A stretch of DNA of 64,000 nt, from contig CM055106.1 in NCBI GenBank assembly GCA_029204225.1, positions 13,522,812 to 13,586,811 on the forward strand. Reading direction: 5' to 3'. Within the stretch, counting starts at the first letter, position 1; every line of letters begins with the position of its first letter. The notes beneath the pieces are model-generated. The model was not told the DNA's origin and searched no databases. It worked only from the letters and a program-made list of their open reading frames with translations. The DNA is from Diphasiastrum complanatum. Lineage: Eukaryota > Streptophyta > Lycopodiopsida > Lycopodiales > Lycopodiaceae. Made by a program: the position numbers and the translations under genes. Positions 1 through 64,000 of the stretch are shown one piece after another.

Positions 1-494
1 ACATCCAAATCTGATTATAATATTTTCATAGAGAAACTTGGCCGTAGATTTCGTATTAGCAACTTTGACGGCTTTGGCTTCAACCCACTTGGTCATATAA
101 TCAGTTGCTATGATAATGTATCTGGCCTGAGATCCTTGTGCAGCAGGATGAATAGGACTAACATAATTCAGTCCCCATTTTTCAAACGGTGCGATAAAAC
201 TGGATGCAAGGGTTCATAATTCTGTCAAGTAGACTGTCGTGCACATTGGCAAACGTCACATGTCTGAATAAAATTTTTTGTGTCCTTATGAAGTGTAGGC
301 CACCAACAACCTGATTGCAAAAGTTTGTGAACAGTAATATTTGTATAGAAGTGTCCTCCGCCAATGCCATCATGTGAAAACATGATTAAATCTGGTATTT
401 CATGTGGTAAAACACATCTTCGTAGAATATTGTCTGATCCACGACGATACAATTGTACTGCAATCAATTGATAAGGTTGAGCCTTATGAATCAA
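1..494 (-). pseudogene. Gypsy I integrase fragment (zinc-binding domain and start of catalytic core)
   Basis: Integrase would insert the element's cDNA into the host genome. At 494-225 the translation has an HHCC-type zinc-binding domain with a His in HDGIGGGHF and a Cys pair in QTCDVCQCA. From about 190 to 1 the frame continues into the catalytic core, with the first catalytic Asp in ATDYMTKWVEAKA and an upstream KWGLNYVSPIHPA. The remaining core and C-terminus lie outside the window. Frame changes between the two blocks show decay. Confidence 0.85.
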
Positions 495-509
495 TTGTCT
501 CTTCTGTAC

Positions 510-1010
510 TTATGTCAAAGAGTCATTCGGTTGTCCTAACATCAAGTACTCAACAATATTTGTTGCCCACTCAGGTATTGCTTCTACATAGAACAATGTA
601 GCATCTGGTAATTCATCATCCACTTTAGTATTAACTGGTGCGGATTCGATTCGAGAAACGTGATCGTCTAGATAATGTTGCTTCCCCTTTCGAACCACAA
701 TTTGAAAGTCAAATTCAGTTAATAACAATAACCATCTTGCAATACGTCCAGTATTGCATGTCTTGTTTACCAAGTAAAGTAATGGCTGGTGATCCGTATA
801 AAATGCAAAGTGCGTTTCCATGAAGTAGTGACGAAATTTTTGAACAAAAAAAACCATGACTAATGCTTCACGTTCTATTGTTGAATAATTCTTCTCGGAT
901 CTGTAAGTTGTCTGCTTGCAAATCGTATAGGATAATCCTTCTTATAATCACCTGGCTGCGTCAAAACTGATCCAATGGCATATTTCGAGGCATCCGTGTG
1001 AACATGAAAT
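510..1010 (-). pseudogene. Gypsy I RNase H domain
   Basis: RNase H degrades the RNA strand of the RNA/DNA hybrid during reverse transcription. In order on the minus strand are HTDASKYAIGS with the first catalytic Asp, STIEREALVMVF with the catalytic Glu, and FYTDHQPLLYLVN with the next Asp. This is the standard gypsy RNase H order. The block follows RT and precedes integrase. Frame breaks, including a stop near 880, interrupt it. Confidence 0.85.
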
Positions 1011-1019
1011 TCAATCGTC

Positions 1020-2177
1020 CAATCTGGAGAACGCATGATTGGTGCTGAAGTTGATGTTTTTTTTAACTTTTCAAAGGCTTTTAACGCCTCTATTGTCCAA
1101 ATAGGAACAATAGTCAGTTTTTATATAGGTCTTGCTAAGTTCGCAAAGAAGATAATAAAAATTTGATAGTAGTTCGCATGACCTATAAACAGATAAACTC
1201 CACGAATCATTGTTGGAGGTGGCAATTCCACAATAATCTTGATTTCAGAATAATCAGTGGCAATACCATGTCTTGATATCACATGTCCAAGCACAACTTC
1301 ATGAGAAACCCATATTTGGCATTTTTTTGGATTCAGAGAAATATGATATTTGCGACATCTTTCAAATACTTTCTCTAATTGATCCAGGTGGTCTGCATCT
1401 GTACTATGGACTCCCAGGTCATCCAGTAAATTTCAAGATATTTCTGTAGATACTCTTTATAAGCATATTGCATTACTCTTTGGGATGAGCTTGGTGCATT
1501 ACAGAGTCCAAACAACATTACTTTGTAAGCATAGGTGCCCCATTCTGTTGCAAAGTTGTTTTGTGGCGATCGGCAGTGCAATCTTAACCCTGGTTGTAAC
1601 CACTAAATCCATCCAGGAAACTATAAGCTTCCGCTCCAGCAAGGCGATCCAAAATGCTTTCAGTAAAAGGTAACGGAAAGTGATCCTTCCGGTCACTTTG
1701 TTCAAAGCCTTGATATTCACACAGATTTCTCATTTTCAATTCTTCTAGGGTCAATGACAATCGGTGAGATCCATTCGGTATGCTCGATCTCATAAATGAA
1801 ATCGGCGTTCAAGCAAACGTTGAAATTCTTCCTTTATCAGATCCGCAACATTAGGATTACAACGATAGAACTTGGTAGCCTTTGGAACTACATCGGGTAC
1901 TAAAGGTATGGTATGTTCAATAACTGACGTCATAATACCCTTCAGAACTTGATAAGTCCATGCAAAGCAATCTTTGGTACTTAATAAGTAACATGCGAAG
2001 TGCTTGATACTGTTCAAAATTAAGTTGTGATCCAACTTGTACAATCTTTTCTGGTTCTCCTGGTTCAGCAAGATTCATTGGCTGTGTCCTAGCTGGGCCA
2101 TCGTAAACATCTTTTGATTTTGACACGTGTTCTTCAGGTTCACGATGTGCTTTAGGTAAACATGATAACCACATCAT
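1020..2177 (-). pseudogene. Gypsy I reverse transcriptase
   Basis: This is the RNA-dependent DNA polymerase of the element. The fingers region reads DLIKEEFQRLLERRFHL near 1840-1790, followed by KDHFPLPFTESILDRL and FLDGFSGYNQ around 1690-1585, then VMLFGLCNAPSSSQR near 1530-1480. The catalytic double-Asp codons (LLDDLGV) are present at 1418-1423 but lie in a different frame from the preceding block, so at least one indel precedes the active site. No full-length RT can be made. Confidence 0.88.
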
Positions 2178-3620
2178 CCAATGTATAACGTTTTAAAATG
2201 CTCGGCATATCATGATGGGACTACATCTGCTTGTTCTTTTTCAAAAGGACTTGTCATTGGATCTTCGCTTAGCCTTCTTAGCAGGAATTGATCGTGGATG
2301 TGATGACTTCGAGATGATGATGTCTTGCTAGAATTCTGACTTGTAGAATCATCCTCGACTTTTCCTTTGTCTTTATCCAGTAAGGGTGGCACATTCTCTA
2401 ATCAATCTTTTGAGAAAATTTTTTCCATTTCAGGACCGTATATAATATTGCTTGGCTTGTTTCTTTGTCATTGATCTTGTGATTATGTCTTCCTTCAATA
2501 TAACTGCTTTAGGAGGTTTTATTGTTGGTTCATCAGGAACATTATGCACTCCAAATCTGGTCAGATTTATATGATTTAGAATCTGCTCATCCGTAAGTTC
2601 TGCATTATCATCATAAGTCAAGGCATGACTCACAAGTATGAGATCTTCTTCAATCGGATCTGGTGTAGGTTTCGTTGATATCCAAGCTACATTCAGTACA
2701 TTCAATGGAAACATGATTGGTGTATCCAAAGTTCGATCTAATAATGAAATCTCACTCAAATGTGATTGATTATCTTGTTGACACATATATCTAACTGTAC
2801 AATCAATCATTGCAAGAGCTTCATTCTAGTTGACAGTATCTGTTGAGAATTGTAATGAACTCCCAAATTTTTCTCTAGACGGTCACAAGTATGATCCATT
2901 GTTGATAAATCATCATCCTCTTGTTTGAACCCTTGGTCTGATAGTCCAATTTGTAGGATCAATTTTGACTGCACGTTCACGATTTTCAAAGTGATTTTCC
3001 GGTACCCCAGTTATGAATTACTTGCGCAACTCGTAGCCATGGACATCCCAATAGGACTCGGTAGACATTTGGTGCTTCTGGTAAGTCCATTACTATGAAA
3101 GTAATGACAAACTATACTCCGCAATTCTTACAGATATATCTGCAACCATTCCTCACGAAGAACTGTCGTTTGATCAGCTAGCTTAATGGCAAAAGTCATA
3201 GGCTTGATCTTTGTAAGGCCCCATTTTAATGGCTCTTGATGGACTTCCGGTTTTGCTTGAGCTAACTTTTGCGCTAAGACGTCTTTTGCTTTGGCACCCA
3301 ACTTCAAGAACTCTCCCAATGAAATATTCATCTTACTAGATAAAATATTCATGAGCAATTTTGTTTGTAGAGCTTCTGGTTCAGTCATCTTGAAGGGTTC
3401 TTCATGATGATGTAACTGATCATTCATATTTGTACGTGAATTTCTTGGTGGCTGCAATGGTGAAGAACAAACTTCGGCTGTTGCTTTAGCAGCTTCAAGC
3501 TCCTCTTCTTCTTGCATATGTTTAATCCACTACCTCATATCCTGATATCTTCATTTTTCTGCATGAAGATTGGGATAGACTCTAGATGTTGTTGGTATAT
3601 CAGTCAATGGTATAGAATTA
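2178..3620 (-). pseudogene. Gypsy I protease region and protease-RT linker
   Basis: A piece near 3095-3000 reads PEAPNVYRVLLGCPWLRV across frames, matching the C-terminal part of gypsy aspartic proteases (the LLGxPWL motif). I did not find a clean catalytic D(S/T)G. Upstream, 3517-3128 codes a Glu/Lys-rich stretch, and downstream, 2810-2210 is a polar linker ending in DIITRSMTKKQAKQY. Frameshifts break it into several short frames. The assignment as protease plus linker rests partly on its position between gag and RT. Confidence 0.6.
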
Positions 3621-3639
3621 GTAGGTACTGGATTCGATA

Positions 3640-5060
3640 CTGGTTCTTTCTACTTCTGTGCTCTGGTGACCACCATCAAGGGTATACTTGATTTATTCTG
3701 AGTTACTGGTCTTTGCTTGATTGTTATCAAATTTACAAGTGTTGTAGCTAGTGGTGGCTTCAGTCTTGCTGGACAGTCTTTATAGCAATGCCCAGTCATG
3801 ACATAATGGTACAAATTTTTCTTTATTTGAACATTCTGCAACTCTGTGATTTTCTCCACATGCAAAGCATCCAAGCGGTGCTCTGGTCCAGTTTCTAGAG
3901 GTTTGTTGGTGCGCGGTAGCATAAATAGCATATTGTTCTGAGGATCCACCTTCTTGATCAGTACCATAGTTCCATTGCTCAGCACTTCTGTACGGTTCTA
4001 ATTCCATCAAATTGGCAAGAGGAGCGGACTGCTTTGGTGGGGCAGGTACAGCTAAACGTTCCGGTATCCAAGAGCAGATTGTCGAGGTCTAGCTGCTGGA
4101 TTTCCTCCATATTGTGTTCTCGATATCCCATTTGGGTTTACCATTGCTGAATTATCTGAGGATTGAAGTTGCAAAAAACAGTCTCATGATCAGGCGAATT
4201 ACACAAATGGCATACACTGATTTCCATTCGTTTTTTTAATTGAGGACACTCATTCACTGTGTGATTTCCTGTACAAATGGAACACCAGACATTTTCTCTA
4301 GTAGAAAAATCTTCGCAAACTTCTCAAGTTCCTTGTTCGCTTGTCCATGGAAATTTTCCAATGCTTTGATCTTCTCATCAAATTGCGACTGCAACTTTTC
4401 CATCTGTTTCTGCTGGTTCTTTCAAGTTTTCTCGAACTCATTGAGCATCATTTTTTGTAGTATCGTTGACACCCTGCTATATAAGGAAACATACTGATAT
4501 TTGGCTCATCCTCCTCTCAAATTGCATCGTCCATAGCATTATGCAAGAGTGCATACTCATTATTGCGTTTCAGCTCACGTCTGATCAGTTTTGGTAGACT
4601 TGACAAAAACCACATAATCATGGCATTTTCGTTAATCAGCTCAGGTTCGCACTCAGATCTAAGGCATTTCACTCTTTCAATGTAATTTCAAACCATTTCT
4701 CGCTTTCCCATTTTAATTTTACTTAAAAGTAGGAAAGGGTCTTGCATAAACTTCCGATGTTTGAACCGCGAAAAAAGGGCTCTTTTAACAACCTCTCAAT
4801 CTATACGCTCAGTTTCGTCTTGATTATAGTACCAATCTTGTGCTGCGCCTGTTAAGGCCATAGGAAACAGCTTAAGTTTATCTTGAGGGAAAAATCTCGC
4901 CGTAGACTTCACAAGATTCAGCAGAGATCTGAAGAAATCTAACTGGATCTGATAATCTACTATATTTGAGTTGATCCAAATGGGGGTGCTCTTCTAACAA
5001 TAATTGTATTGACTTTCTAAGAAGCACCTCCAGGAGCAGCTCCAGGGACAGTCATTTTTA
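3640..5060 (-). pseudogene. Gypsy I gag (capsid and CCHC zinc knuckle)
   Basis: Gag forms the cytoplasmic particle that packages element RNA. The capsid part near 4910-4690 reads KLKLFPMALTGAAQDWYYN, followed after a stop by LFSRFKHRKFMQDPFLLL, typical of plant gypsy gag. A nucleocapsid knuckle CFACGENHRVAEC (CX2CX4HX4C) lies near 3875-3835. At least one in-frame stop and several frameshifts are visible. Confidence 0.8.
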
Positions 5061-6246
5061 CAAATTCAAAATCAAGCAGACAATGAGATTGGGTCTAGAT
5101 TTTTCAATCAAAAATTTCTCAGATCCAATCAAGAATCTGATTCTATATCATGAAAAATATTTCAAAATTCGATCAATCGATACTTCTCAAAAATGATAAA
5201 TTTCTCAGAACCCAAATCAGATTGTATTAGATTTGATCCAAATTTTGACAGAGACTTGATCTAAAAAATCAAAACCTAAAAATAGTACTATCAAAGGTTC
5301 TTTAGGCGAGATTGGCTCAGCGAAGGTTCAATAGTGCTATTTTGAAAAAAAAAAAACTCTCTGATCAACTTTTTTGACAATTTCTATGGCAATAACCTTC
5401 ACCGACCTCTCAGATGCAAGATCTAACACAGATAAAACTATGAAAAACCGGACGAAGGTTTCTGACACAAGAAAATACAGTTTCTGTAGTTTGGCGAGAG
5501 TAAAAATCAAGATTTTCTATGATTTGGACAAGAAGAATCTTCGTCGAACTCAAAAATAGTAGTTTACTATAAATAGAATGTTCTGGAAACTCGACGAAGG
5601 TTTTGGCGAAGGATCAAGAGTAATACTGGTATTTTTGCAAAAAAGTGACTTCTTTGGCAAACATATGGCAATATGACAACTGATCTTCTGAAAACCCTTC
5701 TATGTTTTATATTATTCTTTGCCGATCTGGCAGTAGATAGATCTGAATCACACCTATGCCCAATGAATCGGGCGAAGGTTCTTTTTCTGTATTTATAGGG
5801 TTTTGGTGATTTTTTGGTATTTTTTGATAATTTTTCTGATGTTTCTAGAAATCTATTGGGAATTAATCTTTGCCCTTCAAACTGAAGGTTTTGTGATCAA
5901 AACCGAAGGTGTTTGCAACTCGGTGAAGGTTTCTTGAAAGAGGGCAAAAAGTTATCGCTCTGATGACGATTTTTGTCTTCTTTTGATCAAAATTTGACAG
6001 ATTTGACCGATTTTTGTTGTTTTTTTTGATATCTCAGATCCAAATGGATCTTAAGATTGGTGATCTAAATAGTTTTTCTGTTCCACAATCAAATTACATT
6101 TCAAACAAGAAAATCCACTCAAATCAAGCAAAATCACTCTCAAACTAATCCTAAATGCAGATCTAACACTATTCATGCAACAACAAGATGCCTAATGCAG
6201 GCTAACCATCCAACAAACATGCTGCAAACTGAAAAATTGGCGGAGC
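5060..6246 (-). other. Gypsy I untranslated leader with a recurring GAAGGTT motif
   Basis: This stretch lies between gag and the primer site and shows no convincing coding frame. The word (G/A)CGAAGG(T), seen on the plus strand, recurs about every 20-160 bp between roughly 5290 and 5930. The 6130-6245 end has a close copy at 21536-21690. Confidence 0.6.
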
Positions 6247-6264
6247 TCCCCGGCAACGGCGCTA
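6247..6264 (-). other. Gypsy I primer-binding site, tRNA-Asp type
   Basis: The minus strand reads TAGCGCCGTTGCCGGGGA, one mismatch from the TGGCGCCGTTGCCGGGGA site that pairs with the 3' end of plant tRNA-Asp in many Ty3/gypsy elements. It lies 4 nt inside the LTR end at 6269, the expected place for priming minus-strand DNA synthesis. Confidence 0.85.
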
Positions 6265-6268
6265 AAAT

Positions 6269-7034
6269 TGTAGTGGATTTTATTTCCTAGCCTAACCTGA
6301 ATCCAACATCTAGTCAATCTAGCATCAAAGAGACAGAGCTAGTTGTCACGCATAGATTCGTTCCCATGAGAGCGATAGTATAGTTCAGATTTCAGCATGA
6401 ATGGAAGATCCACATCTAACTCTAACATCCATTAATCCTAAACATTATCACTACATCCATTAACACTATGATCCATTAACACTATGCATCCACAACAAAG
6501 ATAGCTTACTCTTTCTCTCTCTCCCCTTCTCTCTCATAGAAAGTATAATAACACACAATCCCAATAACAATCAAATCCCACAATCAGCAAAATTCAAAGA
6601 AAGCATGAGAGATGGAGGAAAAGTGATAGAGAGCAAGGACATTCATCAATCCATTTCAGAACAGAACCAATCAACTTTATTGAAATGAGGAAATGAACAT
6701 GTGTAGAAAGTCGAGTTGGTCCCTTCTTATAATAGAGAGGAGGACCCTGGCCTCTGAATCCTATTGGTCCATTTTTCCCTCTCTAATTATTTCAAATTTA
6801 AAAAAGAGTGAGAACTATCCAAATTGGAGGGAAACCCAACTTTATTCACTAACTTGACATTTAGGCCCTGCGACATTAAAAGTCCCGCAAAAAGGCCTAA
6901 AGTCCTTTTATTGACTTGTAACTAATCAAATAACTATGTGATCATTGGGTTGGACTTACACACGCAGGGTGCCAAATCTCTCTCACTTATAAACTAGGGT
7001 TAGGATTGCCTTGGGATCCGCAAACCCTCCAACA
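6269..7034 (-). repeat. Gypsy I 5' LTR (766 bp)
   Basis: On the minus strand it starts TGTTGGAGGGTTTG and ends CCACTACA, giving TG...CA termini, and the primer site follows. A related copy at 21125 starts with the same 14 bases, which fixes the 7034 boundary. A candidate TATA element, TATTATAAG on the minus strand near 6726-6734, would place the promoter in U3. Confidence 0.85.
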
Positions 7035-7960
7035 AGAATCACCATCTCCTCCTCTTGTTATCCGTCCAGATCCTCAGAAGGTTTCTTCACCGAAGGTGGA
7101 GATAACCCAAGAGGATCTTGATAAGATAATTGAAAAAATTAGTATTGATGGGGCATCGGATTCAAAACATGTACATAACTTTTTTGTTAGAATCCCATAT
7201 GATCTCAATCAGATTTTTTTTTATTCTGACCATTACAATCAATACGACAGTTATTTAGGCAATAAAATTGATTTGCTTAAATTATATTGACTTTTTCCTT
7301 CCAGATTCAAATAGAAGCTATAGATTAGGTCCCAAATTTTGTACAAAGCTTAAAGATATAAGTTTAAAAATCACAGATGTGATTGTTGAAGCAGGTCAAA
7401 AAACTTTGCTGCATAATATTAGTATGGATTCGGAGGGAGTCAGTTTTGTTGTGATTCCATTTTTCATGGCCATTGTGAAGACGAAAGAGGCCAATTTTGA
7501 AAAGGCTGTATATTTCATTGATTGTAGTCCTGTGGCCAAATTCTACTTGATTCCATATGAGAATAAGTAAGCTTTGCTATATGTTGGTAATTCCTTTTAT
7601 TTTGATCATTATACTCATGTCAGAATAGATTCTAATTTTCATTTTGCTTGTTGGAATCAACATTGGAGCCTGAATATTTTTTCTATAAAAATAAATGAGG
7701 GAGAATCAAATTTTCTATGTGTAAAAATAAACTCAATTGAAAATACACATAGAGAATTTGATTCTCTACTTTTTTTCATCTTTGATAATGGAAGCATAAG
7801 CTCAACATTTGCTTTTCTATTTGATAGCGAAAGCACATGAAAGACATTTTAATTTTGCATTCTATTTCTTCATCTGATTTTTTGTCCCAGCCTTCATCCA
7901 TAAGTTTAGATAATAAACTATCTGATAAATTTTTGCATACAAACATTGTTGGAGTTTTGT
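7035..7960 (+). pseudogene. Ulp1/C48 SUMO-protease-like remnant (copy 1)
   Basis: The family (Ulp1/SENP, MEROPS C48) cleaves SUMO or related modifiers. The frame opens ESPSPPLVIRPDPQ directly at the gypsy LTR edge, and the same ESPSPP linker precedes the Ulp1-like domain at 34.0 kb. Further on are FIDCSPVAKFYLIPYENK (7522-7569) and NQHWSLNIFSIKINE with the catalytic-type His (about 7650-7695). About 20 residues later the position usually held by Asp is Asn (VKINSIEN). I could not find the final Cys block, so the copy looks 3'-truncated. Stops and a probable intron separate the blocks. The domain call comes from motif order and paralogy with the 32.6-34.0 kb copy. Confidence 0.6.
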
Positions 7961-8009
7961 GTACATTGACACTTCAAAAGAAATCCACAAATATATTCAA
8001 AAAAAAAAA

Positions 8010-8754
8010 CTAACTTATTCGGACTGTTTTTGAATCTGTGCTTATCTTTAATGAATTTTTTATATCATTATATAGTTTGCAATGGAACGGTTCTGATACC
8101 GCAACATTTAGAGCAACCCATTCATCACTTTCAAAACTAGGTATTGGAATTGGGACTATTTGCCCAACTTTTCCATTTATATCAGGAATGTACATTGATT
8201 TATAAAAGAAGATTTCACAATCAGCAAGATCTTTTGCAGTTTTACCTATATATTGCAGATGTCCAATATCAGAGTATTCTACATCTAACACAGCTGCAAG
8301 ATCCACTTGGCTCCCATTCATTTATATTGGATGGATATAAATCTACAAGAGGAAAATGATTAGATTGGCAAGTTTAGTAATAGATGATAAGGCATGACAA
8401 AAAATTCAAAGTATTATAATATATCAATACTCATAGTTGTTTTTTTTGTGATCCTGACAGTTGAATCCTTGCGCATTTATCTTTGAATGCATATATACAT
8501 GTTGGACCAAAATTTCGAAAATAGATTTTCCTCTTGATGATATCAGTTTTGAAATCCAAAATTTCGCCCTTGCAATAAGACCGAAATGATAGTTTTGTCC
8601 TTTTGCTTTTTTGAAATGTTCCTTTTGATGATGGATGCATGAGAACCCAAGAGTTTTTTGAATATTTTCTGGGCACCCATAATCCATTGTCATCTTTCTC
8701 ATTGAAGAGAATCACAAAGTCGATTGAGGAGCACGGCTTCCTTGATGGCACCAT
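8010..8754 (-). pseudogene. Gene A, copy 1: conserved unknown protein
   Basis: I do not recognise the family. Exon 1 (8754-about 8431) has VILFNEKDDNG, KYSKNSWVLMHPSSKG and VQHVYMHSK-like text. After a probable intron, exon 2 (about 8355-8010) has LAAVLDV, GHLQYIGKTAKDLADCEIF and IPIPSFES. Both exons recur at 25.4-26.06 kb and 39.35-39.96 kb inside element X. Here it converges on the Ulp1-like remnant rather than on gene B. It shows no membrane segment or known catalytic motif. Shared protein-level similarity across three diverged copies suggests it was once a functional gene. Confidence 0.6.
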
Positions 8755-8770
8755 TCGTTATGTGCAGGCC

Positions 8771-8945
8771 AAAATTTGAAACACTGAACTATGAATCTGA
8801 GAATATGTGTAGGCGAAAAGCCATGAATGTGAAAATATGTGTAGACAAAAATTTGAAACACTGAACTATGAATTTGAGAATACGTGTAGGTGAAAAGCCA
8901 TGAATCTGAAAATATGTGTAGACAAAAATTTGAAACACTGAACTA
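8771..8945 (+). repeat. 77-bp tandem repeat, about 2.3 copies
   Basis: Units starting AAAATTTGAAACACTGAAC begin at 8771, 8848 and 8925, a period of 77 bp. Each unit contains a shorter internal near-repeat built on TGAATCTGA and ATATGTGTAG. It lies just upstream of gene A copy 1. Confidence 0.85.
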
Positions 8946-9140
8946 TTTGGCGCTGCGAGTTAACTCTAGTTAACCTTGTAAACCATGATTTGACAATGTA
9001 AGTACATTAATGCTACATCGATTTTCTCAATCCAACCATTTGTCATATTCATTTTTAACATTTTTGGGCCTCTTCGGACAGTGATGAGCTGGAAGGGCAG
9101 GCCTCATCAACCAATAGCATTTTCACATGCTGCCCAACGA

Positions 9141-9148
<8 letters not shown>

Positions 9149-9227
<79 letters not shown>
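9149..9227 (+). repeat. Compound microsatellite (AT)n(GA)n
   Basis: About 26 AT units are followed directly by about 13 GA units, ending at an ATG. A reading frame passes through it giving IYIY... and ERER..., which is a compositional accident rather than protein evidence. Confidence 0.95.
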
Positions 9228-9230
<3 letters not shown>

Positions 9231-10109
9231 TTGCAGGTTAGACAATTATTGATGGACATAGTGGGTCATGATCAAGATACAGGTGCTGGCCAAGGGACAG
9301 GTACGGGCATGGGTATTGATGAGGAGGATGAGGATGATGATGATGATGATTTGGGTATTCCTGCTCCAGGATTGGAGACCGTGGCTAAGGCAGAGCTTGA
9401 GGCAGACCTAGGCTATGGCCTGGAGGATGATCGATTACAGCGGATGATGGCATGGATGTATGAGTCAGATCTACTAGAGGAGGATGTGTATCGACCTGAT
9501 CCACTACTAGAGGATATACAACATGAGAGAGAGACAGTGGATGCAACACATGTTGGGGATGCTGACCATATGGCACATGATGCTTTTGTAGGGGATACAG
9601 CAGAGGGTGGAGATGATTTTTCCACAATGGGAGGGATTAATGGTGTGCAGGATTCACAGGCCCCTGTAGATGTTCATGTTGATGATGATGCAGATCGGAC
9701 CCACCGTGTTCGCCACAGGACCATGTCAGACCTCCTTCGGTATGGACAAGGTAAGGATGAGATTGATGATCTAGGATGGCTCTCACCACATCCACGTACT
9801 CAATCACATCTACATACGACTGCCACTCGTACGGCTCCTACTCATGCAGCTCCCAGGTATACAACGCCGACACATACGGTACCTCATGCTCAGCCACCGG
9901 TTGTTGCATCCACTTATACAGCTGCTAGCCACATTCCACCACCCGCACTTGCATGTCACCTCCTTGGGCCACCTCGTCATGTTACACCGGCTTTTCTGAT
10001 TGGTGTACAGCCTCAGCCTCATCTTACAGCGGCTGCACCATGGCCTACTCTTGCCATGCCAGAGGGTTCCACTCATAGACCCCTTCTCCCAGCAGGTTAC
10101 TATCCATGA
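9228..10109 (+). CDS. Unrecognised acidic and Pro/His/Thr-rich ORF
   Basis: I chose the Met at 9228 just after the microsatellite; frames upstream read through AT/GA repeats. The product is about 293 residues. An N-terminal acidic part (DEEDEDDDDDD at about residues 28-38, then ETVAKAELEADLG) is followed by a charged middle with RVRHRTMSDLLRYGQGKDEI. A C-terminal half rich in Thr, Pro, His and Ala follows. After the stop the same style of coding continues in another frame to about 10243, where nepenthesin sequence begins on the other strand. I see no catalytic domain. It could be the low-complexity tail of a transposon protein or a captured host fragment. Confidence 0.35.
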
Positions 10110-10242
10110 GGAGCTGTCCCTTCCCAACCTGCAGTACAGCCATATTCATATACTCCGCCTACATTCAGAGTGCCAGCATCTCGTGCCACACCCATTCCTA
10201 CATCAGTGGCACCTCCTACTACCTTTGGGTGCCCACATGGGG

Positions 10243-10978
10243 ATCGTACGAAAGAGAGTTTAGAATTGCCTAGATTATACTCAAAATGATAATTCTGGTG
10301 CATGACACTACCAATTATGGAAAAGCCTTCACGAGACTTCATGGCCAGGCAAAGCAAACTCTTACCATCCATATGTACCAAATAGTCCTCTGGAGGGGGG
10401 TTAAAGTTGGTATATGGCCAGGCAAAGCAAACTCTTACCATCCATATGTACCAAATAGTCCTCTCGAGGGGGGTTAAAGTTGGTATCTATCAAATGAAAG
10501 CTGAGAGTGGGAATGTTATAGCTACCGGCCAACAGCCCTTCTACATTATAACAAAGGTCAAACGGGGTATAGGATGGCGCGTCTGCAAGTGGGAGTGTGA
10601 TGGCAGCCTTGAATGCGTCTCGAATGATAGAATACGCAGAACCTTCTAAAGAGGTATTAGTGCTGCCTGAATCCATGACCGTGCCGCCTGGCAGATAGAC
10701 TTCCAGTCGTTTTCCACCAACGCTGAGTGCATTAAGACCAACGTAATAGTGGGGCGATCCGGCCTGCTTGAGAATTGGGGTAGATTGAACTCCAGGAATA
10801 TTGATTGTCGCAACAGATCCAGTCAGCAATTCGCTTTTAGTGACAAATGATTCATCAAAAGACACCAAACAATATGCAAACTTCTGTTCAATCACCGATC
10901 CCAACTGAGTAATCAGAGAAACTGGACTCTGACCAAGCCCTACATGCCCGCTTCATCTAGAGTGCGAATATGTTCATT
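10243..10978 (-). pseudogene. Nepenthesin-type aspartic protease, C-terminal half (copy a)
   Basis: Nepenthesin-like A1 proteases are secreted or vacuolar endopeptidases with two catalytic Asp motifs. This half contains the second one, GTVMDSGSTNTS, plus NIPGVQSTPILKQAG, YYVGLNALSVGGKRLEVYLP, PFDLCYNVEG and FSIIGSVMHQNYHFEY. The C-terminus ends FVRSPCG at about 10243. A 73-bp tandem duplication at 10341-10486 shifts the frame after MDGKSLLCLA, so the copy is dead. The matching N-terminal half is 6.5 kb away on the same strand (17475-18321). Confidence 0.88.
10341..10486 (-). repeat. 73-bp tandem duplication inside the nepenthesin fragment
   Basis: Two adjacent units, 10341-10413 and 10414-10486, both start ATGGCCAGGCAAAGCAAAC and differ at few bases. 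Because 73 is not a multiple of three, the duplication breaks the reading frame. The plus-strand copy at 19.7-20.3 kb lacks it. Confidence 0.9.
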
Positions 10979-10984
10979 TGGCAT

Positions 10985-11185
10985 ACGGTAGCTTGCTGAT
11001 TTTGTACGGACAACAATAGTACTTTTTTATTTCATTCAAGTTTGATCAAGTTCTATTAGTGTTTGCATCTCATTTTGTGTGTAGATGCTGATTTTTTCTA
11101 CATTGGTGAGATTGGTAGTGTATTTGTCTTTCTAACCAAAGATCATTCAAGTAGGTTGGATCATAATGATCTGAAATCTTTCACA
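10985..11185 (+). repeat. Copia I 5' LTR, truncated on its left
   Basis: It matches the last roughly 150 bp of the 3' LTR, starting at GGTAGCTTGCTG, with a short extra stretch, and ends AATCTTTCACA directly before the primer site. About 400 bp of the LTR's left part, including the promoter region seen in the 3' LTR, is missing. Confidence 0.85.
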
Positions 11186-11197
11186 TGGTATCAGAGC
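11186..11197 (+). other. Copia I primer-binding site, initiator tRNA-Met
   Basis: The sequence TGGTATCAGAGC directly abuts the LTR end. It is the common copia primer site complementary to the 3' end of initiator tRNA-Met. Confidence 0.95.
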
Positions 11198-11783
11198 TTG
11201 TGTTTCAGGTTATGAAGGAGGAAATCAGATCTATCAATGAATTGGTGAAGATATCAAGTCTAGAGCATGCTAGAGAGGATTCTACACCAAAATTGGATTT
11301 TTTGCTTTTGTAGATTGGATCTTTTGTAGATCAGAACACTAAATAGGTCAATATACTTGTTTAATTCCGATTTTTGAATTCACATACTGGATTTGGCCGA
11401 TTTTTGGATCATTGGATCAGCCTAAGTGGTGGCTTATAGATTGCATATAAAATTTTCAGCATTTGCATGTAGATATGGAATAGTCAATTTCTTGTGATTT
11501 TGTCAAAACCCTAATTTTGATTGGATCTTTAGATAGTGATATTGTTGGACTTCATTTGAGTGTGTTTCAATCTTAGGAAGTGGAAAAAGTCACTAGATTG
11601 AGGATAGATCATAGGTTGATCAAGATTCCATGATTCTATGTGTTGATTTGCTTGGATAAGTGCTAGAAGAGAATTTGTGAGATAGTTTCAAATCTTGGTG
11701 ATTTCTTTTGAAAGCATTTGTTGTTATAAAGGAGTGCTTTGTGCATTGAAGCAGGTTGAAAGAGAAGATCAGGTCATTGCTAC

Positions 11784-12415
11784 ATGGCAAACTTAATTGG
11801 AGTCATGTTGGAAGCCAATGATAGGCTTACCTCAAGTAACTATTCATTGTGGAAAGGAGGATGAAGTCACTTCTTGAGATGAATGATGTTTTGGATATTG
11901 TTGTAGGTTTGGAGGAGAGACCAGCAACACAAGAAGATCAATTGAGGTATGACAAGAGGGCCAAGAAGGCTCTACACATGATAAAGATGAATGTTACCAA
12001 TGAACTTCTCAAGGAAGTTGGTAAGTGCACATCATCTTTGGAAGCTTGGAATTCATTGAAGAAGCTTTATGAATCCAAGTCTACTTCTAGAGTGTTGACT
12101 TTAAGAAGGCAAATCTTTTCTTGTTTGCAAAAGAATGAAGAAAGTCCATGTACTTTTGTTTTGAGAATGAAAGCATTGAATTATGAGTTAGCTTGCATAG
12201 ATGAAAGCATTAAGGAAGGAGAGCTTATTCAAGTGGTTCTTAATGGCTTGTTGGATGATCATGCTAACATTGTTCAAAGTTTTGCTATTCAAAAGACTTT
12301 GCCAAGTTTGATGGATCTTCAAGAGATCTTGATCAATGAGGAATATAGGCTTCAAGCAAGAGGTGGATCTACATCGACACTTCAAGTCTTGGAGGTGAAC
12401 ATAGCATCCTCTTGA
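11784..12415 (+). pseudogene. Copia I gag (UBN2-type), one frameshift
   Basis: Gag builds the element's particle. The Met at 11784 begins MANLIGVMLEANDRLTSSNY followed by SLWK, the usual copia gag start. A one-base loss near 11855 shifts the frame; the rest continues as RRMKSLLEMNDVLDIVVG, KKLYESKSTSRVLTLRRQIF and VLNGLLDDHANIVQSFA. It ends at a stop at 12415, just before the zinc-knuckle segment. Confidence 0.88.
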
Positions 12416-12427
12416 AGTTCAAGAGGA

Positions 12428-13240
12428 TGCTATGTTCACAAAGGGCAAAACCAAAAGTAAGTGGTCTAAAGGGCAAGATCAAGTAGATGCTTCTCAAGTG
12501 GAAAAAAGAAGGATAGATCAAAGATCAAGTGCTTCTATTGTGGCATCAAAGGACACTTTGCAAGTGAGTGCTACAAGAAGAAGAGAGATCAAGGAGACAA
12601 GCAAGGTAATCTTACTCTTGATGAGGATGGTTTGGATGTTCAAGATGCAAATGATGATGCTTTTGTGATGTCTCCATGTATGCTTGCTAATGATGGAGAT
12701 CTAGATCCTTGGTGGATTGATAGTGGAGCAAGTTCACACATGACCTTTCACAAAGGGTACTTCACTTCTTTGTTGGCATATGGAGATGACAAGAGGGTGA
12801 TCTACACGACCAATGATGGTGAGTGTGCAATCAAAGGGATTGGCAAAATTCCTATTTCTCTCTCTACAAATAGGAATGTTCATTTGGAGGATGTCTTGTT
12901 TATTCCATCTATTACCAAGAATTTGCTGAGTGTGAGTCAAATGCTAAGTAAGGGCCTCAAGGTGGAGTTTGATGGAGATGCTTGTTTGATCAAAATGAAG
13001 GACGTCTTGATTGGAAAAGGTAAAAGGCAAGGGAAGTTGTTCAAACTAGATGCTTGTGTTATTGCTAACCAAGTTGGATGTGTTGCAAGAGAGCAAATTT
13101 CTATACAAGAGGTTTGGCACAAAAGGATGGGACACCTCAACTTCAAGTCATTGGAGGTAATGGCAAGGAAGAAGGTTGTTATTGGTCTTCCAAGATTCTT
13201 AAGTGATGTCAAGCATGTTTCATGGATTTACTACAATTAG
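12428..13240 (+). pseudogene. Copia I zinc knuckle, protease and GAG-pre-integrase domain
   Basis: A CCHC knuckle, CFYCGIKGHFASEC, is encoded near 12510-12555. It is in a frame that leads into the protease motif WWIDSGASSHMT (about 12712-12747), which keeps the catalytic DSG. LFIPSITKNLLSVSQML follows, then the pre-integrase motif VWHKRMGHLNFKSLEVM (about 13111-13160). The protease matures Gag-Pol. The CPTCxxGK segment that normally links to integrase appears deleted near 13210. Confidence 0.88.
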
Positions 13241-14240
13241 CAATAGTGGAGCTAAGATGTATGTAACATTCATTGATGATTTTAGTAGATTTTGTTGGAT
13301 CTATCTACTAAAGAACAAGGATGAAGTGTATGATGTGTTTGTCAAGTTCAAGAATGCAAGGGAGAACCAATTTTTCACAAAGATCAAGTGCTTGAGAGGT
13401 GACAATGGTGGTGAGTACATATGTAAAAAGTTCAAGGCCTTTTGTGATGAGCATGGGATCAAGAGGGAGTATACAACATCAAGGACCCCACAACAAAATG
13501 GAGTGGCTGAAAGGAAGAATAGAACTTTATGTGAAAGTGCTAAAGCTATGAGGTTAAGTGCTAATCTTGACAAACCATTTTGGGATCAAGCTTTGTTGTG
13601 TGCCAATTTCTTGTGCAATAGGTGGCCGAGTGCTATTTTGGATGGAAGGACACCTTTTGAGATGCTATTCAAGAGGAGGCCGAGTGTCAACTTTCTAAGA
13701 ACCTTTGGATGCACATGCTATGTCAACATTACTCTTGATGATAGGACCAAGGAGGATCCATCTTCAAGAAGAGGTATTTTTGTTGGATATAGTGAGGTGA
13801 GTAAAGCCTACAAGGTTTACATTCCTTCTACTAACAAAGTGATTGTTGGTAGAGATGTCATTTTTGATGAGGCAAACATTCCAAAGGTGTCTTCAAGCAT
13901 GATTGATGGTAAAGTAGATGGATCTAACATTTTTGATGTTGATGAGAAGGATCCTACTTTGGATGGTGGTGATGATGGACCTTCATCAAGTCAAAAGTCA
14001 AGGAGATCATCAAGAGAAAGACAAGTACCTTCAAGGCTCACATATGGTCAAAAGGGTAAGCAAGTAGTTTCTGAAAATTATGTTGCTTTCCTAACCTCTT
14101 TGGATGATCCTACAAGTGTAGATCAAGCAAGGAAAGAAGAGGAGTGGATCCAAGCAATGGATCTCGAGTATCAAGCTCTTATAAAAAATGGAACATGGAG
14201 ATTGGTGGAGTTGCCTAAGGACAAGAAAGCTATTGGATGA
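13203..14240 (+). pseudogene. Copia I integrase core and C-terminal linker (first copy)
   Basis: The frame has FIDDFSRFCWIYLL with the first catalytic Asp, [14 protein letters not shown] with the second, and TPQQNGVAERKNRTL with the catalytic Glu. It then passes RRGIFVGYSEVSKAYKVYIP and the acidic/Ser-rich linker to EEEWIQAMDLEYQAL, where the RT domain begins. It stops at 14240, one codon before RT continues in the same frame. The 13362-14193 part is repeated at 14569-15399. Confidence 0.9.
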
Positions 14241-14568
14241 AAATGGATCTTCAAGGTGAAGACAAACCACGATGGATCTATCAACAAGTACAAGGCAAGG
14301 TTAGTGGCAAAAGGATATGCTCAACAACAAGGAATTGACTATGATGAGACCTTTGCACCCATGGCAAAGATGGTAAGCATTCGAGTCATCATTTCACTTG
14401 CTACACTTTATGGATGGGATCTAAGGCAAATGGACATTTCAAATGCATTCTTGAATGGTGATCTTGAGGAGGAAGTATACATGGAGCAACCCGAGAGCTA
14501 CATTTCATCAACAAAGACAAATCATGTGTGTCTTCTACAAAAGAGTTTGTATGGCCTTAAGCAAGGGA
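14241..14568 (+). pseudogene. Copia I reverse transcriptase, N-terminal part only
   Basis: The RT begins [20 protein letters not shown], then [40 protein letters not shown] and SLYGLKQG, where it breaks. The YVDD catalytic motif that should follow is absent because the sequence jumps back to integrase at AGGGAGAACCAATTTT. No polymerase can be made from this copy. Confidence 0.9.
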
Positions 14569-16024
14569 GAACCAATTTTCCACAAAGATCAAGTGCTTGA
14601 GAGGTGACAATGGTGGTGAGTACATATGTAACAAGTTCAAGGCCTTTTGTGATGAGCATGGGATCAAGAGGGAGTATACAACATCAAGGACCCCACAACA
14701 AAATGGAGTGGATGAAAGGAAGAATAGGACTTTATGTGAAAGTGCTAAAGCTATGAGGTTAAGTGCTAATCTTGACAAATCATTTTGGGATCAAGCTTTG
14801 TTGTGTGCCAATTTCTTATGCAATAGGTGGTCGAGTGCTATTTTGGATGGAAGGACACCTTTTCAGATGCTATTCAAGAGGAGGCCGAGTGTTAACTTTC
14901 TAAGAACCTTTGGATGCACATGCTATGTCAACATTATTCTTGATGATAGGACCAAGGAGGATCCATCTTCAAGAAGAGGTATTTTTGTTGGATATAGTGA
15001 GGTGAGTAAAGTCTACAAGGTTTACATTCCTACTACTAACAAAGTGATTGCTGGTAGAGATGTCATTTTTGATGAGGGGAACATTCCAAAGGTGTCTTCA
15101 AGCATGATTAATGGTAGAGTGGATGGATCTAACATTCTTGATGTTGATGAGAAGGATCCTACTTTGGATGGTGGTAATGATGGACCTTCATCAAGTCAAA
15201 AGCCAAGGAGAACATCAAGAGAAAGACAAGTACCTTCAAGGATCACAGATGATCAAAAGGGTAAGCAAGTAGTTTCTAGAAATTATGTTTCTTTCCTAAC
15301 CTCTTTGGATGAGCCTACAAGTGTAGATGAAGCAAGGAAAGAAGAGGAGTGGATCCAAGCAATGGATCTTGAGTATCAAGCTCTTATGAAGAGTGGAACA
15401 TCTTTTGGAGGATCTTCTTGTGTACATGGAGCTATGCAAGTGGATGGATGTTATCTTGCTCTAAAATCAAGTAATGGATCTGGAATTTTTTTTTTCAATG
15501 ACTTTGATGATAAAGTTGAAGATCAAGAGGTTGATGTCAAAGTGCTTCAACTAGTCAAAAGAGAAGTTGGCAATTTGGAGCTAGTCAAGAGCATCAAAGG
15601 AGAGGTAATTGGCAAAGATGTTGTGGATATGTTTTTGCAGCATATTGAAGACTCAATTAAGGTCAAAGGAGCAGCAAGAAGTGTTGTTCAAGTCTACTTT
15701 ACTTGTTCTATCTCATGTTTGAGCATTTTTCATGTGAATGTGTGCAAATTGTCAACTAGTTACATTGGTGGGCATTGTTTTGATGTTGGATTTGTACTAG
15801 CATTCTTGGCTGATTTTGTTGATGGAAATGGAGCTATTGGAGGCTCATTATGTCATTCATTCATGTCCAAGTCATCAAGGCTTGATGGGATCTTTTGGCA
15901 AGATGGAGATGGAAATTCATTCATGGAGTATCGTGGTGGATACATGGCAACAAAGGACAAAGGAGGAGACATGCAAGCAAATGTTGATCGCTCACATTTA
16001 TTGTTTGTTTGCTGTATTTTTTGA
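14569..16024 (+). pseudogene. Copia I duplicated integrase/linker fused to unrecognised sequence
   Basis: The 475-codon frame begins with a near-identical second copy of the integrase core ([30 protein letters not shown]) and linker up to WIQAMDLEYQALMKSGT at about 15399. After that the RT is replaced by about 205 codons with no copia similarity, including SCVHGAMQVDGCYLALKSS, VEDQEVDVKVLQLVKREVG and FVLAFLADFVDG. The copy of the active-site block has A to D and K to N changes but keeps the Asp and Glu. The tail may be captured host DNA or noncoding filler that happens to be open. Confidence 0.75.
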
Positions 16025-16408
16025 GAGAGTTCAAAGTTGGAAGCATGGTGGAATCATTTCATTTACATTCTATTTGATTCTTCATGTTCTAGTCACATTT
16101 TGATATGTAAAATTGATGTAAGACATAGTGAAGCATCCCAAGTGGACACTATTCTCTATATCAATTATGGTTGTTTCTATTTTGAGCATTACATGATCAT
16201 TGAAAGGAGATCTATTCTTAGGAAGAAGGTCATTCTTGTGATGGATCAAAGTTCTATTGTCAAAAACTATGCTAGGAGCAAGCATATTGAGATACAATAT
16301 CATTTTGTGAGGGAGCAAGTCATTACAAAGGAGGTGGAACTTCAACATGTGTCTTCAAGGGAATGTGTAGTTGATACACCAAAGCATTGGGAAAAGACTT
16401 GTTCATGA
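16025..16408 (+). pseudogene. Copia I RNase H tail fragment
   Basis: Near 16237-16408 the frame reads ILVMDQSSIVKNYARSKHIE followed by IQYHFVREQVITKEVELQHV and ECVVDTPKHWEKTC. This is the end of a copia RNase H, where one expects a DN-x-S-A motif, RSKHI and a V-D-x-(L)TK block. The N-terminal RNase H and most of RT are missing. Confidence 0.85.
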
Positions 16409-16460
16409 AACATAGGACTTCACTTGGAGTATTATCAAAGTCTATGCTAAAACTAGTTGA

Positions 16461-16468
16461 AGAGGGAG
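16461..16468 (+). other. Copia I polypurine tract
   Basis: AGAGGGAG directly precedes the 3' LTR start, the expected primer for plus-strand DNA synthesis. Confidence 0.8.
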
Positions 16469-17068
16469 TGTGAAAGATTCAACTAGTTTCATCACATTTT
16501 GCAATATTTTCATATTTGGCATATTGAGGCCAAAACTTGTTTTAGACTTAGAGGTTGACTTTTCAAAGTTCATTAGTCTAAATTTCATTTGAATAAACAC
16601 TTTTTGAAAGTGTGGGAAAGTTAGAATGCGAGTTTGAGTAGATTCAATTTGAATAGTTGGGTACATTGAATCTAGACCCAAAATTAGTAGGGTTAGCATT
16701 TTGGTGGGAAAACCAAGTGGCCAAGTAGGGTTTGGACCTATTATAAAAGGATGTAACTCGTGGAGAGAGCAATCTTCTCTCTTCTCTATCTCATTTCATG
16801 CTTATAGATGGTTCTCTTGGGTTCTACTATCCATTGGTGCACTATCTTGGTGATTGCTTGCAATTCTATGTGTAGAATGATCTATATTTGCTATTTTTGG
16901 ATCCACACGTGTGAAATATGGTAGCTTGCTGGTTTTGTACGGACAACAACAGTACTTTTTCATTTCATTCAAGTTTGATCAAGTTCTATTAGTGTTTGCA
17001 TCTCATTTTGTGTGTAGATGTTGATTCATTCAAGTGGGTTGGATCATAATGATCTGAAATCTTTTACA
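16469..17068 (+). repeat. Copia I 3' LTR (600 bp)
   Basis: It starts TGTGAAAGATT and ends AAATCTTTTACA; the 5' LTR ends AATCTTTCACA, the exact inverse of the start. A TATA-like TATTATAAAAGG lies near 16739-16750. The final roughly 150 bp match the truncated 5' LTR with several differences. Confidence 0.9.
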
Positions 17069-17474
17069 ATTTACACAGTCATACTTTCTAGCAAATCGAC
17101 AAAGACTAGTTCCACAACCACAACAACAAATTCAACAATGGAAAACTTGTATGCACTAAAAACTATGAAAGAATGCAAGACAAATAATGTTAAATTATTT
17201 CATTCCACTTTGGCCTGTTGTGCTAACTTTTCTGTCACTACACATTGAATTTCATCTGATTGCACTATCACTAGAGTATCAATGATATCTGGTCTTTTAC
17301 TTGTGGCATTTTGAACCTTATTAAGATCCTCTAACAATTCTCCGATCAACTCTTCATTCAATGATTCAAATTCCTCGTTCCATGCATCACCGCTTCCATT
17401 AAACATGCTTTTGCTTCTTAGTATCTTTTAAAAATTCCAATTTCTACTTGGATAGTTTGTTAGATGTGTCTTGT
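17069..17474. other. No recognised gene between copia I and the nepenthesin fragment
   Basis: A 68-codon minus-strand frame (17406-17200, Glu/Leu-rich with ELIGELLEDLNKVQ) has no recognised domain. This sequence lies inside the insert flanked by the direct repeats but outside the copia LTRs, so it is extra DNA carried with, or left next to, copia I. Confidence 0.4.
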
Positions 17475-18321
17475 TTCATCAAAAGACACCAAACAATATG
17501 CAAACTTCTGTTCAATCACCGATCCCAATTGAGTAATCAGAAGAACTGGACTCTGACCAAGCCCTACAATGCCCGAAGATGTTCATTTGACATGTAATTT
17601 CGATGGCCACATCCAAAGGTGAAGTTAATCTCTTGTTGGGCTCCGCTTGTTGTTGTCATGGTGAGGGTGTTGTTAGAAAAGTCCCCTTCCAAAATAGCGT
17701 CATCCCCGTATCCATAACGATATTGGCAGTTGCCTCCATCACATTCTCTTGATTGCAAGTTCAGGCATTGAGGGCTGCTGCAAGAGAGTTCTTTGTAGGA
17801 CGAAGAATCTTCAGGATCGAAGATAATTTTGTATTGCTTGTAGCACCTATAGCAAGGATAACATTGCACCCACGTTAAGTCACTTCCTGTATCTGCAATG
17901 GCGAGAAAGATTTCAGGTGGAGTGCAAGGCGCAGCTCCATCAAGTACTAACCATAATTCCACTCCAGGGGTGAAGTGAAATTTGATAATGCGATAGTAAA
18001 ATTAGGGTGATGCTTCATCATAATTGCAGAAATATGCTGAGCTCAGTGTCCAGTTTGCTTCACTGCACGCCGAATTCTCTCGATCTTCGTTAAATTGTGT
18101 AAAGATAACGAGTCTCAATGAATGAGCTCAACCCTATAACCATCACTTTTATAGTTAAGATGCATGCTACGTTGGGGATGCACGTTGTAGTGCGGGGAAT
18201 CTACTTTGCTTCTTCTGGAGGAAATTTTGATTGTTTGGGTTTTGAGTGAAGAACTTTTCGCATGTAGTTCAGGGGTGAACAGCTCAGAACCAATAAAGTC
18301 ACAACTTGCATCTAGCCACAT
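17475..18321 (-). pseudogene. Nepenthesin-type aspartic protease, N-terminal half (copy a)
   Basis: From 18321 down the frames give a propeptide (TQTIKISSRRSKVDSP, YRVELIH), then PPEIFLAIADTGSDLTWVQC with the first catalytic Asp (DTG), Cys-rich YPCYRCYKQY, SYKELSCSSPQCLNLQ, and FTFGCGHRNYM. Stops after ELIH and in QTGH-stop, and a frame slip near 17960, show decay. The family folds into two lobes; this is lobe one. The last roughly 110 bp (17475-17585) duplicate sequence at 10851-10978 in the C-terminal half. Confidence 0.88.
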
Positions 18322-18339
18322 GTTATTCTTAGAGGATTG

Positions 18340-18781
18340 TTAGAGCAATTATACAAAAGATTTGCTAAGATCCATCTTATATAGCAAGACAACCAGGTTT
18401 CCAAATTGTATGTTAGCAGTTTGAATATGGTAGTTGTACCTAGTAGTAATTTTGACTACAGTTGCCAGAGCAGCCAATGTGTATTGATTGAAAATCACTT
18501 GCACAACAACTTGTGAGAGCCATTCGCATGAGCACGGTGGTATGTTATCACATTACACTCAATTTCGTGGATGGGTTTAAAAGGATTATACAGGAATATG
18601 TAGTCTACAAAAGGCCATCCCAAATCTCACCAAATGCCAGCCCTGTATTGAGCATTGCTCAATGTCAAAGCTAACGATTGTGTTGGGCAAAGTGGATAAC
18701 CGGAAGGGTAATTTCCTTAGAAGAGGATCTCAACTGCACTTACGACTAACATTCTGGAATCGGCATAGAGCTTATATGCTA
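18340..18781. other. No recognised gene
   Basis: The first 100 bp resemble the sequence just upstream of the other nepenthesin N-terminal half (about 30960-31040, opposite strand), including a TTGTCTTGCTATATAAGATG-like word. This could be the shared promoter, with TATATAAG as its TATA box. Nothing else was seen. Confidence 0.45.
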
Positions 18782-18809
18782 TTCTCTCTCTCTCTCTCTC
18801 TCTCTCTCG
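18782..18809 (+). repeat. (TC)n microsatellite
   Basis: Uninterrupted TC dinucleotide repeats, about 13 units. Confidence 0.95.
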
Positions 18810-19711
18810 ATCTGACGCTCCAGCAAATTAGACACCGAATCGATAACTCAACAAAAAAAAGACAAATATATCAATAAACAATGTGTATTATAATCAACAA
18901 TATGTAAATTGCAGCACAACGCGCGATTGAATATAGCAAATGCTTCCATAGTATTCATTTTTTGGCCTTGCCTACCATGCCTACCGTGAGTGGAGGTCAA
19001 TGGAGTTTAGAATAAAGTCAATGTTAAAGGCTAATATGTGATGACATTCTAAACTTTGAAGGCTTGGACCTTGAAACTATCATTCATTTGTTGTCATTTA
19101 AAATTCTACCAATATGTGCTGCAAAATGTGCATAATTGGACTTTGTCATCCTATATTTGATGGATGTTTTTTGTTTAAGATATATTACATGAGGTGCCTC
19201 ATGCGAAAGAGAAAATCTTTTATTTACACTTTCAAAAAAGAGACTTTAATGTAATATTCTAAAACATGATTATATAGTTGCCATTTGTATGCATGAAAGA
19301 AGAAAAGATTCATGATTTCAAACTCAAGAAGTTTCGATTTTCCATACTCTTGTTCATATTAGAAATGCAAATCCAGATGATTATTTTGTTCTTCTAAGTA
19401 GGAGAATAGACTAGAGATTCAAGAGGCTCAAACGTTATTAGAGTGCATGCTTGCAAGGCGCATCGGCCTGGGTGGAGACTCGATGCTTTGCTTTGGCAGA
19501 GGTTGAGCAAGTCGATTAGATAGTACATTATAGATTCGGAATTTGATATTGCATATTCCAAGGCATTAGATGTTGAGGGACACTTACATATTGCATATCT
19601 TTTAGTAATTATAGAAGGTAGAGAAAGAAAGATGAGTTTCAATGAGAAACTATTTTTGGTGATTGTGCTTAGTATGCTGATAGGTTCGTGGATGTGCTTC
19701 TATTACTTAAG
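18810..19711. other. No recognised gene
   Basis: AT-rich sequence with only short frames. An 82-codon minus-strand frame (19642-19394) shows no recognised motif. Confidence 0.5.
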
Positions 19712-20299
19712 AATAGGGTCTCTTGTGAAGAATCATTTGTCACTAAAAGCGAATTGCTGATTGGATCTATTGCGACAATCAATATTCCTGGAGTTCAATC
19801 TACCCCAATTCTCAAGCAGGCCGGATCGCCCCACTATTACGTTGGTCTTAATGCACTCAGCGTTGGTGGAAAACGACTGGAAGTCTATCTGCCAGGCAGC
19901 ACGATCATGGATTCAGGTAGCACTTATACCTCTTCAGAAGGTTCTACGTATTCTATCATTCGAGACGTATTCAAAGCTGCCATCACACTCCCACTTGCAG
20001 ATGCGCCATCCTATACCCCGTTTGACCTTTGTTATAATGTAGAAGGGCTGTTGGCCGGTAGCTATAACATTCCCACTCTCAGCTTTCATTTGATAGATAC
20101 CGACTTTAACCCCCCTCCAGAGAACTATTTCGTACATATGGATGGTAAGAGTTTGCTTTGCCTAGCCATGAAGTCTCGTGAAGGCTTTTCTATAATTGGC
20201 AGTGTCATGCACCAGAATTATCATTTTGAGTATGATCTAGGCAATTCTAAACTCTCTTTCGTACGATCCCCATGTGGGTGCACTAAATCATCATGTTGA
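19712..20299 (+). pseudogene. Nepenthesin-type aspartic protease, C-terminal half (copy b)
   Basis: An uninterrupted frame encodes lobe two: KSELLIGSIATINIPG, YYVGLNALSVGGKRLEVYLP, the catalytic TIMDSGSTYTS, PFDLCYNVEGLLAGSYNIP and SREGFSIIGSVMHQNYHFEY, ending FVRSPCGCTKSSC. Lobe one with its catalytic Asp is missing, so no active enzyme is expected. Homology to copy a begins at ESFVTKSE, where one of the direct repeats around copia I also ends. Confidence 0.88.
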
Positions 20300-20659
20300 T
20301 GACATAAGTACGTCTATCTCAAGCGTAGAGAATGCTTATAGACATAAAATCAGCCTACTTTTCAAAGGTTAGAAGAGATTATATTGTTTAGCTTTTTGAG
20401 GACAAGGTTAAAATTTGTTTTGCTTATGGATATGTCACAATCTCTCAGTTGTCAGAGTTGTGTCATTTGAGTTGAGTAATTGAATGCTATTTTGAGTTCT
20501 AACGCTTTGTAAAATTTTAAGTGTACAGTATGAGTAATATGTGTAAACTTTCAGGTCATTTTTATTGAAACAAGAATGATGTGGCATACCACAAAGGCCT
20601 TGTCATTAATGTGGTGTTTTAAGATTTCTAAATATTTGACATGATAAACGACCATCAGT

Positions 20660-20960
20660 ATCAATGGATCATAGAATTAATGAACCGCGTACCGTTCACC
20701 ACGATCTAAGAACCGTACGGTTCTCAAAAATTTTAACCTGAAACCATGGTGAACCGTACAGGTAATTAATTAGTTAATTTTTTTGTCCCACCCCCAAAAT
20801 AAGCCCAAAAAAATGCTAAAAAAATGTCAAAAAAATTCCAAAAAAAACAGATTTGTAGGGAGTCTAGATTATTTACTTCAAATTATTTAATGGCCTATTT
20901 TTTAGCTACCCACCCCCAAAAAAAGACAAAAAAAAAGGCCAAAAAAATTAAAAAACTACC
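20660..20960 (+). repeat. GAACC/GGTTC-rich dispersed repeat, copy 1
   Basis: Contains several inverted GAACCG/CGGTTC words (for example GAACCGTACGGTTC), then a CCCACCCCCAAAA tract and A-rich sequence with repeated ATGCCAAAA/ATGTCAAAA-like words. A similar arrangement is at 60628-61010, so this is a dispersed repeat able to form hairpins. Confidence 0.7.
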
Positions 20961-21124
20961 CAAATTGTTAAGAGAGAGAGGGAGACGGAGAAAGGGGGAG
21001 GCTATCATAGTAAACCATTTCATAAGTGTACACAATGCACATCAACTGGCCATCCATCTGGAAAACAAGTGAGATGCTCTGTATATAATCTTGTCATATA
21101 GAGCCTTCCACATACGAAAATTCT

Positions 21125-21691
21125 TGTTGGAGGGTTTGTGGATCCCAAGGAAACCCTAACCCTAGTTAATAAGTGAGAGGGATTTGGCACCTACGTGTGT
21201 AAGTCCAACCCGATGATCACATAATTATTTGATTAGTTACAAGTCAATAAATGGACTTTAGGCCTACTTGCGGGACTTTTAATGTCGCAGGACCGAAATG
21301 TCAAGTTAGTGAATAAAGTTGGGTTTCCCTCCAAGTTGGATGGTTCCCACTCTTTTTTAAATTTGAATAATTAGAGAGGGAAAAATTGACCAATAGGATT
21401 CAGAGGCCAGGGTCCTCCTCTCTACTATAAGAAGGGACCAACTCGAGTTCCTACACATGTTCATTTCCTCATTTCAATAAAGCAGATTGGTTCTCTTCTA
21501 AAATGAATTGATGAATGCCGGAGAGCTACGCCAAATTTTCAGTTTGCAGCATGTTTGTTGGATGGTTAGCTTGCATTAGGCATCTTGTTGTTGCATGAAT
21601 AGTGTTAGATCTGCATTTAGGATTAGTTTGGGAGTGATTTTGCTTGATTTGAGTGGATTTGCTTGTTTGAAATCTAATCTGATTGTGGAAC
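21125..21691 (+). mobile_element. Deleted gypsy LTR/leader remnant related to gypsy I
   Basis: It starts TGTTGGAGGGTTTG, like gypsy I's LTR, and follows that LTR to about 21517. It then jumps past the LTR 3' part and primer site to leader sequence beginning GCTACGCCAAATTTTCAG, and ends where the leader match stops at GATTGTGGAACAGG. About 0.4 kb is missing relative to gypsy I. Confidence 0.85.
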
Positions 21692-22187
21692 AGGGGCTTT
21701 GTAACAAGACAAGATGAGACAAAACGAAACAAAACGAAACTTAGGTGAGCTCTGAAATTGATTTACCTTGATGGCCAAGTGATCGCAAAGTGAAACGAGG
21801 CGAAACACGAAGCAAAAGGATTCACGAACAAGATTAGTTCGTCAGGAATTTAGATATGAAAGCTGGTCACTGCCAGCTATATCATTCCTACAATCCTTCA
21901 TTTCTTCCATTTCTTCAAGATCTTTAGGTGCCATATCAAAGCTCTCAAGATTTTTGACTCAGTCATTCGATAATGAATAAGCATCTCCTGGAGGTACTTA
22001 GATTGGCTCATGATCATAATACCTGCAACAATATTTCTTTCTATCTCGATTTCCAAGCAATAAGCCCTTCTCCTAGTTCCTTCACTTTAAATTCCAGCGC
22101 TAATGCCTGCTTAATCCTTCTGATATTGTACTGATCGTTTCCTATAATCAGAATGCCATCTACATATACTACGAGTAAGACAACACG

Positions 22188-22643
22188 CTAACCTTTTATG
22201 AGAGTATAAATGTTTCCATCAGACATAAATAATTTCATTCCAAGTTTCCTTGTAGCTTTGTCAAATCTCTGACTCCATTGCCTGCATCCCTGTTTTAAGC
22301 CATATATAGCTTTCTTTATCTTACAACACATATTGCTTCCTACTTCAAAATCAAGTGGTTGCATCATGTAAATACTTTCTTCAAGTATTCCATTCAAAAA
22401 AGTTGTTTTAACATCTGACTGCCAGATTTTCCAATTCTTTTGAGTAGCAATTGCAACCATAATTCTTGTAAAGGTAATTCCAACCACAGGTGCATAAGTT
22501 TTAGTATAGTCTATTCCTTCTATTTGACTATATCCCTTTGCCACAAGCCTGGCCTTAAACCTATCAACTGTTTTGTCAACTTTTAGTTTTACTTTGTACA
22601 CCCATTTGTTTCCAATTACCTTTGAGTTTGTAGGCATGTCCAC
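22188..22643 (-). pseudogene. Copia II reverse transcriptase (left)
   Basis: The frame reads [52 protein letters not shown] and KKAIYGLKQGCRQWSQRFD. After a stop at 22188 it continues to the catalytic site, which is YVDG (about 22154-22165) instead of YVDD. The loss of the second active-site Asp would inactivate the polymerase. The right-arm copy has an intact YVDD at about 40200. Confidence 0.9.
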
Positions 22644-22655
22644 GAGTTCCCATAC

Positions 22656-23678
22656 CTAGTTTTCTTCCATGGATTGAATCTCTTCTTCCATCGGTTTCCT
22701 CCAACTTGACCAATACTTGGACTTCTTTGCTTCTACCAAAGTTTTTAGTTCTAGTATGAGATCATTTCTCTCTTCCATTAGATATATCATGTCTCCATAC
22801 TTTTTTGATGGCCTTTTGACTCTTGTTGATTTTCTAATGTCACTTGGGAAACTGCCTTGATCTGGTTTCTTTTCTTCTTCATGATTCTTTTCTGTTGCAT
22901 TGTCCTGTACTTCAGCTTCCAATTCTACATTAAGATCTATGAATTGATCTTGCAAGGGATCATCTGGCCTTAATTGAGTATCTATCTCTAGATAGGCTTT
23001 TCTAGGAGCAATTGTTTCATAGAATGATTTGTCCTCATAGAATTTCACATCTCTTGAAACTATAACATTTTTGGTCTTTGGGATATAGACTTTATATCCT
23101 TTCTGCTTGTCAAGATACCCCACAGATATGCCTCTTCGTGTCTTCTACTAATGCATAGAATAAACAACCAAAAACTCTGATGTGATCTAGCTTCAGTTTG
23201 GACTTTGCCCATAGCTCATTAGGCGTTCTCCATCCTAACTTATGTATTGGCAACCTATTATAGACATATGCAGCTGTTGATCAGCCCAAAAATTTCTAGG
23301 CAAGCTTTTGCCATATATCATGCATCTCATGCTGTTCAGCATGGTTCGATTCATCCTTTCACTAATGCCATTCTGATGCGGGTTATGTGGACAAGTTAAC
23401 TGCCTTCTAATTCCTTCTTGTTTGCAAAATAGTTTAAATTCCTTACTGACATATTTTCCTCCATTATTTGTTCTCAATGCCAGAGGTGCTTGTCCGTATT
23501 GTGATTTACATGCACTCACATATTCTCTAAAAATAGACAAAGCCTCTGATTTGAGTTTTATAGCCTTAACAGCAGGATAACGAGAATAATTATTAGTAAT
23601 TGTTATAAAGTATTTTGCTGACCCTATGGATAATATTTTAATGGGTCCACAAAGATCACTATGAACAAGCTCAAGCAC
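22656..23678 (-). pseudogene. Copia II integrase and linker (left)
   Basis: The integrase has LELVHSDLCGPIKI with the first Asp and NPHQNGISERMNRTM with the Glu. The second catalytic Asp is Asn (RTNNGGKY), predicted to kill activity. A break near 23235-23123 follows, then the C-terminal part GYLDKQKGYKVYIPKTKNVI and an acidic linker to SWRKPMEEEIQSMEEN. Confidence 0.88.
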
Positions 23679-23923
23679 TTTCTTGCTAAAATCTCACTAG
23701 ATTTAGCAAATGGTTTCTTGTTCATTTTTCTATTAAGATAGACTTCGCATTGTTTGCATTTAGTCTCTTTCCTTTCATTCCATCCATCTAGTTTGATTCC
23801 TTTTGAAACTAGTTTTGCTAGTTTCCTGTGTGATGCATGTCCTAACCTTTCATGCTAGAATAATGATCCTATGTCATGTCTTTCTTCTGCGATATTGGCC
23901 TGCTCCTCTTGTATAAGATTGCA

Positions 23924-24505
23924 TTAAACTCTAAACAGGTTTCCAGCTTTAACACATTTTATAATCAACTTTTCATCAATGTAGATTAGGCAATTTCCCC
24001 CTTGAGATCTAGTTTCAATCTCCATGCCCATCATTCTGATGACAAAAAGAAGGTTTTTGCTTATTCTAGGTATGTACAAAACTTCTATCAACCTATCCCA
24101 TCTTGTTTTACTAAGTTCAATAAGAACTTGACCTGTCCCTTCTGCTACGATAGGTTTGTTATTTCCCATAAAAATGCTAATAGGAGGATCTAGATACTTG
24201 AAATCTCGAATGATGCTTCTATTAGGTGTCATATGAGACATGGAATCAACATACCAGGGTTCTTCTTCACTATCATTCCTGACAATGATCCTATTTCTGC
24301 AATGCTCAAGCTTGCGAGGAGTAGTCTTCTGTCTCGCCATCATACATCTTTCTTCAGATTTTGCATCTTCTTCATCTTCCTCAGCTAGGTTGGCCACTTC
24401 TTTGATCTGCATTTGCTTAATCTTTGCTTTAATTGGACAATCTCTTACCAGATGATCTGGTGAATCACAAGCATAACATTTTCTCTCAATCTTTTTCTGG
24501 AACAT
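23924..24505 (-). pseudogene. Copia II zinc knuckle and protease (left)
   Basis: Begins KIERKCYACDSPDHLVRDC, a CX2CX4HX4C knuckle, then an acidic spacer. The protease site reads WYVDSMSHMT where copia normally has WYVDSGASSHMT, so the catalytic loop has lost three residues including Gly. RISKNLLFVIRMM follows. The block is open but predicted inactive. Confidence 0.88.
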
Positions 24506-24511
24506 CCTTTT

Positions 24512-24935
24512 TCATTTGATATGTTGCTTCTCCTTTTGCTTCTGCCAATTTTGGGTTTGACTCCGTTGAGATGTCATGAGAAAAGCCATCTCCTGGTCAG
24601 ATTGTCCTCCCATCTTGCTTCTTCTTAGTTCTATCTGCATAATTCTTGCCATTGCTATCTCTAGACTCAACAAGTCTTCTTTTTCATTTGCATATTGGGC
24701 TTCTATAACTGCAATAGTTGTCTCAAAAGATGAAGGTAATTCTCCCAAAAATAATGCAGCCACATCTTTCTCTTTCATGGAAAATCCTAATGCTCCTAGG
24801 TGCCTGTGAACGTCCTTGAATCAGCTTACATAGGAGGTGATTAATTCACCTTTTGCTACTGCCATATGTATCAGCTCTTTCTACAGAATGATCCTGGAGG
24901 TCACTCGTACTCCAATAAGCTCACTCATAAAAATC
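24512..24935 (-). pseudogene. Copia II gag C-terminal part (left)
   Basis: Frame MKEKDVAALFLGELPSSFET then IAVIEAQYANEKEDLLSLEI matches the middle of copia gag. Upstream, in other frames, the sequence still resembles gag for about 150 bp and then meets the TIR of element X. The N-terminal gag half is not present here. Confidence 0.75.
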
Positions 24936-24938
24936 AAT

Positions 24939-24973
24939 CATTAGAGGAGTTCTCAATATCAAAAAGACCCTTT
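24939..24973 (+). repeat. Element X left TIR
   Basis: 35 bases starting CATTAGAGGAG and ending GACCCTTT are the perfect inverse of 28885-28919 and identical to 36460-36494. Confidence 0.9.
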
Positions 24974-25402
24974 GTAAAAATACTTTTATTTTTTTTCTTT
25001 AGTTTCGACTGTCACCAGGCCCAATCAAAATGCACAGATTTGAAATCTACGTAATGTAGTTCAAATTAACTGAGAAATAAAAATGCAATATAGAAAACTT
25101 TGAAATTTGTGTCCGGGCAGCATGGACGTATCCCGTTAGTTTCTTCTTCTTGCCCGACACATGCTAATCTGTCCGACATCAATACCTCAAGTTAAACTTA
25201 CTTGACTATGCTGGTTAGTATAATGAAATTTTCTAACTATACTAGTTATAGTTATAGAAATACAGTATGTAAAGTTACATAAAATATGGTATACGCAATA
25301 ACTGTGACTATGTTGGCATTCACATTAGATTAAATGTGATACGAAAAATTGAAATTAAGTATCATATCAAAGATTTTTGGCGCCCAAGCTTTGAAAATAG
25401 CA

Positions 25403-26055
25403 ATGGCAAGGAGACCTAGATCTACAATTGAGTCTGTGATTCTTTACAATGAGAAACATGAAGCTGATAACTGGAAGCCAACAAAATATACGAAGAATTC
25501 ATGGGTATTGCTGCATCCATCATCAAAGGGCAATTTTTGACAAAAGAAAAGAGCAAAAATGACTTACAAATCTTATTGGAAAACAAAAATTTTGGAGTTT
25601 AAGACTACTCGGGAGGTCAATCGATATCAGAAGTCTTAGTACAACATGTATATATGCATTCATAAATCAAAGTACATGATATCAATCCTCATGATCATCA
25701 AAAATGTAATTGTAAGTATATCAAAACATATGCACTCTACAACAATCATAGGTGATTTTCTTTATTGATGCTCTTCAGATTATGATTTAAATACTTCAAC
25801 ATTGTTTTTTTCTTTCAGATTTATATCCATCATGCATAATTGAATGGGAGCCCGCACTAATCACTTGTAGGAATATTAGACGTGATTCACTTTGATGTTG
25901 GAAAGCTGCAATACAGAGGAAGAAGTCCAAAGAAACTTGCAGATTGTGGTATCTATTTTTATGAATCTTTATATACGCTACAAACAGATGGAGGTTTTGG
26001 CAAGCTCGAAGCAATTCCATTGCCTAATTTTCAAAAATTGAAAGCATCTTGAAAA
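25403..26055 (+). pseudogene. Gene A, copy 2 (inside element X, left)
   Basis: The Met at 25403 starts MARRPRSTIESVILYNEK, then KYTKNSWVLLHPSSKGNF and a stop at about 25540. The same frame-family continues as KRAKMTYKSYWKTKILEFK. A donor-like GTAAGTATATC lies at 25712 and an acceptor TTTCTTTCAG at 25818. Exon 2 then carries VGKLQYRGRSPKKLADCG, FYESLYTLQTDG and AIPLPNFQKLKAS before a TGA at about 26055. Function unknown. Similarity to copies at 8.0-8.75 kb and 39.35-39.96 kb defines the family. It faces gene B tail to tail. Confidence 0.6.
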
Positions 26056-26059
26056 TTTT

Positions 26060-28236
26060 ATACTAACCATGTAATGAGTCATGTGATCTTCTCTCCATGC
26101 TTTTGATACTGCATTAACAAACTTGACACAAGTCCTTTGGACAGCTTTCTTATCAATATCAGAGTATTTTTCTTTTCTTAAAATAGCAATCATACTATCA
26201 AGCTTCTTCCATACATCAACTTTTAATACTCTGGTTTTGCCGTCTTTCTCGAAGTCCTGAGTGGCAGCAATAATATCTACCCAGACTGAGTGTTAAATAT
26301 TAGAAGCCTTACCAGTATGATTTGATAGGAAACGATGTGCTTTTGCTCCTCCTATGCTTGGCTTAGTTGGCATGTTCCCATTCTTTCCTAAAAGCTTTTC
26401 ATCTTTTTGAATTTTGACATGTCCCTTATGGAGTCCTGCTTTCGATAAAACATCTTCTAATCGAGAGATAGCTTCCTTTGCTAATGATGCTGGCTTAGTA
26501 TTCCAAGCAAAAACTATATGAAGATAAATGATCTTTTCTATTAAGCTAACTTCTGCATGAAGAGTGCAAACACGCACATTTTTCAAGGGGATAGACAGCA
26601 TAGGCTTCCAATTTGGATCTGCATATCCTCTAGTAATTCTTGTACTCCTAGTTACATCTTTTGTCATTTTCATGCAGTACAAACGAAGGTGTTTTGATGT
26701 AGCACCATGAGAGACTTTATACATACATTTCAATGTTTTCAAATCACCTGCCAAGTGCCATTCAACATTGAAGTCTCCAACTCCTGGAACATTGAGAAGT
26801 CCTCCATCCATATGGTTCTTGATGATCCTAGGATAAGATGTCCTTGATAATATATCATGATTCTCCTTCAACACCTGTCCAAAGAGTTAATCAGACTTAG
26901 TTTACAATGAATTAATACTATTCAATGAATGCAATGTAATAATGAGGCTAGTTACCTGAAACGCTGCCAACCACCATATATCATTTTCTGACTGGACACT
27001 GAATCTGAAATCTTCTTGGTTCTCTGTTTGTGATAGAGCACCATTCATGAGAGTTATACTAACTCTCTCCATCTTCTGCCCTTTCACAATTTCTGACTCA
27101 TCTAACTTAAGTACTATGATTATTTTGCCATTCACCTTTTCATAGGTTATATCATAGAATGTGACGATGTATCTCAGCAAGTAATTTAGATCAACAAATA
27201 AGTTGTTTGATGAATTCTAGAATATCAATCTTCCATCAGTTTCATACACCTCCTCAATATGAAATGGAGTTCCAGTGATCTTATGCATACCTATGTTTAA
27301 TGTATCTCTCTCTTTCTTCAAGTGATATGTCCTAGGGATTGGGACTTTTCTAATTTGAACTTGCTTAAAAGCTTCTCTAATTAGTTTAAATATTGTTTCA
27401 TATGCTTCTTTGCTAATACTTGCAAAATCACAAGCGCCCTGAACTATAGTCTTATCTAAATTTTTTTGAATGTCCACCATCAAAGACTCTGCTATTTTAT
27501 GCTTTACATTTGAATCATATTGTTCATCATGATACGCTTAGTGGATTTGCAAGTCAATATTGTGCCCAATGACATTCCTAGTGAAGCATTGTCTTTAATA
27601 TTCCGAGGAACTACTAATGCAGATCTGTAAAAAAAAGACAGATAGTTAACAGAATATCACCATAGCTGAAATTAAATCCAAATGTCATTGAAAAACTTAC
27701 AAAAATTAGAATATGCTTACTTGAATGCACAGATCCTTCTATTTAGATAACCTCCTTTTGAAAGCATTTGAATATCCTTGCAACTTTGTCGCTTTCGCTT
27801 CTTACTTTCAGCCTTCTTCTTTGCCAAATCCACATCCTTCAATAATTGTAAGTTTTCAATACGAATAGACTGTAAGACTGATTGCATTTGCTCTAGTTCT
27901 GATTTGAAATTGATTGTTATCTTCTGTAATGGTTCATTATTATTTTTAAGTTGTTCATTTTCTTCTAACATCTTTTGAAGATGATAATCTCTATTCTGAC
28001 AATAAGAGGATATCCGAATTAACTCCCCATCTAAAAAGTGAACTTTATTTATATAAAGTTGTTTTCCATGGTTCTACAATCTTTCACAATATCCTAGTAA
28101 TCCACTATGCCCATTGCATATCCATGTAACTAAATGAGTTATTGAAGAGAATGTGGGATGTGTCAAAGTGTTTGGATCTTGTGGATATAATGTTCCATCT
28201 ATCAACAAATCCAAGTTTTTTTTTCCTTTTGTCGTG
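26060..28236 (-). pseudogene. Gene B, left copy: multi-exon transposase-like candidate of element X
   Basis: Reading down from about 28236 (the start codon seen in the right copy is ACG here), exon 1 ends in a coiled coil (LEENEQLKNNNEPLQKITIN). Later exons hold KNLDKTIVQGACDFASISKE, RKVPIPRTYHLKKERDTLN, KLDESEIVKGQKMERVSITL, then GDFNVEWHLAGDLKTLKCMY and HLRLYCMKMTKDV with a CX2C-poor variant (single Cys). The C-terminal part has GGAKAHRFLSNHTGKASN, a stop, DIIAATQDFEKDGKTRVLKV and DHMTHYMVSIKF. Being the largest gene between TIRs, it is the likely transposase. The Asp in LDESEI and in AGDLKTL are candidate acidic residues. No named family was recognised. Confidence 0.5.
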
Positions 28237-28884
28237 TAACGAGAACGATCCTCAACAAATATTTGAATTTCTTTGCCTCCTCTTCTCTACAAAGGTGCCA
28301 AATCAATAGGGATATCCACATGTAGATGATACAATGTCATCATCAAAAAAACAATAGAGTAAATAGTTGCATCAAACTACTATGACCAGATTATATGAAG
28401 CAAAACAAAATACTCATCTTTGATTATATTATATACTATGTACGATCAATCCAATCTCCATGCTTGTATGTTTGATTAAAATTTGGAAATGCTGCTCATT
28501 TTTTCATTCCAATAGGTAGTTGGCGCTCATATTTCCATTCCAAGGTGATGATGGCGTTCATAATTGGAGATGACACCCATATTTCCATTCTCGTGGAAGG
28601 AATGCATATGTAAACATTTTGCAATTTTTTCTGATTCGAATTTGGGGATGACAGTCATATTCTACGTCTAGTGAAAATATTGCCCTTTTCGTAACCAATG
28701 GAGGGAATATTTTTGAATTTAGTCAAGTTATACTGCGAATTGTTTACAATTCTTAACTGTGACTATAGACACTGTGGTTAGATCATTGGGAGTTGGGGGG
28801 GCCTCGTGAGTAGTGGGGGCAAGCAAATAAACAATATTGTTTTTTTTTTTTTGATATTTTATTATATCCTACATGGCAATCCTT

Positions 28885-28919
28885 AAAGGGTCTTTTTGAT
28901 ATTGAGAACTCCTCTAATG
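28885..28919 (-). repeat. Element X right TIR
   Basis: Perfect reverse complement of 24939-24973. Confidence 0.9.
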
Positions 28920-29345
28920 AGAATGACTTTTTTTTTTTTTTGAACAGGGACAACACGAAAGTATATGTAGGGGATGGAGAGGATTTGCCATCTTGAGATG
29001 ATGACAAAATGGAGGTTAATCCAAATTACAAGTCTTGCAAGTACTGTAGTCTGTGTTAAGAAACATGACTAAACATGCAAAATGGCAAAATAGAAAACTA
29101 TGATTCTTGCAGGTATCAGATGAGCAGATAGAAAATATAAAGAGGTTGCATCTGACCCTAGATCAATGATTAATTCAAGGATCAAGAATGTGTAGGAAAA
29201 TTCTTGGCTGAAATTGAAACACCAAGGAGGAAATTGTGAGCTTAATCTGTGTACAGAGTAATACCTAGTATTATAGACGGATTTTTGTGCGATAGTTTGA
29301 CACCAGTGACATTTCTACACAAAATCGAATCAGCCGAACTAGTCG
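28920..29345 (-). repeat. Repeat F (flank of element X), left-arm copy with internal inversion
   Basis: Matches 35985-36459 and 52733-53204 in reverse complement, except that 29030-29252 runs in the same direction as those copies. Includes an ACTTTCGTGTTGTCC-type stretch next to the TIR and a poly-T run. Confidence 0.8.
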
Positions 29346-30149
29346 AAGGACGAATATTCTCTGTTACCTTACCAGTGGTTTGTAGATTTGTCGCCTCCTA
29401 TGCCTAAAAAGACGTAGAGTCAATAAAACCAAAGTTGTAATCACAATGAGATGGAGACTAAGATTTGAGAGAAGCCGAGAGTCAGAAAAAGAGATGGAGA
29501 GAGAGATTAATTTACATCCAAACAAGCTGAGGAAGGATCAGCTACACAAAGGAGGAGACAAAGACTACAGATACGTCCCTTGATACCATCACCCACTCCT
29601 ATTTCCTTTCGAAAATGCCGCAAAAATGGACAGAGATTTTGAAATTATCAAGAATTTGTTTGAGCATCGGTATAACCCACAAATTAGCTCAAGTATTCCA
29701 AGGTTTGTTCTGAGGTCTATTCAGAGGCCGTCACTATATGCTAAAAATCACATATCCATCAATTTTCCTATCCCACATCTTTTAATGGATGCCGGCTTTT
29801 GAAAAATCATGCCTTCTAAAACTTTTCAACTAAAAAATGTTGCATTCTAAAATTACACAACTATCAAAGATTGCCAATTTCTATATTCCCTAGCCTTGTT
29901 AAAGAATAGTGCATTAAACAAAAGTATTTTTTATATGCTAAATTATACTCATCATAATAAAAAAATCTATAAGTCTTCAAACATCGATGTAATTGGCATC
30001 CAACTACTTTTCTTGGGAATCAACCTAGAAGCTTGCTCCAACAATAATTTTCATGGTACCCATATAAGATCCCCATAAATTTATGAAAACGCTATCTTTA
30101 AAAAAGAGTAGGATCTCATAGTCACAAATTTTTGAGGGGTAATATTCTG
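29346..30149. other. Arm sequence without recognised gene
   Basis: Paired with about 35180-35985 in the right arm. It contains one copy of a roughly 230-bp unit (about 29880-30120, with a GATGTAATTGGCATCCAACT core) that recurs at about 30385-30590, and twice in the right arm. Confidence 0.7.
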
Positions 30150-30935
30150 AGGTGCCCTTCCTGAGATCCCTCAACCCCAAATCCTAGACTCTAGACCCTA
30201 ATCCCTAAACCTCAAACCCTAGACCATAAACCCTAAATCCTAAACCTTGAACACAATATAATTCTAAACTCGAGATCCTAAACCCTAAATGCTTACCCCA
30301 TAATCTAAACCCTAGATCTTGAACCCTAATCCCAAAATCCTAAACCCTAGATGTTAAACCCTAAACCTCAAACCCTAGACCCTAAATACTCATCATAATA
30401 ATAGAATTTATAAGTCTTCAAATATTGATGTAATTGGCATCCAACTAGTTTTCGTGGGCATTATTAGGCTCGTCCCAACAATAATTTTCATGGTACCCAT
30501 ATAAGATTCCCATGAATTTATGATATTGCTGCTTTTAAAAAAGAGTGGGATCTCATAGTCACAAATTTTCGAGCGATAATATTCTGAGATCCCCTTTCCT
30601 AGATCTCTAAACCCCAAATCCTAGACCCTAGACCCTAAACCCGAAACCTTAGACCCTAGACTCTAAACCCTAGATCCTAAACCCTAAACGCTTACCGCAA
30701 ACTCCTAGACTTTGAACCACGAACCCAAAATCTTAAATCTGAAACCCTAAACCCTGAAACCCTAAACCCTAAACCCTGAACCCTAAACTATAAAAAAAAA
30801 AAAATTAGACCTTGGACTCTAAATTCTAAACCCTAAATCCTAACCCTTAACCTTAATGCTAAACTGTAAACCCTGAAACGAAATCGTAAACCCTAGACCT
30901 TAGACCCTAGACCCTAGACCCTAAACCCTAAACCA
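30150..30935 (+). repeat. Degenerate interstitial telomeric repeat, C-strand (CCCTAAA)
   Basis: Dozens of CCCTAAAC, CCCTAGAC and CCTAAACC variants of the plant telomere heptamer, interrupted at about 30385-30590 by the arm's 230-bp unit. Inverse of the TTTAGGG array at 34571-35190 as far as 30757. Confidence 0.9.
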
Positions 30936-31051
30936 TATTCAAACTGCTACCATACGATTCGGAAACCTAGTTGTCTTGCTATATAAGATGAATCTTAGCA
31001 AATCTTTTGTATAATTGCTCTAACAATCCTCTGAGAATAACATGTGGCTGG

Positions 31052-31772
31052 ATGCAGGTTGTGACTTTATTGGTTCTTAGCTGTTTCGTCCCTGAACTAC
31101 ATGCGGAAAGTTCTTCACTCAAAACCCAAACAATCAAAATTTCCTCCAGAAGAAGCAAAGTACATTCCCCGCGCTACGACGTGCATCCCCAACGTAGCAC
31201 GCATCTTAACTATAAAAGTGATGGTTATAGGGTCGAGCTCATTCATCGAGACTCGTTATCTTTACACAATTTAACGAAGATCGAGAGAATTCGGCGTGCA
31301 GTGAAGCAAACCTAACACCGAGCTCAGCATATTTCTGCAAATATAATGAAGCATCACCCTAATTTTACTATCGCATTATCAAATTTCACTTCACCCCTGG
31401 AGTGGAATTATGGTTCGTACTTGATGGAGCTGCGCCTTGGCACTCCACCTGAAATCTTTCTCGCCATTGCAGATACAGGAAGTGACTTAACGTGGGTCCA
31501 ATGTTATCCTTGCTATAGGTGCTACAAGCAATACGAAATTATCTTCGATCCTGAAGATTCTTCGTCCTACAAAGAACTCTCCTGCAGCAGCCCTCAATGC
31601 CTGAACTTGCAATCAAGAGAATGTGATGGAGGCAACTGCCAATATCGTTATGGATACGGGGACGGCGCTATTTCGGAAGGGGACTTTTCTACCGAGACCC
31701 TCACCATGACAACAACAAGCGGAGCCCAGCAAGAGATTAACTTCGCCTTTGGATGTGGCCATCGAACTAAGG
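31052..31772 (+). pseudogene. Nepenthesin-type aspartic protease, N-terminal half (copy b)
   Basis: The Met at 31052 gives a good secretory signal, MQVVTLLVLSCFVPELHA, followed by a propeptide with IKISSRRSK and YRVELIHRDSL. After an in-frame stop (QT-stop, about 31313) lobe one continues: NYGSYLMELRLGTPPEIF, AIADTGSDLTWVQCYPC with the first catalytic Asp, CSSPQCLNLQSRECDGGNCQ, YGYGDGAISEGDFSTETL and FAFGCGHR. At about 31772 it switches to unrelated sequence, so lobe two is absent. A plus-strand lobe two is at 19.7 kb, beyond the left arm. Confidence 0.88.
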
Positions 31773-32460
31773 ATTTAACTGATGAAATGATATCAAAACT
31801 CCTTGATGATCATTGGGATGTGAAAATTGATGGCAGCATTCAATGTAGGGCTAACAAATCATCCATGATATTTTGATACCATATAGAAAAACAAAAGCTT
31901 TCTTTTATGTTTTATTATAGAAGATGGATTAGAGATAATAATGAATGGAAAGCATTAGATCAAGGCTTTACAATGAACCATCAAGAGCAAATGCAAATAG
32001 AGGTGAAGCAAAATGAGGTTGTTATTGCGACAATTGAAGTGGAAGAGGACTGGAGTCTAATATATATACGATCGGAACTTACAATGCTCCAATTTGACAT
32101 ACCTCAAAGTATAGTTTTCAAGTAAATGGAAGAATGGTACGTTTTTGTATTAAATAGTCTGTTATATAATTGTTATACTGTTATTTATTAACAATGATTT
32201 ATTGGTAGATCATTTGCAATGTTAATGCAGATTAGAGCAAGGCAAGAAAATCATATCCCATGCAAAGATTTATTGTCAAGCATAGAAATTGTCGAAACAA
32301 ATTAAAGCCTTGATGAATCAGTAAATGTACAATATTGGTGAGCTTAACTTTCTTTGTGAAATTTTAGATTGCTAACTTTTGGCTCCTTTTATAGTAACCC
32401 ACATTGTTTATTGATTAATGTAATTCCATGGTTTTCATGTGCAGGTTCAAGAAAAGTGAA
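31773..32460 (+). CDS. Unrecognised coding-like segment ('segment C') converging on the Ulp1-like gene
   Basis: Frames read DEMISKLLDDHWDVKIDG, a stop at about 31876, then YYRRWIRDNNEWKALDQGF and EVVIATIEVEEDWSLIYIRS to a stop at 32125. Sequence to 32460 has only short frames. I recognise no domain. It sits tail to tail with the Ulp1-like gene, as gene A does at 7.8-8.0 kb. It could be a gene relic or chance coding. Confidence 0.25.
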
Positions 32461-32611
32461 ATGAAGATGAAATAGCAACAATAGAATATCAAATGATGGA
32501 AATATCAACAATCAAATATCAAAAGACCCAAAAGGGTCATCATTTATACACATTGAATGTAAATTTTTGAAGTACATATTTTTGTATTGGCCTTTCAATA
32601 AGACCATTTAT

Positions 32612-34113
32612 CTATTTTTCTATATAAATTTCTTTTCCATGAGCTTTTTCAAGTGTAAGCTCCCCAGCTTCTTGATCCGCTGTCACCGATGTTGCATTAG
32701 AGAGAAAAATCTTCAGCATCTCTTGTCGAAATTCAAATATGTCATTCTGTGTGAATTTCAGACAGGTGAACTGCAAATCATCAACAATAGACAAGTTACA
32801 CGAATACACAAAAGTAAAAAATCATATAAATAAAATCAGTGTACATCCAAACCCAAATAACCTGATGTATATCGACATTTTCACCTTGGCTGATGAACCA
32901 TTCCATAAAGCATTTTACATTTTTAATGGCATACCAGCCACAACTGAATGAGTGAACTTGTTGAGAGGACTGAGAATCAAAATACAGAATGTTAGTTTCA
33001 CATTTTTTTATATGGCAATTTGCATCACGCAAAGACTAACTGAAAAATTGGTTACCTGTGCGTCTATTATCTCTATGTGGCCTTCATTGGAAAATAAATG
33101 ATCATGCTTTTGTACATCTCAATGTTGACATTGAGGTGTGTTGATCTCAAAGAGTTCATTCTCAGAACCTTTGGATTACACAAATCGGCTTCATCCACTC
33201 TTAGTGATATAATATGTACAGACCAGTGATGACTGCAATCAACCAAATAGTCAATGATATGCAAATGAAAAAAATACAAATAAAACATATAAGAAAACAA
33301 TACATACAACTCAAATTAAACAATACATACTTTTGACAGTATGGTACAACAAAAATTTCGGAGTCGCATGGCATATATCATAAACATGATGCAACTGACT
33401 GCATGTCCTTAAGCAGGTGACAAAAAAATTGAGTAAGCACAAAAACACTAGGAACACTGTCGCTTTTGTACAACTGGACCCAATAATTGAGTCCAGCTTC
33501 GACAAATGGGTTTGTGAGGTCCGAAGACTTATTCAATAACTCCTTACAGATAACAAGATTAAAATAATTCATATAGGAGGCCGAATATATATTGAATACA
33601 AAGTGACCACCTAATTTATCTTTTTTTTTAGCTATGTACTCGTCAAAAATTATATATCGCTCAAAATAAAAAAAATGTCAGCATGGGATCAACCGGATAT
33701 TGAATAGCTAGATTTCTATATATAGTTCCTATTGACTGAGATGGGCTTTCAAGAAAAAGAGCAATTGATTTTGTTATATATCTATCCAGATCCTCTGTGG
33801 TGCGTCTCGACACATCCAAAGATTGGTCACTATCAGAAGAGTAATCTAGTAAAAAATTCAAACCAAGAGTGACAGGAAGAACCTCTTGACCTTTCAGTGT
33901 ATCAAGAATCAATTGGGTTTGGCCTATCATCTGCTCGGTCTCATCTGATAGTACTAATCTTCTTTTAGGCGAAGGTGGAGGAGAGGGGGATTCTTTAGGT
34001 TCCACCCTAGACGGCCCAACTTGATCATTAGTTGGCTGGTCTTCAACTGGCTTGATTTGGCTTTTTTAAGCCTTTGCTCCTGACCTCACTGGTCTTGACT
34101 ACTTTTCTTTCCT
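32612..34113 (-). pseudogene. Ulp1/C48 SUMO-protease-like region (copy 2), downstream of an H3-like domain
   Basis: Continues in the same frame as the H3-like domain after three stops: VEPKESPSPPPSPKRRLVLS (about 34011-33952), LILDTLKGQEVLPVTLGLN, and DLDRYITKSIALFLES. Later blocks in other frames are ICHATPKFLLYHTVKS, the catalytic-type His in CSHHWSVHIISLRVDE (about 33240-33195), Asn in VLRMNSLRS where Ulp1 enzymes usually have Asp, and the Cys block SFSCGWYAIKNVKCFMEWF (about 32960-32905). Order and spacing fit Ulp1. Introns and stops intervene. The family removes SUMO from proteins. Confidence 0.6.
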
Positions 34114-34566
34114 CTAATAAGGGGGTCTAACCCTGGGAGCTGGTCGAGGTGGTGGAGGTGCCTTGAATACCTGTTCGTACTGATTCTTCAGCCTAAACAC
34201 AAGCTCCATATCCTTGGGCATGATAGTCACCCACTTTGCGTGTACAGCAACAAGCATAGTATCCTCAAAAAACTTAATCTGATAATCTTCGTAGGCTGTA
34301 TGCAATGTTTCAATTGCAGTCACGCACCATCTGACATCCACGTACAAAGACCTTGTCACATCCCTCACTATTCGGTTGAAGTGAGCTTTCGGTATCAGCA
34401 GGTTGGTGGACTTCTATAACCTCCTAATACCTTTGAGCCATGGGTGGGGTATTCTGCCATTCCCCCTAGCACGATGTCGAGAAGCTGCAGGATGCAAGGA
34501 TGATGTGGCTTGACCAGCTGGCGGGATAGTAGACTTTGGACGAGCGGTCTGTTTGGTCCTTGCCAT
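34114..34566 (-). pseudogene. Divergent histone H3/CENH3-like gene (H3L-1)
   Basis: The Met at 34566 starts MARTKQTARPKST, matching the H3 tail except for a Pro inserted before the Lys-9 position. The fold region reads KSTNLLIPKAHFNRIVRDVT, then SLYVDVRW, AIETLHTAYEDY, and FFEDTMLVAVHAKWVTIMPK followed by DMELVFRLK. These align along the whole H3 fold (alpha-N, alpha-1, loop 1, alpha-2, alpha-3). STNLLIP and the longer loop with RW look CENH3-like. One in-frame TAG (34414-34416) falls where H3 has Tyr/Phe-Gln. A proline-rich tail follows, a TAG at 34114-34116, then the Ulp1-like part in the same frame. The start lies 5 bp from the arm edge, so any native promoter has been replaced by telomere-like repeats. 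Confidence 0.8.
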
Positions 34567-34570
34567 TGCT

Positions 34571-35190
34571 TCAGGGTTTAGGGTTTCAGATTTAAGATTT
34601 TGGGTTCGTGGTTCAAAGTCTAGGAGTTTGCGGTAAGCGTTTAGGGTATAGGATCTAGGGTTTAGAGTCTAGGGTTTAAGTTTCGGGTTTAGGGTCTAGG
34701 GTCTAGGATTTGGGGTTTAGAGATCTAGGAAAGGGGATCTCAGAATATTATCCCATAAAAATTTGTGACTATGAGATCCCACTCTTTTTAAAAGTAGCAA
34801 TTTCATAAATTCATGGGAATCTTATATGGGTATCATGAAAATTATTGTTGGGGCGAGCTTAATAATGCCCACGAAAACTACTTGGATGCCAATTACATCA
34901 ATATTTGAAGACTTATAAATTCTATTATTATGATGAGTATCTAGGGTCAAGGGTTTAAGGTTTAGGGTTTAATATCTAGGGTTTAGATTATGGGATTTTG
35001 GGATTAGGGTTCAAGATCTAGGGTTTAGATTATGGGGTGGGGTAAGCATTTAGGGTTTAGGATCTAGAGTTTAGAATTATATTGTGTTCAAGGTTTAGGA
35101 TTTAGGGTTTATGGTCTAGGGTTTAACGTTTAGGGTTTAGGGTTTAGGGTCTAGAGTCTAGGATTTGGGGTTGAGGGATCTAGGCAAGGG
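34571..35190 (-). repeat. Degenerate interstitial telomeric repeat, G-strand (TTTAGGG)
   Basis: TTTAGGGTTTAGGGTC-type repeats on the plus strand, the mirror image of the left-arm array, interrupted by the 230-bp unit at about 34740-34940. The first bases are the reverse complement of sequence ending near 30757, marking the inner edge of the inverted duplication. Confidence 0.9.
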
Positions 35191-35984
35191 CACCTCAGAA
35201 TATTACCCCTCAAAAATTTGTGACTATGAGATCCCACTCTTTTTTAAAGATAGCGTTTTCATAAATTTATGGGGATCTTATATGGGTACCATGAAAATTA
35301 TTGTTGGAGCAAGCTTTTAGGTTGATTCCCAAGAAAAGCAGTTGGATGCCAATTACATCGATGTTTGAAGACTTGTAAATTTTTTTATTATGATGAGTAT
35401 TATTTAGCATATAAAAAATAGTTTCGTTTAATGCACTATTCTTTAACAAGGCTAGGGAATATAGAAACTGGCAATCTTTGATAGTTGTGTAATTTTAGAA
35501 TGCAACATTTTTTAGTTGAAAAGTTATAGAAGGCATGATTTTTCAAAAGCCGACATCCATTAAAAGATGTGGGATATCAAAGGAAAATTGATGGATATGT
35601 GATTTTTAGCATTTAGTGAGGGCCTCTGAATAGACCTCGGAACAAACCTTGGAATACTTAAGCTAATTTGTGGGTTATATTGATGCTCAAACAAATTCTT
35701 GATAATCTCAAAATCTTTGTCCATTTTTGCGGCATTTTCGAAAGAAAACAGGAGTGGGTGATGGTATCAAGGGACGTATATGTAGTCTTTGTCTCCTCCT
35801 TTGTGTAGCTGATCCTTCCTCATCTTGTTTGGATGTAAATTAATCTCTCTCTCCATCGCTTTTTCTAACTCTCGGCTTCTCTCAAATCTTAGTCTCCATG
35901 TCATTGTGATTACAACTGTGGTTTTATTGACTCCACGTCTTTTCAGACATAGGAGGCGACAAATCTACAAACCACTAGTAAGGT
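35191..35984. other. Right-arm sequence without recognised gene
   Basis: Mirror of 29346-30149. It carries the second right-arm copy of the 230-bp unit (about 35200-35450). A short frame here is present in both arms but has no recognised motif. Confidence 0.7.
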
Positions 35985-36459
35985 AACAGAGAATATTCGT
36001 CCTTCAACTAGTTCGGCTGATTCGATTCAGTGTAGAATGTCACTGGTGTCAAACTATCGCACAAAAATCCGTCTATAATACTAGGTATTACTCTGCACAC
36101 AAAATGAGAGTAGTCTTGCAAGTACTGTAGTCTGTGTTAAGAAACATGACTAAACATGCAAAATGGCAAAATAGAAAACTATGATTCTTGCAAGTATCAG
36201 ATGAGTAGACAGAAAATATAAAGAGGTTGCATGATTAATTCTAGATCAATGATTAATTCAAGGACCAAGAATGTGTAGGAAAAGTCTTGGCTGAAATTGA
36301 AACACCAAGGAGAAAATTATGAGCTTAATCTCCAACAAGAAAAGTCCTTGTGGTTTGGATTACCCTCCATTTTGTCATCATTTCAAGGTGGCAAATCCTC
36401 TCCATCCCCTACATATACTTTCGTGTTGTCCATGTTCAAAAAAAAAAAATAGTCATTTT
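35985..36459 (+). repeat. Repeat F, right-arm copy
   Basis: Collinear with 52733-53204 along its full length, including TCTGCACACAAAATGAGAGT and GGCAAATCCTCTCCATCCCC. It ends AGTCATTTT immediately before the TIR of element X. Confidence 0.85.
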
Positions 36460-37146
36460 CATTAGAGGAGTTCTCAATATCAAAAAGACCCTTTAAGGAA
36501 TGCCATGTAGGATATAGAGAAATATCAAAATAAAAAAAAAAACAATGTTGTTTATTTGCTTGCCCCCACTACTCCCGAGGCCTCCCCAATTCTCAATTAT
36601 CTAACCATAGTGTCTATAGTCATAGTTAAGAACTGTAAACAGTTCACAGTATAACTTGACTCAATTCAAAAATATTCCCTCCATTGGTTACGAAAAGGGC
36701 AATATTTTCACTCGATCTAAAATATGACTGCCATCCCCAAATTCGAATCAGAAAAAATTGCAAAATGTTTACATATGCATTCCTTTCACGAGAATGGAAA
36801 TATGGGTGTCATCTCCAATTATGAACGCCATCATCACCTTGGAATGGAAATATGAGCGCCAACCACCTATTGGAATGAAAAAATGAGCGGCATTTCCAAA
36901 TTTGAATCAAGCATACAAGCATGGAGATTGGATTGGTCGTACATAGTATATAATATAATCAAAGATGAGTATTTTGTTTTGTTTCATATATATTGGTCAT
37001 AGTATTGTGATGCAACTGATTACTCTACTGTTTTTTTGATGATGACATTGTATCATCTACATGTGGATATCCCTATTGATTTGGCACCTTTGTAGAGAAG
37101 AGGAGACAAAGGAATTCAAATATCTACTGAGGATTGTTCTCGTTAC

Positions 37147-39350
37147 ATGGCAGAAGGAAAAAAAAAAAACCTGGATTTGTGGATAGATGGAACATTATAT
37201 CCACAAGATCCAAACACTTTGACACATGTCACATTCTCTTCAATAACTCATTTAGTTACATGGATATGCAATGGGCATAGTGGATTACTAGGATATTGTG
37301 AAAGATTGCAGAACCATGGAAAACAACTTTATATAAATAAAGTTCACTTTTTAGAAGGTGAGTTAATTCGGATATCTTCTTATTGTCAGAATAGAGATTG
37401 TCATCTCCAAAAGATGTTAGAAGAAAATGAACAACTTAAAAATAATAATGAATCATTACAGAAGATAACAATCAATTTCAAATCAGAACTAGAGCAAATT
37501 CAATCAGTCTTACAGTCTATTCGTATTGTAAACTTACAATTATCGAAGGATGTAAATTTGGAAAAGAAGAAGGCTGAAAGTAAGAAGCGAAAGTGACAAA
37601 GTTGCAAAGATATTCAAACGCTTTCAAAAGGAGGTTCTCTAAATAGAAGGATTCGTACATTCAAGTAAGCATATTCTGATTTTTGTAAGTTTTTCAATGA
37701 CATTTGGATTTAATTTCAGCTATGGTGATATTCTGTTAACTATCTATTTTTTTTGCAGATCTGTATTAGTAGCTCCTCGGAATATTAAAGACAATGCTTC
37801 ACTAGGAATGTCATTGGGCACAATATTGACTTGCAAATCCATTGAGCGTATCATGATGAACAATAGGATTTCAAATGTAAAGTGTAAAATAGCAGAGTCT
37901 GGATGGTGGACATTCAAAAAATTTTAGATAAGACTATAGTTCAGTGTGCTTGTGATTTTGCAGGTATTAGCAGAGAAGCATATGCGACAATATTTAAACT
38001 AATTAGAGAAGATTTTAAGCAAGTTCAAATAAGAAAAGTCCCAATCCCTAGGACATATCACTTGAAGAAAGAGAGAGATACATTAAACATAGGTATGCAT
38101 AAGATCACTGATGAGGTGTATGAAACTGATGGAAGATCGATATTCTATAATTCATCAGACAACTATTTGTTGATCTAAATTAATTGCTGAGATACATCGT
38201 CATATTCTATTATATAACCTATGAAAAGGTGAATGGCAAAATAACCAAAGTACTTAAGTTAGATGAGTTAGAAATTGTGAAAGGGCAGAAGATGGAGAGA
38301 GTTAGTATAACTCTCATGAATGGTGCTCTATCACAAATAGAGAACCAAGAAGATTTCATATTCAGTGTCCAGTCAAAAAATGATATATGGTGGTTGGCAG
38401 CGTTTCAAGTAACTAGCCTCATTATTACATTACATTCATTGAATAGTATTAATTCATTGTAAAGTAAGTCTGATTAACTCTTTGGACAGGTGCTGAAGGA
38501 GGATCATGATATATTATCAAGGACATCTTATGCTAGGATTATCAAGAACCATATGGATGGAGGACTTCTCAATGTTCTAGGAGTTGGAGACTTCAATGTT
38601 GAATGGCACTTGGCAGGTGATTTGAAAACATTGAAATGTATGTATAATGTCTCTCACGGTGCTACATCAAAACACCTTTGTTTGTACTGCATGAAAATGA
38701 CAAAAGATGTAACTAGGAGTACAAGAATTACTAGAGAATATGTAGATCCAAATTGGAAGCCTGTGCTGTCTATCCCCTTGAAAAATGTGGATGTTTGCAC
38801 TCTTCATGCAGAAGGTAGATTAATAGAAAAGATCATTTATCTACATATAGTTTTTGCTTGGAATACTAAGCCAACATCATTAGCAAAGGAAGCTATCTCT
38901 CGATTAGAAGATGTTTTATCAAAAGCAAGACTCCATAAGGGACATGTCAAAATTCAAAAAGATGAAAAGCTTTCAAGAAAGAATGGGAATATGCCAACTA
39001 AGCCAAGCATAGGAGGAGCAAAAGCACGTCGTTTCCTATCAAATCATATTGGTAAGGCTTCTAATATTTAACACTCAGTCTGGATAGATATTATTGCTGC
39101 CACTCAGGACTTCGAGAAAGACGGCAAAACCAGAGTACTAAAAGTTGATGTATGGAAGAAGCTTGATAGTATGATTGCTATTTTAAGAAAAGAAAAATAC
39201 TCTGATATTGATAAGAAAGCTGTTCAAAGGACTTGTGTCGAGTTTGTTAATGCAGTATCAAAAGCATGGGGAGAAGATCACATCACTCATTACATGATTA
39301 GTATAAAATTTTCAAGATGCTTTCAATTTTTGAAAACTAGGCAATGGAAT
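37147..39350 (+). pseudogene. Gene B, right copy: transposase-like candidate with visible introns
   Basis: The Met at 37147 starts MAEGKKK then LDLWIDGTLYPQDPNTLTH. A coiled coil (LEENEQLKNNNESLQKI) leads to SKKRK, a stop (37594), and a donor at 37665. An intron to TTTTTTTTGCAG (37758) joins TFK to SVLVAPRNIKDNASLGMSLG. A 1-base loss near 37900 shifts the frame into DKTIVQCACDFAGISREAYA. A phase-0 intron, 38409-38489, links WWLAAFQ to VLKEDHDILS. The last exon has GDFNVEWHLAGDLKTLKCMY and HLCLYCMK (CX2C), then GKASNI, a stop (about 39070), IIAATQDFEKDGKTRVLKV and DHITHYMISIKF. Splice sites match the left copy. Candidate function is transposition; family unrecognised. Confidence 0.55.
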
Positions 39351-39961
39351 TGCTTTGAGCTTGCCAAAACCTCCATCTGTTTGTGGCGTATATAAAGATT
39401 CATAAAAATAGATACCACAATTTGCAAGTTCCTTTGGACTTCTTCCTCTGTATTGCAGCTTTCCAACATCAGAGTGAATCACATCTAATATTCCTGCAAG
39501 TGATTGTGCGGGCTCCCATTCACTTATGCATGATGGATATAAATCTGAAAGAAAAAAACAATGTTGAAGTATTTAAATCATAATCTGAAGAGCTTCAATA
39601 AAGAAAATCACCTATGATTGTTGTAAAGTGCATATGTTTTGATATACTTACAATTACATTTTTGATGATCATGAGGATTGATATCATGTACTTTGATTTC
39701 TAAATGCATATATACATGTTGTACTAAGACTTCTGATATCGATTGACCTCTCAGAGTAGTCTTAAACTCCAAAAATTTTTATTTCCAATAAGATTTGTAA
39801 GTCATTTTTGCTCTTTTCTTTTGTCAAAAATTGCTCTTTGATGATGGATGCATCAATACCCATGAATTCTTCGTATATTTTGTTGGCTTCCAGTTATCAG
39901 CTTCATCTTTCTCATTGTAAAGAATCACAGACTCGATTGTAGATCTGGGTCTCCTTGCCAT
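39345..39961 (-). pseudogene. Gene A, copy 3 (inside element X, right)
   Basis: The Met at 39961 gives MARRPRSTIESVILYNEKDE and YTKNSWVLMHPSSKSNF, then a stop and the continuing block KRAKMTYKSYW. VQHVYMHLEIKV and HDHQKCNCK precede a splice donor near 39650. Exon 2 (about 39545-39345) includes the segment paired with KLADCGIYFYES and IPLPSFQKL-type text of the other copies, with frame changes. Same tail-to-tail arrangement with gene B as the left copy. Confidence 0.6.
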
Positions 39962-40006
39962 TGCTATTTTCAAAGCTTGGGTGCCAAAAATCTCTGATAT
40001 GATACA

Positions 40007-41024
40007 ACCACCTGATTTTAAAGTAGGAAGCAATATTTGTTGTAAGATGAAGAAAGCTATATATGGCTTAAAACAGGGATGCAGGCAATGGAGTCAAAGA
40101 TTTGACAAAGCTACAAGAAAACTTGGAATGAAATTATATATGTCTGATGGAAGCATTTATACTCTCATAAAATGTCAGCGTGTTGTCTTACTCACAGTAT
40201 ATGTAGATGACATTCCGATTATAGGAAACGATTAGTACAATATCAGAAGGATCAAGCAGGCATTAGCGCTGGAATTTAAAGTGAAGGAACTAGGAGAAGA
40301 GCTTATTGCTTGGGAATCAAGATAGAAGAGAAATATTGCTGCAGGTATTACCATCATGAGCCAATCTAAGTACCTCCAGGAGATGCTTATTCATTATCGA
40401 ATGACTAAGTCAAAAATCTTGAGTACTCCAATAGAGAAAGGACACGAGTTGAGATTTGATATGGCACCTAAAGATCTTGAAGAAATGGAAGAAATGAAGG
40501 ATAAACCATTTCAAAATCTTGTAGGTTCCTTAATGTATGCAACTATGTGCACAAGACCATATATACCCTTCAGTGTGAATAAAGTGGGAGACAGAGACAT
40601 GAGGAGATCACCTTCAGAAAATGTTTTTGTTTGTTCAAATGCCGCCATAAGTTGGGATGTTCCAAGTAGAGGAGTGTTGCATTATCAACAATGCAAGCAG
40701 AATATATGGCACTTAATTATGCTGCCAGAGAAGCACTATGGATACAAAATCTCAACAGAATGGGAAATGGAACAACAAAGATTGGTCATAAAGAATGATA
40801 ATGAGAGCTGCATTTTTGTTTGCAAAAAAAGAGGTGAACACAAAAGTAGTAAGCATATTGAATTGCAATACAGGTTTGTCAAGGAGCTGATCGATGATGA
40901 CAGGCTTGTTGTGGAGTATTGCGGAACAAAGTCTATGATAGCGGATATGCTTACCAAAGCTCTTCCAAAGGAGCAGCACCTGAAGCTTACCGAGTTAGCA
41001 GGATTGAAAAATGTAGGGGGGATC
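40007..41024 (+). pseudogene. Copia II RT end and RNase H (right copy)
   Basis: Starts in RT at PPDFKVGSNICCKMKKAIYG, then LLTVYVDDIPIIGND with an intact catalytic YVDD near 40200. After a stop and frame changes comes MSQSKYLQEMLIHYRMTKSK, the connection NLVGSLMYATMCTRPYI, and the RNase H end KNDNESCIFVCK, SSKHIELQYRFVKELI and MIADMLTKALPKEQHLKL. It ends just before the polypurine tract GTAGGGGGGATC. The RNase H core is partly scrambled (40590-40750). Confidence 0.88.
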
Positions 41025-42355
41025 TGTTAAGACCATTGATCAATGAACAATTTTCTGTTAGATCAATTAGGCCAAAGTAGTTTTAGGGTTAGTTGACATA
41101 TCAAACGATTTGTAGTTAGGTAGTTAACTCGACTGTGTTTAGGCTGAAAATATGCAAGTAATAGGTGCTAGAATCATATTAGCTAGTAGATAAATGTGCG
41201 ATGTTGTGGTAGTCTAGATATGCTTCTTCCTGAGTACTGGATAGATGTTGTAAGGAGATTGTTGTTGGATTTATCTCCTTTACTTGTGTTGTCGCACAGT
41301 CTGCATATTTACATGTAAAATAAGACAGGCGAAAAATGCGACTGTCTACATTTTTTTTACTCGAGGATTTCCATAGGCGAAAAAGACGAAAAAAGCGACA
41401 CTATGTTTTTACACGTGATTTATGATAGGCGAAAAAAGACAACACTACCCTACAAATGCCAAAGGTGTCCTACAAATGCCAAAGGTGCCCTTATAGAAAA
41501 GCGAAGGTACCTTGTAAATCAATTTTTAAGGCATTTGTTAAAGTGTCACATTTTTTGCATTTTTATCAACGTTAATTCTAGCGAAGATCAACGTCGCGGC
41601 CTCCTCATGCTCATCCCATGCACTGTGCAATCAGATTTGACAATGACATTAGCCACTCATAATCTCCCACAAACAACACAACCACTTTTGTACCTTCTTC
41701 ATCAGCACACCTATACAAATTATGTATATATATTGAATATCATCTGCATATTCATATAATCGCATCATAACAACATCAAAATATAACATAAGAGAGAATG
41801 AAACATCACTGATAATCAAAGATAGACTTCATAGATGCTTTCGGGCATTAATTCTCTTCTTCCAGATGTATTGTCAGTAATGGGTTCATCACCTTTACAG
41901 ATTGTGTGATTAGCTTTGTGAAGCACGCGATTATATCCGCTATTGTTTTGTGCACACCTGCATTATTGACCTGTATATTTTGTTATATTTAATCTGATTA
42001 TAGCTCTGTTTGTTCTGCTTCAGATTTGTGTCAATATTGCAATGCTTTTCTACGTTTTGTCTGGCTTTCTGATTACTTAATCTTGTTGTCTGATCTTCGT
42101 GACTAATAATTTGTCTAGTTATTCATGACAAATTATTTGTCTGATGTTTTGATGCTTAATATTTGGCTATGTAATTAGATCGAACGTGATTTCCATCACT
42201 AATATTCTGTTCGAGACTGGTAGGCATAGTCATGCTTGAAGAAAGAGTGAGATAGATTATTCCTCTGCGCACGAACATTTTCCATTTGAGTTCGCTTCTT
42301 TTTGTGTTCATTTATTTTTCAAGTTATCTTCGTCTTCACACCCCTCTTTCCAACA
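41025..42355 (+). repeat. LTR region(s) between copia II 3' end and a copia primer site
   Basis: A polypurine tract precedes TGTTAAGACCATTGATC at 41025, a convincing 3' LTR start. A copia-type primer site starts at 42356 right after CCAACA, a convincing LTR end. Whether 41025-42355 is one 1,331-bp LTR shared by two half-elements or two partial LTRs cannot be told by eye. Inside, AGGCGAAAAA recurs at about 41328-41450 and an 18-19 bp unit CTACAAATGCCAAAGGTG is tandemly repeated near 41450-41490. A 118-codon frame at 41403-41759 has no recognised motif. Confidence 0.55.
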
Positions 42356-42367
42356 TAGTATCAGAGC
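42356..42367 (+). other. Copia IV primer-binding site (variant initiator tRNA-Met)
   Basis: TAGTATCAGAGC, one base different from TGGTATCAGAGC, directly after an LTR-like CCAACA end and about 145 bp before a gag start. Confidence 0.8.
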
Positions 42368-42511
42368 TAATTTTTGTAGCCTGATAAACTTCCACAGAGA
42401 CAAGACTCTACTAGCTGATAGAGTAATTGTCTTTTTGTTCTGTAATTTAGCACCAAATTTTCATATTTAAGTCATTAATAGTTATTCCTATCACCTAGAC
42501 TAATTTTCCAC

Positions 42512-43312
42512 ATGGATTTCCAAGGCAAAGCTAGTCCTATCATGGACAAGCTTGATGGAGCTAATTACCATCTGTGGAAATTTAAGATGAGAACAATGCT
42601 AATGGCTAAGGAGTTGTATGACGTTGTTATAGGTGCAGAAGGGCAACCCGAAGCTGACAACACATCAATCTCCAGATGGAAGCTGAAGGATGGCAAAGCA
42701 TTTGCACTGATCATCCTCAACATTTCGGATACTCAGATCGGCCACGAAGCCCAAACATCCAAAGAAGTGTGGGACATCTTGAGCATGTTATATGAAGTGC
42801 GAGATATAGCTTCCAAGCTACATCTTAGGAAGAAATTTTACTACCTCAAGATGGCAAATGGTGATTCCCTGCATAATCACATCAACCAATTCAAGATCCT
42901 GCTGAAGCAAATGGCCGTTGTTGGATCTGTCATAGACGATCAAGACACAGTGATGCAACTTCTTACAAGCTTGCCAAGCTCATACGACAGCTGGGTGATG
43001 ATCATCACGACACATCTAGAACTGACTCTTTCAAGAGTCATTACAATGTTGTTGCAAGAAGACACGTGGAGGAACGAAGCCTCTAGTTCCTCAGCTGATT
43101 TTCATGCTTTGTACACCAACAAGAGCATGACTAAGCAGAAGAAGAAGAAAGGCTCGAAGCAATCAAAGCAAGACCGAAAACTAGCACAACACAAAGAACA
43201 GTCGAATCCACAAACAAAGAATAAGTTGTTTTGCAAATATTGCAAGAGAAACAACCACAAGATTCAAGATTGTCGGATAGTACAAGCAAAGAACAACAGC
43301 AAGGGACAGTAG
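42512..43312 (+). CDS. Copia IV gag, intact 266-codon frame
   Basis: Full copia gag: MDKLDGANYHLWKFKMRTML near the N-terminus, SKEVWDILSMLYEVRDIASK, QLLTSLPSSYDSWVMII, a Lys/Gln-rich linker and a C-terminal knuckle CKYCKRNNHKIQDC (CX2CX4HX4C). The Met at 42512 follows the primer site at the usual distance. It is one of the few undamaged long frames in the window, but downstream pol is missing apart from a protease stub. Confidence 0.9.
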   Translation: MDFQGKASPIMDKLDGANYHLWKFKMRTMLMAKELYDVVIGAEGQPEADNTSISRWKLKDGKAFALIILNISDTQIGHEAQTSKEVWDILSMLYEVRDIASKLHLRKKFYYLKMANGDSLHNHINQFKILLKQMAVVGSVIDDQDTVMQLLTSLPSSYDSWVMIITTHLELTLSRVITMLLQEDTWRNEASSSSADFHALYTNKSMTKQKKKKGSKQSKQDRKLAQHKEQSNPQTKNKLFCKYCKRNNHKIQDCRIVQAKNNSKGQ

Positions 43313-43500
43313 AATCAAGTGGCTAATGCAGCTACAGAAGTCTACATCCCATTCAAGAAGCGGATCATGATGCCTTCATGACAGCCATCAAGGAGCATCC
43401 AGCAACAGTTTTTGGTTCCTGGATTCTGGTGCCACTCAACATATGACTAGCCTCATTGGCTGTTTCGAGTCCTATACACCCTAATAGTACCAACAAATAG
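43313..43500 (+). pseudogene. Copia IV protease stub
   Basis: Near 43410-43452 a frame reads WFLDSGATQHMT, the copia aspartic protease active site with DSG intact, followed by GCFESYTP and stops. The element breaks off soon after. Confidence 0.85.
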
Positions 43501-43527
43501 ATTCACCTTGGCGATAATAGCCAAGTA

Positions 43528-43588
43528 CGAACCATAATTATACTCCAAGGGTGTGGTGAAATTTGATGATGCGATAGTAAAATTGATA
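43528..43588 (-). pseudogene. Short nepenthesin fragment
   Basis: About 58 bp match 17949-18006, in the lobe-one region (NYG...LEW block), with several changes. It directly follows the broken copia IV protease, so it may be filler captured at a break. Confidence 0.7.
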
Positions 43589-44576
43589 TATCAATTGATT
43601 CAATGTGATGATGATGACCATATTCCCACATTGTGTTGTACTTTTGTTAATAATTAAATTAATAATCAATCATTGTACAATTAAATTTTGTTTACTTACA
43701 AAAAATAGACTTATAGACAAATCTTCTAATCACATTCTTTCTGCAAATTCTCATTATGTATCATATATGAATTGTCCCTTTGTTCTTGCTTGTTGGACTG
43801 TATCAACCATCCAATCTATGGTGAATTGTTTGGGCAATGGCTCAACACCATGTGAAAGTGCAGTTTGACCTCTATGTCTATTGTGTCGATGTTGATTTCT
43901 AGTCAACGTCTTTTTCTTTTTTTTGATCATTTAATTTCAACCACTCATGAGAGGTTTTTCACCTTTCACCTCATTGCTTTTCTCATGATGCCATAATCAT
44001 GGAGCAGATGGATCTATCTGAAGCAAAACTTCGGTAATCTAAAATAGAAATTATTGGACTAACCATCTCTCTCACATGCACTGCAACAAGATGCGTGATC
44101 TCCAACGATTATTTTGAGCATTTTTTTTTAAGATAGAATTTAAAATGAGTCTCGAGGGTAGCAGAAAGCTCGAGCGTCGGGTCGGCATTTGGTCTCGGTA
44201 TAAGCCTTGCAAATTTTAATGTGTTTTTCAAAGAGTTATAGGGAGGATTATAGGAAGGGTTATACAAAGGGTTATAAACAGGATTATAAGGAGTATGAGT
44301 CCAACTGAAATTTTGCTGCATTCAAAAAAATTCCATTACCATTCTTGGAATCATTATGATTTGGTATCCAATTGAGATCTCTGAAATACAATCACTTATG
44401 AACTGAGTCTATTTATCGGTGGAGAAATACAATACCAAGAATTTTTGTCTATTTTATGTTCGTAATTCTCTATTGAATCCAAACGACTCACAAATCTTGG
44501 CACTGCGACTTACAAGCAATATATTACAAAATAGACAGTTTTTGGTGAATTCTCTTCCTAGTGTCTATTTCACCAA
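43589..44576. other. No recognised gene
   Basis: AT-rich. A short degenerate tandem of roughly 16 bp (TATAGGAAGGATTATA-like) at about 44235-44295 gives the repetitive minus-strand peptide YNPVYNPLYNPSYNPPYN. No domain was recognised. Confidence 0.5.
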
Positions 44577-44810
44577 TTAATTTTTCACAAGAGTAAACCA
44601 ACTATCAGTGATCTTGCTTATAGACATTAAATTTTTTGTTAGCTTGGGTACGTAGAGTACACCATCTAATTGTCTAGTGATGTCATCAGGGAACTGCAGT
44701 CGAATGGAGCCTTGGCCTTCGACCTTGTGTGAGCTTGAATCTCCACGTGTCATTCTGATTGGTTGAAAATATTGCTCCGTACAGACAATGATTGATGTGA
44801 CACTTGTCAC
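44577..44810 (-). pseudogene. Copia protease-region fragment
   Basis: Minus-strand frame contains VEGQGSIRLQFPDD, QLDGVLYVPKLTKNLMSISK, the segment that follows the active site in copia protease. It is an isolated fragment with no neighbouring pol domains. Confidence 0.75.
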
Positions 44811-44965
44811 GTGCGGGACACGTGGCTATCTCTGATTAGTACAAATACCCATGTGACTCTCACCAATGAATCATAATTACTGTATGGATTGAAATGTGGA
44901 CCACTGAAATAATGCCACATGTCCTAGGTCAGTTTTCCACACGTGTGAAAAAAAAATTATAAATA
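44808..44965 (+). promoter_or_regulatory. Candidate promoter of H3L-2: two G-box-like sites and a TATA box
   Basis: CACGTG at 44808-44813 and ACACGTGGC at 44818-44826 are G-box/ABRE-type cores, and TATAAATA at 44958-44965 is a good TATA box about 320 bp upstream of the H3-like start. ACGT cores are common in plant histone promoters but also elsewhere; activity is inferred. Part of this region overlaps a copia fragment. Confidence 0.35.
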
Positions 44966-45281
44966 CCTCCACGGATTTTTGATTTTTTCTTACAAATTTT
45001 CAGTTTTTACATCCGAATATCGATCTCAAGCACGTCCAACAGTCTCCTAGTACTCGCCATAGCCCTCCACGCTCGAGACCGATACTACGATATCTCCGAT
45101 ATCGATTTTGAGCATAGAACTTCACCTTATTTTTTCTCTGTTGCTAATCTTGCATTTCAAACCGATACTCTGTCTTTCAATCTTTTTTCTGTTGGAAATT
45201 TTTTTGTGTCCTTTCTTTCACAAATCTTTTTGTAACTTTTCTTCTGTTAAATTTTTTTTCCTTCTTTTATATCTGACCATG

Positions 45282-45718
45282 ATGGCTAGGATGAAGACCA
45301 CTGCTCATGCTATAACCTCTGTACAGTTTTCTCGTGCACATGTCCCCCCTGGTACTGGTCGTAGACGTGGCAGGAAGTAAGTCTAGTTGAGGGAGATCAG
45401 AAAACTCTAGAGATCAACTAAATTGTTGATCCCTAGAGCTCCTTTAGGCTGATCTGTTAAAAATGTCACCATGTCACTTGGGCTATATGTTCATTTTGTC
45501 GTGACAGCCATGTGGGCCGTACAGAGTGCTGCAGAAGATTTCATGTCCCAATTTTTTAAGGATTCCTATCTTCTGGTTGTGCATGGTAAGCTTGGTACCA
45601 TCATGCCTAAAGATTTTGTTATTCTCAAACGACTTCGGGACCGGTATTCAAGCCTTCATGTGGATAACGCCAACACCTCTAGAGACCTGCTGCCTCTAGA
45701 TAGATCTAACTTGCCAAC
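45282..45718 (+). pseudogene. Second divergent histone H3/CENH3-like gene (H3L-2), cut by a copia LTR
   Basis: One frame runs from MARMKTTAHAIT through GTGRRRGRK, a stop, LREIRKL, a stop, RSTKLLIPRAPLG, a stop, SVKNVTMSLGLYVHFVV, AMWAVQSAAEDFMSQFF, and VVHGKLGTIMPKDFVILKRL to RDRY. These align with the H3 fold (LREIRRYQKSTELLI, VTIMPKDIQLARRI). LLIP-AP and AAEDF resemble plant CENH3. TAA, TAG, TAG and TGA stops interrupt it without loss of frame, so decay was mainly by substitutions. A Met codon directly precedes (45279). The frame meets the copia III LTR at 45719, so nothing can be said about a Ulp1-like extension. Confidence 0.75.
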
Positions 45719-46504
45719 TGTCAGAAATGGTGAACTCCTGCAACTTTGTCGCAATACGAACAAGACACGAAGGTCGAACGAGAACAATTCGCGATAGTCA
45801 ACATGTCTTTGACTCGAAGCACGAACGATTCACAAATCAATCGCAAATCATAAACACGCCTCCAGGACCGCAAAGCGCAAAATGGACGCAGAACGAAGAC
45901 TACGATAAGAAACGAAAAGAACGAAACAAACGAAGAGAAATCCTTCGCGCTGTCAGGTGGCAGCTCAATGGGCTTCATGCCCAGTTGAAACGAATAGCAA
46001 CGATGGAGACTAACTAACTAGTTGATTAGCGTTAACTAGTCTTGTGATTCTACGTTTAGCTATCTTGTAAACTCCACATAGTGGAGGTATAAACAATCCT
46101 CTCTGGATCATAACTGTAATAAGAGAGATAGTGAATACAGAGATCTGTAAGAGACAGAGAGAGACGTAGCAAATAGAATAAGAAAGCAAAAATACCATAG
46201 TTGTGCATGAAAGTCTGCCAACGAGCAAAACACAGCGAAAGGGCATAGAGTTAATCTGCCAACGAGCGAGACACTAAAAATATTGCTCTAAAAACCAAAC
46301 TGACAATATTGTCATTATATTTCGTGTATCTCTTGGCCTTGTGTTGTATCTCTTGATTGCTAGAATAAAATATGTTTAGTGATACGTAGTCAAGTATTTG
46401 GGATCCCGTAAGAGCTTCTGCACCAAAAGAAAATTCAAAGACAGAAAATTGTTCGTGAATCAGAAGAGAGGACGAACACGAAACAAGTAAAAGCTTCTGC
46501 GACA
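45719..46504 (+). repeat. Copia III 5' LTR (786 bp)
   Basis: Starts TGTCAGAAATGG, ends TTCTGCGACA (TGTC...GACA) and is followed at once by the primer site. It interrupts the H3L-2 frame on its left side. Confidence 0.85.
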
Positions 46505-46516
46505 TGGTATCAGAGC
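46505..46516 (+). other. Copia III primer-binding site, initiator tRNA-Met
   Basis: TGGTATCAGAGC immediately after the LTR end. Confidence 0.95.
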
Positions 46517-46569
46517 CAACAGGTTATCACTACTGATATCCCAGCAGTGATTCTGCCAGACAACACAAT

Positions 46570-47218
46570 ATGGCTACGACAATCCAGACCAGAGTAGCAA
46601 TCAGTCTTGATGGTGCAAATTACAGAATCTGAAAATTCAAAATCAAAACACTCCTGAAGGGCAAAGGCATCTGGCCGATGACCGAGCTCTCAGAGGTGCA
46701 GCCTCCAGAGGGAGACCCGAGGAGAGCTGAAAGGATCAGAAAGGATGAGCGTGCAATGGCGATCATCGTTTTGTCCATAAATGAAAATCTACTCATGCAG
46801 ATTGAAGATTGTGAAGGCAACCATGCAGCGTGGGGAAGATTAAAGCAGAAGTATGAAGTGAGGACTGCAGCTTCAATCCTGCACCTTCACAATCAGCTGC
46901 AATCCATACGGTGGGATGTCAACTTGTTAGATCATAATGATCTTCGCTCAACTCACTACATCAGGACAGGAGCACCAGGTCCCAGCACCACAGCAGCTAA
47001 TGTACTTCATGAAATCTCTATCGACGTCATATCAGCCGTTGAGAATGCTCATACTGAGTCTACCATATATGACATTCGACAAAGCAGTCAGTCTTATCGC
47101 TGATGAGAGACTGATGAGAGACGAAGGAGAGGGAAGTAGTGATCAAGAGAAGGCTCTCTTCACGAAAGTAAAGAAGAAGAACAAAAACAAGCCAAGATTC
47201 GAGAAGACAAAGTCCTGA
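46570..47218 (+). pseudogene. Copia III gag
   Basis: The Met at 46570 starts MATTIQTRVAISLDGANYRI, then TGA where copia gag has Trp. It continues KIKTLLKGKGIW, AMAIIVLSINENLLMQIED, WGRLKQKYEVRTAASILHL, then a frame change near 46930 into TTSGQEHQVPAPQQLMYFM, SLPYMTFDKAVSLIADERLM and KNKPRFEKTKS. The stop and frameshift make it non-functional. Confidence 0.85.
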
Positions 47219-47914
47219 AATCAACAATCTTCTTCCTTCGATCACTGTCACAAACCAGGCCATACGGCCAACAAATGCTGGTTCAATCCAGCAATACCTT
47301 GCATGCACTACAAGAAGAAAGGGCATTCTACATACGACTGCAGATTCAACCCAAAAAGAAAAAACAAAATTGAAAAGGCAAACGTTGCAGAGTCATCAAA
47401 GGATGCTGAAAGAAGTGACGAAGCTTTCACGACACTCGACGAAGCTTCGACAAGCTACTCTGAACACGACTACAATGTAGTCATCGATTCAGGAGCAACA
47501 TCTCACATAACCTGCAACAAGAAGATCTTGATCAACTTTCGTGAATTCGAAAATGACAAAGCAGTGATTCTAGGCGATGGAAACAGACACGATGTCAAAG
47601 GCATCGGCTCTCTACAGCTACGAACACTGTCAGGCCAAGCATAGCTGCCAGGAGCACTCTATGTGCCCTCACTCAGAAAGGATCTGCTATCTGTCTCCAA
47701 GATGGCAGATCTAGGCATTCAAGTTTTGTTCGATGGCAACACTTGCCGTATGATCGAGAAGACGACAAACAAGTTGCTGATGGTCAGATGTAGAGAAGGA
47801 AATCTCTACCGGGCCAAAATAATCAGCAACTCTGAAAGCATATTTTTTATGCTTCAGCAAATGAAGATCAGCTCTGGCATAGAAGAATGTATATGTGGAG
47901 CTTGTATGACATGA
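47219..47914 (+). pseudogene. Copia III degenerate double zinc knuckle and protease
   Basis: Two knuckle-like blocks, HCHKPGHTANKC and CMHYKKKGHSTYDC, have each lost one zinc-binding Cys. The protease follows with VVIDSGATSHITC (DSG intact) and VKGIGSLQLRTLSG, a stop at 47642, then LYVPSLRKDLLSVSKMADLG. Finally a damaged pre-integrase part (REGNLYRAK) is seen. Confidence 0.85.
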
Positions 47915-48335
47915 GCAGAAAGGACATTGTCACAGGTTCAAGATTTCAAGGCCAGAGGCTGAGTTCTATGAAGCTTGTCAAAAAGACAAGTAACATCGGA
48001 ATCCATTCACACATGAGGGAAGAAGACCCAAAGAAGTTCTTGAGCTCGTCCACTCTGATGTGTGTGGATCGATGAAAATAGATTCGCTTTCAAGTTTGAG
48101 ATATTTTCTAACATTCATAGATGATTACAGCCGAATGACCACGATCTACTACTTGAAGAAGAAATATGAAGTTTTTGATTCTTTCAAGAAGTTCGTGGCA
48201 TTTGCAGAGTGACACACCTCGAAAAAGATACAGATCCTTAGATCTGACAATGGAGGTGAATACAAAAGCACAAAATTCTCAAGATTCTGTGAAGAACAGA
48301 GGATTGAACACCAGTTCACTCCTGAAGCTACTCCT
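47915..48335 (+). pseudogene. Copia III integrase core, truncated
   Basis: Across frames: LELVHSDVCGSMKIDSLS with the first Asp, FIDDYSRMTTIYYLKKKYE, a stop, ILRSDNGGEYKSTKFSRF with the second Asp, and RIEHQFT. The catalytic Glu block is absent because the sequence switches to an unrelated ORF near 48330. Confidence 0.85.
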
Positions 48336-48347
48336 CGCCTCCTCTCT

Positions 48348-49165
48348 CTCCTGAACCTGATCCACAAACCCAACACGAGATTGCCTCTGAAGCACCAACT
48401 ATTTGGCACAGAATCATGCCCATAGAACCAAGCAAGGAGTTGTGCGCCTCTCAGGAGTTTGCAAAGAAGTATCCAACAACAAAAGAGCGAGGTGACTACA
48501 TACTGCCAGATTTGGACCAATGTTTTACACATAAAGCTGCAATCAAACTCATGGATCCACAACCTCTCTGGCATCATCAGCTCTTCCTACAAAGTAAGAC
48601 CTCAATGGCACGGTATCTCGAAGCTCCCTCCTACATGCGCACCAATTCTTATTACTATCCAGTAGCGAGGCGAGAACCATTTCCTACCACCAAGGTCAAG
48701 AACAGAATCTTTTGGCCTAAGCTCACAGGCATGGATACCGGCAACTTAGCCGAAGACATGGTCACCAACTGCCGAGTATTCTACCAGAAGCACCATGGCA
48801 ATCCTGATCGTGACGTCAGATATTTTGCGGATACTTGCGGCCTGGTGGCATTTCTGGCAGAATTCAGAGATTTTTGGGATCGAGGGTTACCTCCAATCGC
48901 CCTTGATATCAATAAACCCGAATGCAAGACGACCATATCAACGTTGAAAGGCTCTATTATCGCGCTACACTCACTTCCGTCCTGCACGTTGATATGGTGG
49001 AGCTATGGAGGGCATCGGCACGACAATCTACCACTCTCGACAGCAACAGTCTCGCCTCCAAGAGGCACAAAAGATCTAGGACGAAAAGGCGTCGATTGGT
49101 GTGGGCCCACCAATCCAATAAGGAGGGGGATAATGTTAGCAATTGTGCTAACACAGAGAAAATAA
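48348..49165 (+). CDS. Unrecognised ORF beside an LTR, joined to copia III integrase
   Basis: A continuous frame (Met at 48416, 249 codons) reads SKELCASQEFAKKYPTTKER, MDPQPLWHHQLFLQSKTSM, RTNSYYYPVARREPFPTTK and FLAEFRDFWDRGLPPIALDI. The upstream extension in the other frames is Pro/Ser-rich. It ends beside a polypurine tract (AAGGAGGGGGAT) and an LTR start at 49134. That position suggests the 3' gene of another LTR element or a captured host exon. No domain was recognised. The terminal 60 codons are atypical and may be out of the real frame. Confidence 0.4.
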
Positions 49166-49931
49166 AAAATAGAAAAATAAAAAACTCTGTGGCATGCGTT
49201 TTGTAAGACCACGTATGAGTATCTGTCAATAAACTTCAGCCATGGCATGTGTTTTGCAAGTCCATGAGTAGAAGCTTAAATAATAATAAAATAGCTTAAA
49301 CTTAGATTTAGAACTTAGACTTAGAAAACTTAAGATTAGAAATATTTTATCTTAAGTTTTCCTAAGTTAAGAAATTTGAAGTTCTAAATCCTAAGTTAGA
49401 AGTTCTAGAAAGGCTAGAAACAGATTAGTCCCATAAAATAGTAGACACTTATGGAAGACCCTCCTTGCCATAAAAGGAGAGGTATTTGCATTGTAAACGA
49501 CACTTTTGAGATTAAGCTATCTTGCTTTCTATTTTGGAGAATTATCATTCTATTTCATTTGTGTTCCCCTTGGAAAGGTGCATAGCTTGAGGGAAGGTGC
49601 TCAGGCCTCCTCTTGCCTCCTTTTCATCGGTTTTATTGTGGCATGTTCATTACTGCTTATTTGCTTAGTATTAGCCGCAATCTCATTTTATTACCCTTTG
49701 GGTGTTAATCTAGGATTTAGTTTAATCACCTTGCTAGTTGGGTAAGCCTTAGTAAGGTTTTGTATTTTGTCATCTTAGTTAATTTCATTTCTATTTCGAG
49801 CACTAGGTGGGTAAGCCTTAGTGCTTCATCATTGTTTTATTTTCGCACTCAGTCTAAAGCTTGGAAAAAAACTTAGAAAGCGGACAATCCTCTCTATACT
49901 ACACCACATCGTGAGTAGATCTAGCCAAACA
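49134..49931 (+). repeat. LTR of an unassigned element
   Basis: Starts TGTTAGCAATTGTGCTAACA after a purine-rich tract. The right end is uncertain; CTAGCCAAACA at 49931 is a candidate. It contains a promoter-like AAAAGGAGAGGTATTTG stretch and GTGGGTAAGCCTTAG words repeated near 49736 and 49806. The copia III LTR is different, so the two are not a pair. Confidence 0.6.
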
Positions 49932-49959
49932 TTGACAAACCAGATTTACTTCCAACAAC

Positions 49960-50510
49960 AAGTCCATTCCATAAGAGAACCAATCTACTTGTATTGAAAT
50001 GAGGATCTGAACATGAGGAGCAACTCGAGTTTGCCCCTATTTATGACTTAGAATTTGCTTTGCACAGGAACACAGATCATGCTACACAGTAACACAGACA
50101 GAAAACACTCTCCCTTGCAAGCTCATATAGCAACTGTATTTCTCAAAATGAAATTACATTGTACATATAGTTGTTCACTCAGGCAACCCATGCATGACCC
50201 AGATTGCCGTTGGCGGGACGTGTGTCCCATCGACTTGCCTCGTGGTGAGGCCAACTGATCCTTATCCACTGATAGGACCCACAATACAGAAGCACAGTGA
50301 TTCTATTTTAATTCTAACTCTCTCCCTTAAAGTAGAATCTACTTTTTATACAGTCATATACATAGCTTTAAATTCAATAAACTTTAAGTACAGAAAGCTT
50401 TGATCTAAATTTATCATACTTTTTCATCGGGTTGGACTTATACATGCAGGGTGCCAAATCCTTCTCACTTATTAACTAGAGTTAGGATTGTCTTGGGATC
50501 TACAACCACC
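49960..50510 (-). repeat. Gypsy LTR relic related to gypsy I
   Basis: Matches gypsy I's LTR at both ends in the same orientation (ATTGAAATGAGGA near 49995; GTTGGACTTATACATGCAGG near 50432; TTGTCTTGGGATC near 50490) with a divergent middle. Both exact LTR termini are missing. Confidence 0.75.
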
Positions 50511-50635
50511 ATATCTTGATTTATGTTTCATGCTTACTAACTCATGATGAGTCTAATTTGTAGGATCTTAATTTATTCATGTTACTTTAATTTGCAAGAT
50601 CATAATTTATGTGTTGTGTAATAGTTATGTTTCAT

Positions 50636-50678
<43 letters not shown>

Positions 50679-50920
50679 AAGGTAACCAACACTCCTAATT
50701 CTAAGAAGGTGTGTAGTCCTTGTTTTCTTCCATTAAAGATGTGGTTCAAATGTTTCTTGTTGGACAATAAGTTCCACAAGAAAGCCCAAAAGCCATAGGG
50801 AGAGAGCATGTGGTGGCATCCTGGAACATGATATAATCATACGATTTGGGAGTTTTGATTAGCACTCTACTATGTTCTCTTTTTTTTTTTCTCTTCATGT
50901 GTGTTTAGGGTCTAGGATTT

Positions 50921-50969
<49 letters not shown>

Positions 50970-51162
50970 GCGTGTGCATATAAGTATGATGCCATTCCTT
51001 TATGTTTCATGATTACTAGTTCATGCTACCCTAATTCGTAGTATCTTGATTTATGTTTCATGCTTACTAGTTCATGCTACTCTAATTTGTAGGATCTTGA
51101 TTTATTCATGTTACTTTAATTTGCAAGATAATAACTTGTGTGTATTAGTTATGTTTCATGCT

Positions 51163-51238
<76 letters not shown>

Positions 51239-51658
51239 AAGATAACCAACACTCCCAATTCTAGGAAGGTGTGTAGCCCTTGTTTTCTTCCGTTAAAAGT
51301 GTGGTTCAAATGTTTTGTTGGACGATAAGTTCCACAAGAAAGCCCAAACGTCATAGGGAGGGAGCATGTGGTGACATTTTGGAATAGGATATAATTGTAC
51401 AGTTCGGGAGATTTGATTAGCACTCTACTATGTTCTCTCTGTTTTTTTCTCTTCGTGTGTGTTTAGGGTGTGTGTACATGTGCATGTAAGTATGATGCCA
51501 TTCATTTATGTTTCATGATTACTAGTTTATGCTACCCTGATTTATGTTTCATGCTTACTAGTTCATGCTACTCTAATTTGTAGGATCTTAATTTATTCAT
51601 GTTACCTTAATTTTCAAGATCATGATTTATATGTTGTGTATTAGTTATGTTTCATGCT

Positions 51659-51708
<50 letters not shown>

Positions 51709-51936
51709 ATGAAAGAATTAAAGGTAACCAACACTCCCAATTCTAGGAAGGTGTGTAGCCCTAGTTTTCTTTTGTTAAAGGCGTGGTTCAAATGTTTCTT
51801 GTTGGACGATAAGCTCCACAAGAAAGCCTAAACGCCGCAGGGAGGGAGCATGTGGTGACATTCTGGAATAAGATATAATCGTATGATTCAAGAGTTTTGA
51901 TTAGCACTCTACTATGTTCTCTTTTTTAGGGTTAAG

Positions 51937-51967
<31 letters not shown>

Positions 51968-52090
51968 GTGTAAGTATGATGTCACTCGTTTATGTTTCAT
52001 GATTACTAGTTCATGCTACCCTAATTCATAGTATCTTGATTTATGTTTCATGCTTACCAGTTCATGCTACTCTAATTTGTAGGACATCTC
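50511..52090 (+). repeat. Tandem repeat of about 0.5-kb units carrying (GA)n and (GT)n microsatellites
   Basis: Three similar units begin near 50520, 51053 and 51545 with a fourth partial one near 52040, each starting ATGTTTCATGCTTAC and including TTCTAGGAAGGTGTGTAG. Each has a GA tract (50639-50675, 51163-51235, 51659-51707) and a variable GT/GC tract (50926-50975, about 51465-51480, 51937-51970). Frames seen here arise from the dinucleotide runs. Confidence 0.9.
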
Positions 52091-52732
52091 ACCATGTTTC
52101 ATGCTTACCACGTTCTTGCAATCAATCACAACACACACATATCTAGATTAGACATAGATAGTAGTAGATGTTGTTAATATTTCACATTGAATGCTTATCA
52201 CAAGAGCATTTGCTCAATATGGAGCAAAACAACACAAGTGATTACAGCATAAAATGTGGCACAACTTTTGATGCTCAATCTTTCACATAGCTGTGAGTGC
52301 GAGCTGGACGTATATATACACAACATATTTGTGATTACAAGAATTCCTTAACTATTCTATAATTATTAGACTAGTTTAATCTGACCAGATGCTGGTTGTG
52401 GATGTACTTTATAGATTTGTCCTAAACATGTATATGCAAATCAGTTTACTTGTAGACAATAGACAAGTGTACAATTTACTCTGTGCAATACATTGTAGGT
52501 CGTCGATGTTTAGTCGATTGTCGAATCATTCAGACATTTCGGACACTTCAGATAATTCGGTTGATTGTCAAAGTGTTCAGATGTCGATCGTAGAAGTAGT
52601 TGTATGAGTCGATCGTCGAAGTAGTCAGAGATGGTCAGGTCTTCAAGCTTATTCAAATAGTTTGAAGTGACATTCGAATGAAGATATTAACAAGAATGAA
52701 TACCCTTTATTCTGGAGATGGCCGGAAGGTTG
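52091..52732. other. No gene; region rich in GTCGA words
   Basis: Between about 52500 and 52640 GTCGA/TCGA occurs many times (GTCGTCGATG, GTCGATTGTCGA, GTCGATCGTCGAAG). No coding evidence. Confidence 0.5.
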
Positions 52733-53204
52733 AGATATTCGTCCTTCGAGTAGTTCAGCCGATTCGATTCTGTGTAGAATGTCGCAAGTGTCGAACTGCT
52801 GCACAAAAATCCATGTATAATACTAGATATTACTCTGCACACAAAATGAGAGTAGTCTTGCAAGTACTGTAGTATGTGCTAAGAAACATGACTAAACATG
52901 CAAAATGGCAAAATGGAAAACTATGATTTCTGCAGGTATCAGATGAGCAGACAAAAAACCTAAAGAGGTTGCATCTGACTCTAGATCAATGATTAATTCA
53001 AGGATCAAGAATGTGCAAGAAAAGTCTTTGGTGAAATTGAAACACCAAGGAGGAAACTGTGAGCTTAGTCTCCAACAAGAAAGTCCTTGTGGTTTGATTA
53101 TGAATTAACCTCCATTTTAGCATCATTTCAAGGTGGCAAATCCTCTCCATCCCCTACATATACTTTGGTGTGTTTCTTGTTAAATAATAAAAGAGAGTCA
53201 TTTT
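52733..53204 (+). repeat. Repeat F, third copy, without element X
   Basis: Collinear with the right-arm copy from TTCGTCCTTCGAGTAGTTC to AGTCATTTT, then continues ATTGATTTTTATGA, which matches the opposite flank of element X at 24938 down. It therefore looks like the unoccupied target. Confidence 0.75.
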
Positions 53205-54796
53205 ATTGATTTTTATGAATAAGCTTGCTATCGAGATCTCATGATCTTACATGCTTATTTTTCCCTTTGATATGTGCTTGTAGTCTTTCATCATGTGTGA
53301 GGTAGAGGCTTTGGCCATGAAATGAGAGCTTCTTTTGATCAAGAGCTTAGAGGTTCTTGTGTTATTTGTGTCATTTTCATCATGTGTATTCCTTGAGAGA
53401 GTTGACTAGTACCAAGAATTTTCTTTAATGAAGGACCTATATGCTTGTAATTCTTTCCTTTCTATGATGAGAGACTTCTTAGTGTTGAGAGTTTCATTCA
53501 ATCGAATGGCCATATCTTATGCCATTCCATATTTTTCATACTGAGAGGTTCTTATGGGAATTCACCTGGTTAGGTATCTCATAGTTGACCCCATTCTATT
53601 CTTAGGAGAGTGAGAGTAAATTGTATCTGAGTATGAATCACATCCATTGTTTAGTTGTCATCTCGAATGGCTATCAACCATTTTACTTTCGCACAGTATG
53701 AGATTGCATTTCTAAGAGGTTGGTCTCACCTGATCTATCTCATTAATGAGTGTTTTTGAACGTAGAACCAGACTGACAGTTGTAGTTGTCTGAGCAATGA
53801 ATTGAGTGTAACTTGAGTGTTGGCTTTCATTATCAATATCATTGTGGATCACTGAGTTCTAAGATAGAACTCACTGGTGTCAAGTGCAATCATGAAGCAA
53901 ATTCTCTTTGTTGAGAATCGCTCTTTCAAAAGAAGAGTGACACTTCATTGAGTCTAATTCATCACCACATGCAGCTCATTCCCTGAGTGGAATTCGATCA
54001 CCAAACAGTTAGATGGGAGGTTACTGTCCATCGTTGATAAAGAGGCACATTTTATGACAAATTCTCATTGCCCAGACATGGGTTTGTCCCTGCCTGTGTC
54101 CATCACAAATCATAGAGCTATCACTATATTTTGTAAGCAAAACCTCTGCCCAAACCAATTTTATCTACAAATCCTACTACAGACAATCGTGGAGCTAATC
54201 CATCGCTTCCACTGAAAGAGAGCTTTTTCTGATTGCATGCATGCATGTGAACCAATATAGTGCCTTTGAAAATGTTTGGATGAACTTGTATGCATGTTTG
54301 GATGCATGGTACAAGGAGATACAATAGGTTGATCAGAGTAATTTCATGTATGGATGCTATTTTTGAAAAACTAGTCAAAAAGATGATTTCCTATTTACTA
54401 GGCAATTTACAAAAAAAAATTGATTTCTTGGAAAAATCGATGCATGTCAAGTCTGATGGATGCCAAACGTTTTGAAATAAGTTCAGAATGGAATGGAACC
54501 TATGAAATTGAATGATTGACATTTTCAACCGAGTCCAAATGATTCTAGATCTATCATTTATTGATTGAATGGAATTAGCTTAAAGAAATGAAAGACCTAG
54601 CTGAGATGAAATTAGCTAGTAATAAAGGTCTAGTATTTTTCACCTTTAGTTGAAGATTTTGGATCTGTTGACTAATTTAAGCCAATTATCTGTTTTAAGT
54701 AATCAATAATGGCAAATGATAACACAGGTCTTGAGGGTATGGTACTTATGCCTACCTACTTATAGATTTTCTAGCAATTAAGTCATGACTTAAAGA
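53205..54796. other. No recognised gene
   Basis: AT-rich sequence, first about 25 bp similar to the sequence next to element X's left TIR. Several short frames, none with a recognised motif. Confidence 0.5.
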
Positions 54797-55110
54797 GATG
54801 AACAATCGGAACAATATGAGGGATCAGCAGATGAAAGTATTGTTAAATCAGGTTAAAACTCTGTCTTCGCCAAATCTGGGCTTTAAACCAAAACCTTTTT
54901 CAGAGGAGAAGAGAGAGAAGAAGCCAGAGGTGGTAGACGACTGGTTAACCAAGTGGACTACTTATTTATATCTACATGCAATTCCAAAAGATTAAGAGCA
55001 TAGTTTTGTTCTTCTGAGAAAAGACTTCATCATGGTGGCGTGATTTGCAACCTAAATCCACCAAATGGGAAGCATTCATGGAAGTATTCAAAAAATCGTT
55101 TGGGCAGACG
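54797..55110 (+). pseudogene. Gypsy gag fragment
   Basis: Frames read VVDDWLTKWTTYLYLHAIPK and, after stops, WWRDLQPKSTKWEAFMEVF with KKSFG, the conserved middle of plant gypsy gag. Several frame breaks lie between. It joins copia sequence at about 55120. Confidence 0.75.
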
Positions 55111-55127
55111 ATTCGGACTTTTGTCAG

Positions 55128-55416
55128 TTGCAAAATGGGTACATGGAACTTAGACTCTTATCTACAAGGGAAGAAATTTGACTTCCAAGGTCTCAAAACC
55201 ATTCTGATTGGATATACTTCATCTGATAACACATACAAGTTGTATGATCCCGATACCCAACAAGTCTTGTACAGCCAAGATACAGTCTTTATCGAGGATC
55301 AGTTCGTCGACATCAAAGGCAAGGATATTGCTCCGGATCTTCCATGCTAGAACAAAGCATATTGAGATAGCTCATCACTTTGTGAGGGAGAAGGTGCAAT
55401 CCAAGGAGGTATAACT
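55128..55416 (+). pseudogene. Copia integrase C-terminus and RNase H tail, fused
   Basis: KKFDFQGLKTILIGYTSSDN and YKLYDPDTQQVLYSQDTVFI are the end of a copia integrase domain. They jump directly to ARTKHIEIAHHFVREKVQSK, the RNase H tail, so all RT is deleted. An LTR starts at 55417. Confidence 0.85.
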
Positions 55417-55690
55417 TGTTAAAATATCACTTCCAACTTGATGTACCTTGTAGATCTCAAGTTATTTGAGCTTGATAGAATCTCACACGTGTGGAGTCTG
55501 TGAATGTACATAAGTCATTTTTATAAAGTTGGATGACTAGCAGCTCGTAAATGTACTTGATCTATAAAGGGATCAACCAAATCAATGAGAAATTGATGTG
55601 AGATTGGCAAATTCTAGTTTTGTTGAGATTTCCACATTTGTCTTGAGTTTTGATGACTGAAATGCATTTGTAAGTTAATGTACTTTACTC
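55417..55690 (+). repeat. LTR of a small deleted copia element, left copy
   Basis: Starts TGTTAAAATATCACTTCCA and shares ACACGTGTGGAGTCTG, TATAAAGGGATCAACCAAAT and CACATTTGTC with the copy at 56055. The 3' boundary is approximate, and the unit is shorter than its partner. Confidence 0.7.
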
Positions 55691-55919
55691 TCTATAAACA
55701 GGCCGTACAGGTACTGTCCTCCACATGTGTGAGGCCGCCCATCCATGTGTTTGATCATTTGATCCATTGCTCTTGCTTAAATCATAGTGTAAAGCATCTA
55801 GATCAAGATCTAACATCTAGAACTTGATAGATGTTTGGATTAAGCAATCAATAACTCTTAATGATTGATAGTACAATCAATATTTGTCCTTTTTCTTTGA
55901 AAATTGACACAACTTGATC

Positions 55920-56054
55920 ATGTGACATCATCCGAGTGCGTAGTTGATATCTTAACCAAACCTTTGGCTAAAGATCCATTTTTCAAGCTAAGAGGTGCTC
56001 TTGGAATTGTAGATAGATGTATATTAGACTTGCCAAGTTAGAAGTGAGGAGGAG
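55920..56054 (+). pseudogene. Copia RNase H tail before the right LTR
   Basis: Frame reads SSECVVDILTKPLAKDPFF then KLRGALGIVDRC, the C-terminus of a copia pol. It is followed by a purine-rich tract AGTGAGGAGGAG and then the LTR. Confidence 0.8.
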
Positions 56055-56660
56055 TGTTAAAAATGTCACTTCAAACTTGATATACTTGGTTAATTTTGAG
56101 ATATGAGATCATGATAGGATCTCACACGTGTGGAGTCTGTTCCCACATGTGAAAAGATATACATAAGTTACTTTTATAAAGCTAGATTGATTTTAGTTTG
56201 TAAATAGATTGCACTTCCATGTGAATGAGTAAATAGATTGCACTTCCATGTGAATGAGTAAATGCTCCCACATGTCAAGATGCCATTCACACGTGTGAAT
56301 CAGTTTGTAGATGATAAGATAGAAAGATTCCATTAGATCCTATTTTATATGGAATATTCCTATAATTGTGGAAGACTAGCTTTTTTGTTTCTAGCCAAAG
56401 AGAATAGTCAACTTTGGGGAATGAGCACATATGGCTCCCATTGGTGGATCTGGATGACTAGGCACTCTTCACACATGTGAAGGCTTGCTGGACAGTACAC
56501 AACTCGTGGATGTATTTGATCTATAAAGGGATCAACCAAATCAATGAGAAATTGATGAGACATTGGCAAATTCTAGTTTTCCTTGTGATTTTCCACATTT
56601 GTCGAGTTTTGATGATTGAAATGCTTTTGTATGCTTGAGTACTATTATTACATCTTACTC
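56055..56660 (+). repeat. LTR of the small deleted copia element, right copy
   Basis: Starts TGTTAAAAATGTCACTTCA right after the polypurine tract. It contains a direct 32-bp repeat of AAATAGATTGCACTTCCATG near 56203-56260, and several ACACGTGTG words. The 3' end is not exactly placed. Confidence 0.7.
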
Positions 56661-57890
56661 CACATTAATCTATATAATCACTAAAACCACAACCTTGTGA
56701 CAAATGCATGTCTTCATGGAATCACATACTCTTAGAAAAGAGACCTCCACATATAAGTTTACACATCTTTTCACTCAAAAATTCATCTAGGGGTGGTTTA
56801 AGAGGTGAGGATGTTCCACACCCCTTGCCTACCTTAGATGACCTTTCGCTCATGGTTTACCCCTCGTGGCCCACCTCTATGCATGTGCCCTCTTCTTATT
56901 GGTCCTTTGAATGAGTGGCCTTGCCAAAAGATATTTAATCCATAGAGGTTCTATGTCATCCTCAAGGTTTCAAAGTGCCCTAGGTTGTGTGCCACCTCAA
57001 CTGCCACTTATAGGGGCATGTTTGGTGTGTATGAAAAGCCTAGAGGGCATGTGAACTTCTCTCGACCAATGAAAAGGCAAGAATTTTAAGTTGTGGACTT
57101 GGCCTCCCCTCTTAAACTCCACCTCTGAATTTCCAATATGACAACACATTCAACCAAGATGTATATTATTGACATGCCTTTATGTCAAGGAAGGGTTGGC
57201 ACCATCATGTCGTCCTTCAATTGAGGCAACCTCAAGCCACCACCATAACGAGGAAGGCCCAGGCCCTTGGGTGGGGAGGCCTTCTCCTTCACTTAAAATT
57301 TGATTGCAAACATAACCCAACCCCAATCAACCTTGCAACTTCGTCACACACACTTGTCAAAGGCAACCACTTGAAGCAAGATTGCCGCAACTGCTTTAAA
57401 AGGCATTATGTTAAGGGTGGTCTCAAATTGAGGTGCTTGACAAGTACTTTATTCAAAATGGAGTCTTTCCATTGGTCAAAAAGTTAAAAAAAGACCGTTT
57501 TCCTTTTCAAACTCAACTTGATTTGCCACCTTGTGGCACATGGGCCCTTTGTCACATACGAGCAACTCAAAGAATGTCAAGCTAACAAGCTAAGTTAAAA
57601 AATGACCAATGAAATGACAGGGATTCAAATTGGACTAATCAAGGTGCAACGGTTAACTTAAGATGACGGTCCTTGTTTGAAGGAGTTCTAAACCTTTTGC
57701 CCCGCATCTTGCTTTGCCATGGAATGAACGACAAATAGGGCAATTAAGAATTGAGGTAGTGTGAAACCACCACCATGATAAGAGCTTATCTCTTTCTTAC
57801 CTCAATTCAACACGTGGCGAGATCTCGATGGTGCCAAGGCCAGTGTCCTTGAGCTCCAGCTCTTCCCTCGCCTCATTTTTCATCCCCTTG
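56661..57890. other. No recognised gene
   Basis: Contains an open 101-codon frame (57182-57487, plus) with no recognised motif and doubtful composition. The end grades into the upstream region of the IES2-like exon. Confidence 0.45.
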
Positions 57891-58377
57891 AGCATCTCTC
57901 ACTCTCTCTCTCTCTTTTAAGCACGCCACCGTCAGATAATCTGCGGATCATTCCGATCTTGCCACGTGCTAAAGATCTACTGTACCTCGAGAGGTGTGGG
58001 ACGCGTGGCTGACATCTAAGGGGGCGGGCGTAAAATCTACGAAATCGTTCCCTTTCTTCTGTTACCTCCTCCCCCTCCTCCTCTAGAGGCCTTGCTCTGG
58101 CCATCGAGCTCTTCTTTTTCTGACAAAACTTTTCTTCCTTTCCTCGCAATAATCTCTGAATTCCCTTACATTTTCTGCTTTTCTTCAGCCAATCTGCTTT
58201 ATCTCTTCGGTGAGATGGCAGTTTTTGGCCCTCTCCAGCTTGCTTCACCTCACTGCAGCTCACAAGTTCTGCTGGCCGGTGCTAATCTCTTCTTCTCATG
58301 ATTTTCTTTCCCTTCTCTCACAGTTGCAATTGCGCTGTATTTCTGCTTGTTTTCTGTGTCGGAGCATCTGATGAAAC
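57891..58377 (+). promoter_or_regulatory. Putative promoter/5' UTR of the IES2-like gene
   Basis: Contains a pyrimidine patch (CTCACTCTCTCTCTCTCTT near 57898) and a long CT-rich leader up to the ATG at 58378, common features of plant core promoters and leaders. GC content is higher than in the surrounding repeats. No clear TATA box was seen. The minus-strand frame here is a shadow. Confidence 0.4.
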
Positions 58378-58899
58378 ATGGAATCGCAGCATGCTTCTGG
58401 GTTTCGGAGGCCTCGTTCGATCACCAGCAGAAACCCTCGTTCTGCAACTCTCTTACGAGAATCTTTCACTTCCTTGAGTCCTCATATGAGTTTTCAAACC
58501 CAGACTGGTGATGGAAACTATATAAGCTCTCTGTCCTCCTTGCCAGAGAGGCATATTGAACAGACCACTGGTAGAGCACTTCAAAATGTAGAAGCTAGAG
58601 ATGGATATGTAGATGTGAGATGCAAAACACACTCATTCAGTAGACTACAGGAAGTACGAGATGGGCACAAGCAGGCAGATAATACAGCAAGTAAAGAGAA
58701 TCAGTCTGTGAAGAACATTCTAGTGAATGAGGTTGCGGGTAGACCCACCAAGCTGAAGCTGAAGCTAGGTGGGGTTACCCATACACTGCATGCCTTGCTA
58801 CCGCCAGAGAAAGATTTGAGGGACAATTCTGAGTTTCATGAATGGCCTAAGACAGGTGTTCCATCAGCAAGAAAGCGTCGCCACCGCCTTATTTTGCAG
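58378..58899 (+). CDS. First exon of a PAPA-1/IES2-like INO80-complex subunit gene
   Basis: The 174-codon frame starts MESQHASGFRRPRS and contains RPTKLKLKLGGVTHTLHAL at about residues 121-139, resembling the K-K-L-K-x-GGVTRTI motif of plant HIT/PAPA-1 proteins, then KTGVPSARKRRHRLILQ. The exon ends on a codon boundary at CAG/GTATGTGT (58899/58900), a strong phase-0 donor. IES2-type subunits bind the INO80 chromatin remodeller in the nucleus. The PAPA-1 domain and HIT zinc finger should lie in later exons; none is seen in the next 5 kb, so the intron is long or the gene is truncated. No stops or repeats interrupt it. Family call rests mainly on one motif. Confidence 0.55.
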
Positions 58900-60620
58900 G
58901 TATGTGTTGAAATACTTCCAAGCTTTTGTATTATATGGTGGATATTTCTTAATCACCTTCTGCAAGTTTATTAATTAGTGCAATATTTTGATAAATAAAG
59001 CTGGTTTTACGTGTTCCCTTGAAGAAACAACACAAATTCCATGTGTGGATGGATACACGGGTCAAAGACTTGTTTAAGATTAGGAAACAGATTTTAACAC
59101 ACTTACGAGACCCATGTTAAACTAAATATTTTGACAAGACATCATCTAAGTTGCAGGCAGCTGTATGGGCTGATTCTTCCTCTCTTTATGCTTGTCAGTG
59201 AGGATGTAAGCAACCTCAAGTGATGAAATGCAAATTTGCCTTAATAGTGTATGAGGAAGTAGGGACTTCATGTGATTGGCTTTTCTCTTTAATGCTAGCC
59301 ATCATCATGACCACAGTTGCCCTTCCCGAGAAGTTGTGGAAACTTGGTATGCTGTTCAATGGTCTTTCTACTAATGCCATCATCATGACCAACGCTGCCC
59401 TTCCCGAGAAGTTGTGGAAACTTGGTATGCTGTTCAATGGTCTTTCTACTAATGTATGACAGATAATGCGGACATATGTTTGTGCATTTGACTTTCACTT
59501 CTCTTGGGCGCTCACAATATGAGTAGGTATGTCCTGACATTTGGCCTGCACCATCCATCATGAAATTGATGGTCCGAGGCTTTGTGGGGGGACTCCATGA
59601 CATTGCAAGTCTCTTTGCTATGTTACGATACTATCCTAGGCATAATATCCATACATTAGTACTTCAATAAGATCAGCATCAAAGCTTGCACTTATCTATA
59701 ATCTTATCCCCTACAGAAACAACACATTACTTTGTCCAGTGTTCTCCCATGCTGGTGACATTGGGTTCAAGAAATCAATGCCAATCAACCAGTCTCATTT
59801 GCAATCATTTCTTTTTGCAATTGCTCAAGTTGCAGTTCATGTTTGGTTCTTTCCAACTCTTCTCTGCAATGCTGAGGTTTATGAAGCTTGGTGACATATG
59901 AGACACGACTAACTAAGAGTTTTCTCTATTGTATTGCTGCCTCAACAAGATTATCACAGCAAAATAGAGATTCAACACATGGCAAAAAGGCCAACATTAT
60001 TGGTGCACAATTCTCTATGTAAAGATGATCATAGAACCGATCTAAAAAGCCAACTCTATAAAAGAGAAAACAGATTCCAGTGTGATGAATTCTTAAAAAT
60101 GTAACTTGAAAATGGTAGGAAACTTCTCATTCTTCAAGAAAATAGATTCTCAACATGATTCTAAGGTGTAGACAACCGCAATACATGCTAAAAACACAAA
60201 TTTCAGATTTGTCCCTCTTTTAGAAATCACCGTTATACAAGATCCAATAGGAATCCAATTCATCACTTAAATTTGCACCCATTAATGTTTGTATTTGCAA
60301 ACAAGTATGGACATCAAATACACATGAATCAATCATAAACAACTTATAAAGGAAGGAAAGAACAGATTATTAAGTATGCTAAAGATTCAAATTGCACCCT
60401 ATTCACTCAAAGAAGTTTGTAGAAGAGAATAGCATCCAAGCTTTTGACGAAAATCCAACATCCCACTAATTTCTATAATAAGAAAGTTATGGCACTTTTA
60501 GTGAAACTACTCCAAATCTCATTAGTTATAGTTTTTGTTATCTAGTTTTCTCTATTTTTTGTTGTACTTTTGGCCAAATTTCTTGATTGTAAATTTATAT
60601 ATCAGTAGATCTCTGTCTTA
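58900..60620. other. Probable intron or intergenic sequence, no recognised exon
   Basis: Starts with the splice donor GTATGTGT. No exon resembling PAPA-1 or a HIT finger was found. It holds a 78-bp tandem duplication. Confidence 0.5.
59298..59453 (+). repeat. 78-bp tandem duplication
   Basis: Units 59298-59375 and 59376-59453, starting GCCATCATCATGACC, differ at only a few positions. Frames across it on both strands are repetitive for that reason. Confidence 0.92.
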
Positions 60621-60627
60621 GTTTGAA

Positions 60628-61010
60628 TCATAGAATTTATGAACCGTGGCCGGTTCACCACGGTTCTGAGAACCGTATAGTGAACCGTACGGTTCTCAAA
60701 TTTTTTTGGGGGGAACCGTGGTGAACTGTACAATCAATTAATTATTTATTTTTAGTTTCCCACCCCGAAAAAAATGCCAAAACAATTAGGGAGTGGGTAC
60801 AGAATTAGTACAATACAGTGTAGTACATTAGCATACAATAGCAAACAAAGTACAAAAGCCAAAAAAATACCTGAAATCCTGTGAAATGAGGACTAAAAAT
60901 GCCTTGGGAGGGGTTTTGGGGGGAAATGGGTAATTAATTAATCATTAATTAATTAAATAAATAGAGGAACCGTACCACGGTTCCCAGGACCCACGGTTCT
61001 GAGAACCATG
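60628..61010 (+). repeat. GAACC/GGTTC-rich dispersed repeat, copy 2
   Basis: Has GAACCGTGGCCGGTTCACC, GAACCGTACGGTTCTC, a CCCACCCCGAAAAAAATGCC tract and, at the right end, GGTTCTGAGAACCATGGGTT. Same layout as 20660-20960. Confidence 0.75.
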
Positions 61011-61527
61011 GGTTCGATGGTTTGAATTTGAGTCAATTTCCAGCCAATTTTGTGAAGAATTGAAAAAGTTATGCAAGTTTTTGTGATGGAGGTTCATTTC
61101 TAGTTTTGCTTGGAATTTTGGGAAAGAAGCACTTCCAACTCATTTCTTGATTTTGAATTTGTCAGCAATCTGAGAAAGCAATCGATTTTTTTTCCTTTTT
61201 TTGAGGAATTGCTTTTCCATGTTATTACATTGTGCCTGTCATCCTGCTTATTTTCCTACTCCTTCGTGCTGGTCTTCCGATGCTGCTATCTTTTCTTGGG
61301 GCACCTATATCACTGAGTTTGCACATATATTTGATGGTTACGTGTATGATGCGGCTATTCGCGATGATTGTCCATCTCTTTTTCCAGTTTCCTTATTGGC
61401 TTCCTGTTGCTGATGCAGTTCTACCTTCTCGGGCTTTTTGGATACCTTGGTATGATGTCCCTATCTTTTGGGCTGATCCTCTATTACCTTGGGCATTACG
61501 GATACCTTGGCATTCCTGGTTGCTACT

Positions 61528-62375
61528 TGATCATTCTACTTCTGATGGGCAGTCTGAGATCCTTAACATGATCCTTGAGGATTATTTACGCCATTTTGTT
61601 ACTCCTTCTGGGAAGGATTGGGATCAACATTTATGTTTAGCAGAGTATAGCTATAATAGCTCTGTTAGTACCAGCACATGTGTCTCACCATTTTTATTAT
61701 CTCATGGCTATTCACCTCTTTTACCTGGCATTCCTCTCCCTCCTGAGGATACACCTGTCACACTTGCATCTTTTCTATCAGGTGCTCGAGAGCTTATTAC
61801 CCGGGCCAGTTCTCATTTACAGCATGTTCAGCAGCGTTATCAGACCTCAGTTGATTGTCACCGCCGCCATGTTGAGTTTCAGCTTGGAGATATGGGTTAT
61901 CTACGCCTACGACACGTCATCATTTTGTCCAGGGCCATGCTTCTACTGAGAAGCTTGCACCACGTTATTATGGGCCTTATCGCATTTTGGATGTTCTTAG
62001 TCCAGTTACATATCGCTTACAGCTTCCTGCTTCCACACGCGCCTGTGATGTATTCCATGTCAGTTTATTACGTGCTGCTATTGAGGATGACGCTCCTTGT
62101 GATGCTGAGTTTCCTACTGCTCCAGAGTTATTTCCATTTTTACCTGCTGCTATATTACAGGTTCGTCTATACCATAGTCGACGTCACCGGCAGATTCAGT
62201 TTTTGGTCCAGTGTGGGATGGTCGTCCTATTGAGGAGGCCACATGGGAGCCTATTGATGTCTTTCATCATACACCATCACTTGCGGATCATGCTCGTGCT
62301 CTTGCTGCACTTGTTGATTCCTCTACATCAGATGTTGTTCTAGCTGCTGATGCACCAGGGCTTGCTGCTATTTGA
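61528..62375 (+). pseudogene. Ty3/gypsy chromovirus pol 3' end: integrase end and chromodomain
   Basis: Starts abruptly at TSDGQSEILNMILEDYL (integrase core end), followed by WDQHLCLAEYSYNSSVSTST and QLGDMGYLRLR. After one frameshift comes KLAPRYYGPYRILDVL, SPVTYRLQLPASTRACDVFH and VSLLRAAIEDD. After another shift a chromodomain-like FLVQWDGRPIEEATWEPIDVF spans the break, and the protein ends at TGA 62373-62375. Chromodomains steer integration to heterochromatin. Upstream integrase and RT are absent; 61030-61527 is not recognisable. Confidence 0.88.
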
Positions 62376-62423
62376 TCCAGTTTCTTTTGGCAGTTGGGTC
62401 TATTTTTTTGTGCCAGGGAGAGT

Positions 62424-62822
62424 TATGGACTCAGCTCATTACATTCGCGGCATCCATTTACATTTACTTTACTTTATGCATAAGCAGGCCTTGGGCCCTT
62501 TTTTACTCATTAGTGACACTTAGACTATATGGTTGGCCTTTGGCCTTATTACTCATTATTAGGCCATTTGGACATATTACTGGAGAGTGGGGGCCTCTCC
62601 TCCCAGTTGGGCCCTAGCCACCGGAAGCTTCCTTTTAGGGCTTCCTCTTGGCTATAAGTAGGGAAACTGTGTCATTTGTTATTCAGCTGATTATATTGAT
62701 CTCTCTCTTTCCTGCTTTCTCGGGTTAAGTCTTGCTTATGTGCTGCTTTCATAGCTTACGTCTTGCTTATGTGATGCTTTCATAGCTTAGCTCTAGATCA
62801 GTTGTGGCTCTATTCGTAACTG
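62424..62822 (+). repeat. Chromovirus 3' LTR (approximate limits)
   Basis: Follows a purine-rich GGGAGAG after the pol stop and matches 63309-63695 in reverse complement (TATGGACTC near the start, CTCTATTCGTAAC at the end). A 32-bp unit, GTCTTGCTTATGTG(C/A)TGCTTT..., is duplicated at about 62728-62790 here but single in the other LTR. A TATAAG-type TATA lies near 62653. Confidence 0.8.
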
Positions 62823-63308
62823 GGGGAGAAGATTGTATATGGGAGATCCTCAATTTATGGCACATGCGGGACACACGTCACAATGACACAAGTAGTTAAT
62901 GAACACTTTTACGCCAGTGAACACTACCCCTTTACTAGAGATAAACTCTAGTAGTTAAGGTTAAGGAGGCTGACTAGGCAAACAAAAATTATACAAAACA
63001 TTTTAAGCTAACTAAACTACCAACAAAATTCCAACCATAAGCGATATGCCAAGAAACATGGATCATCAAGAGATCATCCTGACAAAGGATAGCTAAAATG
63101 GAGAAACGTGCACCAGCATGGTCAAAAGCCCAAGGTATCCATAAGGCCCATGAATGAGAAGTAGCAATGGCACACGGTACCTTCAAGGCCCCTATCACGA
63201 GAAGAGCAGCATGCCAAAAGCTCCAAAAGGTCCAAGAAATCAATGCATCATCTAAAAAAACATGATGCATAAAAACAATAGCAACAAATCTAGAAATAGT
63301 ATACCAAG
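62823..63308. other. Internal/leader sequence of a second, inverted chromovirus copy
   Basis: The minus strand reads TTGGTATACT just inside the inverted LTR, a weak primer-site-like start. A 111-codon minus frame (63324-62989) begins within the LTR and has no recognised motif. Words such as TGGATACCTTGGGC recur near 61440-61510. Confidence 0.5.
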
Positions 63309-63695
63309 TTACGAATAGAGCCACAGCTGATCTAGAGCTAAGCTATGAAAGCAGCACATAAGCAAAACTTAACCCTAGAAAGCAGGAAAGAGAGAGATTA
63401 AGGAGACTAAAGAGAGAGATCAATATCATCAGCTGAGGGAAAATAGGGCCCTAAAAGGAAGCTTCCGGTGGCTAGGGCCCAACTGAGAGGGAAAATAGTG
63501 CGCCCTCCAAGAAGGCCCCCACTCTCCAGTAATATGTCCAAATGGCCTAATAATGAGTAATAAGGCCAAAGGCCAACCATATAGTCTAAGTGTCACTAAT
63601 GAATAAAAAAGGGCCCAAGGCCTGCTTATGCATAAAGTAAAGTAAATGTAAATGGACGTCGCGAATGTAATGAGCCGAGTCCATAACTCCCCCCA
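63309..63695 (-). repeat. Inverted chromovirus LTR
   Basis: Reverse complement of 62424-62822 with small differences and without the 32-bp duplication. It is preceded on the minus strand by a GGGGGGAGT purine run. Confidence 0.8.
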
Positions 63696-64000
63696 CAAAC
63701 TCCTCGTAGAGGAGCATCGGGGATCTCTATTGGAAGAATTCTTCTTGTATTTTAACGAACTTTCTCAAGCTCGAGCAATGGTAAATTGGTCCCTGATAGC
63801 ACAAGTCTATAGGTTTTGGGAGTTTTGGGAGCTCAAGTCAAGGATTGTTTGCAGATCATGTGTATGACTGAATTCCAACCACTTGTTGGATCCGAGTTTA
63901 AGAGAAAAGAATTAGCTTGTTTATCCATTTCATGATTATCCATAAACTAGGCCATTAAGTTATCTTATCGTCACTCATCGTCTATGAGTTTGGGACCCAG
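63696..64000. other. No recognised gene
   Basis: A 71-codon frame (63652-63867) starts inside the LTR and shows no motif. Nothing else was seen. Confidence 0.5.

Follow-up and report, generated by a model that had tools for sequence, protein, structure and literature searches.

The relic locus

The window analysed here is a stretch of 64,000 nucleotides of Diphasiastrum complanatum. On its minus strand, a histone H3-like domain (H3A, 34168..34566) is followed by a Pro/Ser/Lys-rich linker (33664..34167) and by a C48/Ulp1-like protease (C48A). As the initial annotation had proposed, the ATG at 34566 opens with the H3-type start MARTKQTAR and leads into a histone fold. H3A matches the Pfam family PF00125 (E=3.2e-21, 76.3 bits against a cut-off of 26.4 bits) and 177 PDB sequences at E<=0.001 (best E 5.2e-23); the 60 PDB matches listed are all named as H3 types. 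The domain is interrupted by an in-frame TAG at 34414-34416. The linker, read in the frame of H3A and open in some relatives, contains three stops (34114-34116, 34099-34101 and 34066-34068). At this cluster (34066-34116) the GC content of third codon positions falls from 0.50 to 0.29, and a stretch of 134 codons then remains open (33661-34065), the first Met of which is its residue 46. Down to 33661, the H3A-linker frame includes 5 stops in 302 codons (the last one counted) against 17.0 expected from first-order Markov shuffles (n=20,000; P=0.0006), in agreement with the earlier reading of one frame running into the linker across few stops. This deficit and the recurrence of the frame across the genome exclude a chance open frame. 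An AlphaFold model of the H3-like part with its linker was uninformative (pLDDT 48).

C48A is composed of four exons on the minus strand, separated by three GT-AG introns (33233-33330, 32970-33055 and 32771-32861). Exon 1 (33331..33677) contains one in-frame TGA. Exon 2 (33056..33232) carries the motifs HHW, with the catalytic His, and MNS, with an Asn at the usual place of the Asp. Exon 3 (32862..32969) carries QQ...SCGW, with the Gln and the catalytic Cys, and partially matches PF02902 (E=0.0033); exon 4 and its stop occupy 32612..32770. The protease had been described as lying in the frame of the linker; in the window copy a slip in a run of T near 33670 puts it one frame off, and the three introns divide it. 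The PDB search recovered five sequences at E<=10, all of them SENP2 or Ulp1-like proteases (best E 0.054), and the HW, QQ and SCG of C48A align with their active-site His, Gln and Cys. The triad Asp of Ulp1 follows HW, and the aligned residue of C48A is an Asn, which we take to occupy, here and in the relatives, the position where this Asp is expected. The Asp of IIDAQ was rejected as the catalytic residue: it directly precedes the QQ...C block, whereas the Asp of Ulp1 follows HW, and the aligned place is the Asn. The window H3-C48 copy is a relic with stops and one frame slip.

The relic is localized between two inverted element remnants, inside neither, and these remnants contain no H3-C48. 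The left-arm remnant (24939..28919, minus strand) has both CATTA/TAATG ends, a transposase match and gene X, the latter recognized by DNA homology. The right-arm remnant (36460..40005, plus strand) retains its left end, the transposase gene T and gene X, its right end being lost at a junction with a Copia element. The end sequence CATTAGAGGAGTT was found at 24939, 28919 and 36460. The two T genes, with a predicted RAG1/Transib fold, are decayed (26047..28334, minus strand; 37039..39317, plus strand). Gene X of the right arm (39329..39965, minus strand) is convergent with T and displays protein similarity to a copy at 8129-8744 (best E=6.7e-24 on the minus strand). The remnants overlap the arms of an inverted repeat (25359..30758 and 34570..40005) whose 5328 aligned bases show 94.2% identity (K2P 0.061), the inner edge of the right arm being 4 bp from the ATG of H3A. 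We rejected these arms as terminal inverted repeats of a transposon, since they extend beyond the element ends and their outer match stops within a Copia frame. Their appearance is that of a segmental inverted duplication.

The window also contains a second H3-like copy (H3B, 45282..45656, plus strand), 44% identical to H3A over 90 amino acids and interrupted by stops, with no C48 detected beside it. Over these 90 codons, H3A and H3B differ at 36 first, 31 second and 61 third positions, as expected from sequences diverging while coding. A second C48-like copy (C48B, 7030..7795, plus strand) is 26% identical to C48A over 119 amino acids and lies beside the gene X copy of 8129-8744; it gave no Pfam match at E<=1 and no H3 was detected next to it. 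H3A and H3B have a TAG at the same place of their alignment (34414-34416 and 45408-45410) despite their 44% identity, probably a coincidence at a mutable codon.

The fusion in the host genome

The H3-like part and C48 exon 1 were used as queries against the host genome (1.745 Gb). Each gave at least 150 significant matches (150 of 150 scored, among 6540 and 2987 loose candidates, respectively; the lists include some near-identical duplicate rows), and the copies are spread over more than 20 large contigs. In at least 65 of the 97 close H3-like rows, a C48 exon in the same orientation follows downstream at a distance of 151-582 bp. Among the matches listed, C48 was never found upstream of these 97 rows and only once on the opposite strand; 32 of the rows are without C48 among the C48 matches listed. 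The association expected by the initial annotation is supported by these rows. Because the same arrangement recurs genome-wide, it is not due to chance.

Twenty loci of 10 kb each, chosen partly for long open frames or for a C48 match, were fetched; in all of them H3 is followed downstream, on its own strand, by one or more C48 exons. A copy without stops was looked for: five of these chosen loci (L021, L022, L036, L037 and L040), belonging to two subfamilies, are uninterrupted from the H3 ATG through C48 exon 1, and the other 15 are not. The in-frame continuation into the protease, lost in the window, is therefore present for exon 1 in these five loci. Their open frame ends just past exon 1 in four cases and continues through the intron in L021. 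In L002, L007 and L008, sense codons stand at all four places of the window stops before 33661. The borders of intron 1 were printed for 14 of the 20 loci and for none of the other six; the donor GTA is present in all 14 and the acceptor AG in 12 (lost in L029 and L037). The fusion of an H3-like with a Ulp1-like part is thereby confirmed as real, and the synthesis of H3, linker and C48 as one chain is highly probable.

With the whole fusion as query, the protein database (7991 scored) gave no H3-C48 fusion, the three proteins recovered being matched through H3. The linker with C48 gave no match at E<=0.1 among 1213 candidates, and the viral and genome contigs searched contained no relatives. 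No report of an H3-Ulp1 fusion, or of transposons with such genes, was found in the literature, most subscription journals lying outside this search. In an annotated protein of the alga Haematococcus lacustris (P0003, 799 aa), an H3-like C-terminus stands behind approximately 650 other residues that are transposase-like by eye; it may be a gene-model fusion.

Conservation of the H3-like and protease parts

PF00125 was detected in the six relatives scanned (70.5-88.2 bits). MARTKQ is conserved at the start of 15 of the 18 printed copies having an N-terminus, and the full MARTKQTAR in 3 of 18, the residues after MARTKQ differing between subfamilies. The K9 context ARKS is present in none of these 18 copies (ARPKS in the window). 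The H3-like part is devoid of the RYRPGTVAL of alpha-N, which is shortened. Concerning the CENH3 label proposed initially, the longer loop 1 of CENH3/CENP-A is absent, H3A aligning without gap with H3 and with two gaps with CENP-A; the Trp after loop 1 is CENH3-like. In a tree of 13 rows, one of them from Arabidopsis and none of them a host H3 or CENH3, the H3-like copies form their own group with modest support (81/79). A CENH3 identity, over a separate H3-like branch, is not supported by this alignment and this tree.

The window C48A remains below the Pfam cut-off of PF02902 (17.9 against 20.7 bits), and the spliced relative L021 passes it (20.9 bits). Four of six spliced relatives match PF02902 at E<=1 (best E 5.4e-6). 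A profile of the six recovered SENP2 from the PDB at E 0.0055; at E<=10, five of its six matches are SENP2/Ulp1 and one is a ribosomal L29. PF02902 was not detected at E<=1 in the six H3-containing frames scanned (L038 included), C48 exon 1 alone being unmatched; Pfam finds only the histone in these frames because the His and the Cys sit on later exons. The catalytic Cys is present in 11 of 11 and the Asn in 14 of 14 printed copies covering these places, and the catalytic His is lost in L037. Judging from the alignments, His, Gln and Cys are retained in the putative protease and Asn replaces the Asp, so that activity of the enzyme cannot be assumed. Cys-His-Asn triads are functional in papain-type enzymes.

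For the H3-like part, comparisons inside each of the two subfamilies give a median dN/dS of 0.46 and 0.38, and those between subfamilies 0.175. For C48 exon 1 the medians are 0.43 and 0.43 within subfamilies; the value between subfamilies, 0.28, apparently corresponds to a single pair (minimum equal to maximum) because dS is saturated. Individual values extend up to 1.32 for H3 and 1.73 for C48; the inclusion of broken copies pushes the ratio up. Purifying selection on the H3-like and C48 parts is indicated by these codon changes.

The transposon

Pieced together from several loci, the element contains T upstream, H3-C48, and the convergent gene X downstream, between the ends CATTA...TAATG. 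T is upstream on the same strand in 10 of the 20 fetched loci and on the opposite strand in one (L022), and X is downstream on the opposite strand in 12. Ten of the 20 loci, from two subfamilies, have sharp common right ends against different flanks, the match finishing in TAATG or, in L025, in CAATG. Both ends were read in two elements. The first (L041+L039, 8379 bp) contains T, H3, X and, as the only C48 exon displayed, exon 1; the frame from H3 into C48 is broken ahead of this exon. The second (L036, 6224 bp) contains an open frame from H3 through C48 exon 1, exons 2-3, X and fragments of T. No target-site duplication was seen at these two elements, and no fully intact element was seen among the loci examined. 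Gene X encodes a conserved protein starting MARRPRSTIESVILYNEKDEADNW, with no Pfam match at E<=1; its two window copies (39329-39965 and 8129-8744) are on the minus strand. The suggestion that the fusion gene belongs to a mobile element thus finds its counterpart in this transposon: H3-C48 is probably an accessory gene carried by a plant DNA transposon of high copy number, and the window contains a decayed copy of this gene.

The T family (approximately 900 aa) has 25 database relatives (E<=6.6e-50), none of them named. In the eight members scanned, no Pfam family was above cut-off and no MULE transposase matched at E<=1. The structure model of one member (P0011; pLDDT 67, pTM 0.52) scores far higher against RAG1 and Transib than against other folds; a sequence profile of T gave three PDB matches at E<=10, none being RAG1 or Transib. 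The motifs KLDE, GDLK, CLYC, H(4)H and QGME, corresponding to the D-D-E places, C(2)C and H(4)H, were found in P0011 and, piecemeal, in L026 or L039. In the window copies of T the match stops short of the Glu region. On the basis of the model, T is a predicted RAG1/Transib-fold transposase. The first idea of a Pack-MULE or KI-MULE was dropped, the transposase being RAG1/Transib-like. In 2022, 39 potential Transib-like proteins were reported in plants (PMC9435367). A Transib relative in a plant is therefore not by itself new.

Comparison with known systems

Transposons capture H3, Ulp1, TET and SET genes, and Ulp1-type proteases occur in several transposon groups. The closest comparison is offered by the KIU genes, described as VANC with a transduplicated Ulp1 domain in the VANDAL MULE transposons (PMC13317346); VANC, with this Ulp1-bearing form, is the nearest working model, a protein that recognizes the transposon family encoding it and relieves silencing there (PMC13317346, PMC5735166). 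The likeness lies in an accessory gene of a plant DNA transposon that joins a DNA- or chromatin-docking part to a Ulp1 domain. Here, by contrast, an H3-like histone fold serves as the putative docking part, and the accompanying transposase, of predicted RAG1/Transib fold, gave no MULE match. Histone H3 was captured by hAT transposons in fungi (PMC6710886), where a DNA transposon likewise amplifies an H3 sequence. The accessible part of that report mentions no protease fusion, whereas the H3 part described here is strongly diverged, apparently under selection, and fused.

The transposases of the CMCT clade are characterized by D-D-E, C(2)C and H(3-4)H, with 5'-CA..TG-3' ends and a target-site duplication of 2-5 bp (PMC12730594). 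T resembles the RAG1/Transib/CMCT group by its modelled fold, its D-D-E places, its C(2)C and H(4)H motifs and the CA...TG ends; it differs in having no detectable sequence similarity to the RAG1/Transib of the PDB and no Pfam family above cut-off in the eight members scanned, and its element carries the H3-Ulp1 gene and X. The same source describes fungal DNA transposons carrying TET/JBP as diverse, some of them in the CMCT clade (PMC12730594). They likewise encode an enzyme that has an epigenetic mark as its target, but the enzyme and the host kingdom are different. In the searches made, no counterpart was found to an H3-type fold fused to a protease and apparently under selection in a high-copy element. 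The element also associates a transposase family of predicted RAG1/Transib fold, with no Pfam match, with an apparent epigenetic accessory gene in a plant genome.

Proposed role and alternative explanations

By analogy with the VANC-Ulp1 of the VANDAL elements, the H3-C48 protein is likely a chromatin-docking, SUMO-directed anti-silencing factor. The H3-like part would dock the protein on chromatin, either as the partner of H4 in nucleosomes or by presenting its ARTKQTAR tail to K4 readers; the docking would bring the protease to SUMO-modified silencing proteins at the copies of the element, which might thereby escape silencing. The anti-silencing role taken alone is proposed tentatively, at slightly below an even chance.

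Another explanation, possible though on the unlikely side, gives the H3-like part no share in anti-silencing: as a decoy or structural passenger, derived from a captured H3 or CENH3, it would assist the transposition complex in staying in the nucleus or in binding DNA, and the protease would process or stabilise the transposase. H3 capture by fungal hAT elements (PMC6710886) and the Ulp1-type proteases of several transposon groups, such as KIU (PMC13317346), go in this direction, and the Asn of the triad makes the protease activity uncertain. Against it, the fold is apparently under purifying selection and the start of the tail is kept across subfamilies, which argues for a specific histone-like role. 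The boldest form of such a role, a nucleosome subunit encoded by the transposon, is in our view unlikely: an H3 variant with an 'active' K4 tail and no K9 silencing site would enter the chromatin of the element, where its tethered SUMO protease would strip the silencing machinery, heterochromatin being resisted from within. This raises the testable question of whether transposons can escape silencing by means of a histone variant that they carry themselves.

That the window copy represents two neighbouring transposon genes, an H3-like gene with a Pro-rich tail at its end and an independent Ulp1-like gene, the two never being joined in one protein, is improbable. The cluster of three stops between the two parts, the fall of third-position GC at this cluster and the isolated positions of H3B and C48B are the points in its favour; they are opposed by the sense codons of L002, L007 and L008 at all four stop places, by the five chosen loci open through in two subfamilies, and by the late first Met (residue 46) of the open linker stretch. 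Finally, a host family of H3-variant/protease genes expanded by tandem or segmental duplication, and foreign to transposons, could account for selection at the protein level and for the position of the window copy within a segmental inverted repeat, but this very improbable reading is already largely contradicted by the copies on more than 20 large contigs, by the sharp common right ends against differing flanks and by the transposase and X found in the same order at several loci.

Other features of the window

Inverted copies of TAXi-type aspartic protease fragments, approximately 95% identical, were detected at 10232-11093, 17472-18431, 19673-20296 and 30932-31876, and one N-terminal piece among them lies between the inverted arms, adjoining the H3-C48 relic. 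Degenerate telomere-like CCCTAAA arrays, organized in modules of approximately 440 bp, occupy the inner edge of both arms (30165-30934 and 34640-35180), the array of the right arm standing directly before the H3 ATG. A plant-like Copia element is found at corresponding places in both arms (21893-25359 and 39999-41030, its 5' part missing on the right) and apparently predates the inverted duplication.
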